Source of the DNA: a virus
Length of the DNA: 38,796 nucleotides
Virus record (IMG/VR): IMGVR_UViG_3300037852_000072
Location: 1-38,796 of that record
Strand: one strand, 5' to 3'
Shown here: piece by piece, positions 1-38,796 of the stretch
Layout: each line of letters opens with the position of its first letter
Position numbering within the stretch: the first letter of the stretch is position 1
The notes under the pieces: generated by a model
Told to the model about the DNA's origin: nothing
Databases searched by the model: none
The model's input: the letters and a program-made list of their open reading frames with translations, nothing else
Program-made: the position numbers and the translations under genes

Positions 1-547
1 GAATCGGCAGCGGCCCCATCACGTTGCCGGGCTGTGTCAAGATCGCGCGTCCGGTCACGTCATTCGTCTTGTCCCAAAGCTCGCGCTCGACGGCGGTGAT
101 TTCCGTCATGCGCTGGTTGAGCGCGCGCGCCGGCACGCCGGTATTTTCCGAGAACTGCGCAAGCTGCCGCGGCCGTTCGGCACCGACGATCTGCACCGTG
201 CCGGTAACGGCCGAATTGAACGTCAGGACGGCATTGGTGATCGGCCGCGGGATGGTGGTCAGCGGGCCGGTGGTGCTTGATAGCGACCAGCCGAAGGTGG
301 GATCAGTCGACAAATATCTGACTCCGGCTACCCATACCTGCAGCCACGCATCGACATCGCTACCACTCGCGTAGAGCTGCATATTGATCGCGCAAATGCA
401 GGTCGAAGCGTTAAGGCTATAGCTGGTTCGACGTTCGCTGTCGGGCAGCGCGCCTACGGCCGGGGGAGCCTGAGCGATGGCCGCCAGCGGGCTCAGGGCG
501 ACCCACAGCAGGCTTAGCGCGGCGATGGTCCGGCGCAGCGGCTTCAT
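1..547 (-). CDS. Tail fibre/spike N-terminal part, with signal peptide (cut by window edge)
   Basis: The visible 182 residues begin at an ATG (547-545) and run off the left edge, so the receptor-binding C-terminus is missing. Residues 1-27 form a Sec-type signal: basic start (MKPLRR), a hydrophobic stretch and an A-x-A site ending AIAQA. The next part (LPDSERRTSYSL, then a beta-rich stretch, then RPRQLAQFSENTGV and a helix with ALNQRMTEI and ELWDKTND) has the layout of the virion-attachment domain of T7 gp17-type tail fibres: a small beta domain followed by a helix leading to the shaft. It is the last gene seen of the leftward late operon, behind the ejection proteins, a usual place for podovirus fibres. 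Two Cys sit close together (TCICAI). The fibre role is inferred from domain layout and position; the signal peptide is seen directly. Confidence 0.8.
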   Translation of the reverse strand, partial: MKPLRRTIAALSLLWVALSPLAAIAQAPPAVGALPDSERRTSYSLNASTCICAINMQLYASGSDVDAWLQVWVAGVRYLSTDPTFGWSLSSTTGPLTTIPRPITNAVLTFNSAVTGTVQIVGAERPRQLAQFSENTGVPARALNQRMTEITAVERELWDKTNDVTGRAILTQPGNVMGPLPI

Positions 548-579
548 GGTTTTGGACTCTAGGCGAGGCCCTGGATGGC

Positions 580-590
580 GGCAACGCACG
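580..590. repeat. 11-bp repeat GGCAACGCACG, copy 1
   Basis: Exact copy in the 186-base gap between the small basic gene and the tail fibre, 32 nt upstream of the fibre ATG. The other copies are at 875-885 (inverted), 1013-1023, 21361-21371, 24918-24928 and 25740-25750. The rest of this gap shows nothing else I can support. Confidence 0.7.
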
Positions 591-733
591 GCATAGCCCT
601 ACCCCCGCTAACCCGGCCCTAGAGCCAAGCGGTGCTGGGGTGACGGTAGCGCGTATACCCAGGATGCCCGATGTCGGGGGCCAGCCGCCGGCCTGCATGA
701 ACATCGCCCGTGCAGAGGCTACAATGCCGTTGA

Positions 734-1063
734 TTAGTCCTGGATGCGAGCCGGGCGCCATCCGCCTTGGGCTCGGGCCGGGGGTATTGAGCCCCGCGCT
801 TTGTCCCCGGAACACGCCGGGCCGCGCGATCTTTTGTGGATGGCTCTGTCGGCGGTCTCGCCGGGCTGGAAATCGTGCGTTGCCTTTGGACGGCTTCCGC
901 CATACTTACTCGGCAACGGATTGGGGGTTTCCTTGTCCACTGCATCCCCAACCAGCGCCGGCAGGAGTCGCATCCTGGCCGGCGCACCTTTTTTCGGCCG
1001 GACAGGCTTTGCAGGCAACGCACGCTGCTTCTCGATCAGCCAGCAGACGCGCCGATAGCCCAT
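734..1063 (-). CDS. Small basic protein, unknown function
   Basis: A 109-residue reading frame starts at an ATG that overlaps the stop of the preceding 818-residue gene (TAATG), the same arrangement used by its upstream neighbours, so translational coupling supports it. The product is rich in Arg, Lys, Pro and Gly, with no membrane segment and no motif I recognise; the N-terminus (MGYRRVCWLIEKQ) is the only amphipathic helix. Two copies of an 11-bp repeat (GGCAACGCACG) fall inside it, in opposite orientations. It lies between the ejection proteins and the tail fibre, so a minor virion part or a lysis-related protein are both possible. The composition is unusual enough that a non-functional frame cannot be excluded. 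Confidence 0.5.
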   Translation of the reverse strand: MGYRRVCWLIEKQRALPAKPVRPKKGAPARMRLLPALVGDAVDKETPNPLPSKYGGSRPKATHDFQPGETADRAIHKRSRGPACSGDKARGSIPPARAQGGWRPARIQD

Positions 1064-3519
1064 TACTGGCCGCCGAAAGCCGTGGCAGGATTTGGCGCTC
1101 GGTCGGGGGGCTGTTCGCCCTGGCGCCACCAGAAACCGGCACCCTGCTTGGCGGCATTCTTCTGCGCGCGATTGAAGGATTGCCGATAGTTCGGGTCGAC
1201 CAAAACCTGCATCTTGTCCCAGAGCAGACGGTCGACAGCGAGCTTTGTGTACCAAGTCTGCGGCGTCCAACGCTTGCCCATCTGGAACGCCTGATTGCCG
1301 AAGGTTTGGCGGCCGGTCTGGTCAAGCTGCTGCCGGATTGGCGAGGTAATCAGGGAAGCCGTATCGCCGACGAGGCCGGGGATCGGCCCCGCCATCTGGG
1401 CGGTTAGATTGAGCCCGCCGCGGTCACCATGCAGGCCGGCCGAGAGAATGTCGCCATAGATGCCGCCGGCGCCCCCGCGAGCAAACGCTTCGACCCAGAA
1501 CTTGGGATTGGCCATGTCGAGCGGGTCTTTGCCAGCGATCACCGCCGCAGCCTGTAGCGAGACCGCACCGGCCGCCATCGACAGCAGCGTGAAGGCCGCG
1601 CCGCGCGCCACGCGGTTCTCAATCGGGCCGTCGACCAGAACGCGCATCAGGTGCGTGGTCATGCGCTCCATGACGAATTGCTTGTACTGGCCCATCGATA
1701 GCCACGCCTCGCCGGCTGCCGTGCCGCGCACCGCGCCGCCCTGCATGATCGCCTGCGTGCGAATATCGGGTTGATGAAAGGCATAAGAGCCCTGTTCCTT
1801 GATCGCCATCATCAGCCGATCGGCGAGCGCCGGTTCGATCTTGGTGGTGTCGAGATAGCGCGCGCCGCTTGAAGCGACGAACGGATCGACCGCGCGGATT
1901 TTGTTCCAATCGTCCGGGGTGAAGCCATAATAGCTCAGGAAATGATCGCGGAACGCTGGGTCGAGTTTATCGAACGCCTGACCGCGCATACCCTCGATCT
2001 GGTTGAGCATAGATACCTGCCAGCCGAGGCGCCCGTTCGTTGTCCACATATCCGCGCCGGTCGCTTTTACCACGCCGCGCGAGACTTTGCGGATCAGGCC
2101 GGACACATTGATCTGGTCCTCATACTTGCGGACGTAATTGTTGATGAAGTCCATGTAGCCGTGCGAACTGATCTGCAGATGCTGTGCGACCTCCCGGCTC
2201 AGCTTGCCGTCGAATACCTGCGCCAGCACCTTGAAACCTGACATGCCGAGGAAGTTGGACGCCATCAGCGTCATGGCGGAATCGCCAGGGATGATCGTGA
2301 TCGGCAGATTGCGCAGCGAGGCCATGCCTACCATATCGCGGGCGCCGGACATGATGCGGGCAAATGTCTGATTGCCGACCGGATGACCGCGCCCGCTGAT
2401 TAGATCGTAGCTGTGTTGCAGCGTATTTAGGCTGGTCATGAAGCCACTGCCCTTGACCGGCGTAGACGGATCGTCCTTGACCAGCCGCATTGCCGCGGCA
2501 AACAGCGCGTCGGGATGCGCGCCGAAAGTCTCATGCAGCGCAATCGAGCGCGCCATATGCTCGACGTGATTGCTCACCGCCGCCATGATCTCGTTGCCGA
2601 CGCCGTACTTGGCCTGCAGCTTGAGCCACGATGCCGCGCCCTGCTCGCCCGGCTGGAACTCGAATGTGCGGCCTTCCTTGGAGAACGGCACATCGCCGCC
2701 GCCTTCGGTCTTGATGTCCGAATAGGCTTTTTTCAGTATGTCCTCGTAGCGCGCGGCCGTGGCGTAGCGATTGGTTTCCTTGTCAAATAGCTTGAGGCCA
2801 CCAGACGAAATCTGGGCCATGTGGTCTTTGATGTATTCGGCCTCGGTCTGCCGCGCGACCTGTTCTGGCGTCCAATGCTGCATCAGCCGCCAATCTTCCA
2901 GTTCGTTGAAAATCTTGCCAGCCGCCTTGGCGCGATCAGCGCCCGCGTCGATCATCTTCTGAAAGCCATTCGATACCGCCTTGGCCGCGCCATCGCCGGT
3001 ATCGACGCCAAATCGTTCGCGGATGAAATTACGGGTATGGTCGACTAGCTCTTGACCTTTGAACCAGCCGGATTTGAACTTGTTGAGTTCCGGCCCCATC
3101 ATGGCGAATAGCTTGTCGCGAATGACCGAGGCGAGATAATCGACGTTGCCATCCTTGAATATCGGATGGTCCGGTTCGGCCTTGCGCAGCGCCGCAAGCC
3201 GGTTGTCGCCGATCAGCGTGTCCTTACTGACGATGCCGGCCAGCGCAGCATTACGCCCGCGCGGATCATCGACGATGCGCTTCTCGATTGTCTGCCAGCG
3301 CTTCACATCGGCGGCGATGGCTATCTGATTTTGTATCGCCTTGTCCTTCATCTTCTTGGCGGTTTCGAGCGCTGCGGCAGCATCGGCGCTCGCGGGGCCG
3401 GTCTCGCGCGAATACTCGGCGCGGCTGCGCTTGAAGAACTCAATCGCTTCATCGCCAATAGCGCGGCTAATCGTCTTGGCGATAACGAGTTTTTCAATGC
3501 ACTCTGCTACGTCAGCCAT
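1063..3519 (-). CDS. Internal virion protein (large ejection protein, T7 gp16 position)
   Basis: This 818-residue protein is mostly helical, with charged repeats in the first 250 residues and a C-terminal hydrophobic, Gly/Ala-rich part (about residues 630-700, including LLSMAAGAVSLQAAAVIAG) that could enter a membrane. I chose ATG 3519 because it overlaps the stop of the preceding gene (TGATG); a frame 13 codons longer exists but begins inside that gene. Size, order and composition match the third and largest internal core protein of T7-like particles, which is ejected with the DNA to form the channel across the cell envelope. No enzymatic motif is visible here; the lysozyme domain is on a neighbour instead. 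The ejection role is inferred from position and architecture. Confidence 0.75.
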   Translation of the reverse strand: MADVAECIEKLVIAKTISRAIGDEAIEFFKRSRAEYSRETGPASADAAAALETAKKMKDKAIQNQIAIAADVKRWQTIEKRIVDDPRGRNAALAGIVSKDTLIGDNRLAALRKAEPDHPIFKDGNVDYLASVIRDKLFAMMGPELNKFKSGWFKGQELVDHTRNFIRERFGVDTGDGAAKAVSNGFQKMIDAGADRAKAAGKIFNELEDWRLMQHWTPEQVARQTEAEYIKDHMAQISSGGLKLFDKETNRYATAARYEDILKKAYSDIKTEGGGDVPFSKEGRTFEFQPGEQGAASWLKLQAKYGVGNEIMAAVSNHVEHMARSIALHETFGAHPDALFAAAMRLVKDDPSTPVKGSGFMTSLNTLQHSYDLISGRGHPVGNQTFARIMSGARDMVGMASLRNLPITIIPGDSAMTLMASNFLGMSGFKVLAQVFDGKLSREVAQHLQISSHGYMDFINNYVRKYEDQINVSGLIRKVSRGVVKATGADMWTTNGRLGWQVSMLNQIEGMRGQAFDKLDPAFRDHFLSYYGFTPDDWNKIRAVDPFVASSGARYLDTTKIEPALADRLMMAIKEQGSYAFHQPDIRTQAIMQGGAVRGTAAGEAWLSMGQYKQFVMERMTTHLMRVLVDGPIENRVARGAAFTLLSMAAGAVSLQAAAVIAGKDPLDMANPKFWVEAFARGGAGGIYGDILSAGLHGDRGGLNLTAQMAGPIPGLVGDTASLITSPIRQQLDQTGRQTFGNQAFQMGKRWTPQTWYTKLAVDRLLWDKMQVLVDPNYRQSFNRAQKNAAKQGAGFWWRQGEQPPDRAPNPATAFGGQ

Positions 3520-5477
3520 CAGGCGGCCTCTGCTTCTGGCGCGACCGGCGCGGCGCAAGCCTGGATTTGCTCGGCGGCAGCCTGATAGCCTTCGACTTCT
3601 CTCATGGCGGCATCGACGCTGCGGAATATCGGCTCGCCGTTTTCATCCTTGCCAATTGGGATTTTCACGTCGCCTAGCATCCTGGCGCGGTCAATATCGG
3701 CCTGCAATGCCTCGACGTGCTGCGGCGATGCAATCGTTTCGGCACGCTGTTCGGCAGTCTGCAATGGCGCCGTGGCTGCCACTTCTGCATCTAGCCTGCG
3801 CTGCGCTGCAAAGTCTGCCGCACTTGGCAGTGTGTCGTACAGCGTTCGCGGCCGATCGGTGACTTGGTTGAGGATCGCCATTGCTTCGCTGTCGTCCTTG
3901 GCATTGGCGACGCGGCGCGCAAGCCCCAAGGTTTCATAGTCCGGCATGTCGTGGCCGCCGAGTTGCCCCAGCGCGTGAATGCCATCTGAAATCGCGTCAA
4001 CATGATAGGTGTGCAGCAAGTCAAATGCGCCGGCCTTGAACGGCAATTCTCCTATCGCCGTTGCCTGCGCGCGCTCGGCGGCGGCCTGATCGGCGACAAC
4101 GCCAGCGCGCCCGCGCATGGTCATAAGGCTGTCGATGCGGCCTGTATGGATGTCGAATAGCGTTGGCCGCACTGGCGATGTCTGGCCGAGCATTGCCGGC
4201 GGTTCGGTCGGCGTGAGGCTGCTGCGCTGGGCTTCAATCTCATTCAGTCGCGTACCGATTTGCGCCTGTTCGACCTCAAGCGCACGACGTTGCTCAAGCG
4301 GCGCTGCGGCGGTGCGTAAGGCTTCCGGCGACGTGTCGATAAGGATTTGATCGCGGCGCTCGTTGAGCGCACGTCGGGTCGCCGGGTCGGTCGCCTCGGC
4401 AATCTGATTGTCGACTGCCTGCAACCGATTAAGCCGGTCGGCCGCAGATATATCGCCCTGTGGCAGCGCGCCAAGTTGCGTGTCGATATGACCGGAACGC
4501 TCGCGCAATTGCGCTTCCTCGGAGATAAGCCGGATGGTCTGCTCGTCCATGACCGGCAGGACGAACGGCCGTTCGGCTTGCAGGCGCCCGACAAGCTCGC
4601 GGCTCGCGGCAGCCACATCGACCGGCAGGCCGCCGAGGATTTGATTGATCGCAGTCGACAAGGATTCGCGGTGCGCGGCTTCGCCTTCGACGCCGGGCAG
4701 CACATTCGATTGCGAGATATTGGCTTCGCTCTCGACCACGTTGCCGGCATCGCGCACCGACTGCGGCCACTGGCCGGTCTTAACGCGCGTCCAGAGATTG
4801 CCGAGCGCACGGAAGCCGCCGCCCAGCACAGCGCCGCCAAGGCCAGCTTCGACCACATTGGCAACCGGCTCGCCGGACATGGCATAGCCTGGCTGTACGC
4901 GCTCGCGAAATCCGGCATTGACTCCCTCGTTCACGCCTTGCGTGACGACGCCAAAAGTGCCCCATGCGGCGGCGGACGCTAGGATGCCGCCCTCGACTTC
5001 CGGCGCGAGGGCCAATCCGACAAGATTGATCGGGTCGGTTACGCCAGCCGCCAAGCCGCCAAGGAACAGTCCGGCGCCGCTATGCTCGCGGCCGACAGTC
5101 TGCATGTAGCGTTGTCGTGCCTGTTGCGACGCAACAATGGCGCGGTGGTCCAATTCGTCATCGGTCAAATCGGGAATGGTCATCAGGCCGGGATTGGCGG
5201 CCTTCATCTTTGCGACGGTGTTACGTGCAGCCGTCAGCGGGTCGGCATCGGCATAGACCTGCCGGCGGATGTCCTCGCCGCTCGCGTTCTTCACGTCCTC
5301 AAGGTATTGGTCGAAGCCTGCCGCCTGCGCATTGCCATGGGCGAGCGTGTCGCTGAATAGTCGGCCTTGCTGCCAAGCCGCGCTGAAACTCTCGCCGAAG
5401 TCGGCCGGCAGTTCACGCCCTTCATTGGTTTGCGGGCGCGCAGCCACATCGGTATTATTCTGCCACAGATCGAGCAT
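3519..5477 (-). CDS. Internal virion protein (ejection protein, T7 gp15/gp16-like position)
   Basis: A 652-residue protein whose ATG (5477) overlaps the previous stop, in series with its neighbours. Residues 134-183 (GAGLFLGGLAAGV onward) and 205-228 (VVEAGLGGAVLGGGF) are Gly/Ala-rich hydrophobic stretches typical of ejection proteins that insert into the host membrane. Residues 290-420 are Gln/Arg/Glu-rich and probably coiled coil. The C-terminus is again helical and Ala-rich (ends PVAPEAEAA). The gene sits between the lysozyme-bearing ejection protein and the 818-residue one, so these three together with the 164-residue gene probably form the inner core. No catalytic motif is visible. Confidence 0.75.
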   Translation of the reverse strand: MLDLWQNNTDVAARPQTNEGRELPADFGESFSAAWQQGRLFSDTLAHGNAQAAGFDQYLEDVKNASGEDIRRQVYADADPLTAARNTVAKMKAANPGLMTIPDLTDDELDHRAIVASQQARQRYMQTVGREHSGAGLFLGGLAAGVTDPINLVGLALAPEVEGGILASAAAWGTFGVVTQGVNEGVNAGFRERVQPGYAMSGEPVANVVEAGLGGAVLGGGFRALGNLWTRVKTGQWPQSVRDAGNVVESEANISQSNVLPGVEGEAAHRESLSTAINQILGGLPVDVAAASRELVGRLQAERPFVLPVMDEQTIRLISEEAQLRERSGHIDTQLGALPQGDISAADRLNRLQAVDNQIAEATDPATRRALNERRDQILIDTSPEALRTAAAPLEQRRALEVEQAQIGTRLNEIEAQRSSLTPTEPPAMLGQTSPVRPTLFDIHTGRIDSLMTMRGRAGVVADQAAAERAQATAIGELPFKAGAFDLLHTYHVDAISDGIHALGQLGGHDMPDYETLGLARRVANAKDDSEAMAILNQVTDRPRTLYDTLPSAADFAAQRRLDAEVAATAPLQTAEQRAETIASPQHVEALQADIDRARMLGDVKIPIGKDENGEPIFRSVDAAMREVEGYQAAAEQIQACAAPVAPEAEAA

Positions 5478-8400
5478 TACGGACTCACGGTCGGCGGCGC
5501 ATTCTCAATCGCCAGCGGCGCCGGGGCACGTCCGCGCAGATCGAGCACAAACTTGCGGTCGCCTTGATAGGCATAGATCGGCGCCATCGGATCGCGGCCG
5601 AGCTTCACGAAATAGCGGCCGTCACCGACGCTTTCGAGTTGCGCATTGCCGCGCAGATATTGTGCTGTGACCGGCGCGCCGCTGAGCGTCGTCACTCCAT
5701 TGCCGCGCATAGAAAGGAACTGCTGCGTGTCCTTCTCCATAAACTCGTGCATCTTGTCGTATCGCGCTTGGGCCTCGGCCTCAGTCGCATACGACGGAAA
5801 CTTGTCGAGACCTTCCTGCCGCGCTCGCGCGATTGCCTCGTCGGACTTCAATATCTTGCCGTCATAAACGGTAGGAATGCTGTAGGTCTTTCCATCTTGT
5901 TCAAACGTCAACTGGAACAGCGATGAGCGGCTACCGTTTGGATTGTCGACACCGCCCGGTCCAGTCAGATTTGTTAGGTGCCGCTGATACAATGCTGTCT
6001 CTTGCGGCGTCAGATTGAGCGCTGCTTGCGCCGCTGCCAGATTGGACTTGATAGCGCCGTGCCCAAGATCGGCATCGGTTATCCCTTGCAGCACGCCGTC
6101 GAATTGCCGCTGCGTCATGCCACGCACAGGCGCGATGAAGTCGCCGCCGTTGTGCGAGAGAATACCACCGGTAACGTCAGTCACGGCTTGCTCTAGCCGC
6201 GCCTTGTTGTAGGTCGTCTGGCCGGATTGAGCGGATAGGTCCGCATAGCGCGCCTTAACCATATTGGCCGTGGTCGCATAGGCGCCGGCCGGGTCGGTGC
6301 GATCCTGCAGGGTGAATACGTTTGCCGGGAGCACGCGGTCGAGATCAGCGCGATAACTTTGCTTGGTCTCGCCCTGTTCATGTTCGGGATCGTAGCGGCT
6401 ATCGGTTTTCATGGCCGCCTGACCGCGGAAGATCGAGGCACCAATATCGGGCGCGGTCGCCATCAGCGAGCCTGCCGCCGCTTCCGCCATGCCTTGCGGC
6501 TCACTGCCGCCGAGCTTTTTCAGCGTCGCCGCGCGTACATCCTCGGGCAGCGTGGCGATGGCGCCGTAGATGCCGGCCTTGACTGCCGGATCGGGATTGG
6601 CCAGCGCCGCCTTGACCTGTACTACGTCTTGCTTGTCGAGCGCAGATAGTGGGCCAGTCTGCCAATTCTGTGCAGCAACTTGTGCGATCTGACCTCGCAT
6701 GGCGAGACCCGCCACCAGCTTTTGCGGATCGCTAAAGTCCAGTGGGGCAGGCGTCTTGAACTTGTCGGGAAAGTTTGCGACGGCGGTGGCGATAGGATCA
6801 TTTTCCAGCCCATTGGTGATGGCTTTGGTACGGGCGGTTAGTTGCTTTTCGATCAGTTCGGCGCCGGGCGTGGCCGTGCCGGCCGCCAGCCGTCGGCGCA
6901 ATTCGAGTTCGGTTGCCGCTTGCTGAGCCACAGGCAATTGCGAAATCCGCTGCACCTTGTCGATGATGTCCATGTCGTGAGCGACTTTGGCCTGCAGGTC
7001 GACATTCTTTGTGGCCCGTGCCGCGTCCAAAATCTCGTTCACCCGACCGGGTGAAGGACCGCCGCCGCGGCCGGCCGCCCAATCGTCGGTGATCTGCTTC
7101 CAGGCCCGCGTGGCGGTGTCGTCGACCGTCGCCGTCCGGTTTGCGATGAGCCAGGATTGGACGCCGGGACCGCCGCTGCCGTCCGTAGCACTGCCCTGGA
7201 ATACCGACCGGGCGAGCGACTGCCGCGCCTGGAAGCCCAAAGATGCGGCCGGATTTTCCATGGTGTATCCGGCAGGCCGCTCGTAATGAACGAATGCCTG
7301 GGCTGCTTCCTCGGGCGTGCGCGCCGCCTGCAGCTTGGCCAGGGTTCCGGCTTCGGTCCCATGCAGTTCGCGGTCGATAAATTCGAGTTGGGTCTGAAAG
7401 TCCGTTGCCGGCTTGCCGACCGATTTGGCGTAATCCCGCAGTGCAGCAAGACGCTCGGCATGAAATTGGGCGAGGCCAAATGCCGACCCTGCATCGCCCG
7501 TAATACCGGGACGCAGCCCGGATTCATGGATCAGATTGCCCACGATGCCCGATGCCTGTTCGGCTGTATAGCCGCGACCCATGAAGAACCGCAGCGCTTG
7601 CTTGGCCGCTTCCGAGCCTCTAATGGCATTTAACTGATTGGTCTGATCGCCGAGCGGTTGCCGACCGAAATCGTCATGCAAATCCTTGTGGGAGAACGCC
7701 GCGTCGACCATGGCAATGCCGGCCGGATAGCCAGCCGCCTTGAATGCCGAACGAACGCTTTCGACCTCATCGGGCGTGACGGATTGGCCGAGTTGCGAGG
7801 CGACAGATAGTTGTCGGAACGCCTCGCGCGCCTGTCCAATATCCTGCCGCCGAATGGCCTCGTTGGCGCGTATCTCGCCGATCGAGCGGGCATAGAAGCC
7901 CTGCCGCTGCGCCTCGGTCAGCTTGTAATCAGGGTTGCTCAGGATGTCCTTGGCCGCTGCCTCTGCCGCCTGGAATCCTTGCGTCTTATAGACCTGATCG
8001 ATGTGGTAGAGATTGCGTTGGCCGGCGAGCTCACCCTGGAAATGTTGAATGTCGAGATCGTGCTGCTCTTGCGTGTAGGCAAGTCGCGGGTTTTTCAGCT
8101 TCTCATCAAGCAGCGTCGTGTATTTGTCGAGCGCCTGCTTCATCGCCGGATCGTTCGGATCGGCACCGCCGCGCGCCAATGCCATCGCATCGTCGCTCGC
8201 GGAATTGACGCCGGCCGTGATCGCGCCATCGGCACGCTGTAAATCCAGCCGCTCTTTTTCATTGAGCAGTCCGCGGTAGGTCAGCGTGGTCTTGCCATCG
8301 ATCGCGCGGCCAAGCGCGTTGCCGACTTCTGGGCCGGCAGCCGCGGTCATTTTTTGAACTTGATCCTGCTTGAATGCAGTTGCTGCTCGTTCATAACCTT

Positions 8401-8746
8401 GCGGATTGTCACGAAACTCTTGACGCATTTCGATGTCTTTGCGCTCGGCCGCACCATCCGCTTCCGCAAGCGCCGCGACTTTCATGGCCCGCGCGTAGGC
8501 CGCACCGGCAAGTCCAAAGATTGGCATATGCTCGACCTGGATATTGCCATCGGCATCGCGTGTGACGGCTTGCGCACCGGCGCGCTCCGCAAGCGGCACC
8601 GCGACCGCTTCCAATCCCTCGCCAGCCTTATCGAGTCCGCGCGCCAGCTCGGAATAAGGCTGCGCAATCTCAGCACTACTCAATGCCGAGCGCGGCGCCT
8701 CGCTGGTAACAACCGGCATCGGCCGGATGGCGATGACATCAGCCAT
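5477..8746 (-). CDS. Internal virion protein with lysozyme/transglycosylase domain
   Basis: A 1089-residue protein. About residues 380-495 look like a tail-associated lysozyme: ALRFFMGRGYTAEQASGIVG, then NLIHESGL with the likely catalytic Glu408, then GSAFGLAQFH and a helical end with AFVHYERPAGY. This arrangement matches the phage tail lysozyme family (lysozyme2 type), whose members open peptidoglycan during DNA entry. A second recognisable block near residues 935-990 (YSIPTVYDGKIL and, further on, FPSYATEAEAQARYDKMHEFM) is shared by many podovirus internal proteins. The N-terminal 370 residues are helical repeats. In T7 the corresponding murein hydrolase sits at the start of gp16; here it is in the middle of a separate protein. 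The start overlaps the preceding stop (TAATG). Confidence 0.85.
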   Translation of the reverse strand: MADVIAIRPMPVVTSEAPRSALSSAEIAQPYSELARGLDKAGEGLEAVAVPLAERAGAQAVTRDADGNIQVEHMPIFGLAGAAYARAMKVAALAEADGAAERKDIEMRQEFRDNPQGYERAATAFKQDQVQKMTAAAGPEVGNALGRAIDGKTTLTYRGLLNEKERLDLQRADGAITAGVNSASDDAMALARGGADPNDPAMKQALDKYTTLLDEKLKNPRLAYTQEQHDLDIQHFQGELAGQRNLYHIDQVYKTQGFQAAEAAAKDILSNPDYKLTEAQRQGFYARSIGEIRANEAIRRQDIGQAREAFRQLSVASQLGQSVTPDEVESVRSAFKAAGYPAGIAMVDAAFSHKDLHDDFGRQPLGDQTNQLNAIRGSEAAKQALRFFMGRGYTAEQASGIVGNLIHESGLRPGITGDAGSAFGLAQFHAERLAALRDYAKSVGKPATDFQTQLEFIDRELHGTEAGTLAKLQAARTPEEAAQAFVHYERPAGYTMENPAASLGFQARQSLARSVFQGSATDGSGGPGVQSWLIANRTATVDDTATRAWKQITDDWAAGRGGGPSPGRVNEILDAARATKNVDLQAKVAHDMDIIDKVQRISQLPVAQQAATELELRRRLAAGTATPGAELIEKQLTARTKAITNGLENDPIATAVANFPDKFKTPAPLDFSDPQKLVAGLAMRGQIAQVAAQNWQTGPLSALDKQDVVQVKAALANPDPAVKAGIYGAIATLPEDVRAATLKKLGGSEPQGMAEAAAGSLMATAPDIGASIFRGQAAMKTDSRYDPEHEQGETKQSYRADLDRVLPANVFTLQDRTDPAGAYATTANMVKARYADLSAQSGQTTYNKARLEQAVTDVTGGILSHNGGDFIAPVRGMTQRQFDGVLQGITDADLGHGAIKSNLAAAQAALNLTPQETALYQRHLTNLTGPGGVDNPNGSRSSLFQLTFEQDGKTYSIPTVYDGKILKSDEAIARARQEGLDKFPSYATEAEAQARYDKMHEFMEKDTQQFLSMRGNGVTTLSGAPVTAQYLRGNAQLESVGDGRYFVKLGRDPMAPIYAYQGDRKFVLDLRGRAPAPLAIENAPPTVSP

Positions 8747-9240
8747 TATGCCGCCTTTTGTCCGGATGCCGCCTTTTGTCCGGGCGCCCCTGGAATGAGG
8801 CCAGCTACGCCTTTGAGCAGAGCGCTGCCGGCGCCAAGTTCGCCGCCTAGCAGGGCATCGCTGCTGGCGCTGCGCAGATAAGCGGCATCGGCTTCACTCT
8901 GCCGCGCCTGTGCCAGAATGCTGTCGACTTGAATATTTTTCCGTTCGGTCTCGGTCTGCTCGGTAAAGTCGCGCACTGCCGCGCCAGTCGGTGAAGTCGG
9001 ATCGGTACGGGCCGCGGCACGCACGGCGTCAATGTTACCAAGCGTGATCGACAGATTGCGCGTCAACTGCGCATTGGTCTGCGTGGCTTTCAATTCGCCG
9101 TATTGCGCGGCGCGGTCCAGTTCCGCGGCCTTGTATTGATCGGCGCTCGCCGTGCCCTTGGCGCTTTCCAGCGAGCCCGCGGCGGAAAAACCCATCGAGG
9201 CCAGCGAGAGAATGGCGGCCGGTCCTGCTGCTACGCCCAT
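8746..9240 (-). CDS. Small internal virion protein (T7 gp14-like position)
   Basis: This 164-residue protein opens with MGVAAGPAAILSLASMGFSA, a hydrophobic Gly/Ala segment, followed by a long helix with Gln/Ala repeats (SADQYKAAELDRAAQYGEL). That is the usual layout of the smallest ejection protein, which in T7 (gp14) goes to the outer membrane. ATG 9240 overlaps the stop of the nozzle gene (TAATG); an upstream in-frame start would lie inside that gene. The C-terminus ends in a duplicated hexapeptide (GQKAAS, GQKAA) encoded by two perfect 18-bp repeats. Confidence 0.7.
   Translation of the reverse strand: MGVAAGPAAILSLASMGFSAAGSLESAKGTASADQYKAAELDRAAQYGELKATQTNAQLTRNLSITLGNIDAVRAAARTDPTSPTGAAVRDFTEQTETERKNIQVDSILAQARQSEADAAYLRSASSDALLGGELGAGSALLKGVAGLIPGAPGQKAASGQKAA
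8748..8783. repeat. Two tandem 18-bp repeats
   Basis: The unit ATGCCGCCTTTTGTCCGG occurs twice head to tail (8748-8765 and 8766-8783), encoding the doubled GQKAA at the end of the small internal protein and part of its stop codon. Slippage during replication is the likely origin. Confidence 0.85.
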
Positions 9241-11597
9241 TAGATGCTGGCCTCCAATCCAAATTCGTGAACGACGAGCGGCCCAGGGGTGTCTTTGATA
9301 ACGCATACCCGCGGATCAAAAGCCCGACCAAGCGGTCGCCAGCGCTCGGCTTCTTCGCGCAACGGCGGCGGCAACGTCGGATCGTCGTCCTGATTCCATG
9401 TGGTGATGCGGTATTGGTTCATCACTGTGCCGAGCGCTGGCCCCCCTGGGCGCTGGCGGCCAGCAAACAATCGTGCCATCAGAAACCCGGTTGAATTCGA
9501 CACATAAACCGCCATGCGCGATACACGACGCGGAAACATGCGCTGATGCACGCTCTGACCCGGCGAGGCGTCCGGCACGAACGGTTCCAGCGTCGCATTC
9601 CAGGCTTGACCGGCAATGAGTGTCGCGGCATTCAAATTCTCGCCGCCGTTGTTCTGCGGAATGATGAAGCCGTTGGCGTCGACGGTGTAGGTGCCCATCA
9701 TGCGGTAGCCCTGATCCATCAACGTCACGGTGGAGTTCGGGCCGGGAAAAACGTACAGCGGCCCCTTGCCACCAGGTGGGGCAAAGGGTGCCGGCAGACT
9801 GTTCACCGACAAGGCGCCGTCGAGATATTGCGTGGCGTCCAGTTTTTCGACGATGCTCACCGCCGTCACGCCATTGGGTGCGTAGCTTGTCGTAAAAATT
9901 ATGTCGCCGCCCTGTGCCGAGACCCACTTGTCGGTCTTGACCGGCCCGTGGCCGAGCCACGGCAGCCAGCCGATCTTGGGCTTGCCTTCCGGGCCGACAT
10001 CGAGCAGCCCCTGCTTGATGGCGTAACGGCCGACGATGCAGTCGCCACTGGCCAGCAAAATGAAGGCGTATAGTTCCTCGAATTGCGATGGCGCCTGCTG
10101 CACGGCGATGGCGATGGCCGGCGATGCCGTGAACAGATGCGAGTGGAATTCCGACACGTTGTCGACGATGTGCGGCCGGTAATAGGCGCCCGGCGTCTGC
10201 ACTGCCGCGACCTGAGTGCCACCGGCTTTCATGTAGAGGATCGATTGTCCAGCCGGCTGCGGGCGCACGTTCGGCATACAGCCTTCGCTACTGAGAAGAT
10301 TGAACGAGACAGACCCCGGCACAAGCGGATTTTGCGCAGTGATCGGGATGTATTGGACATTCTTATCGGTAAAGACGAATTCCGACGATTCCATGCCGGG
10401 CACGACAAACAGGATTTGCACTTTGCCTGGCGCGAGTTCGAAGATCGCATCGTCCGGTAGCGCGTCGATCAAAAAGTCGCTGGGCAAGCCAATGGCAGAC
10501 CACGCAATGGCGCTCGGCACGGACGGAAAGTTGCAAAAACCAAGCCGGCCCTGATCGTAGAACACCGAAGTAGGATAGCCACGAAAAAGGTTCATGACCT
10601 CGTCGTCCCAGATTGAAACGCCGCCGGGCGGCCCGAACGATTGAGAGGCACCGAGAGTTGCCGCCCAAGATGGCCCGGTAATAATCTCATTGGGAGCAAA
10701 CGAAAAAACTGTCGCATTCGCCGCAGAGCCTATCGGAATAAGCTGTACGGCAATATTCACGGAAGTCACGGCGAGAATGATGCCATGGGCGCTGGACGTT
10801 GCCCCGATTATTTCATCGCCAACGCTGGCAACGCCGACAGTGCTACCGGCCGTCGATACCGTCATAGTAGCCGCCATCGTCTGCTCGATTGTCGCCGTGA
10901 CGTGCGTGCTATCGGTAAATGCGGTAATCAGAAATTGCCGGCCTAGATATTGCATTCTCGTGCCGACCATCCCCGCGACAAATAAGGCCGACGATGCGGT
11001 TACGGTCGTGCTGGCGCCAGCCAGTCCGCTACCAAATGACAGCGTGATACCGATCGGCGATATGCGGTAAAATAACGTCTGCTTTTGACCTCCGGCCGTA
11101 ATTGTTTCAGCATATGTCGTGAGTGTCCATGTGCTGGTTTGCGATATGCCATCCCAGCTCAGGACTTGCGGCACATTGAGCGGGGCACCATCGCCGTAAG
11201 TGATATAGATCGACAGCGCCGAGCCGGCTGCCACGACAAAGACAATGTTCTTGACCGTCGCCGTCGTCCACGGAATGTTGGTCGCGCCGTCGCCTTTTTT
11301 GGTTGAATTGAAAACCTGTGTTCCGGCAGCATTGCGAATCCGCAGATAGCCGTTGCCGAAGATCAGATAGAACACGTTCCCCGGCGACATCAGCACTTCT
11401 TCGACGCGGCCGGTCTCGGGGAACAGCGCCGTGCGGCCGGGACGATTGGTCGCCGCACCGGAATTGAGAATGCGCCAGTTGGACGCCTGCCGCGCGCCGA
11501 TCTTCATGATCGGGTTTTCGTCGGCACGCTTCATGGCAACGTCGAGTTCGCCGCCCGAAAAGTCCCGCTGTGCGCCTACGATTTTTGCTATGGCCAT
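9240..11597 (-). CDS. Tail tubular protein B (tail nozzle, T7 gp12-like)
   Basis: A 785-residue beta-rich protein. The N-terminus has the nozzle signature: FSGGELDVAM, then GARQASNWRILNSGAATNRPG and an R-x-A-L-F-P-E-T stretch. Other recognisable parts are the FRGYPTSVFYDQGRLGF block near residues 340-360 and TDKNVQYIPITAQNPLVPGS near 410. In T7-like phages this hexameric protein forms the distal tail tube and carries the fibres. It lies directly behind tail tubular protein A, as in T7. The start ATG 11597 is 9 nt after the stop of protein A. There is no signal peptide, unlike several neighbours. Confidence 0.85.
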   Translation of the reverse strand: MAIAKIVGAQRDFSGGELDVAMKRADENPIMKIGARQASNWRILNSGAATNRPGRTALFPETGRVEEVLMSPGNVFYLIFGNGYLRIRNAAGTQVFNSTKKGDGATNIPWTTATVKNIVFVVAAGSALSIYITYGDGAPLNVPQVLSWDGISQTSTWTLTTYAETITAGGQKQTLFYRISPIGITLSFGSGLAGASTTVTASSALFVAGMVGTRMQYLGRQFLITAFTDSTHVTATIEQTMAATMTVSTAGSTVGVASVGDEIIGATSSAHGIILAVTSVNIAVQLIPIGSAANATVFSFAPNEIITGPSWAATLGASQSFGPPGGVSIWDDEVMNLFRGYPTSVFYDQGRLGFCNFPSVPSAIAWSAIGLPSDFLIDALPDDAIFELAPGKVQILFVVPGMESSEFVFTDKNVQYIPITAQNPLVPGSVSFNLLSSEGCMPNVRPQPAGQSILYMKAGGTQVAAVQTPGAYYRPHIVDNVSEFHSHLFTASPAIAIAVQQAPSQFEELYAFILLASGDCIVGRYAIKQGLLDVGPEGKPKIGWLPWLGHGPVKTDKWVSAQGGDIIFTTSYAPNGVTAVSIVEKLDATQYLDGALSVNSLPAPFAPPGGKGPLYVFPGPNSTVTLMDQGYRMMGTYTVDANGFIIPQNNGGENLNAATLIAGQAWNATLEPFVPDASPGQSVHQRMFPRRVSRMAVYVSNSTGFLMARLFAGRQRPGGPALGTVMNQYRITTWNQDDDPTLPPPLREEAERWRPLGRAFDPRVCVIKDTPGPLVVHEFGLEASI

Positions 11598-11606
11598 GGG
11601 CTACCC

Positions 11607-12344
11607 CTAGCCTGGGATGCCCGAATTACTCCAACCGTCGATACCGATCTGCGGCCACGGCCGGCGCACGCGGCGCGACGCTTCGATGCGCGAGTTGAAG
11701 AACTGCCGCTTGGGCTTCTGCTGGTCGTAGCGGGTGCGCGCAAGCTGCAGCATCCGCTCGCCGGCCATCCACATCTTGTCGCCCTCGGCTGTGTCCTCGT
11801 GCAGCCCGCGGTAGATGCCGGACATGACGAAGGACTGCAGCGCCAGGATCAGCGTCGGCGTGCCGTTCTGCACGTCGGTCAGCGGCCCGGAATTGGAGAT
11901 ATATTTGAGCATGATGGTCGACGGCGTGACGGTGCCGGCCGGTGGCGGGGGCGGCCCGCCCTGCGCATTGCAGACGATGACCGGCCCGGTCGGGGTGCCC
12001 ATGATGTCGTAGAGCACCGGCTGCGCGGTGGTCTGGCTGACCGGATCGTTCACGTCCTGATTGATCTTGAGCCAGACGATATGGACCAGATCGCTCGGGA
12101 TCGGATAGGCGGTGTCCCAATCGGTGTCGCTCGGCGCCGTCGGGCTCGGCTGCAGCGTCACTACCAGGGCGGCATAGCCCCAACTGTGGCTTTCCATGGC
12201 AAAGCCGAGGCCGCGGTCATAGGCCGGCGAGCAGACGTTCCACTCGTCGCTTCCGTCATCCGCGACAGCGATAGTATTGTCGCCACAACTTACAAGAGCA
12301 GAGTTGAGAAGCGTCAATTTATCAATAGGAAAGGGATATGACAT
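11607..12344 (-). CDS. Tail tubular protein A (adaptor, T7 gp11-like)
   Basis: A 245-residue protein whose ends match the adaptor family: an N-terminal helix (DKLTLLNSALVSCGDNTI) followed by DEWNVCSPAYDRGLGFAMES and the aromatic HSWGYAA, where T7-like adaptors have a conserved W. The C-terminal half has a helical block (SFVMSGIYRGLHEDTAEGDKM, then ARTRYDQQKPKR) that would contact the portal. Its middle holds a Pro-rich insertion (GGPPPPPAG). It forms the ring between portal and nozzle. The order A then B on the minus strand agrees with the cassette. Confidence 0.8.
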   Translation of the reverse strand: MSYPFPIDKLTLLNSALVSCGDNTIAVADDGSDEWNVCSPAYDRGLGFAMESHSWGYAALVVTLQPSPTAPSDTDWDTAYPIPSDLVHIVWLKINQDVNDPVSQTTAQPVLYDIMGTPTGPVIVCNAQGGPPPPPAGTVTPSTIMLKYISNSGPLTDVQNGTPTLILALQSFVMSGIYRGLHEDTAEGDKMWMAGERMLQLARTRYDQQKPKRQFFNSRIEASRRVRRPWPQIGIDGWSNSGIPG

Positions 12345-12411
12345 TGGCTGCCCCCCTGTTCCGTTTGAAAGTTTCTATTCGCTTGGCAACAATCGCCGGG
12401 TCCATTTTCAT
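12322..12411 (-). CDS. Very small ORF, possible remnant
   Basis: A 29-residue frame beginning MKMDPAIVAKRIETF starts at an ATG overlapping the stop of the 52-residue gene (ATGA) and runs 23 nt into the adaptor gene. The motif is vaguely like the short DNA-binding repeats (NUMOD3 type) found at the end of GIY-YIG homing endonucleases, which would fit the preceding gene. It may simply be a leader that couples translation to the adaptor. Confidence 0.3.
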   Translation of the reverse strand: MKMDPAIVAKRIETFKRNRGAANVISLSY

Positions 12412-12566
12412 TCCCTTGACCCATGAGCTATTAAATGCGCACGGCGCCAGCGCAGCCGTTTAGCGCTCACGCCCACATAGCGCTTGCCATTCATCCGATT
12501 CGTGGCGGCACCCCAGGCAGAAACTGCACCACGATATTTTTTGAACGTCATGGTGTCGGTCGCCAT
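12408..12566 (-). CDS. 52-residue protein resembling a GIY-YIG nuclease fragment
   Basis: ATG 12566 overlaps the stop of the fibre-like gene (TAATG). Residues 21-45 (ATNRMNGKRYVGVSAKRL and on to RWRRAH) resemble the core of GIY-YIG nucleases, where N-x-x-N-G-K-x-Y-[IV]-G-x-[ST] is followed by R-W-x-x-H. The normal family domain is about 90 residues, so the catalytic C-terminal Glu region is absent. The first GIY part is also poor (AVSAWGA in place of GxIYxI). I read it as a decayed or minimal homing endonuclease between two virion genes; the alternative is a chance likeness in a small basic protein. Confidence 0.5.
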   Translation of the reverse strand: MATDTMTFKKYRGAVSAWGAATNRMNGKRYVGVSAKRLRWRRAHLIAHGSRE

Positions 12567-13720
12567 TAGCTGGCTGGGTAGATGATAAAGATGGTGATGA
12601 CTTTAAGACTTAGGGTTGCGTTTGTGACTGCGCCTGCCGCGCCGGTTAGAAACTGCGCAGTCGATGTATTTATGATCGCCTGTGGAATGGCATTCACAGT
12701 TCCAACAACAGTGCCGCTCACTTTCGCATATGACTGATTGGGGACAGCCACAGGCAACGAAATCTTGGATTGAGTAGCGTCAGCCGTGCTAGGGTACGTA
12801 AGAGAACCATAAACAAAGACAAGATTTCCAATCCTGCAAAACTGCGCATTAACTGCGGTAAATGTAAGACTTGCACCACTCTGATCGGTCGGCGTCCACG
12901 CGGCACAAACAGTTGAGCCGGCTAGTGGTGCTGGATTGATCGAAAACTGCGTATAAGTCAGAGGATCGGTCCCAACCGTCGCCACCGCAGACGTGAGCAG
13001 CCACGACGTGGTGCCGTTCACCGTTCCATTGACTACCGGAATGGCCCCGGTGTTGTTGATGTCGCTCGGCGCATCGTAGTCGAGTGCACGCGTCAGGATC
13101 GGCGGCAGGATGCCGGTCTGCAATTGGGTGACGTAGTAGATGCCGTTGAACGCGCCAGAGGGGGATTGCGTGTCGTTCTTGATAAGCACGCGCTGATTGA
13201 GTGCCGTAAAGGTGAAGCCATCGACGGCAAAAGCGGTGTTGACCGAGCCCGTAAAAAACGCACCGATGCCCGCAGCGCCGTTGTTATAGGTCAACCCGCT
13301 GGTGTCAGAGGCTTGCGTGGTTGCGGCCTGCACGGCGACCGCTGGATTTACACCCGCGACAGCGTTAGCGACCGCCGTAGTGACGAAAGCTGTAGTGGCA
13401 AGTTGCGTCGTATTTGTTGCCGCCGCCGCCGTTGGCGCGGCGGGGGTGCCGGTAAAAGTCGGTGAGGCGAGCGGTGCGGCACCAGTAATTCGACTGTCGT
13501 TGCCTTGTGCTGCGGTATTGGCGCCCGTGCCATAAGTGACTGAGATTGCGCCGGCCGTATTGGTGATCGTCGTGCCGTCCGGCTTGACGCCGCCGAGCGT
13601 CGATGAAGTGGCTGCGGGCAGCGTGTAAGATGAACCGCCACCACCCGGCAGCACGACTTGCGCCGACGCGGACGCGCCGATTAGGCAGGCCAGCGCGATA
13701 ACGATTACTCGTCGCATCAT
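12566..13720 (-). CDS. Fibre-like protein with signal peptide
   Basis: A 384-residue protein. Residues 1-21 are a clear Sec signal (MMRRVIVIALACLIGASASAQ). The mature part begins with a low-complexity Gly/Ser/Thr stretch, contains the collar repeat SPTFTGTPAAPTAA and TTQLATTAFV common in phage tail fibres, and a beta-rich C-terminus with FNGIYYVTQLQTG near the middle. Two Cys remain after the signal. The start pair ATGATG overlaps the previous stop (ATGA). A second side fibre or a head or tail decoration are both possible; the signal peptide is unexpected for either. Confidence 0.7.
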   Translation of the reverse strand: MMRRVIVIALACLIGASASAQVVLPGGGGSSYTLPAATSSTLGGVKPDGTTITNTAGAISVTYGTGANTAAQGNDSRITGAAPLASPTFTGTPAAPTAAAATNTTQLATTAFVTTAVANAVAGVNPAVAVQAATTQASDTSGLTYNNGAAGIGAFFTGSVNTAFAVDGFTFTALNQRVLIKNDTQSPSGAFNGIYYVTQLQTGILPPILTRALDYDAPSDINNTGAIPVVNGTVNGTTSWLLTSAVATVGTDPLTYTQFSINPAPLAGSTVCAAWTPTDQSGASLTFTAVNAQFCRIGNLVFVYGSLTYPSTADATQSKISLPVAVPNQSYAKVSGTVVGTVNAIPQAIINTSTAQFLTGAAGAVTNATLSLKVITIFIIYPAS

Positions 13721-14145
13721 TGGAAGTCAGCCGAGATTGCGCCGGTATCGGTTCCGGTGGTGTAAGTGTACGGCGTGGTTGCGCTGGTCATCAGGATCAC
13801 GATGCCGGCTGAATAAAACGCCGCCATCGGAATACGACTGAGCGAGCACCCCCGCGCACTGGTGTCGAAATAGCACCAATCAAGCACCAAAGAGCCGGTC
13901 AAAGCTCCGGTGCCCGGTGCTGCGGTGCCGTTATAGGCAATGCAAAACCCGGCCGCGCCGCCGGCGATGCCGGTGCAGTTGAAGCCAAGCAGAGAGCCAG
14001 GGGTCGCTTTCGCCACAAGCGATGTGCCGAGCGCCGTTGTCGCGGCGTGATTGGTCGCGGCCTGCGCGTGCGCGGCGGTCGGCGCAAAGAAAAGCGCCGC
14101 AGCGAAAGCCGCAGCGCGAGTTAGCATGGGCGACTGTAACCACAT
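13717..14145 (-). CDS. Secreted-type small protein in the virion cluster
   Basis: A 142-residue protein with an N-terminal signal (MLTRAAAFAAALFFAPTAAHA is its core, starting at residue 7; ATG 14127 is the alternative start). The mature part holds four Cys (FNCTG, GFCIA, DWCYF, RGCSL), a number that fits two disulfides, and ends in a beta-rich region (YSAGIVILMTSAT). I do not know a function. It is followed by the fibre-like gene with a 4-nt overlap. AGGGAG lies about 10 nt before ATG 14145. Confidence 0.7.
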   Translation of the reverse strand: MWLQSPMLTRAAAFAAALFFAPTAAHAQAATNHAATTALGTSLVAKATPGSLLGFNCTGIAGGAAGFCIAYNGTAAPGTGALTGSLVLDWCYFDTSARGCSLSRIPMAAFYSAGIVILMTSATTPYTYTTGTDTGAISADFQ

Positions 14146-14160
14146 GCGGGGAGGTCTCCC

Positions 14161-14835
14161 TTATGTCATCGTCGCGGCGCCGTAGGACGACACTTCATCC
14201 CAATCGATTGAGCAGGCCCAATTCCAGGTGCCGGTCGCCGGAACCGTCGCCTGAATGACAAAGCCCTCGCCAGTGCCGGCAAAGACGAGCGGCCAATCGC
14301 CGGGGACGGCACGATAGACTTCCGTGTCGCCGACGATCGAAATGAAGGTGCCGGTGCCGACGCCGTTCAAGAGCGTGCGGAACGGATTGGCGTCGAGCGT
14401 GCGCGTGCCGGCCGTCAGCGTCGCAGTGGCCGATGCCTGAATGGCCGCCTGTGTCGTGGCAAAGCTGGTGCGCGCCTTGGCGTTGTTGGTCGTGAGCGTG
14501 ACCGCAGCGCCGCCGGTATCCTGCACCGTGAACGCGCGGGCGATCAGAAAATCGAATTTGACGGTGCCGGCGGTAAATCCGGTGCCGAGCACGTTGGCAG
14601 TGAACTTGATGCGTCGGATCAGCGCCAGCGATGTAAGCACAACAGCGGGTTTCCACAGAAACGCAAGGATCGGCGCAGCGCCGCCCAAGCCGGCCGCCAT
14701 CGTGCCGCTGACGACGCTGGCGCTGTAGGAGCCCTGCGCGCCAACGTCGTTGGGCCGCAGCACGGAGCGCTGCGCGCGCGTATTGGTTTCGACCTCGTTT
14801 ACGGTCCCGCCAACACCTTGCAGTTGGGTCGTCAT
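14161..14835 (-). CDS. Conserved phage virion-cluster protein, unknown function
   Basis: A 224-residue Ala/Thr/Val-rich beta protein without signal peptide. It contains SVLRPNDVGAQGSYSASV and MAAGLGGAAPILAFLW, a middle part with KFDFLIARAFTVQDTGG, and the ending EGFVIQATVPATGTW followed by the acidic SIDWDEVSSYG. I recall this overall pattern from uncharacterised genes between capsid and tail genes in rhizobial prophages. AGGAG stands 9 nt before the ATG. A surface or head-fibre role is possible but cannot be read from the sequence. Confidence 0.7.
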   Translation of the reverse strand: MTTQLQGVGGTVNEVETNTRAQRSVLRPNDVGAQGSYSASVVSGTMAAGLGGAAPILAFLWKPAVVLTSLALIRRIKFTANVLGTGFTAGTVKFDFLIARAFTVQDTGGAAVTLTTNNAKARTSFATTQAAIQASATATLTAGTRTLDANPFRTLLNGVGTGTFISIVGDTEVYRAVPGDWPLVFAGTGEGFVIQATVPATGTWNWACSIDWDEVSSYGAATMT

Positions 14836-14846
14836 ATTTCAATCTC

Positions 14847-15350
14847 CTATGGCGAGAACGCCCAAGCCACGTTCCATTTGCCGTAAGGCATGGGGTCTGG
14901 CGGGATCGGTGAAGTCAGGCCCGGCCGCGGTACGCCGGTAATCACGACATTGCCGTTGCCGTCCGCATAACCGGAAACCTGCGGCGCATCGGCGATATGC
15001 TCGTCGATGCTGTGATCGGCGGTGGCGGCCGGCAAAATCCACGCATCGACAATCGCATTCGGATCGCCGGCGTCGACGGCAGGCACCAATGTCTGCGCCC
15101 AGTCCGAGCCAGGAAAGGCGCCGAAGTCGATAAGCGCAGTGCCGGAGGTCGGCGACGTGCCGCCGCCCGAGCCCGGCTGCCAATAGGCCCAGCCCTTTGC
15201 GGTGAAATACGGCGCGTCCTGCACATCGACGGTCACGCGGCCAAGCTGATCGATGCTGTAGCGCTTGCCCGTGATCGGGCCGGTCGCGCCTTCGGCATGA
15301 CCGCCGGCCCCGGTAAATCCCCTGATGCGCTGCAGCGTGACGGTGGCCAT
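14847..15350 (-). CDS. Probable virion protein with two beta domains
   Basis: I start this 167-residue protein at ATG 15350 (MATVTLQRIRGF), 8 nt after the previous stop, with TAAGG before it; a longer frame would enter the preceding gene. The N-terminal part ends in KRYSIDQLGRVTVDVQDA and FTAKGWAYW, a small head-associated fold seen in other phages. After a Gly/Ser linker, the second part (ALIDFGAFPGSDWAQTLV, then DAWILPAATADHSIDEH) resembles a domain common in minor virion proteins. The exact role is unknown. Confidence 0.65.
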   Translation of the reverse strand: MATVTLQRIRGFTGAGGHAEGATGPITGKRYSIDQLGRVTVDVQDAPYFTAKGWAYWQPGSGGGTSPTSGTALIDFGAFPGSDWAQTLVPAVDAGDPNAIVDAWILPAATADHSIDEHIADAPQVSGYADGNGNVVITGVPRPGLTSPIPPDPMPYGKWNVAWAFSP

Positions 15351-15357
15351 CTGCGCC

Positions 15358-15951
15358 TTAGAAGTAAGAGTAGAGGATTGTGATGTTGATCGAGCCGGAA
15401 TTGCACGACGTATGGCAGGCGACCAGGATTTGGAATGCAGCCGGCGCGCCGGAATTGGCATCCAGCCGCGTCAATGCCGAATCGGCGACTGTCACCGTGG
15501 CATTGGCGCCGAGCGCAACAGCGGAGGCATATTCAGTTGCCGAAGTGGAATCGCCGATGTCGACGCCGCCGGTGATAGAATGGCCCGCCGTCTCAGCCAG
15601 CACGACCATGGTGATGACGGCGCTGGCCGGCAGCGTGATCGTCGAGGTCGATGACGTGGTCGACGCCGTGATGCCGGTCTGGATCAGCGTGAAGGTATTT
15701 GGGCCATAGGTGAAACCCTGAGACAGCGCCCAGCCGACATCGCCGGACGCGATCAGCGCGCAGCCGGCGCCGTTGAGACTGTAGGCGACATTGGTATTCG
15801 GATTGACGATGCGCTGCGGCCCAGCGGCCCCGCCTGCCGGGCGTGGCTGGCAAAGCCAGGCATGAGCGGTCTGGGTCGAAGCCGCCGCATGGGCGGGCAG
15901 CGACGCCAGCACCAGCGCCAGACCGAAAACAAACGATGCAATGCGCTTCAT
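15358..15951 (-). CDS. Secreted-type virion-cluster protein
   Basis: A 197-residue protein starting at ATG 15951, which overlaps the previous stop (ATGA). Residues 1-22 are a textbook signal peptide (MKRIASFVFGLALVLASLPAHA). The mature part has four Cys (WLCQP, AGCAL, and a C-x3-C pair in VACHTSC), then Thr/Ser-rich beta strands, and ends in an aromatic run (ILYSYF) as many membrane- or trimer-assembled beta proteins do. No known family is recognised. It shares the even-Cys, signal-bearing form with three other genes here. Confidence 0.7.
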   Translation of the reverse strand: MKRIASFVFGLALVLASLPAHAAASTQTAHAWLCQPRPAGGAAGPQRIVNPNTNVAYSLNGAGCALIASGDVGWALSQGFTYGPNTFTLIQTGITASTTSSTSTITLPASAVITMVVLAETAGHSITGGVDIGDSTSATEYASAVALGANATVTVADSALTRLDANSGAPAAFQILVACHTSCNSGSINITILYSYF

Positions 15952-16391
15952 GGCGTTGCCCTCTGCTGTCCAAATTGCGGGTCGGCGGCGCGCGCCCTGT
16001 TGAGTTCGTTGGCTTCGGCCTCGGCCATTTCCTCGGCCTCGACCTGTGCCCGCCCCGGCTTGACGCCGCGCGGCAGGTCGAGCTTGAAGCGATCCGGTTC
16101 GACATTCATGGCGTGGCGCGCATCGATGCCCCACAGTTCCACCTTGACCGGGCCGCCCTTCTCGTCATGCCATTCCAGGTGCGCGCGCTTGGCCGCGGCG
16201 TAATCGCGAAGCTGCTGCTTGTAGCGCTCCAGGGCGTCCTCATGCTCGACCTGCGCGGCGGCGAGGTCGGCGCCTTTGAGCTTGCTCGCGTCCGGCTCGA
16301 CCGGAGCCTCGGGCGCAACCGGGCGCTTCGGCCCGCAGTCCCACAGGTCGACCTTGCCGTTGCGTTTGATGCGGCGCTCGAGCGGGTCCAT
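15948..16391 (-). CDS. Small protein A of a related pair
   Basis: A 147-residue charged protein. Residues 73-105 (EWHDEKGGPVKVELW, then GIDARHAMNVEPDRFKL) align with the next gene upstream (AWHEKNKEPIKIKMA, then AIDANHAVAADPERYEI): the same spacing of W-H, P-[VI]-K-[VI], I-D-A-x-H-A and P-[DE]-R. The rest is helical and Glu/Ala-rich, possibly coiled coil. The start overlaps the previous stop (TAATG type). Its function is unknown; the position directly behind the cement protein points to head assembly. Confidence 0.65.
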   Translation of the reverse strand: MDPLERRIKRNGKVDLWDCGPKRPVAPEAPVEPDASKLKGADLAAAQVEHEDALERYKQQLRDYAAAKRAHLEWHDEKGGPVKVELWGIDARHAMNVEPDRFKLDLPRGVKPGRAQVEAEEMAEAEANELNRARAADPQFGQQRATP

Positions 16392-16756
16392 TAGTGTTCC
16401 TGTTCCGTGGTCGGGCCGCCGAATAGCGGCCCTGTCTCGGGTTCGACCGTCGGCGTCTCGTCCGCCTTTTCGAGCGCGTCAAGCCGCGCCTCGATATTGC
16501 TCAGACGGCTTTCCGGATCGCCGGATTTGCGGCTCATATTCTCGCGCTCGACAATCTCGTAACGCTCCGGATCGGCCGCGACGGCATGGTTGGCGTCGAT
16601 TGCGGCCATCTTGATCTTGATCGGTTCCTTGTTCTTTTCGTGCCAAGCCTCGCGCTCAGCCCGAGCCGTCTTGTGCGCGGCCTTGTCATTGTCGTCGGCT
16701 TCGGCGCCGAGCGGCTTGGGCTCGGATGGTCCCTTGTCGAGTACGGTGATCAGCAT
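16391..16756 (-). CDS. Small protein B of a related pair
   Basis: A 121-residue acidic, helical protein containing the same motif as its downstream neighbour (WHEKNKEPIKIKMAAIDANH). After this motif it has a predicted coiled coil (SRLSNIEARLDALEKAD) of about 25 residues, absent in the other copy. The two genes abut by one base. Divergence after tandem duplication is the simplest reading. Confidence 0.65.
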   Translation of the reverse strand: MLITVLDKGPSEPKPLGAEADDNDKAAHKTARAEREAWHEKNKEPIKIKMAAIDANHAVAADPERYEIVERENMSRKSGDPESRLSNIEARLDALEKADETPTVEPETGPLFGGPTTEQEH

Positions 16757-16758
16757 GA

Positions 16759-17241
16759 TCAGACCTCCGGCAGAACGGCGAAGAAGCCTTCGATGCCGAT
16801 CGAAGGTCCGGTGCCGCCGACGATGACGTAAACCGCCGCGTACTGGTACAGCGCGCCGGCCACATTGGTTGAGAACATGATCTCGTAGCGGCCGACCACT
16901 GCGGCCTGGGCGTTGACGATGTCGCCGGTATTGGCCGCGGCCAGATCGAGGCCGCCGGCATTGACGACCTTGCCCGCCGGAAACGTCGGATCGTTGGAGA
17001 GCACGACGCGGATTTTGTAGCTCTCGTCGGCGGTGGCGATGTTGAGCGCTGTCACGTCGACCACGGCAACTGCGTCGATGCGCGCCTGTTGCGTAGGCGT
17101 GGTGCCCTGGTTGCCGCCGAGATCGACGATGCCGTTGGCGCCGAGCGATTGCGTGTAGCCGTTGGCGGTGATCGCGGCGGCATTGTCCGCGAACTGCAGA
17201 TTTACGTCGAAAGTGTATGTGCGATCATTCGGGAAGGACAT
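16759..17241 (-). CDS. Capsid cement/decoration protein (Bbp16-like)
   Basis: A 160-residue beta-rich protein directly after the major capsid gene. The end (GRYEIMFSTNVAGALYQYAA followed by VYVIVGGTGPSIGIEGFFAV) resembles the Bordetella phage Bbp16 capsid cement protein, whose members have Y-E-I-x-F near a Y-x-R-x-Y strand and a short Gly-rich turn. It would stabilise the shell from outside. AAGGAGACACC precedes the ATG with ideal spacing, suggesting high expression, as expected for a particle component. Confidence 0.65.
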   Translation of the reverse strand: MSFPNDRTYTFDVNLQFADNAAAITANGYTQSLGANGIVDLGGNQGTTPTQQARIDAVAVVDVTALNIATADESYKIRVVLSNDPTFPAGKVVNAGGLDLAAANTGDIVNAQAAVVGRYEIMFSTNVAGALYQYAAVYVIVGGTGPSIGIEGFFAVLPEV

Positions 17242-17250
17242 GGTGTCTCC

Positions 17251-18210
17251 TTATGCGACGATCGGCGCGTTGGTCCAGTCATCGAGCCGCGCGATGCAGT
17301 ATTTGTGCTCGTCGACCATGCCAACATCCCAATTCAAGTGGGTGCGGTAGGTCTTGCCGTCCTGCAGCAAGCCGATGTCGCGCGCCTCCATCGGGCGCAA
17401 CTGCAAGCCGCGAAGGCGCTGCTCGCCGAGCGACACGACGTAGAGCGACGCGGTGACAGCCGTGCCGCCGCCGGACGCGACCTCGTTGAAGTCGAGCATG
17501 TAGGGATGGTCGTCCTTCGGGTAGCCCCACAGGAACGGCAGGCCAGCGTAGGACGCCTTCAAACCGCCGACGCCGGCATTGCCCGACACGTCGAAGTCCT
17601 GCATGACGAAGCCGGAGAGCGACGTGGTACGCGCCAACTGAATCCACAGCGGACGCGACAGGTACGGCGCGATGATGTGGGTCGGCCGGTTGACCGCGTT
17701 GATCGCCTTGTCGAGATTGGCGAGCGACAGCGCGGCGCCGCCGGAAACGGTCGAATTGTGGATGTCGCGCGAGTATTTGTTGGCGCGAACCTGCAGGCCG
17801 TTGAACACCCGCGCATTGGTCGACTGATCGCCCTTGATGACGGTGGTGGCGAACAACTGGCCGAAGCCAGTCATGCCCATCATTTCCTCGTAGTTGCGCC
17901 GCTCCGGACCATGGCGGTCGACGATGGCGCGGTCCACGTCGATGTCATGGTCGACGATGGCGGTGTTTTCCTGCAGCGGCGTGATCGTGCCATGCCCGCT
18001 GGACGACGCCTCGTTGATGGCGCGGAACTGCGGCGTCGGCAACACGGCCTGCCGGTAATAGACGAACACCGAGCCTTTCAGGCCCTCGAACGGCAGCGCG
18101 TCGAACAGATCGGTCGACTTCGCGAACATTTCGATTGGCGGCCGGCGGATGTCCTCCTTGGCCATCGACTTCGCGTATTCCGCGATCGTGATCAGATTCG
18201 AGACAGCCAT
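17251..18210 (-). CDS. Major capsid protein
   Basis: A 319-residue protein in the expected place between scaffold and cement genes. The N-terminus (SNLITIAEYAKSMAKEDIRR) matches capsid proteins of the BPP-1 type, which are HK97-fold proteins of about 330 residues. It continues with the long strand region PFEGLKGSVFVYYRQAVL, an E-loop-like Gly/Ser region near residue 70 and an acidic C-terminal strand (GMVDEHKYCIARLDDW). No prodomain or protease is obvious. A GGAAAGGG sequence is 9 nt before the ATG. Confidence 0.8.
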   Translation of the reverse strand: MAVSNLITIAEYAKSMAKEDIRRPPIEMFAKSTDLFDALPFEGLKGSVFVYYRQAVLPTPQFRAINEASSSGHGTITPLQENTAIVDHDIDVDRAIVDRHGPERRNYEEMMGMTGFGQLFATTVIKGDQSTNARVFNGLQVRANKYSRDIHNSTVSGGAALSLANLDKAINAVNRPTHIIAPYLSRPLWIQLARTTSLSGFVMQDFDVSGNAGVGGLKASYAGLPFLWGYPKDDHPYMLDFNEVASGGGTAVTASLYVVSLGEQRLRGLQLRPMEARDIGLLQDGKTYRTHLNWDVGMVDEHKYCIARLDDWTNAPIVA

Positions 18211-18227
18211 GGGTCAGGCCCTTTCCG

Positions 18228-18449
18228 TTAAGGATTCGAGGCCGCGGCCGTATAGGTCCACGAGCCGAGTGCAGTGTTGGGCGTGCCGCCCGATGACGTG
18301 CCGAGCGCCGTGCCGGTGGTGACGGTGCCCTGGCCGCGACCGATCTCCTTGGCGACGGTGTCAAGAAATTTGAGAATGTAGGCGACCTCGGCCGACTTCT
18401 TGTCGAGCGCCGGCGACGGATCGGTCATAGTGAGGACGAATACGCTCAT
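18228..18449 (-). CDS. Small head-cluster protein
   Basis: A 73-residue protein whose ATG overlaps the scaffold stop (ATGA). It begins with a short beta strand and a helix (KSAEVAYILKFLDTVAKEIG), and ends in a Gly/Thr/Ser-rich tail. I do not recognise it. Its position between scaffold and capsid suggests an assembly factor. Confidence 0.6.
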   Translation of the reverse strand: MSVFVLTMTDPSPALDKKSAEVAYILKFLDTVAKEIGRGQGTVTTGTALGTSSGGTPNTALGSWTYTAAASNP

Positions 18450-19264
18450 GCCGCCGCCCCGTTAGCGCGCGGAGCGCCGAATTTCTCGCTGTATTCTTTC
18501 TTCTGGTTGTAGCCCCAGCTATCCCAAATCTTGTCGCCCTCTGCGCCGGGCGGCAACTTGCCTTCCGGCTCCGGCACTTCACGGCCACGCTGCGAGAATG
18601 AACCGCTGCCTTGGCCGGAAAACTTGGTGATCAGCGATTCGTATGCCTGCACATCGGATGCGGTGAGAACGCGCGCCTGCAAGCCGGGCACACCCATGGC
18701 TTCGAGCCAGGTGTTAATCGCGGTGACGCGGGCGGTGCCGGTCGCGCCGAGCTTTGCGATTTCGGCATTTCGTGCGGTTGTGATCGCCTGTTGCGACGCG
18801 ACCTGCGCACCGGCATAGAGCCCGAGCAGCTTGGAGAAATTGTCCTGCGAAATGCCCATCGCGTGCGCCATGGTGCGCGCCTGCGCGAGCAGCGGATCGT
18901 CTTTCTTGAACTCGAAGGTGATGCCATCAGGCGGCTTGAAGTCGGAGGGCAGCTTGACCTCGTAGGCTTCCGGCGCCTGCGGCAACGAAAGACGCTTCAC
19001 GTCCTCCGCGGCTTTGAACGCGACATGCTCGTTGATCCAGGTCGAGAACGCTTTGTCGTCCTTGACCTTGCCGGCGGTCGCGTCCCAATGGGCTTCGGGA
19101 ACGTATTCGGGCCGCGCGCTAACCGGAGCCGATTTTGGCGTCGGGCTCGGCGTCGGTTTGTCCGGCGAGATAATCGCGGATACGGCTGGTGCCGGAGCCG
19201 GGCTTGGCGACGGAGCGGGCGCCGGCGACGGCGAAGGTGACGATGGGGTCGGCTGCTCTGCCAC
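18446..19264 (-). CDS. Scaffolding protein
   Basis: A 272-residue protein read from a GTG at 19264. Residues 1-50 are almost pure Ser/Pro/Ala repeats, the next part is acidic and helical with YVPEAHWDATAGKVKDDKAF and a typical scaffold motif (PSDFKPPDGITFEFKKDDPL followed by ARTMAHAMGIS), and the end is charged with WDSWGYNQKKEYSEKFG. Phage scaffolds of this size often carry the same E-x-Y-E-[VL]-K-x-P ... D-P-L-L ... A-x-x-x-G-[IL]-[ST] order. It overlaps the preceding gene by 146 nt in another frame, and the Pro-rich tail is encoded in that overlap. If the GTG is wrong there is no later in-frame start before residue 131. Confidence 0.75.
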   Translation of the reverse strand: MAEQPTPSSPSPSPAPAPSPSPAPAPAVSAIISPDKPTPSPTPKSAPVSARPEYVPEAHWDATAGKVKDDKAFSTWINEHVAFKAAEDVKRLSLPQAPEAYEVKLPSDFKPPDGITFEFKKDDPLLAQARTMAHAMGISQDNFSKLLGLYAGAQVASQQAITTARNAEIAKLGATGTARVTAINTWLEAMGVPGLQARVLTASDVQAYESLITKFSGQGSGSFSQRGREVPEPEGKLPPGAEGDKIWDSWGYNQKKEYSEKFGAPRANGAAA

Positions 19265-19472
19265 TTTCGCGAATTCCCTTGGCCATGAGGCCCATCAAAG
19301 TGGCGGCGAACTTGCGGCGTCCCTCGTTGGCTCGCAACGCACGTCCCGACGTTTCCGCTTCGCCAACGGCGCAAAGCGCTTTTTGCAGGTAGAGATAAAG
19401 CATGTAGCCGTCGTCGCTCCGCGCGATGCGGTCGATGGCGTCGAAGCAATGCTTGTCCGATACGTCGGTCAT
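19119..19472 (-). CDS. Small conserved phage protein overlapping scaffold
   Basis: A 117-residue protein starting in an ATGA overlap with the portal stop. It is helical and basic: FDAIDRIARSDDGYMLYLYL, then ALRANEGRRKFAATLMGLMA. I recall a similar short family between portal and scaffold genes in phages with this head cassette. The last 48 codons share DNA with the start of the scaffold gene. Function unknown. Confidence 0.65.
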   Translation of the reverse strand: MTDVSDKHCFDAIDRIARSDDGYMLYLYLQKALCAVGEAETSGRALRANEGRRKFAATLMGLMAKGIRESGRAADPIVTFAVAGARSVAKPGSGTSRIRDYLAGQTDAEPDAKIGSG

Positions 19473-21097
19473 GCTGCTGGTCCTGGTACTGGCACTTGCG
19501 AGGCGTTGCCCGGCACCGGCCGGTCGCCCATGAGTTTCGACATCTGCCCGATGGCGTTCTGGATTTCCTCGGGCTTGCGGAATATGAGCAGATCGGCGCG
19601 CGCTTTCTCGCTCAGCTTCTTCATGGTCTCACCGCCGTTGACCTGCACCTTGAATTCCTCGGGGAAGGTTTGCGCAAAGTAGGTCGTCAACTGCATCGTC
19701 TTGACGATCTCCTGCTGCTCGGCGGCGCCTTGTGCCGGATTGCGCGGCAGCGTCGACACCGCGCGGCCGTCGACCTGCAGCGGCTTGATCGAGCCGGCCG
19801 CTTCCAACAGATATTTGAAGCGCAGGAAGATTTGCGCAGGTCCCTCGCGCCAGAACGGCAGGCCCGGCGTGCCGAGGCGGCGTTGCGCGCGGGCAAGCTC
19901 GTCCATCCATTGCGTCGCGGTCGGCGGCGTGTCGCCGGTCTGCTCGGGATGATCGACGAAGAACAGCTTGCGCAGGTTCTTGACCTTTTCCTCGTACTGA
20001 TAATTGGCGGCTTCCGGCGGCGTCACCTTGTAGATCGGCTGCACGTCGCCGGCGGTGCCGGGCCGCACCGGATAGGCCATGCCTTCCTCGACGCCCTGCT
20101 CGACCGCGGCAAAGCTGTCGTCGGGATAGGTGATCGGCGGATCGATCGCCAGCGCGCCGTGCTTGGTCCGCATCCGCTCCAATTCGTCGACCTGGCGGAA
20201 TGTCGGCAGGCCCTGGCGCAGCGGGCCATAGCCGTGCGGCCAATCGGCGGTCGGATTGAAGCGCATTGGAATGAGCGGACAGCAGCCCTCGCCCTTGATC
20301 GTGGCCTTATGCACCAGCTTGTTCGTGACAAACATGGTGTGCTGCCAGACCTCATCGGTCTTGTCGTTCCAGTCGCGCCAATAGCCCCACACGACTTGCG
20401 TGCGCAGCGCGGGATCGCCTTCGATCTCGCGCCTGAACTCGGCAGTCATGCCGCCCCAAATATCCTCGCCGACCAATTCTCGCACATAACTGTTGCGCGT
20501 GTAGCGGACGACAAAGCGGTCATCGAGTTCGCCGTAGGGGCCGAGATTGACTTCAAGCTCGCGGAACGGCACCGCCGAGACCGTGACCGGCCGGTGCGGG
20601 TGCGGGCGCTCGATCCACAGTGCCGCCGTCCCAATGGCGATGTCGGGATAGAACGCCTTGGTCAGTTCGGGATAAAGATTCGACGCCTTCATGGCATCAA
20701 AGATTTTGGCGTCGTCGTCCTTGACCTGATCCTTGATGCCTTTCCAGGCCGGGCCGTCCTTGCCGCCGGGCAGGTCCATGCCGGGGCCGCGCTCGCACCA
20801 CGGCACGGCTTCCGGCATGAAGGCGTTGGTGAGTTCGGTGACGAAATCCTGCGTGATGATGAACGCCTGATCGGTGTTCAACTCCGGCGCGTCGAGCATC
20901 CGCTGCGTCGATGGCGCGGTCATCGAGGAAATCTGCCGCTGCCGATCCGGCGCAGCGAAGAAGTAGCATTCCTTCACGTCGAGTTCGATGTACGACTTGA
21001 AGGTGCGCGCCGCGGCGAGCCGCTGCAAGCCTTCGGTTTCGAGATCGCCGGGCTGACCCTCGACGAGCTTGGTTTCCGGCTGCTGGTCGTCGGCCAT
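19469..21097 (-). CDS. Portal protein (head-tail connector)
   Basis: A 542-residue protein of the podovirus head-to-tail connector family. Typical parts are the N-terminal SYIELDVKECYFFAAPDRQR, RMLDAPELNTDQAFIITQDF, the beta domain with FRELEVNLGPYG, and the stem/clip part ADWPHGYGPLRQGLPTFRQV followed by a helix with RMRTKHGALAIDPP. The dodecamer forms the channel for DNA and binds the large terminase. Length and the place between terminase and scaffold agree. The ATG overlaps the preceding stop (TGATG). Confidence 0.85.
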   Translation of the reverse strand: MADDQQPETKLVEGQPGDLETEGLQRLAAARTFKSYIELDVKECYFFAAPDRQRQISSMTAPSTQRMLDAPELNTDQAFIITQDFVTELTNAFMPEAVPWCERGPGMDLPGGKDGPAWKGIKDQVKDDDAKIFDAMKASNLYPELTKAFYPDIAIGTAALWIERPHPHRPVTVSAVPFRELEVNLGPYGELDDRFVVRYTRNSYVRELVGEDIWGGMTAEFRREIEGDPALRTQVVWGYWRDWNDKTDEVWQHTMFVTNKLVHKATIKGEGCCPLIPMRFNPTADWPHGYGPLRQGLPTFRQVDELERMRTKHGALAIDPPITYPDDSFAAVEQGVEEGMAYPVRPGTAGDVQPIYKVTPPEAANYQYEEKVKNLRKLFFVDHPEQTGDTPPTATQWMDELARAQRRLGTPGLPFWREGPAQIFLRFKYLLEAAGSIKPLQVDGRAVSTLPRNPAQGAAEQQEIVKTMQLTTYFAQTFPEEFKVQVNGGETMKKLSEKARADLLIFRKPEEIQNAIGQMSKLMGDRPVPGNASQVPVPGPAA

Positions 21098-21318
21098 CAG
21101 GTCTTGAATGACGCGAGCGGCGAGGCGGCCGGCGTCATACCCTTGGTGCCGGAAAGCGCAAGCTGCGTGCCGTAGCGCGCCATCAGGCTCGCCATGTCGC
21201 CTTGCGTGGTGTTTTGCAGGCCGGAGACCAGATCGGCTTGCGCCGCTTGCTGCTCTTGCGCGAGGTTAGGATCGGTCGGTAACTGGGGAGTGTCCGCCTG
21301 CAAGACGCTTTCCGCCAT
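21097..21318 (-). CDS. Small head-cluster protein
   Basis: A 73-residue protein from ATG 21318. It is Gln/Ala-rich (NLAQEQQAAQADLVSGLQNT) and helical, with a short hydrophobic segment, and its stop overlaps the portal start. Its first 53 nt overlap the preceding gene in another frame. Similar short genes stand before the portal gene in related phages, but I know of no function. Confidence 0.6.
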   Translation of the reverse strand: MAESVLQADTPQLPTDPNLAQEQQAAQADLVSGLQNTTQGDMASLMARYGTQLALSGTKGMTPAASPLASFKT

Positions 21319-21709
21319 TCTGTAACAGGTGGCGGTATAAGGCGTCGGGCCGCCAGACGCGGCAACGCACGGCAAGCAGATGAATGATGGCCGGCGTGCA
21401 GAAGAAGCCGAGGCGCGACGGCCATGCGATGCGCTGGCGCTGCCGCGGCATGTGAACGATCTCGCAGCCCTCGGTGTATTTGATCAGCGCGGCCTTGGCG
21501 GCGGGATGCGCCAGCAGCATCAGCCGCGTGCCGTTCAACTGCGTGTCATAGACCAGCCACGCCTTGAAACCGGGGCAATAGGCGAAGGCCGAGACATGCT
21601 TGAACCTGCCGAGCGCCAGCCAGCGCAGCCAGCGCAGCGGCGTTCGCATGTGAAAAACGACGTACCATTCGGTCGGCTCGATGGCGTCAGGAAGCGCGAT
21701 CTCGTCCAT
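21266..21709 (-). CDS. Conserved phage protein, possible permuted NlpC/P60-type hydrolase
   Basis: A 147-residue protein. It opens WYVVFHMRTPLRWLRWLALG, RFKHVSAFAY, then an aromatic strand (FKAWLVYD), a basic middle, FCTPAIIHLLAV and the helix DALYRHLLQNGG. The order His-Ser (KHVSAF) first, then a Cys at the start of a helix (FFCTPAIIHLL), is that of circularly permuted papain-like hydrolases of the YiiX type. This is a hypothesis only; the family is uncharacterised as far as I know. It overlaps both neighbours. Confidence 0.6.
   Translation of the reverse strand: MDEIALPDAIEPTEWYVVFHMRTPLRWLRWLALGRFKHVSAFAYCPGFKAWLVYDTQLNGTRLMLLAHPAAKAALIKYTEGCEIVHMPRQRQRIAWPSRLGFFCTPAIIHLLAVRCRVWRPDALYRHLLQNGGKRLAGGHSPVTDRS
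21361..21371. repeat. 11-bp repeat GGCAACGCACG, copy 4
   Basis: Exact copy 42 nt upstream of ATG 21318, inside the coding sequence of the 147-residue protein. Confidence 0.7.
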
Positions 21710-21899
21710 GTTCCTCGATGATCGTTGGCGGGCCGTCGATGATTTTTTGGGCGACCATTCGGCACAGTCGCCGCAGACCTTCGATTTCCTTAAACGCCGC
21801 CTTCAAAAGCAATTCATCGGTAGATTCGCTAAAAGCGCTGGCCGGGAACAACAGCCGCTCTTTCAATCGATCCAGAATATCCTCATCCTCATCGCTCAT
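21687..21899 (-). CDS. Small acidic helical protein
   Basis: A 70-residue protein starting in an ATGA overlap with the large terminase stop and ending 23 nt inside the next gene. It begins SDEDEDILDRLKERLLF and contains LLLKAAFKEIEGLRRLC, so two amphipathic helices. No motif is recognised. It may bind the terminase or portal, judging from position alone. Confidence 0.55.
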   Translation of the reverse strand: MSDEDEDILDRLKERLLFPASAFSESTDELLLKAAFKEIEGLRRLCRMVAQKIIDGPPTIIEEHGRDRAS

Positions 21900-23389
21900 G
21901 CCACGACCCTCCGCATTGTCTTTGGCCCTTTGTAGATGCGCGCGGGCCGCACGTCGCCGATCGGCGTGAGCCCGATCATCTTACGGCTTACGCCGCGGCC
22001 GATCACCTTATATTGCAGGCAATCGCACAGGTTTGAATACTTGTCCTTCTTCGGCCGCAGCACGCCATCTTCCTCGCGCACCAGATGATAGCGCCCCGCC
22101 ATGCCGACGATCAGCGTGCGGCACAGCGGCGATATGACCAGATAATTGATGCCGGCCGGATTGTCGTTGAGCGCATAGGCCACCGCCTCGGTGCGCTCGT
22201 CGATATTGTTCATCTTCACCGGCGCCGGCGTCACCTTCATGCCGTTATGCTCGAAGATGTCATAGCTCGACTGCTCGGTCTGCTGGCCCTTGTCGCGGCC
22301 CTTCGGATCGCCGACGAAGCGGACATTGAAGCCCGGATAGTGCTGCGTCAGGAACCGCTTGACCTTTGGCGCGAACATGCTGGCCGGCTCATTGAAGCCG
22401 AGCATTTCATATTGCACGAACAACCGCTGATTGATCTCCTGGCCGAACAGGGCTGCCGGAAACACGCGGCCGAAATCGAGCGACACCAGCACGTCGTAGC
22501 CCGGCACCGGCCGCAGCGCCTCGCGCGAGACATGGAACTCGCGGCGGAACATCGGCCATACTGGCTGGCCCTCGACCACGAGTGCCACGCGGTTCATCAG
22601 CCGGGAATCGATCCAGGCCCGCGACTTGCCGGGCCACATGCGGGAATAATAGGACGCCGGCAGATTTTTTAGGTTCTCGGCATTCGGATTGACCTCGTAG
22701 CCGGCATGAATGCCGCGATCATCAAATAATTCGATAAGTGCCGAAGGCTGCATATAGAAGCCCCATTCGGCGGGCCAGACATATTGCATACGCTCATCCT
22801 CGCTTAACCCCGGCGGCAGGTCGACTTGTCCGGTCATCATAGCGAGCCAGCAATCCTCGTCCGGCGCGTTGCCATCGCCGATGATGCCGCGCCATGTCGG
22901 GCCGCCGTGCTCGTCGGGCGGAAATCGCAGGCGGCTATCGGCCTCGTCGAAAATCTCCTTCGGGATGAACGGCAGTTCGTTGAAGAAGCCGCCGGTGTAT
23001 TCCGTCGAGCGCAATTTCTTCACATCGTCGGCCTTGTCGAGAGATATGAAATCGAATTCCGTCATTACATCGGCAAACCTGATCTTGTGCTGCATGAAGC
23101 CGGGTGCGGAATTGAAACGGCCATAGATGTGCTCGGGGAAGGTTTCGAGCCACGTCCGCACCGTCGAGCGTTTCAGGTCCGGCATAGTATTGCGGCACAT
23201 AAAAAACCGTGACCGCCGCAGACCATCAATGGGTGACTTTACCTGTTCCTGTGCGTGCCGCATCAATCGCGCGCAGGCGGCTTTGGTCTTGCCGGAGCCG
23301 AGCGGGCCTTGGATATAATCGACAGGCTTGTTCGACAGTACGAAGTCGCTGACTTTCGTGCCGGCAATGACCTCAAATTCCTGACCCAT
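21896..23389 (-). CDS. terL: Terminase large subunit
   Basis: A 497-residue packaging motor. Walker A is GPLGSGKT (residues 28-35); the Walker B-like strand ends in GGFFNELPFIP with the likely catalytic Glu138. The nuclease half has SLDFGR (303-308; Asp305), VGDPKG (359-364; Asp361) and the late acidic YSNLCDCLQY. These are the metal-binding acids of the RNase H-type nuclease that cuts concatemers. ATG 23389 overlaps the stop of a 24-codon gene (TGATG); in-frame starts upstream would add 52 basic residues before the usual N-terminus. No inactivating change is visible. Confidence 0.9.
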   Translation of the reverse strand: MGQEFEVIAGTKVSDFVLSNKPVDYIQGPLGSGKTKAACARLMRHAQEQVKSPIDGLRRSRFFMCRNTMPDLKRSTVRTWLETFPEHIYGRFNSAPGFMQHKIRFADVMTEFDFISLDKADDVKKLRSTEYTGGFFNELPFIPKEIFDEADSRLRFPPDEHGGPTWRGIIGDGNAPDEDCWLAMMTGQVDLPPGLSEDERMQYVWPAEWGFYMQPSALIELFDDRGIHAGYEVNPNAENLKNLPASYYSRMWPGKSRAWIDSRLMNRVALVVEGQPVWPMFRREFHVSREALRPVPGYDVLVSLDFGRVFPAALFGQEINQRLFVQYEMLGFNEPASMFAPKVKRFLTQHYPGFNVRFVGDPKGRDKGQQTEQSSYDIFEHNGMKVTPAPVKMNNIDERTEAVAYALNDNPAGINYLVISPLCRTLIVGMAGRYHLVREEDGVLRPKKDKYSNLCDCLQYKVIGRGVSRKMIGLTPIGDVRPARIYKGPKTMRRVVA

Positions 23390-23463
23390 CAGAACGACGC
23401 TGCGCCGGGAGCGGAGCCGGCCGCCGCCAATCCGAACGGCACGCATTGCGCCGGGACGGTCAT
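23389..23463 (-). CDS. 24-residue microprotein between two packaging genes
   Basis: The frame MTVPAQCVPFGLAAAGSAPG (24 residues in all) fills the gap exactly: its ATG overlaps the previous stop (ATGA) and its stop overlaps the terL ATG (TGATG). The sequence is hydrophobic and Gly/Ala-rich with one Cys, and might be a short membrane peptide or only a coupling device. The double overlap is the evidence. Confidence 0.5.
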   Translation of the reverse strand: MTVPAQCVPFGLAAAGSAPGAASF

Positions 23464-24026
23464 GCCGCGCTCCGCTTGACCAATTGCGCCTGCCGCAGAA
23501 GGGGAAGTAGCCGCTGATCGAGCCGATCTTCTTCGCGGTCGGCATCGTCGGCCGCGATGTAAGCTTCGAGCCACAAATCCGGGGGAAAAGCTTCCGGCGG
23601 CAGCTTCACATGCTCGTCAATATTGACCAGCGCCGCCGATTCCTTCTCGTATTGCGCAATGCGCTCGTCGTCGATGCCGTCGAGCTTCATCAGATATTGC
23701 TCGATACCGTGCGCGATGCGATGCGCGCCCCAACCGATGGCCGGGAAATACGGCATCCCGAGCATGGTGCCGAGCCACCATTCCGGCCGCTCGTGCCACG
23801 GATAGGTCTCGTCGGGATAGATGTGGCTCTTGGGAAAAATGTCCGGCGTTTGATTGTCGATGTAGGTGGTCATGCCGTCGATAGACGATCCGGCCAGATA
23901 TGGCACGCGGTATTGCCGGTTGATGATCGGGCGTCGCGCCAAGTGCGCCCGCAGGCCGGGATTGCGTTGGAGTGTCTTGACGACCACGGCAACGGGTGCC
24001 GGTTCGTCGCCGCGGTCGCCGATCAT
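23460..24026 (-). CDS. Conserved phage protein next to terminase
   Basis: A 188-residue protein. RQYRVPYLAGSSIDGMTTYI recalls a conserved phage family that begins with a Y-x-A-G-x-S-x-D-G-x-T-x-Y-I-D strand. The following part has HERPEWW and, after about 20 residues, AHRIAHGIEQY; in the family I recall H-E-x-x-E and A-H-x-x-A at these places, which could bind a metal. It ends in an acidic helix. I start at ATG 24026 with GAGG five bases upstream; a GTG lies one codon before. Its function is unknown. Confidence 0.6.
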   Translation of the reverse strand: MIGDRGDEPAPVAVVVKTLQRNPGLRAHLARRPIINRQYRVPYLAGSSIDGMTTYIDNQTPDIFPKSHIYPDETYPWHERPEWWLGTMLGMPYFPAIGWGAHRIAHGIEQYLMKLDGIDDERIAQYEKESAALVNIDEHVKLPPEAFPPDLWLEAYIAADDADREEDRLDQRLLPLLRQAQLVKRSAA

Positions 24027-24038
24027 CACATCCTCAAT

Positions 24039-24188
24039 TCAGCTTTGGATGGCGCTCAGGATCGCAGATTTGACAGGACTGACCCTCTTTGCAATCGCAC
24101 TGATCCTGCCTGACTTCATTGCGCACAATTGGTCGGTTCCTTCACATCGCGCACACTGTCGCATCACGTGAGTTATTTTGGTCACCAT
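24039..24188 (-). CDS. Small Cys-containing protein
   Basis: A 49-residue frame behind a strong GGGAGG site (start ATG 24188, or the next codon, GTG, with better spacing). It contains CARCEGTDQLC, so three close Cys, and a basic C-terminal half (KSGRISAIAKRVSPVKSA). It may be a tiny zinc-binding protein. No homologue comes to mind. Confidence 0.5.
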   Translation of the reverse strand: MVTKITHVMRQCARCEGTDQLCAMKSGRISAIAKRVSPVKSAILSAIQS

Positions 24189-24197
24189 TACCTCCCG

Positions 24198-24413
24198 TCA
24201 ATGGGCCGTATAAGTGTTTTTGATAAAATAACCCTCTTTAAAACGAGTGCCTTCCTTGTCTGGCTCATAATCGGAATCGCCCGGCATCACTGGCGTAGTG
24301 ATACCCTGCTCGGCGCAAAAGCGAAGCGCGGCGTCCAAAGAATAAAATTCCTCGCTAATCTGCTTGTCGTCAAAAGTGATGATTACGCCTTTTGGCTGTG
24401 GATTGTCAGACAT
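24198..24413 (-). CDS. Small protein, unknown function
   Basis: A 71-residue acidic protein with GGGAGG before its ATG. It has a beta-hairpin start (KGVIITFDDKQISEEFYSL), a helix (DAALRFCAEQGI) and an aromatic end. It looks folded and has normal codon use but no recognised family. Confidence 0.55.
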   Translation of the reverse strand: MSDNPQPKGVIITFDDKQISEEFYSLDAALRFCAEQGITTPVMPGDSDYEPDKEGTRFKEGYFIKNTYTAH

Positions 24414-24425
24414 CCCGTCCTCCCA

Positions 24426-24731
24426 TCAATTCAGCACATGTGGCCGCATCTCCCGGCAGTGCCGCTCGATCATTTCCTGGTCGTGTTCGGTGCGCGGCTG
24501 GATGATAACACGCGGCAATTGCGGCTGCGAGCGGTCGACCTCGGCTTCCAGCCACGCGCCGTGCCACACCGGCTCGCCGTCGGCGCCGAGGATCACCGGC
24601 GTCCCGCGCGGCCGGTTGAACACGATGGCCGCGTACTGCCCGCGCTTCTGGAATTCGCGCGCCCATTGCTGGAATTGCTCGCCGTAGAGTTCGACGAACA
24701 GGTCGGGAATTCTTTCAAACACCGTGATCAC
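24426..24731 (-). CDS. Small protein coupled to RHH gene
   Basis: A 101-residue protein that I start at GTG 24731, which overlaps the stop of the ribbon-helix-helix gene (GTGA). Residues include FERIPDLFVELYGEQFQQWA and QYAAIVFNRPRGTPVILGAD, then an acidic WLEAEVDRSQ stretch and the end EMIERHCREMRP. Mixed alpha/beta with no known motif. It lies between the two terminase subunits. Confidence 0.55.
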   Translation of the reverse strand: MITVFERIPDLFVELYGEQFQQWAREFQKRGQYAAIVFNRPRGTPVILGADGEPVWHGAWLEAEVDRSQPQLPRVIIQPRTEHDQEMIERHCREMRPHVLN

Positions 24732-24886
24732 GCCGGCCACTCCTGCTCCACAGCCCGCGCCAGCACCGCACGCGCATACCCCGCTACCGTCCGATGCTCC
24801 CGCGCCGCCGCAGCCTCAAGCCGCGCCCGCAACTCCGCATCGACCGGAACCGTGATCTGCTCCCGCTTCGCTCTATCGCTCTCCAT
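24728..24886 (-). CDS. Ribbon-helix-helix (Arc-type) DNA-binding protein
   Basis: A 52-residue protein from ATG 24886 (MESDRAKREQITVPVDAEL). The strand EQITVPV is followed by two helices (LRARLEAAAAREHRT and VAGYARAVLARAVEQEW), the pattern of Arc/MetJ-type repressors that bind DNA as dimers with the paired strands. An 11-bp repeat lies 31 nt before its ATG and could be its operator. It stands between terS and terL, an unusual place for a regulator. Confidence 0.7.
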   Translation of the reverse strand: MESDRAKREQITVPVDAELRARLEAAAAREHRTVAGYARAVLARAVEQEWPA

Positions 24887-25023
24887 GATAATGCAATGCA
24901 GCGCACGACAATCTGCGGCAACGCACGCCAAAATGTTTCAAAGCCCCAAAATTTCCCGCACCCCTCCCCCGATGAAATGGACCGAAAATGTGTGGGCAGA
25001 GGATAGGAGCCGCTTGAGCGCGC
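24887..25023. other. Intergenic gap with repeats, before terS
   Basis: This stretch holds a copy of the 11-bp repeat (24918-24928), two CCAAAAT direct repeats about 20 nt apart, and ends at a 14-bp palindrome (TTGAGCGCGCTCAA, 25014-25027) that contains the stop of terS. No coding frame is credible. A packaging (cos/pac) site or an operator for the RHH protein is possible. Confidence 0.5.
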
Positions 25024-25027
25024 TCAA
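25014..25027. repeat. 14-bp perfect palindrome at terS stop
   Basis: TTGAGCGCGCTCAA; the last bases are part of the terS stop codon on the minus strand. It could form a short hairpin or a dimer-binding site. No T-run follows on either strand. Confidence 0.7.
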
Positions 25028-25605
25028 TTTTCCCCTGGGGGCTCGCTTTGCAGCGGATCAGGGAGGGCCGGCGCGGCATCTGATGGTCTACGGTCAGTCG
25101 GCACTATGTTTGATAGGACGGACTGAGAAGCAATATCAACGGCTTGGCCATCAATGTCGTACTGCGGCGTTGTACTCGGCACACTGACGGGCTGCTGCTG
25201 CACGATCGTCACGACGCGAATAGTCATGCCAGGCGAGGTATTTGCGCCTGATCCGCGCTGCGAGCGCTCGTCACCGAGCTCCTCAAGCAGTTTGATCGCG
25301 TTGACTGCCGGCATGTTGTCGGCTGCGTCGCGGATTTGTCGCGCTCGATGAATGTTGCGCGGCCCTTCACTGCCAAGAAGTACCTGCCGCTGCTGTTTGA
25401 GATAAGCCATGACTCGTGGCTTACCCAAAGCCTTCCGCATTGCCGCAACGTGCATTCCGGCGACTTTGGCGGCTTCATCGAATGGGAGACCGTCCCACAC
25501 CATTGCATCAACAGCGCGCTGTGTTTTTTTTGTCAGTCCGGCGCGTTCACTGCGAGTTGTGGGTCGGCTGTTGTGTGGGTGATCGACGATTGCGATGTCG
25601 GACAT
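25024..25605 (-). CDS. Probable terminase small subunit
   Basis: A 193-residue protein, first gene of the leftward late operon. Its N-terminal half is a helix-turn-helix: ERAGLTKKTQRAVDAMVWDG, DEAAKVAGMHVAAMRKAL and PRVMAYLKQQRQ, in the pattern of small terminases that recognise packaging sites. It is followed by a helix (HRARQIRDAADNMPAVNAI) and a Pro/Gln-rich tail with VVTIVQQQP. Calling it the small subunit is inference from fold, size and first position; the large subunit is about 1.6 kb further along, which is less usual. A transcription factor is the alternative. Confidence 0.6.
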   Translation of the reverse strand: MSDIAIVDHPHNSRPTTRSERAGLTKKTQRAVDAMVWDGLPFDEAAKVAGMHVAAMRKALGKPRVMAYLKQQRQVLLGSEGPRNIHRARQIRDAADNMPAVNAIKLLEELGDERSQRGSGANTSPGMTIRVVTIVQQQPVSVPSTTPQYDIDGQAVDIASQSVLSNIVPTDRRPSDAAPALPDPLQSEPPGEN

Positions 25606-25846
25606 GCTTAGACGCTTCGCTGTCCTTCGCTGACGCTTTCGGACTGTCCTCAGTCGCGCTAGTCGCGCTCCTTCCGGATTGAAAAGAGCGCGGGCGCGAT
25701 GCGTGACGCGCGATGGAATGCGGCATTTTCGATTTCATCGGCAACGCACGTTGGAGAAAAGCGCGTGGAATATGGGGTTTTTGCGCATTCTAAATAGGTC
25801 AGCATTGCTGCTTGATCTCGGCGAGGCAAACTTGTCGATTGACAAA
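25606..25846. promoter_or_regulatory. Divergent intergenic region
   Basis: Between the leftward late operon and the rightward small genes. It contains a copy of the 11-bp repeat (25740-25750) and a tandem TCGCGCTAG/TCGCGCT. I saw no convincing pair of -35 and -10 boxes: a TTGACA at 25839-25844 has a TATGAT only 14 nt later. The late promoter is expected here by layout, possibly needing an activator. Confidence 0.4.
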
Positions 25847-26080
25847 ATGCGCAATCGGTATGATCCAGAGGCGAGGCGTGCGGCGATCTCGTTATTGGCG
25901 CAGGGAGAGGCCACATTAGCGGATGTTGCGCGGCTTGCCGGCGTATCGCGCCAAGTCATGCGCTATTGGGCGGATGTTGCGATGGTTGATTGGCGTCGTG
26001 TACGAGACAAGCGCCTGGAACGTAAATGGCGAGGGGAATTGCGACGTGGCCCGCGACTGGTCGAAAAGCCGAAGGCGTGA
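25847..26080 (+). CDS. HTH DNA-binding protein
   Basis: A 77-residue protein from ATG 25847 (MRNRYDPEARRAAISLLAQG). The helix pair TLADVARLAGVSRQVMRYWA is a homeodomain-like helix-turn-helix as in small terminases and transposase-type regulators; the C-terminus is strongly basic (RDKRLERKWRGELRRG). Starts upstream (ATG 25772) are open but have poor ribosome sites. It may control the divergent late operon or be a second small-terminase-like protein. Confidence 0.65.
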   Translation: MRNRYDPEARRAAISLLAQGEATLADVARLAGVSRQVMRYWADVAMVDWRRVRDKRLERKWRGELRRGPRLVEKPKA

Positions 26081-26348
26081 CGCAGCGGCGCGCGAGCGGC
26101 GCTATGCGGCCGAGGATGCCTTGGCGTTTTCCGATCCGCCCGAGGCTAGCCCGAGCAAGGCGCAGATGCGTGATGAGCTCGCGGAATTGCTCGACGGCTA
26201 CAAAGGCCGCGTCAAACGCTTGCCCACATTTGCCGCGCTGCGCTGCCGAGCCTGCGGTCATCGCGGCAACGCTCGCGTCCCGCGTGGCATGACGCCTAAA
26301 TTCCGGTGTTCGGCTTGTGGCTCGACTTTGATTGCTTGGCGCATATAA
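26046..26348 (+). CDS. Zinc-ribbon protein
   Basis: A 100-residue protein from GTG 26046, with GAGGGG 10 nt upstream, overlapping the HTH gene by 35 nt (longer in-frame starts are open from 25923). An Arg-rich helical half (KSRRRDAAARERRYAAEDAL) is followed by a C-terminal ribbon: RCRACGHRGNARV and FRCSACGSTLIAW, so two C-x2-C pairs 20 residues apart. A zinc-binding DNA or RNA interaction is likely. Confidence 0.65.
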   Translation: MARDWSKSRRRDAAARERRYAAEDALAFSDPPEASPSKAQMRDELAELLDGYKGRVKRLPTFAALRCRACGHRGNARVPRGMTPKFRCSACGSTLIAWRI

Positions 26349-26469
26349 TCCTTATTTAATCAGCGTTATTTGCTGCGTCATCCTGTCGCATATGCAAGGC
26401 ATTCGCACTATGCAATGATTGCGTGGTCAGCCGGGTTGGCGCTCGGCTCTAACTGCGAAGGAACATAAG

Positions 26470-26565
26470 ATGAAGCTCGATCCGACACTGCGCAATCTCG
26501 CGATCATCAATATCGGCTGGGGCATCCTGGCCGTCATCATCACCATCGCCGTCGTGGGGCATTAG
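26470..26565 (+). CDS. 31-residue single-span membrane protein
   Basis: MKLDPTLRNLAIINIG continues into a run of about 20 hydrophobic residues (GILAVIITIAVVG) and stops. GAAGGA lies 7 nt before the ATG, and the next gene starts 2 nt after the stop. Its function is unknown; small phage membrane proteins often act in exclusion or lysis. The 120 bases before it hold no gene; TATGCA occurs there twice, 17 nt apart. Confidence 0.55.
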   Translation: MKLDPTLRNLAIINIGWGILAVIITIAVVGH

Positions 26566-26567
26566 TC

Positions 26568-26894
26568 ATGACCATCAAATACAGCAATCCACGAATAACG
26601 GCCACGATCGAGAACTGGCCTAGCGGCTCACAGCGCGTCACGGCGCATTTCTCAATCGAGTGCCATCCGAAGCGTGGCGAGCGCGCCGTGCGCGTCACGA
26701 CCGGAGCGCCGAAAAAGCTCACATTCGCCCGTAAAATGCGGATTGTGGATGGCGACGACGGCCGCACCTATATCGCCGAGCTTTCGATTTACGGCCATGT
26801 GACGATCATGCGCGGTGACATGAAGTTCCAAGAGGAAGTCGTCCACGATCGCGAGCCGCGTCATGCTGAATTGCTCGCACTGTTTGTCGCGTGA
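26568..26894 (+). CDS. Small beta-rich protein, unknown
   Basis: A 108-residue protein with alternating strands (SGSQRVTAHFSIECHPKRGE, RAVRVTTGAPKKLTFARKM, RTYIAELSIYGHVTIM) and a helical end. It looks folded but I do not recognise it. It is coupled to the next gene by a GTGA overlap. Confidence 0.6.
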   Translation: MTIKYSNPRITATIENWPSGSQRVTAHFSIECHPKRGERAVRVTTGAPKKLTFARKMRIVDGDDGRTYIAELSIYGHVTIMRGDMKFQEEVVHDREPRHAELLALFVA

Positions 26895-27148
26895 CCATCA
26901 TGCGCCCCACAATCGACTACCTCAACGCGCGGGCCGATGCCAAGCCCGCGCAAGGCGGCACGAACTACCGCAAGCCGGTCAATCCCGTTGACCAGCGGGC
27001 ACGCGATGCGGACATGGATGCAGCCGAAATGCTGCACGAACAGGTCCGGCTTGTGTTCGCTGATTTCCGGGCATGGTTTGCCGAATCCACCAATACGCTC
27101 CGCGCCGGCACGATCGCCGACGATGACGCTCAACCCATACCGTTTTGA
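26891..27148 (+). CDS. Small helical protein, unknown
   Basis: An 85-residue protein starting at GTG 26891 in a GTGA overlap (ATG 26900 is the alternative). The middle is a helix (DADMDAAEMLHEQVRLVFAD followed by FRAWFAES). No motif is visible. Its neighbours are similar small phage genes. Confidence 0.55.
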   Translation: MTIMRPTIDYLNARADAKPAQGGTNYRKPVNPVDQRARDADMDAAEMLHEQVRLVFADFRAWFAESTNTLRAGTIADDDAQPIPF

Positions 27149-27160
27149 GAGGAGAAAACT

Positions 27161-27442
27161 ATGACTTACATTTGCCCAACAGACCATGAAAAGCGGGAAT
27201 GGTCGCGCATGGCGCAAGCCGCTTATTCCGCCGGCCGAAACGACATCGGGCACCGCTATAGCTGCGCTGCATCGATGCCGAACGGCGCGCAAACGTCGGT
27301 CAAGACTTTCGACGCCTTGCAGGCCGGCTATCGCGCGTGGCTTATCGACAACACGTTGCCAGCGGAGCAAACGGCGCCGCAGCCAATGCGGCAATTCGAC
27401 GGAACGCCAATCTTCGCCAAAGTAAACGGATTGGAGATTTGA
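27161..27442 (+). CDS. Small protein, unknown
   Basis: A 93-residue protein with a strong site (GAGAGGAG, 6 nt before ATG). Residues include TDHEKREWSRMAQAAYSAGR, HRYSCAAS and ALQAGYRAWLI. I recognise a pattern seen in small phage proteins but no function. Confidence 0.6.
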   Translation: MTYICPTDHEKREWSRMAQAAYSAGRNDIGHRYSCAASMPNGAQTSVKTFDALQAGYRAWLIDNTLPAEQTAPQPMRQFDGTPIFAKVNGLEI

Positions 27443-27444
27443 CC

Positions 27445-27729
27445 ATGGCGCACACTCCCGGACCATGGATTTACGACATCGACGACCGCCCCGGCATGGA
27501 GTGGAATATCCACATTCTGACTGAGGCCGATCTCGATAAGCGCATTTGCTTCATGACCAGCGACGGGCCGAGCGAAGATAATGCTCGGCTCATTGCCGCT
27601 GCACCGGACTTGCTCGCCGCATGTGAAGCTTATGCGGCATGGGCGGCAACAGTCACCGAAGGCGCGCCTGACTTGCGGCCTATTCGCGAGCAGATTAGGG
27701 CCGCAATCGCAAAGGCGACCAAGCCATGA
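27445..27729 (+). CDS. Conserved phage protein (HTPGPW type)
   Basis: A 94-residue protein starting MAHTPGPWIYDID and ending with ARLIAAAPDLLAACEAYA and a helix, the two hallmarks of a widespread phage family of unknown function. ATG 27445 follows the previous stop directly. Its stop overlaps the next start (ATGA). Confidence 0.75.
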   Translation: MAHTPGPWIYDIDDRPGMEWNIHILTEADLDKRICFMTSDGPSEDNARLIAAAPDLLAACEAYAAWAATVTEGAPDLRPIREQIRAAIAKATKP

Positions 27730-27935
27730 AATGCACGGATTGCGGCAGATTTATGCGTCTAATAGGCGGAGCATCTAGCGCAGCTATGTACGACATGACG
27801 GCAATGGAATTGAGCCACGAACACTACCGCTGCGCGTCATGCACCGTAAAACTCGGGCCAGTTCACTCTAACGCAAAGCCCGCCAACGGCGATATGGCGC
27901 CCTACGAAAGCATCCACGGGAGTATCTGGTCATGA
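27726..27935 (+). CDS. Small zinc-finger-like protein
   Basis: A 69-residue protein with two Cys pairs (MKCTDCGRF and YRCASCTVKL) about 30 residues apart, and His residues in SHEHY. The arrangement suggests a zinc ribbon. It overlaps both neighbours (ATGA). Confidence 0.65.
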   Translation: MKCTDCGRFMRLIGGASSAAMYDMTAMELSHEHYRCASCTVKLGPVHSNAKPANGDMAPYESIHGSIWS

Positions 27936-28102
27936 TCCCGCTCAACCCCCGCGCCAGCGACGAAAAGACCGTTGCCGAACGCAAATGGCAAGCCGGGCTG
28001 AAACCCGCCAAGCCGCAATTGCCGGCCGATATTGGCTTGTTTTCGGATGACCACCTGCAGCTCGATCTTGTCGAAATGCTGCAGGACCCGGCCGAGGACT
28101 GA
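27932..28102 (+). CDS. Small acidic protein, unknown
   Basis: A 56-residue frame, ATG in ATGA overlap with the previous stop. It begins MIPLNPRASDEKTVAERKW and ends in an acidic helix (DDHLQLDLVEMLQDPAED). It is followed at once by a strong hairpin. No family is recognised. Confidence 0.55.
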   Translation: MIPLNPRASDEKTVAERKWQAGLKPAKPQLPADIGLFSDDHLQLDLVEMLQDPAED

Positions 28103-28109
28103 AACGAGC

Positions 28110-28135
28110 GGGGCAGGGATTGGCGTCCCTGCCCC
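28110..28135 (+). terminator. Perfect 10-bp hairpin, probable terminator
   Basis: GGGGCAGGGA and TCCCTGCCCC pair perfectly around a TTGGCG loop, 7 nt after the stop of the last small gene of the run. No U-tract follows (TATCATCG), so it may be rho-assisted or act as an mRNA-end stabiliser. Confidence 0.55.
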
Positions 28136-28184
28136 TATCATCGCTGGCCCATGCCGGCGAAGGATCGCAGCACGAGGCACAACG

Positions 28185-28370
28185 ATGACAACCCGCCAAT
28201 ACCTCACCGCCCTAAAGCGGCTCAATCTCGCACCGGCATCGAAGCGCACGGCGGCGCTGCTCGGGATCGGTCTGCGGCAGGCACAGAATTACGCGGCCGG
28301 CGCTGCGGTCTCGCGGCCGGTGGCGCTGCTTTTGGCGATGTACCTGCAGCACGGGTTGCCGCCGCAATAG
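28185..28370 (+). CDS. Small HTH protein, paralogue of the one at 35021
   Basis: A 61-residue protein (MTTRQYLTALKRLNL, then TAALLGIGLRQAQNYAAG, then VALLLAMYLQHGL). The helix LGIGLRQAQNYAAG fits an HTH recognition helix. The same layout occurs in the protein at 35021-35224: MT-x2-Q-[YF], AL-x-RL-x-L, an LG/FG-x2 turn, A-x-G, VA-x-LL-x2-[YM]L. It stands 50 nt after the hairpin and is overlapped by the end of a minus-strand gene. Confidence 0.6.
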   Translation: MTTRQYLTALKRLNLAPASKRTAALLGIGLRQAQNYAAGAAVSRPVALLLAMYLQHGLPPQ

Positions 28371-28917
28371 ACGCTTTATTCCAGCGCGCGAACGCTGCTT
28401 TTCGTGCCGATGCGGAGCGGCGCTTGGCATTCATCGTCTTTAATCGCGCCTTGCCGCCCTTTTTGCCTATTTTCCGCAAGAACTTGAGGCTTTGCGTATG
28501 CTGCACCACGCCGCCATGCACGAGGTTATTATTCCTAGCCTTGATGCGCTCGCCGTGCCGCTTGATGGCGTCGACATCCTCGACCATGACCAGTTTCACG
28601 CCGAGCACGCCGAGCAGTGGGCCAAGCGACAAAATGCCGATGCGCCGCACCGACTGGATGTTGCGCAGCGTGCGCAGCGACAGCAATTGCGTAATGCGCC
28701 GATCGGACAGGCCGGCGACGTGATGCGTTTCGTCGGACGATATGGCGATCTGCCGCTCGGCCGCGCGCGCTCGGAACGCCATGAGCATACCGGGATAGTC
28801 GCCGAACTCGGCCAGAACTTTCGGCCATTCACGCGCGATGGTGGCCTCGGCATCGGGCTTGCTGTTCGCCACCCACCACGGCGGTGGCTTGCACGCGCCG
28901 GCGGGGATGCTGGTCAT
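28222..28917 (-). CDS. Leftward operon protein, replication-region, unknown
   Basis: A 231-residue protein, last gene of the leftward early operon, ATG overlapping the previous stop (ATGA). The middle has an HTH-like SDRRITQLLSLRTLRNIQSV and a hydrophobic strand (GPLLGVLGVKLVMVEDVDAI); further on is a very basic part (KIGKKGGKARLKTMNAKRRS, then KAAFARWNKA). The last 50 codons are antisense to the plus-strand HTH gene. DNA binding is likely. Confidence 0.6.
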   Translation of the reverse strand: MTSIPAGACKPPPWWVANSKPDAEATIAREWPKVLAEFGDYPGMLMAFRARAAERQIAISSDETHHVAGLSDRRITQLLSLRTLRNIQSVRRIGILSLGPLLGVLGVKLVMVEDVDAIKRHGERIKARNNNLVHGGVVQHTQSLKFLRKIGKKGGKARLKTMNAKRRSASARKAAFARWNKASIAAATRAAGTSPKAAPPAARPQRRPRNSVPAADRSRAAPPCASMPVRD

Positions 28918-29387
28918 TCGGCGGCCTCGGCTTGGGGCTTGTCGAACAGCCCGTGCATCAGCTTCGATAGCCGCCGCAGCATGGATTGCCGGTGTGCGAG
29001 CGGAAACAGCTGTTCCTCACGGTGCGCAGCTGCTTCCTGTTTGCCCCAGATGATCGCGCCTTGGTGCTGCTTTAGCCGCATGTCGCACCACAACACGATG
29101 CTATTGATCGTCGGCGGAAAATCGCGCACCGCCGCCAGGCCAGCGACCGGATCGCAACATTCTTCGACCACGCCGAGCGGGTATTTTTCAAGGGTCTTGG
29201 CGATCGCGAGCGAATAGGCCCCAGGATTCGGCGGGTTGGCGTGTGGCCACTGCCCGACCAGCTGTTTTCCCAACCTCGCGGCTGTTTCCAGTGATGTCCT
29301 TAGCGCCATCGCCGTTTTGGCCAGCTCTGCCCGCTGCATGATCGATAACGCAGTCGAAGGCCGCCATTGTTGCATTTCCTGCGCCAT
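28914..29387 (-). CDS. Phage replication-region protein
   Basis: A 157-residue protein from ATG 29387 (AGGGG about 11 nt upstream). Residues with YSLAIAKTLEKYPLGVVEEC followed by DPVAGLAAVRDFPPTI recall a widespread phage protein often found beside replication genes, in which [YF]-P-x2-V-x2-x3-D-P-x2-G ... F-x-P-T-I is conserved. The end is basic and helical (SMLRRLSKLMHGL). Function unknown; helicase loading is sometimes proposed for such neighbours. Confidence 0.6.
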   Translation of the reverse strand: MAQEMQQWRPSTALSIMQRAELAKTAMALRTSLETAARLGKQLVGQWPHANPPNPGAYSLAIAKTLEKYPLGVVEECCDPVAGLAAVRDFPPTINSIVLWCDMRLKQHQGAIIWGKQEAAAHREEQLFPLAHRQSMLRRLSKLMHGLFDKPQAEAAE

Positions 29388-29610
29388 TGGCAATTTTCCC
29401 CTGTTTAGTTGCCTCTCTACGCATCCACCCTTTGAACGCCATCGACCAGTTTGATTTTCGCGCAATCTGCCGATTCGCATTGGCGCCGGCCCACAACCGC
29501 ATGTCCTCGGCCATACCGTCGATTGCCGCAGTATTTAGCCCAAGGGCTAAGCCGTACTCAATATCGCCCCGCGACGGGCACCACGTCGGATCGAGCGCGC
29601 GGCCGGTCAT
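29188..29610 (-). CDS. Short protein resembling a replication initiator C-terminus
   Basis: A 140-residue frame starting in an ATGA overlap. Residues 30-70 (AEDMRLWAGANANRQIARKS, then NWSMAFKGWMRREA) recall the end of phage replication proteins, where a D-x-x-x-[FW] ... K-x-x-W-x-x-x-[FW]-x-x-W-[MIV]-R motif is common. Only this end is present. The last 67 codons overlap the next gene in another frame, so the functional protein may be mainly the first 75 residues. Confidence 0.6.
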   Translation of the reverse strand: MTGRALDPTWCPSRGDIEYGLALGLNTAAIDGMAEDMRLWAGANANRQIARKSNWSMAFKGWMRREATKQGKIANGAGNATMAAFDCVIDHAAGRAGQNGDGAKDITGNSREVGKTAGRAVATRQPAESWGLFARDRQDP

Positions 29611-30026
29611 TGCCGCCCCTTACTGTAATCCGGTAGCAGTCCTTGAACTTGGCCGGTTTTGTAAGCCACCGCGACGGTCTCGCGTGTGCTTTCGTAAATC
29701 GTTCGGCCGTCCGGCATAACGATGTTTGCGTAGAACGCTTCCTCCAAAGTCTCGATGCCACTCTCGACGGATTCGAGCTTGGCCTTGATGACCAGGAGCA
29801 GGGCTCGCCAGCGTTGCCGGGCTTGCTGCTTTGTCTTTTCATCCTCGCCGACCGGAAGCGGCACAGTGATTTTGATGTGCCGCTTGGCCGCCTCAAAGCC
29901 AATGATCGCCACGCCCTGCTTGCTAATGTAGCCGAACGCCGTGGCACCGTAGCGCGCCAACGTGCGCTCGATCTCGACGCGCGTCTGATCGACGCCAACC
30001 CGGGTTTGGGCAGCAAAACGAGCCAT
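29607..30026 (-). CDS. Conserved phage protein (early operon)
   Basis: A 139-residue protein from ATG 30026 (TGATG overlap). It has the pattern of a well-conserved phage family: ARFAAQTRVGVDQTRVEIER, LARYGATAFGY, a short strand region, QRWRALLLVIKAKLESVESG, IETLEEAFYANIVMPDGRTI and a C-terminal GLLPDYSKG. Mixed alpha/beta; its function is unknown to me. Confidence 0.75.
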   Translation of the reverse strand: MARFAAQTRVGVDQTRVEIERTLARYGATAFGYISKQGVAIIGFEAAKRHIKITVPLPVGEDEKTKQQARQRWRALLLVIKAKLESVESGIETLEEAFYANIVMPDGRTIYESTRETVAVAYKTGQVQGLLPDYSKGRQ

Positions 30027-30256
30027 CACTCCACCTTTATCTCGTTGCCTTCCAAGATTTCATCGAACTCGGCAGCGGCGCCGTTAGGCTCGCCTCCATA
30101 GATGGAATCGCTGACCCTCGAATTGAACTCGTCCGTATCGCCGAAAATTTTGGCGATTGCTCGTTCATACCGGCGGCACTCCTGAGCGTGCTGGCAAGCC
30201 ATCACAAAAAGTGCAAAAGCTTGTAAGCGTTCATCGGCCGTAATTGACTGCTTCAT
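30026..30256 (-). CDS. Small helical protein
   Basis: A 76-residue protein from ATG 30256 with GGGAGAG immediately upstream (a GTG ten codons earlier is less likely). It is helical: TADERLQAFALFVMACQHAQ, ERAIAKIFGDTDEF, and an acidic end. Three Cys/His in HAQECRRYE. No family recognised. Confidence 0.55.
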   Translation of the reverse strand: MKQSITADERLQAFALFVMACQHAQECRRYERAIAKIFGDTDEFNSRVSDSIYGGEPNGAAAEFDEILEGNEIKVE

Positions 30257-30607
30257 CGCTCTCTCCCATAGCTCCGCCCTTTCCACCCTGGATACGCCCC
30301 AGGCCGCTTGCGAGGCGGAACCGGCACCCTGCCAGCCGTGTACTCAGTGCCCTTTCCCGTTCGGGATCAGCGGTACGCAACACAATACCGCCCGGCGGCG
30401 ACTTGATCGGCTCGCCACCCCGGCACAGTTCTGCTCCCGCGCCGGCCTTTCACCGCCCCAGCACAAGCTGGTTCCAGGGACCGGGTCGCAATTGGCACAG
30501 CGTTGCCCGGATTTGATTTGTCGGCCCGCGGAACGCGCCGCGACGCGCTGTGATCTGTGGAAAAACCTTGGCTCGATCGGCAGCAAGTGCCGGGCTGGGC
30601 CTTATTG

Positions 30608-30641
30608 ACGGGCTGAGCATGAAACGCTACATGTAGCCCGT
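30608..30641. repeat. Inverted repeat ACGGGCT...AGCCCGT
   Basis: Perfect 7-bp arms with a second inner pair (CATG/CATG). It overlaps a possible weak rightward promoter (TTGACG at 30605-30610, TACATG at 30628-30633, 17-nt spacer). Either an operator or an RNA stem. Confidence 0.5.
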
Positions 30642-30713
30642 AATTCTGCCTTGGCCCGCGAAAGGTAGGCAGACAAGCCCAGGTCGGGTCACACCGAGCC
30701 TGGGCATCTTTTT
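30640..30713 (+). ncRNA. Possible small antisense RNA (about 75 nt)
   Basis: If the TTGACG/TACATG pair acts as promoter, transcription would start close to 30640 and end at the intrinsic terminator, giving an RNA of about 75 nt opposite to the leftward early operon. The terminator is strong; the promoter is weak and inferred. Size and place recall lambda OOP RNA. Confidence 0.35.
30677..30713 (+). terminator. Intrinsic terminator, rightward
   Basis: Stem GCCCAGG-TCGG / CCGA-G-CCTGGGC with a GTCACA loop and one bulged G, followed by ATCTTTTT. It points right, while all genes in this part are read leftwards. Confidence 0.8.
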
Positions 30714-30748
30714 GTAGGCTCCTTCGGCTAAAATCGCAAGCCATTTCA

Positions 30749-31306
30749 TCACTCGTACTCGTTGGCCGAGTGCGGCCGCACATGCGTAGCTGAAATGGGC
30801 TTGGCGATGTGGAGAAAATGGCGGCGGCGGCGCTCGCGTTCGTTGGCGGACAGCACCAGCGGCATGTGATAGGCGTCGCTGCAATGCTTAGGACAGTAAG
30901 GCTTACCTTCCGCCGTCACCGCGCCGCAGAACAGCGCCGGCTCGCCATCGCCATGCACCGGCCAACGGCAGGTATCGACAGCGAGTTCCATCAGCGTCAC
31001 CGGATTTGCGACGATTTCAGGCGGCAGGTCGACCGGCTCGGTGGGCGCAAATTGCTCGACTATCTGCGGTTTCCACGGCGCATCGCGGTAGTTTTTGCCG
31101 TTGCGCTTGCGCTTGGGATTTGGCGAGCGCGGGCGACCAGGGACTTTCCGCGATAAGTGCAGCCCGATCCGGCCCAACTTGCCGATCACACCATTACGGG
31201 ACCGCCCTGGAATTTGGGCCGCGATTTGGCCGGCGGATAATCCATCGGCGAACAGCTTGCGGAGCAGTTCGACCTCGGCATCGGGCCATGGGCCGTTGTT
31301 GGTCAT
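30749..31306 (-). CDS. gcrA: GcrA-family cell-cycle regulator
   Basis: A 185-residue protein of the GcrA family, a sigma70-linked regulator of alphaproteobacteria that acts at methylated promoters. The N-terminal HTH reads GPWPDAEVELLRKLFADGLS, AGQIAAQIPG and SRNGVIGKLGRIGL (residues 5-49). The C-terminal part has the family block CRWPVHGDGEPALFCG (Cys113, Cys127) followed by PYCPKHC (Cys138, His141). A basic linker (KRKRNGKNYR) lies between. ATG 31306 overlaps the methyltransferase stop (ATGA). The phage copy may redirect host transcription at CcrM-type methylated sites. Confidence 0.85.
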   Translation of the reverse strand: MTNNGPWPDAEVELLRKLFADGLSAGQIAAQIPGRSRNGVIGKLGRIGLHLSRKVPGRPRSPNPKRKRNGKNYRDAPWKPQIVEQFAPTEPVDLPPEIVANPVTLMELAVDTCRWPVHGDGEPALFCGAVTAEGKPYCPKHCSDAYHMPLVLSANERERRRRHFLHIAKPISATHVRPHSANEYE

Positions 31307-31911
31307 GACCATGAAATCCTGTGCAGTTCCGTGGGGCCGCGGTGCTCGCGATCCCAGACGAACCAGGCGAAAGGGATGGAGGATCCCATTTGACGGCCGG
31401 CCCAGCCGCCGCGGTGCATCATCGGAAGGCGATTGCGGAATAGGTAAACCCGCGCGAGTTGGCCGCCATCCAAAATCTCCCGACGAATGCGGCTTACCGG
31501 CGTGTTCATATTGCCGCCTTCGAGGAAGGCCAGCCGCATGAGCATCATCACGACAGGCGCGAACAGCAGCGCGTGGCCGACAAAGCGCTCTGCGAGCTTG
31601 AAAGGCGGGTTAGTGATGATCGCGCCGATATGAAAATCGGGTGCTTGCTGCTCCATCAGGAAGTCAATGCGCGCTGCGTCCTGGTCCGGTGATTCGTAGT
31701 CAACGAGGTCGGTGGCATAGACGCGATGGCCGGCCTCCTTGAGCACGCGCACGATGGCGCCTGGGCCGCAGGCAGGTTCCCATATCGCGCCAGCTGGTAT
31801 CTTCTCTACCGCCAGCAAGGCGCGCACGGCTTCCGGCGGCGTCTCGTAAAGATCGTCCTTGCGGTCACCAAGTGACGCGCGACCAGCATTGGCGGCGTGG
31901 TTAAGGCTCAT
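31303..31911 (-). CDS. DNA adenine-type methyltransferase
   Basis: A 202-residue SAM-dependent methyltransferase. Motif I is EPACGPGAI (residues 45-53), the acidic strand end follows in ATDLVD, and motif IV is NPPF (101-104), as in N6-adenine enzymes. It begins like phage methylases (DDLYETPPEAVRALL). No separate target-recognition domain is obvious, so specificity cannot be read. ATG 31911 overlaps the rusA stop (ATGA). Directly next to gcrA: this pairing could change methylation-dependent host control or protect phage DNA. Confidence 0.8.
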   Translation of the reverse strand: MSLNHAANAGRASLGDRKDDLYETPPEAVRALLAVEKIPAGAIWEPACGPGAIVRVLKEAGHRVYATDLVDYESPDQDAARIDFLMEQQAPDFHIGAIITNPPFKLAERFVGHALLFAPVVMMLMRLAFLEGGNMNTPVSRIRREILDGGQLARVYLFRNRLPMMHRGGWAGRQMGSSIPFAWFVWDREHRGPTELHRISWS

Positions 31912-32342
31912 GCGACGATCTCGCGCAAAGTGAGCCTGCAGCCGCGGCCGGGATTTGCCGACCACCGCACCAAATATTCCTCAAGATTGCGGTCGTTGGC
32001 GATGAAAAGCATCGACTGCGCAAAGTCGAACAGGGCCTTGACGCGATTGTCCAAATCGCCGCGCGCGGCGTCGCGGTTGATTTCGACGATGGCGGTGAAT
32101 TTGCCTTCGATGGTGCGTCGGCCGCGCAACAGGCCGTCGAGCACCAGCGCCATGCCGGCCTCTTTGATCCAGGCTTTGTAGGCCGGCGCGCGGCTGACGG
32201 CGCTGCCGTTGTTCCCGGTATTGTTGCGCCAAATCCGATTGACCGACGGCGGCACCGGCAGGTCGAGCACATAGACGATCGGCTGGCGCGCCGACGGGCA
32301 GCCAAAGGGACGGTCAACGGTGTCGGGAATCGTCGCGTGCAC
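31908..32342 (-). CDS. rusA: RusA-type Holliday junction resolvase
   Basis: A 144-residue protein, normal family size about 120. The motif DLPVPPSVNRIWRNN (residues 27-41) and the acidic RGDLDNRVKALFD (94-106; Asp96, Asp98) and NDRN (116-119) are those of RusA, which cuts Holliday junctions to resolve recombination or packaging intermediates. I chose GTG 32342 with AGGAG six nt upstream; a TTG 14 codons earlier is open too. Confidence 0.85.
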   Translation of the reverse strand: MHATIPDTVDRPFGCPSARQPIVYVLDLPVPPSVNRIWRNNTGNNGSAVSRAPAYKAWIKEAGMALVLDGLLRGRRTIEGKFTAIVEINRDAARGDLDNRVKALFDFAQSMLFIANDRNLEEYLVRWSANPGRGCRLTLREIVA

Positions 32343-32406
32343 GCGCGTCTCCTCGGGAGGCCAAAACGCACGTAAACGCAACAACTTGCTGCACCGCAGC
32401 AGGACT

Positions 32407-32607
32407 TTATTCCGCAGCCTCGGAACTTTGAACGGCCAGTTCGGCCAGGACGTATTCGGCTACCTTCTGGCCGGAACCCTTTGCAGGGACGCCCTTTCGC
32501 TCCCATCGCGACAGGGTGGCGCGATCGATGCCAAAGCGCGCGGCAAAGGTGGCTCGGTCCTCATTGAGCCGAGCGCGGGCAACGCGGATGTCCGTGGCCG
32601 TGACCAT
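32407..32607 (-). CDS. XRE-family repressor/Cro-like protein
   Basis: A 66-residue HTH protein: TDIRVARARLNEDRATFAAR, FGIDRATLSRWERKGVPAKG, VAEYVLAELA. The pattern is that of small XRE/Cro DNA-binding proteins. It is divergent from the rightward early genes. The ATG lies 9 nt after the end of the leftward -10 box and no Shine-Dalgarno is present, so its mRNA is probably leaderless. It is the best candidate for the lysogeny regulator here, although 66 residues leave no room for an oligomerisation domain. Confidence 0.8.
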   Translation of the reverse strand: MVTATDIRVARARLNEDRATFAARFGIDRATLSRWERKGVPAKGSGQKVAEYVLAELAVQSSEAAE

Positions 32608-32698
32608 GAACGGCTATAATGCACACAATCAGGCCGATGTCTAGTGGTTGACAATGGCGCCGCGCTGTGCATTATGAACATCCTGATTTGGAGGTTCC
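32608..32698. promoter_or_regulatory. Divergent promoter/operator switch
   Basis: Rightward: TTGACA (32648-32653), 16-nt spacer, CATTAT (32670-32675), then GGAGG at 32690-32694 before ATG 32699. Leftward: TAGACA, 16-nt spacer, CATTAT (32621-32616). Both -10 boxes are inside a perfect inverted repeat ATAATGCACA (32616-32625) / TGTGCATTAT (32666-32675). A second pair AATCAGG (32627-32633) / CCTGATT (32682-32688) is present. The sites fit binding of the XRE protein to shut either promoter. Confidence 0.75.
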
Positions 32699-33103
32699 AT
32701 GCCCGCCACAGCATCTACCAGCCCCGCCCATACGCCTCGGCCGAGCCCGGCCATGGACGCCGCCCTGGCCGAAATACGCCACGCCTTCGGCTTCCCTGCC
32801 GTGACGTTCAAGCAAAGCGTGCGCAGGTTCATCCGCCGCGGCGCCGGCCACTCGGCCAACCAGGCGCGCTACGGCGCCCGCGCGCGGATGTTCGTCGGCT
32901 GGTCGACGGTCGAAGCCGACGCCTGGCTGGCCTGCCGTTACGCCAGCGAGCAGCGCCGGTGGCGATCGAACGATGCTCGGCTGTCGCTGATGGTGCTGCG
33001 GGAACTGCGGCTCATCGTGCGGTTCATGCGGGCCAAGCGGCTCGAACTGCAGCCGGTCATCGCCGACGTGCTGGGCGAGGATCGTGCCGAGGCTGCGGAG
33101 TAG
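32699..33103 (+). CDS. First rightward early gene, unknown
   Basis: A 134-residue protein with an excellent site (GGAGG). After a Thr/Pro-rich start it is helical and basic (AALAEIRHAFGFPAVTFKQS, RRFIRRGAGHSANQARYGAR, ELRLIVRFMRAKRLEL). No known motif. First genes from such promoters are often Cro-like or anti-host proteins. Confidence 0.65.
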   Translation: MPATASTSPAHTPRPSPAMDAALAEIRHAFGFPAVTFKQSVRRFIRRGAGHSANQARYGARARMFVGWSTVEADAWLACRYASEQRRWRSNDARLSLMVLRELRLIVRFMRAKRLELQPVIADVLGEDRAEAAE

Positions 33104-33107
33104 CGCC

Positions 33108-33374
33108 ATGCATGAGCCCAAACGCGACGTGGCAACGCTGACGGTCTACGAGCTGGCCTTGAAATCCTTGCGCGAGGATGGCCCGATGACGGCATGGCAA
33201 CTCGCCGAAAAGCGGAACTGGCCGCTGAAAAAGGCCAAGCAGGGCATCGCGCGGGGCCGCAATATGAAGCTGATCGGCCTGCACGGCAAAACCCCGTACA
33301 GCAACCGCTTCATCTATGCCGCCGCGCACGTTCCGGGCTGGCCGCAGCCGGCGCCCGATACGGTGGCGCCATGA
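33108..33374 (+). CDS. Small winged-HTH-like protein
   Basis: An 88-residue protein from ATG 33108. TVYELALKSLREDGPMTAWQ, LAEKRNWPLKKAKQGIARG and the strand MKLIGLHGKT look like a winged helix. It may regulate early or middle genes. Its stop overlaps the next start (ATGA). Confidence 0.6.
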   Translation: MHEPKRDVATLTVYELALKSLREDGPMTAWQLAEKRNWPLKKAKQGIARGRNMKLIGLHGKTPYSNRFIYAAAHVPGWPQPAPDTVAP

Positions 33375-33490
33375 AGCGCTTCCGCAGATTTCTCGCCGTC
33401 GGCCCGCACGAGCCGGCCGCCGCCGTGATTGGCACGCTCATCCTCGCGATCCTGATTATCCTCGGCGTCGCTGCGGGGTTTAGGCCGTGA
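33371..33490 (+). CDS. Tiny membrane protein 1
   Basis: A 39-residue frame, basic start (MKRFRRFLAVGPHEP), then a hydrophobic run of about 20 residues (AAAVIGTLILAILIILGVAA). Start and stop overlap the neighbours (ATGA, GTGA). Single-span topology is likely; function unknown. Confidence 0.55.
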   Translation: MKRFRRFLAVGPHEPAAAVIGTLILAILIILGVAAGFRP

Positions 33491-33591
33491 ACGGCGCCTT
33501 TTACATCGGCCTCGCCGCCGGCCTCGGGTTCGGGGCGCCCATCGGATTTTTGATCTGCGCGCTGCTCGCGGCAGGAAGGGAAACGCAATGA
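33487..33591 (+). CDS. Tiny membrane protein 2
   Basis: A 34-residue frame from GTG 33487 (GTGA overlap). It is almost all hydrophobic with Gly (AFYIGLAAGLGFGAPIGFLI), then a short polar end. The stop overlaps the ERF start. The two tiny genes may act together in the membrane. Confidence 0.55.
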   Translation: MNGAFYIGLAAGLGFGAPIGFLICALLAAGRETQ

Positions 33592-34427
33592 ACGAGACGA
33601 TGACGGCGGAACGGACGGAAACGGAGATACCACAGGAAGCGCCCACGGCGAACCTGCCGGCCATCCATCAGGACCGTGCGCCGCGGTTGCCGCGGCAGGC
33701 GAAGGCCAAGCCGGCGCAGTACCCGCCGAAGATCGCCGCCGCCATGCTCAAGATCATGCGCGAAATGGACGCCATCGAAAAGGCCGGCGAGCATTCGTTC
33801 CATCACTACTACTATCCGCGGTGGGAGGACATCAGCAACGCGCTGTCGCCGCTGCTGATGGCGAACGGTTTGCTGATCGTCCAGAACGAGATCAGCCGCG
33901 ACTTGCTCGAAAAGGGCGAAAAGGGTTCGGTGCTCGCAATCGTCTATCACTTCACCATCGTCAACGAGGACGGCGAATCGTGGCCGCCGATCGAATGGAC
34001 GGCCATTGCGCGGCTGACCGATCAGAGAGGCATGACGGACGACAAGGCGGCCTCCAAGTGCCACACGTCCGCTGAGAAGTTTTTCAGCATGAAGGCGTTC
34101 AAGATCAGGACCAAAGACCTCGAAGCTGGCGACGCGGCGCCGACGCTGCCAAAGAAAGACGCCCGCGAACTTTACAGCAAGCTGCAGGCCGAAATCGACG
34201 GACAGACTTCCGCGGCGGCGCTCGGCACCTGGGGCAAGGACATCGAGAACGTCAAACGCAAAAAACTTCTGCCGCCCGATTGGCAGGACATCATCACCGG
34301 CCGCTACAACGAAAAGATGGCCGAGCTGCAAGGCGGCCCGAAAGTCGTGTGGGATGATGACATGGACCCGGTGACCGGCGAAGTACGGCCGCATCCTGGC
34401 TACAAGCCCGATCCAATGCCGGAGTAG
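33588..34427 (+). CDS. erf: ERF-family ssDNA annealing protein
   Basis: A 279-residue single-strand annealing recombinase. The domain (residues 45-195) contains KIAAAMLKIMREMDAIEKAG, YYPRWEDISNALSPLLMANG, LLIVQNEISRDL and the strand VLAIVYHFTIVNEDGE, typical of Erf of phage P22 and relatives. AIARLTDQRGMTDDKAASKC is the loop near the active groove. A basic/acidic C-terminal tail follows. It pairs annealing with RusA resolution on the other strand. Confidence 0.85.
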   Translation: MNETMTAERTETEIPQEAPTANLPAIHQDRAPRLPRQAKAKPAQYPPKIAAAMLKIMREMDAIEKAGEHSFHHYYYPRWEDISNALSPLLMANGLLIVQNEISRDLLEKGEKGSVLAIVYHFTIVNEDGESWPPIEWTAIARLTDQRGMTDDKAASKCHTSAEKFFSMKAFKIRTKDLEAGDAAPTLPKKDARELYSKLQAEIDGQTSAAALGTWGKDIENVKRKKLLPPDWQDIITGRYNEKMAELQGGPKVVWDDDMDPVTGEVRPHPGYKPDPMPE

Positions 34428-34457
34428 GCGAGTGTCGACAGGTTAGCAGGGAAAGCC

Positions 34458-34769
34458 ATGGACGAGAAAACGCTCACGGCGCTCGACGGGTCGATTGCCA
34501 AATGGAAGGAAATCGTGGCCGGGCGCGGTACGGATGAGGGAATCAACAACTGTCCGCTCTGTGCAATATTCTACTACGCGGGCGCGGGCTGTGAGGGTTG
34601 TCCGGTCTCTGCAAAGACAGGAGCACCGGAATGCGATGGAAGCCCCTATCGTGACGAATGGGTCCATGTTGCAGGCGACGGCGAAAAGGCCACTGAGGCC
34701 GCCCAAATTGCCGCCGCTCAATCTGAATTGGACTTTCTAATCTCGCTGCGTCCAACAAAAGCCGCGTAA
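34458..34769 (+). CDS. Conserved Cys-rich phage protein
   Basis: A 103-residue protein. NCPLCAIFYYAGAGCEGCPV and ECDGSPYRDEW give five Cys in a pattern (C-x2-C ... C-x2-C ... C) seen in a common small phage family. It is probably zinc- or cluster-binding. The function is unknown. Confidence 0.7.
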   Translation: MDEKTLTALDGSIAKWKEIVAGRGTDEGINNCPLCAIFYYAGAGCEGCPVSAKTGAPECDGSPYRDEWVHVAGDGEKATEAAQIAAAQSELDFLISLRPTKAA

Positions 34770-34795
34770 TACGGAATTAGCATGGAGGAATCCCG

Positions 34796-34897
34796 GTGCA
34801 AGATGCAGAGCCATTGACCGTTCGAGGCGTCCTAGGCGCCGAGAGCAAGAGGCCGAACAGGTGGCGCAAATCCACCGACCGGGGCCATCATCAATGA
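34796..34897 (+). CDS. 33-residue protein, unknown
   Basis: GTG 34796 with a good GGAGGA 6 nt upstream; the stop overlaps the next ATG (ATGA). It begins MQDAEPLTVRGVLGAESKRP and ends basic with two His. No motif. Codon positions look normal. Confidence 0.5.
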   Translation: MQDAEPLTVRGVLGAESKRPNRWRKSTDRGHHQ

Positions 34898-35211
34898 GAA
34901 CAGCCGAACACGATAAGGCGCTTGCTCTCGCCGAGCGGTGGCTGGAAACGCCACCCGACATGATGGGCGATCACGACTGCGACCAGTGCATCGTCGCCCG
35001 CCAATTGGTTCGCGGGTGGCATGACTCCTGCTCAATTCCGCTCCGCGCTCGACCGCCTCAAGCTCAGTCAGCTTGGGGCGGGACGGCTGTTCGGTGCGGA
35101 AAGCGAGCGCACTCCGCGTCGGTGGGCATCGGGAGAGCGGGCTGTCCCCAAGTCGGTTGCCATCCTGCTTCGCCTCATGCTCGCCGGCAAAGTCACAACC
35201 AAAGATATTGA
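34894..35211 (+). CDS. Small Cys/His protein, C-terminal part overlapped
   Basis: A 105-residue frame. Its first 42 residues look real (MRTAEHDKALALAERWLETP, then GDHDCDQCIVARQLVRGWH). The last 63 codons overlap the HTH gene in another frame and have a composition without pattern. Either the true protein is short and ended by a lost stop, or overprinting is genuine. Confidence 0.5.
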   Translation: MRTAEHDKALALAERWLETPPDMMGDHDCDQCIVARQLVRGWHDSCSIPLRARPPQAQSAWGGTAVRCGKRAHSASVGIGRAGCPQVGCHPASPHARRQSHNQRY

Positions 35212-35224
35212 GTCCGTGCAATGA
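35021..35224 (+). CDS. HTH protein, paralogue of the one at 28185
   Basis: A 67-residue protein: MTPAQFRSALDRLKLSQLGA, GRLFGAESERTPRRWASGER, VPKSVAILLRLMLAGKV. It is a compact HTH with the turn FGAESERTPRRW. It shares layout with 28185-28370. Its stop overlaps the next ATG. Confidence 0.65.
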   Translation: MTPAQFRSALDRLKLSQLGAGRLFGAESERTPRRWASGERAVPKSVAILLRLMLAGKVTTKDIESVQ

Positions 35225-35442
35225 ACCTCGAAGAAATCCAATCCGCCCGCGCCAACTTCCTCGCCAAAGCCAGGGCAACCGACGACTCCGGCGAGAAGCA
35301 TTGGTGCAAGGTCTTTATTGCCAATCTCGACTTGATGGCGTCGGACAACGAGGAAGAACGCGAGCGCGGCAAACGGACGTTTGTGCAGAACGTCGATTGG
35401 TACACGCGCCTATTTTTGTCAACTCGAAATTCACGGGGTTAA
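35221..35442 (+). CDS. Small helical protein, unknown
   Basis: A 73-residue protein in ATGA overlap. It contains EEIQSARANFLAKARATDDS, KVFIANLDLMASDNEEERER, and an aromatic basic end. Helical throughout; no family is recognised. Confidence 0.55.
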   Translation: MNLEEIQSARANFLAKARATDDSGEKHWCKVFIANLDLMASDNEEERERGKRTFVQNVDWYTRLFLSTRNSRG

Positions 35443-35454
35443 CAGGAGACTTCA

Positions 35455-35739
35455 ATGGCAAGAACTTACGGCGAGACAAAGAATTGCGGCGGCTGTCGTT
35501 TCTGGTCCGAAATGGTCGCTCAATCCATCGGCTGCGGCCCCGTAGAAGCCCTTTGCCTGAGTGACGGTTCCAAGGCTGGAAAATATACGACCGAACGCAT
35601 GACTTGCGAAGCCTGGAAATCGGGTCACCTTGGAGCCGTTGATGATCCGCCAAACTACGGGGAAGAAACTCGCGCGGCTTATGAGGAAGAAGAACGGCAA
35701 GAGCGTGAGGACAACGGCCAATTTGGGGTTGGCGCGTGA
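35455..35739 (+). CDS. Small Cys-rich protein (CGGCRFW type)
   Basis: A 94-residue protein with AGGAG 6 nt before the ATG. It starts ARTYGETKNCGGCRFWSEMV, then GCGPVEALCL and MTCEAW: C-x2-C, C, C and C in a pattern known from small phage proteins with a likely zinc site. The end is a charged helix. Confidence 0.65.
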   Translation: MARTYGETKNCGGCRFWSEMVAQSIGCGPVEALCLSDGSKAGKYTTERMTCEAWKSGHLGAVDDPPNYGEETRAAYEEEERQEREDNGQFGVGA

Positions 35740-36080
35740 TGACCCATTTTGGCGACCCATGTATCCACTGTGGAACGCCGCACGATGACGTTGCGCCGGG
35801 AGCCTGCACAGGCGACCGGGAGAATGCCCGCGTGCTGGCCTACTGCGTAGCCCGCCAAGCCTATGAAAATCCGGGCAGCGGTTGCGATACCATCTTGTGC
35901 GCAATGACCAACGGCGACGTTGTGACCGACACGCGGCACCCGGCTTCATGGTGGTGGCTCAACGATTGGTTCAAAGCCGCAACGGTTCTAGCGCCACACG
36001 AATTTCGCTCACGTTATGCGAAGGATAAGCCATGGCAGTCGAACTTGAGGACGGGAAAATCGTCAAAGTGCCACCACTGA
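35739..36080 (+). CDS. Small Cys-rich protein, unknown
   Basis: A 113-residue protein from ATG 35739 (TGATG overlap). It starts with THFGDPCIHCGTPHDDVAPG and has further Cys (ACTG, YCVARQ, GCDTILCA). Trp-rich middle (PASWWWLNDWFKAA). The last part is basic. A zinc-binding role is likely. It runs 49 nt into the next gene. Confidence 0.55.
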   Translation: MTHFGDPCIHCGTPHDDVAPGACTGDRENARVLAYCVARQAYENPGSGCDTILCAMTNGDVVTDTRHPASWWWLNDWFKAATVLAPHEFRSRYAKDKPWQSNLRTGKSSKCHH

Positions 36081-36340
36081 CGATATTCCAGCACGAAATT
36101 ATCCTTGAGGTTTTCCTTGGGGATGCCGAAAACTTTGAACTTGCCGACGACAGCACCGTAGACACGACGGAAGCATTCGCGGCGTTTGAGGCGATGAAGG
36201 GTAAGATCGCAAGCCAACGGAAGGCGCTTGAATCCGCCTATCGTTTCTTGCGCAAGATCGAAGGTGACGGCTACGGCGGCATGGCAGACTTCGAAATCAC
36301 GCGCCAGTTATGCCGAGACCACGTCAGCGATAGCGATTAG
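36032..36340 (+). CDS. Small acidic protein, unknown
   Basis: A 102-residue protein (GKIVKVPPLTIFQHEIILEV, then a charged helix FAAFEAMKGKIASQRKALES, AYRFLRKIEGD). AAGGAT precedes its ATG. No motif. Confidence 0.6.
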   Translation: MAVELEDGKIVKVPPLTIFQHEIILEVFLGDAENFELADDSTVDTTEAFAAFEAMKGKIASQRKALESAYRFLRKIEGDGYGGMADFEITRQLCRDHVSDSD

Positions 36341-36343
36341 CCC

Positions 36344-36529
36344 ATGACCTGGATAAGCAACTGTTATGTGAAATTCCGCTGTGCGGAGTGTGGTCGCGAA
36401 ATTGAGTTGCAAATTCGTGAACGAAAGGCAGCGCAGGACATGAGCGATTTGCGGGATGGACCGCCGCTTTATTGCGCCGAGCACGATGGACTTGACCCAC
36501 GCACCCCGCAATTCGGAGTTGCCGGTTAA
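36344..36529 (+). CDS. Small zinc-ribbon-like protein
   Basis: A 61-residue protein: YVKFRCAECGREIELQI and LYCAEHDGL, so C-x2-C and C-x2-H. The pattern fits a small zinc ribbon. It is followed by about 95 nt with no gene. Confidence 0.6.
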   Translation: MTWISNCYVKFRCAECGREIELQIRERKAAQDMSDLRDGPPLYCAEHDGLDPRTPQFGVAG

Positions 36530-36625
36530 CTGAGGTTTAACAGGGACTTACGGCTGTAATAATTCGTGATTAGACTGTGTTAGCGGACAGGCTTACGGTG
36601 CTTACATAAACCAAGGGCATTAGCC

Positions 36626-36784
36626 ATGACACAGCGCCAGATCAGGAAACTCGAAACGATCCTCGGAAAGCTAGAGGCGCTTGAGCATGAAACGACAGAT
36701 CGCGTCGCCCGAGAAGCTCTGCACAGTGGCAAAAATGCCCTATTGATTGCGCTTCGTTGCTCCGACACGGCGGGTAAGTCATGA
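36626..36784 (+). CDS. 52-residue helical protein
   Basis: MTQRQIRKLETILGKLEALE continues as a helical, heptad-like sequence and a second helix (AREALHSGKNALLIAL). Its stop overlaps the HTH gene start (ATGA). Probably a small coiled-coil protein. Confidence 0.5.
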   Translation: MTQRQIRKLETILGKLEALEHETTDRVAREALHSGKNALLIALRCSDTAGKS

Positions 36785-36984
36785 CCGCCGACGACGTGCG
36801 CAAACTTCTCAAAACAGCCTGCACGAAAGCCGGGAGCCTCCGGGCATGGGCGCGAGCGCACGATCTTTCTGCCGCCTATGTTAGCGATGTAATGCTGGGC
36901 AATAGAGCGCCAGGACCGGCGGTCTGCGATGCACTCGGAATCGAAGCCATCAAGAGTGAACCTGCGTATCGGAAAGCAAAATGA
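36781..36984 (+). CDS. Cro/CII-like HTH protein
   Basis: A 67-residue protein. ADDVRKLLKTACTKAGSLRA, WARAHDLSAAYVSDVMLGNR and APGPAVCDALGIEAI form a classic Cro-like HTH, with SAAYVSDVMLGNR as recognition helix. It may regulate the right arm. Confidence 0.7.
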   Translation: MTADDVRKLLKTACTKAGSLRAWARAHDLSAAYVSDVMLGNRAPGPAVCDALGIEAIKSEPAYRKAK

Positions 36985-37181
36985 ACCTAACCCCCGATAA
37001 AATCCCAACCGACGCCCCGTCATTTCGGAAATGGGCCGATGCCGCCTGCCCGCAATGGCCCGGCGATCTACAGGTCCTCGCCTATCGCGCTTGGCAATGG
37101 CTGGAAGGCATGTCGTTTCGGTCGGCTGCGGACCATGAGGCTTTTCTGGCGGGGTACAAGAAATTCACGGGAGCGGTGTGA
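36981..37181 (+). CDS. Small protein, unknown
   Basis: A 66-residue protein in ATGA overlap (PSFRKWADAACPQWPGDLQV, LAYRAWQWLEGM, EAFLAGYKKFTGAV). Trp-rich and helical; no motif. Confidence 0.55.
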   Translation: MNLTPDKIPTDAPSFRKWADAACPQWPGDLQVLAYRAWQWLEGMSFRSAADHEAFLAGYKKFTGAV

Positions 37182-37372
37182 TGGGTTTCTGTCCTGATAG
37201 CACTCCCGAAATGGGAGATTTTACCGTCGAGACGCGGCGCGAGTCGTTCTTCATTCGCGGGCCGATGGACGCCTACGAATCGGATGGCGGTCAGGGCGCG
37301 ACAGAAATTCTGTACTCCGACATTCCTAAGATCAGAGCCGCGCTCGATCTTGTCGAAAAGCACAAGCGTTGA
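37181..37372 (+). CDS. Small protein, unknown
   Basis: A 63-residue protein from ATG 37181 (TGATG overlap). EMGDFTVETRRESFFIRGPM and a C-terminal helix (DIPKIRAALDLVEKHK). No motif recognised. Confidence 0.55.
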   Translation: MGFCPDSTPEMGDFTVETRRESFFIRGPMDAYESDGGQGATEILYSDIPKIRAALDLVEKHKR

Positions 37373-37377
37373 CTACG

Positions 37378-37461
37378 ATGGACTACAGCCGCGCCAGCCG
37401 GGAGAACACCCATACCGTGCAGCGGATGCGGATGGAAAAGAGCAGCGAGAAGGTGGCGTGA
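37378..37461 (+). CDS. 27-residue ORF
   Basis: MDYSRASRENTHTVQRMRME is the start; the stop overlaps the next ATG (TGATG). Basic, no good ribosome site. Possibly a coupling peptide. Confidence 0.35.
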   Translation: MDYSRASRENTHTVQRMRMEKSSEKVA

Positions 37462-37673
37462 TGGCGAAGAAGAAAACACCAAAGAACGTCGAATGGATTG
37501 TGACCGGCCGTGTTGTGCTTGATGGTGCCACTTGCATCGTTCATGCCGAGACACGTCAAGAAGCAATCGCCAAAGCTACATCTGGTCAGTACATCGGAGA
37601 AATCGAATGGGACGGCGCGTCTCTCACTGACTTTAGTGCGCGCCGCGCCGAAGCAAACATCGATTACGAATAG
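37461..37673 (+). CDS. Small protein, unknown
   Basis: A 70-residue protein starting MAKKKTPKNVEWIVTGRVVL, with beta strands and ATCIVHAETRQEAIAKATSG, a pattern of a small strand-helix repeat. The end is acidic. Function unknown. Confidence 0.55.
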   Translation: MAKKKTPKNVEWIVTGRVVLDGATCIVHAETRQEAIAKATSGQYIGEIEWDGASLTDFSARRAEANIDYE

Positions 37674-37713
37674 CGGCTGTTGCGTCGTTAGTCGCCAACT
37701 TCACGGGGCAGTT

Positions 37714-37947
37714 ATGATTGACCACGACGAGCCATACTTCGCGCCCACATCGCGCGGCGTCCTGATCCGCAAACGCGGGCTATTCTATCGGCCGGAGTGG
37801 AGGGGGTACACTGCCAATCCAGCCGAGGCCGGACGGTATGATCGCGCAGTCGCCGAACGTCACGCCGCCAAGGTCGAAGGCGTGACCGTCCACGAGTGCA
37901 GGACAGTTCTCAGCTTTCCCGGTGATCCTGATCTTGAACTCGGTTAG
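37714..37947 (+). CDS. Conserved small phage protein
   Basis: A 77-residue protein. RGVLIRKRGLFYRPEWRGYT and AEAGRYDRAVAERHAAKV, then EGVTVHEC, recall a small phage protein in which a Y-x-x-N-x-x-E-A-G-[RL]-[YF] helix precedes a strand. ATG 37714; weak ribosome site. Confidence 0.6.
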   Translation: MIDHDEPYFAPTSRGVLIRKRGLFYRPEWRGYTANPAEAGRYDRAVAERHAAKVEGVTVHECRTVLSFPGDPDLELG

Positions 37948-37961
37948 TCGGGAGAAAACCA

Positions 37962-38384
37962 ATGCCAATGCCAAACGCAATGACCCGCGAGGAACTTGTA
38001 CGTGCCGCAGAAGAGGCCAATGCAGAAACTATCCGAGTCCAGGACGATCTTGGCGGGTTGCTTCATGCTGCCGAACGCCGTTTAGAGGATGCCCACAAGA
38101 CGATTTCAACCCTCACGAAGCAAAGAGAGGAAAATCGGAAATGTTTCGTCTTTGCAGAGGGGCAGGTACGGGGGCTGCGTGGGCTACTGGAAGTGACGGA
38201 GTACGCGCTTGATGAATCCGTTAAGCTACAGAGCCACTACGCGGGCTTGCTCAATATGTATGACGGCGGCAACCGCATGACTTTCGCGACCGGACAGGCG
38301 TGGATTGAGAGATTGAAATATCTTAGGGATGCGAAACCCCATCCCGACGCCGAACACGCCCCACAAGCGCGAGACGTTTTATGA
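37962..38384 (+). CDS. Coiled-coil protein, unknown
   Basis: A 140-residue protein with GGGAG before its ATG. The first 60 residues are helical (TREELVRAAEEANAETIRVQ, LLHAAERRLEDAHKTISTLT), followed by a globular helical part with KYLRDAKPHPDAEHAP. No motif. Confidence 0.6.
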   Translation: MPMPNAMTREELVRAAEEANAETIRVQDDLGGLLHAAERRLEDAHKTISTLTKQREENRKCFVFAEGQVRGLRGLLEVTEYALDESVKLQSHYAGLLNMYDGGNRMTFATGQAWIERLKYLRDAKPHPDAEHAPQARDVL

Positions 38385-38674
38385 GTGCTGCACGAAAAAT
38401 AGACTGGTCCCAGGAAAGCTCTGCAGCCGTGGTTGCTGAAATCGAGCGGCTACAGGCGACGGTCGATTGCTACAAAAAACAGCGCCTTGAAGAACCGGCG
38501 CCCGTGGCTTTAAAGAACCGCCAAGCGGCAGGGGCTGAGACGCAGAAAAAAATGACAGAGTTTCTAATGGAATATGGTCCGGCGAGAGAACTTACAATTG
38601 CCGACGTGCATCAGATCGCAGCGGCTGCGCGCGACTACGCCTTTGAAGCTTTCTCGCGCGAACGAGCCGGTTAA
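38381..38674 (+). CDS. Helical protein, unknown
   Basis: A 97-residue protein in ATGA overlap, with two helices (SAAVVAEIERLQATVDCYKK; ELTIADVHQIAAAARDYAFE). No family recognised. Confidence 0.55.
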   Translation: MSAARKIDWSQESSAAVVAEIERLQATVDCYKKQRLEEPAPVALKNRQAAGAETQKKMTEFLMEYGPARELTIADVHQIAAAARDYAFEAFSRERAG

Positions 38675-38690
38675 CACGGGGTTAATAGCC

Positions 38691-38796
38691 ATGAGCAAAA
38701 TTGACGAAATCGAAAAGCGCATCAACGCAGGCGACGACATCACCATCGAACCGGATGGGACGGTACGCGACATGACCCCAGAGGAAATTGCAGCGC
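38691..38796 (+). CDS. Small protein, cut by right edge
   Basis: Starts MSKIDEIEKRINAGDDITIE and runs off the window. Acidic, with a DGTVRDMTPEE stretch. Too short to identify. Confidence 0.5.
   Translation, partial: MSKIDEIEKRINAGDDITIEPDGTVRDMTPEEIAA

Follow-up and report, generated by a model that had tools for sequence, protein, structure and literature searches.

Predicted export of the tail fiber, a cement-like protein, and accessory late proteins in a podovirus lineage with relatives integrated in Bradyrhizobium

The cytoplasm is regarded as the place where tailed-phage particles are completed, and T7 gp17-type fibers of podophages (HRP29 Gp44, P-SCSP1u gp28, and Kp7/Kp9), in which an N-terminal docking domain is followed by a helix and the fiber or tailspike, carry no signal peptide. 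The fiber described here has the same architecture, but a predicted signal precedes the docking domain, and most members contain 6-20 Cys, nearly always an even number. Signal-less relatives of this fiber, from Microcystis phage Mwe-JY08 and loci L107, L118, and L143, share the docking domain and gene neighborhood, start at the docking domain, and contain 3, 9, 13, and 0 Cys, respectively; no signal-bearing accessory virion genes were seen in the late regions of the phages of L107, L116, and Mwe-JY08. Ig-like capsid cement proteins are known from cyanophage Pam1, Ralstonia phage GP4, and KHP30. The C-terminal domain of a second protein considered here (gA) matches them by fold, and that of Pam1 also by profile, whereas gA is extended by a further N-terminal domain, in which a Cys pair is invariant, and bears a signal peptide. 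Inovirus (Ff) pIII and pVIII are virion proteins with signal peptides, inserted or exported before assembly; however, inoviruses are extruded and their coats are membrane-anchored, whereas this phage has a tail and its signal-bearing proteins, once mature, look soluble. No description of exported fibers or decoration proteins of tailed phages was found in the accessible portion of the open-access literature.

The window (the whole stretch of DNA analyzed) is a 38,796-base IMG/VR record. An initial annotation had claimed signal-like starts and even cysteine numbers for four of its late genes; all four lie on the minus strand, at exactly the coordinates it gave. The features are as follows.

1..547, minus strand: tail fiber, N-terminal part, cut by the contig end; signal, QAPPAVGALPD, and a T7-fiber-like docking domain with a CxC pair
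473..547, minus strand: predicted fiber signal peptide (Sec or Tat type) of 25 residues (MKPLRRTIAALSLLWVALSPLAAIA, cleaved before Q), with twin Arg
1063..8746, minus strand: internal virion proteins (5477-8746, 3519-5477, and 1063-3516), no signals; Phage_lysozyme2 domain in 5477-8746
9240..12344, minus strand: tail tubular proteins (11607-12344 and 9240-11597), no signals
12566..13720, minus strand: putatively exported tail-fiber-like protein; predicted signal of 20 residues (MMRRVIVIALACLIGASASA, cleaved before Q), 2 mature Cys, tail-fiber PHROG repeats; its start overlaps the upstream stop
13717..14145, minus strand: putatively exported small protein; predicted signal of up to 27 residues (MWLQSPMLTRAAAFAAALFFAPTAAHA, cleaved before Q), 4 mature Cys; translation more likely starts at a second Met, at codon 7
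14161..14835, minus strand: neighboring late protein, no signal, 1 Cys
14847..15347, minus strand: neighboring virion-region protein, no signal, no Cys
15358..15951, minus strand: putatively exported cement-like (decoration-like) protein gA; predicted signal of 22-24 residues (MKRIASFVFGLALVLASLPAHA(AA), cleaved before S), 4 mature Cys
16759..17241, minus strand: conserved protein directly after the capsid gene, no signal, Cys-free
17251..18210, minus strand: major capsid protein (PHROG major-head-protein family 212), no signal, related to the capsid proteins of BPP-1 and epsilon15

The phage is a podovirus of a short-tailed soil lineage, relatives of which are integrated in Bradyrhizobium. 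Related records share a late order of terminase, portal, capsid, small proteins, the gA family, a variable block, tail tubular A and B, internal virion proteins, and the fiber; the number of signal-bearing genes in the variable block ranges from zero to five, and their mature parts are of many unrelated kinds. Since the contig ends inside the fiber gene and longer relatives measure 44-49 kb, the window is probably incomplete. The fiber and gA of the window had no relatives among deposited phages by tblastn, the sole deposited-phage match being that of Mwe-JY08 to a divergent fiber domain, and no cultured signal-bearing member was found among 50,697 phage records; the search thus yielded no cultured member for which virion proteomics exist. 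Records of the lineage were mostly metagenomic, and a capsid scan of genome contigs gave no matches.

Signals were called with a home-made, rule-based scorer (not SignalP) for n-region charge, h-region hydrophobicity, and an AxA site. It passed 4 of the 22 late genes in the window, exactly the four named by the initial annotation, in each of which a basic n-region, a hydrophobic h-region, and an AxA-type c-region were present by these Sec/signal peptidase I rules. Among the core late genes of related loci, taken at their true starts, none of 253 had a signal; pass rates of the other controls were 0.2-0.4% (internal windows), 1.2% (antisense ORFs), and 10.7% (shuffled N-terminal 30 residues). 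Because start codons in the variable genes were chosen partly by signal score, the weight is carried by the core-gene control and the signal-less relatives. Signals and even Cys numbers were conserved in most homologues rather than absent from them, and, judged by these rules, the signals are a trait of the lineage, not chance. The trait belongs to each protein separately, since in some members the fiber bears a signal and the accessory or gA-like genes do not (L053/L104 and L010-L013). The signals differ in hydrophobicity, and some n-regions are weak. Twin Arg was found in 26 of 48 fiber signals, only 3 of which fitted a stricter Tat-like motif ([ST]RRxFLK-like). Lipoprotein signals were also considered and rejected: a lipobox with Cys at +1 was absent from all four signals in the window, and a single lipobox-like case (L104) appeared in the collected set (188 raw signals before filtering). 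In the accessory block of L049, a gene at 4815-5690 has a twin-arginine-like start (MITRRNLLRASLAAP...) and no match in Pfam. Exported small proteins of L057 (8156-8449) and L054 (8206-8505) have a GDVV(F/Y)(L/I)KSGG motif, DUF2158-like by eye.

Cysteine numbers in the mature parts were as the initial annotation had counted them, i.e., 2 (12566-13720), 4 (13717-14145), 4 (gA), and 2 (the fiber, cut by the contig end). The bias toward even numbers extended to the lineage: among signal-bearing mature proteins (<35% identity), 58 had an even number of Cys, 7 an odd number, and 5 none (p 2e-11), and with one protein per family the numbers were 33, 5, and 5, respectively. Core late proteins (23 even, 43 odd) and variable signal-less proteins (17 even, 19 odd) gave other distributions, and the Cys content was 1.74% in signal-bearing proteins vs 0.44% in core proteins. 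Two of the seven odd cases (L030 and L031) had a mis-set cleavage site; the others were a lipoprotein-like gene (L113), a gene of Mwe-JY08 lying outside the block (L042), a protein that looks membrane-bound (L091), and two fibers (L044 and L078). This pattern suggests that paired cysteines are under selection only in the signal-bearing proteins.

Searches with an alignment of the fiber docking domain yielded 54 viral-contig loci plus seven on bacterial contigs. Of these seven, six were from Bradyrhizobium, in line with the parallels in rhizobial prophages that the initial annotation had mentioned, and one was from a metagenome bin named Salinibacterium. After the removal of near-copies, a signal preceded 56 of 62 docking domains, nearly always with QxPPxVPxLPD following it; the six signal-less domains had a Met start near the mature start of the signal-bearing forms. 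In a maximum-likelihood tree, five signal-less fibers were outgroups, some on long branches, while L107 was nested inside the signal-bearing part, which suggests secondary loss of its signal. Every record with a match (24 of 24) contained one docking-domain fiber; thus, the exported protein is the only fiber of this kind available. Complete signal-bearing fibers had between 6 and 20 Cys, an even number in 34 of 35; the fiber of L044, complete and counted beyond those 35, had 17.

A model of the docking domain (pLDDT 67) was compared with PDB chains by Foldseek, and the four best matches were all podophage tail complexes (HRP29, LME-1, P-SCSP1u, and Kp7; E 0.0076-0.12, prob up to 0.98). At the sequence level, the T7 gp17 N-domain is homologous to HRP29 Gp44 and P-SCSP1u gp28, proteins from two of these entries. 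A direct profile comparison of the docking domain with T7 gp17 (hhalign) was not significant (prob 1.2% over 38 columns), and Pfam fiber models did not match the domain. By its modeled fold, the domain appears to resemble the docking domains of podophage tail fibers.

gA consists of an N-terminal domain with an invariant C..GC pair and a C-terminal Ig-like cement-protein domain; residues C34, Y57, G63, and C64 were kept in the alignment. The C..GC pair was present in all 34 distinct full-length signal-bearing relatives and in none of 28 signal-less copies of the domain (one of which, L061, is cut at its start); it was also absent from six further rows from the same signal-less proteins, which had been flagged because of a spurious internal start. 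In L014, gA-type domains with and without a signal stand side by side. For the gA model (pLDDT 84), the best fold match in the PDB was the Pam1 cement protein (E 1e-4), followed by R4C baseplate-tail and GP4 capsid chains, and the only PDB match of the gA profile was the same Pam1 chain ("Cement (decoration) proteins", E 0.0011). The GP4 paper (PMC9698820) describes such cement trimers on the capsid surface. By profile and predicted fold, gA thus resembles the capsid cement protein of Pam1. Tail complexes too can contain the Ig-like fold (8gtc), so that gA could be a part of the tail rather than of the capsid. The protein at 16759-17241 was tested as a paralogue of gA and is not one. That at 14847-15347 has a YSIDQLGRVTV..D..YF..KGW motif which, judged by eye, resembles that of the gA N-domain. 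In L010-L014, a three-repeat, Cys-free, signal-less relative of the gA N-domain follows the homologue of 15948-16391, in the place of the exported protein.

In the slot of 13717-14145, the signal was retained where the mature part had been swapped: the signal-coding DNA of L002 and L049 was 79-82% identical to that of the window, and the mature parts 23-28%. Between the fibers of L044 and the window, on the other hand, the docking domain was 81% identical and the signal 36%. These patterns indicate that the signal is kept as a type and not in its letters. A role in the virion is supported for the fiber by fold and for gA by fold and profile; the tail-fiber PHROG repeats of 12566-13720 weakly suggest one, and for 13717-14145 it is position that points to it.

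We propose a split assembly route, which as a whole we regard as moderately probable. The core (capsid, portal, tail tube, and internal virion proteins) would be made in the cytoplasm without signals, and the receptor-binding fiber, the cement-like protein, and one to several accessory fiber-like proteins would be made with cleavable signals. The latter would cross the inner membrane, be cleaved by signal peptidase I, and form disulfides in the periplasm, and would dock onto completed particles once lysis by holin and endolysin has brought the contents of the periplasm and cytoplasm together. Export with disulfide formation is highly probable from the sequences; docking at lysis, which we infer, is somewhat favored. 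The distribution of signals, together with the docking fold of the fiber and the cement likeness of gA, suggests export of the likely outer parts of the virion but not of the core, and by analogy the signal-bearing parts would be those that are outside or last added in other phages. In other phages, preformed particles accept fibers, tailspikes, and decoration proteins in vitro (P22 gp9, T4 long fibers, Hoc/Soc, and phage L Dec), so that docking to complete particles is physically plausible. Among the three readings offered by the initial annotation, the best fit is the addition of proteins to the particle at or outside the membrane, because only likely outer parts bear signals and the exported fiber, the sole one of its kind in 24 of 24 records, keeps its docking domain. 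Assembly of the particle in the periplasm finds no support: capsid, portal, tail, and internal virion proteins all lack signals.

The remaining reading, placement on the host surface, belongs to a wider alternative in which the exported proteins do not serve the particle but stay on the host surface or in the periplasm, where they might mask receptors, exclude other phages, or act as decoys. It shares the evidence for export and disulfides, and the turnover of the accessory genes is rapid, as it is for genes of surface interaction; however, we consider it improbable, since the fiber retains a tail-docking domain, present once per record, that masking would not need, the signals in the window lack any outer-membrane targeting or anchor and any lipobox, the genes are part of the late virion operon, and gA is similar to a capsid cement protein. 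A similarly low probability is given to partial export, in which a cytoplasmic pool still bearing its signal enters particles and the exported pool has a second role. The timing of the burst could outrun the export machinery, and the variable hydrophobicity of the signals and the sometimes weak n-regions agree with this, but selection for even Cys numbers implies that the oxidized pool is the functional one, and the docking domain works without a signal in the signal-less relatives, so that an uncleaved one would be a burden. It is very doubtful that the Cys parity came from oxidation after release rather than export, with the hydrophobic stretch acting, e.g., as a membrane anchor: virions live in an oxidizing environment, but other late proteins, exposed ones included, have no even-Cys bias, the signal-less fibers have 0, 9, 13, and 3 Cys, and the AxA that terminates the stretch lies immediately ahead of the point at which the signal-less relatives start. 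Chance mimicry by Ala/Leu-rich N-termini of GC-rich genes, to which the 10.7% pass rate of shuffled N-termini of the same composition lends something, is refuted by conservation (0 of 253 core genes vs 56 of 62 fibers and 34 of 34 full-length gA) and by the co-occurrence of Cys, and its probability is negligible.

If split assembly is true, the last assembly step would be extracytoplasmic for the fiber of a whole lineage, fibers would become shareable goods, and disulfide-hardened fibers and tailspikes would be open to evolution. In its broadest form, in which all outer virion proteins pass through the periplasm, are oxidized there, and are mounted at or after lysis, with fibers exchangeable in trans between co-infecting phages or with fiber-carrying satellites, the proposal is evenly balanced. 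The even-Cys test can find further such lineages from sequence alone, and the Bradyrhizobium prophages, complete examples of which are L148 (strain Arg816) and L152 (strain 141), make the model testable in the laboratory.

Four Bradyrhizobium contigs (L146, L149, L150, and L151) combine an AAA_25 replication-type gene with a signal-bearing docking-domain fiber. No capsid, portal, or terminase matches were found in the 20 kb examined for each, and the four genomes, searched throughout, gave no tail tubular B of this type. An integrase was confirmed by Pfam in L149 and L150, and a homologue of an internal virion protein is additionally present in L146. These four are candidate fiber-carrying phage satellites.
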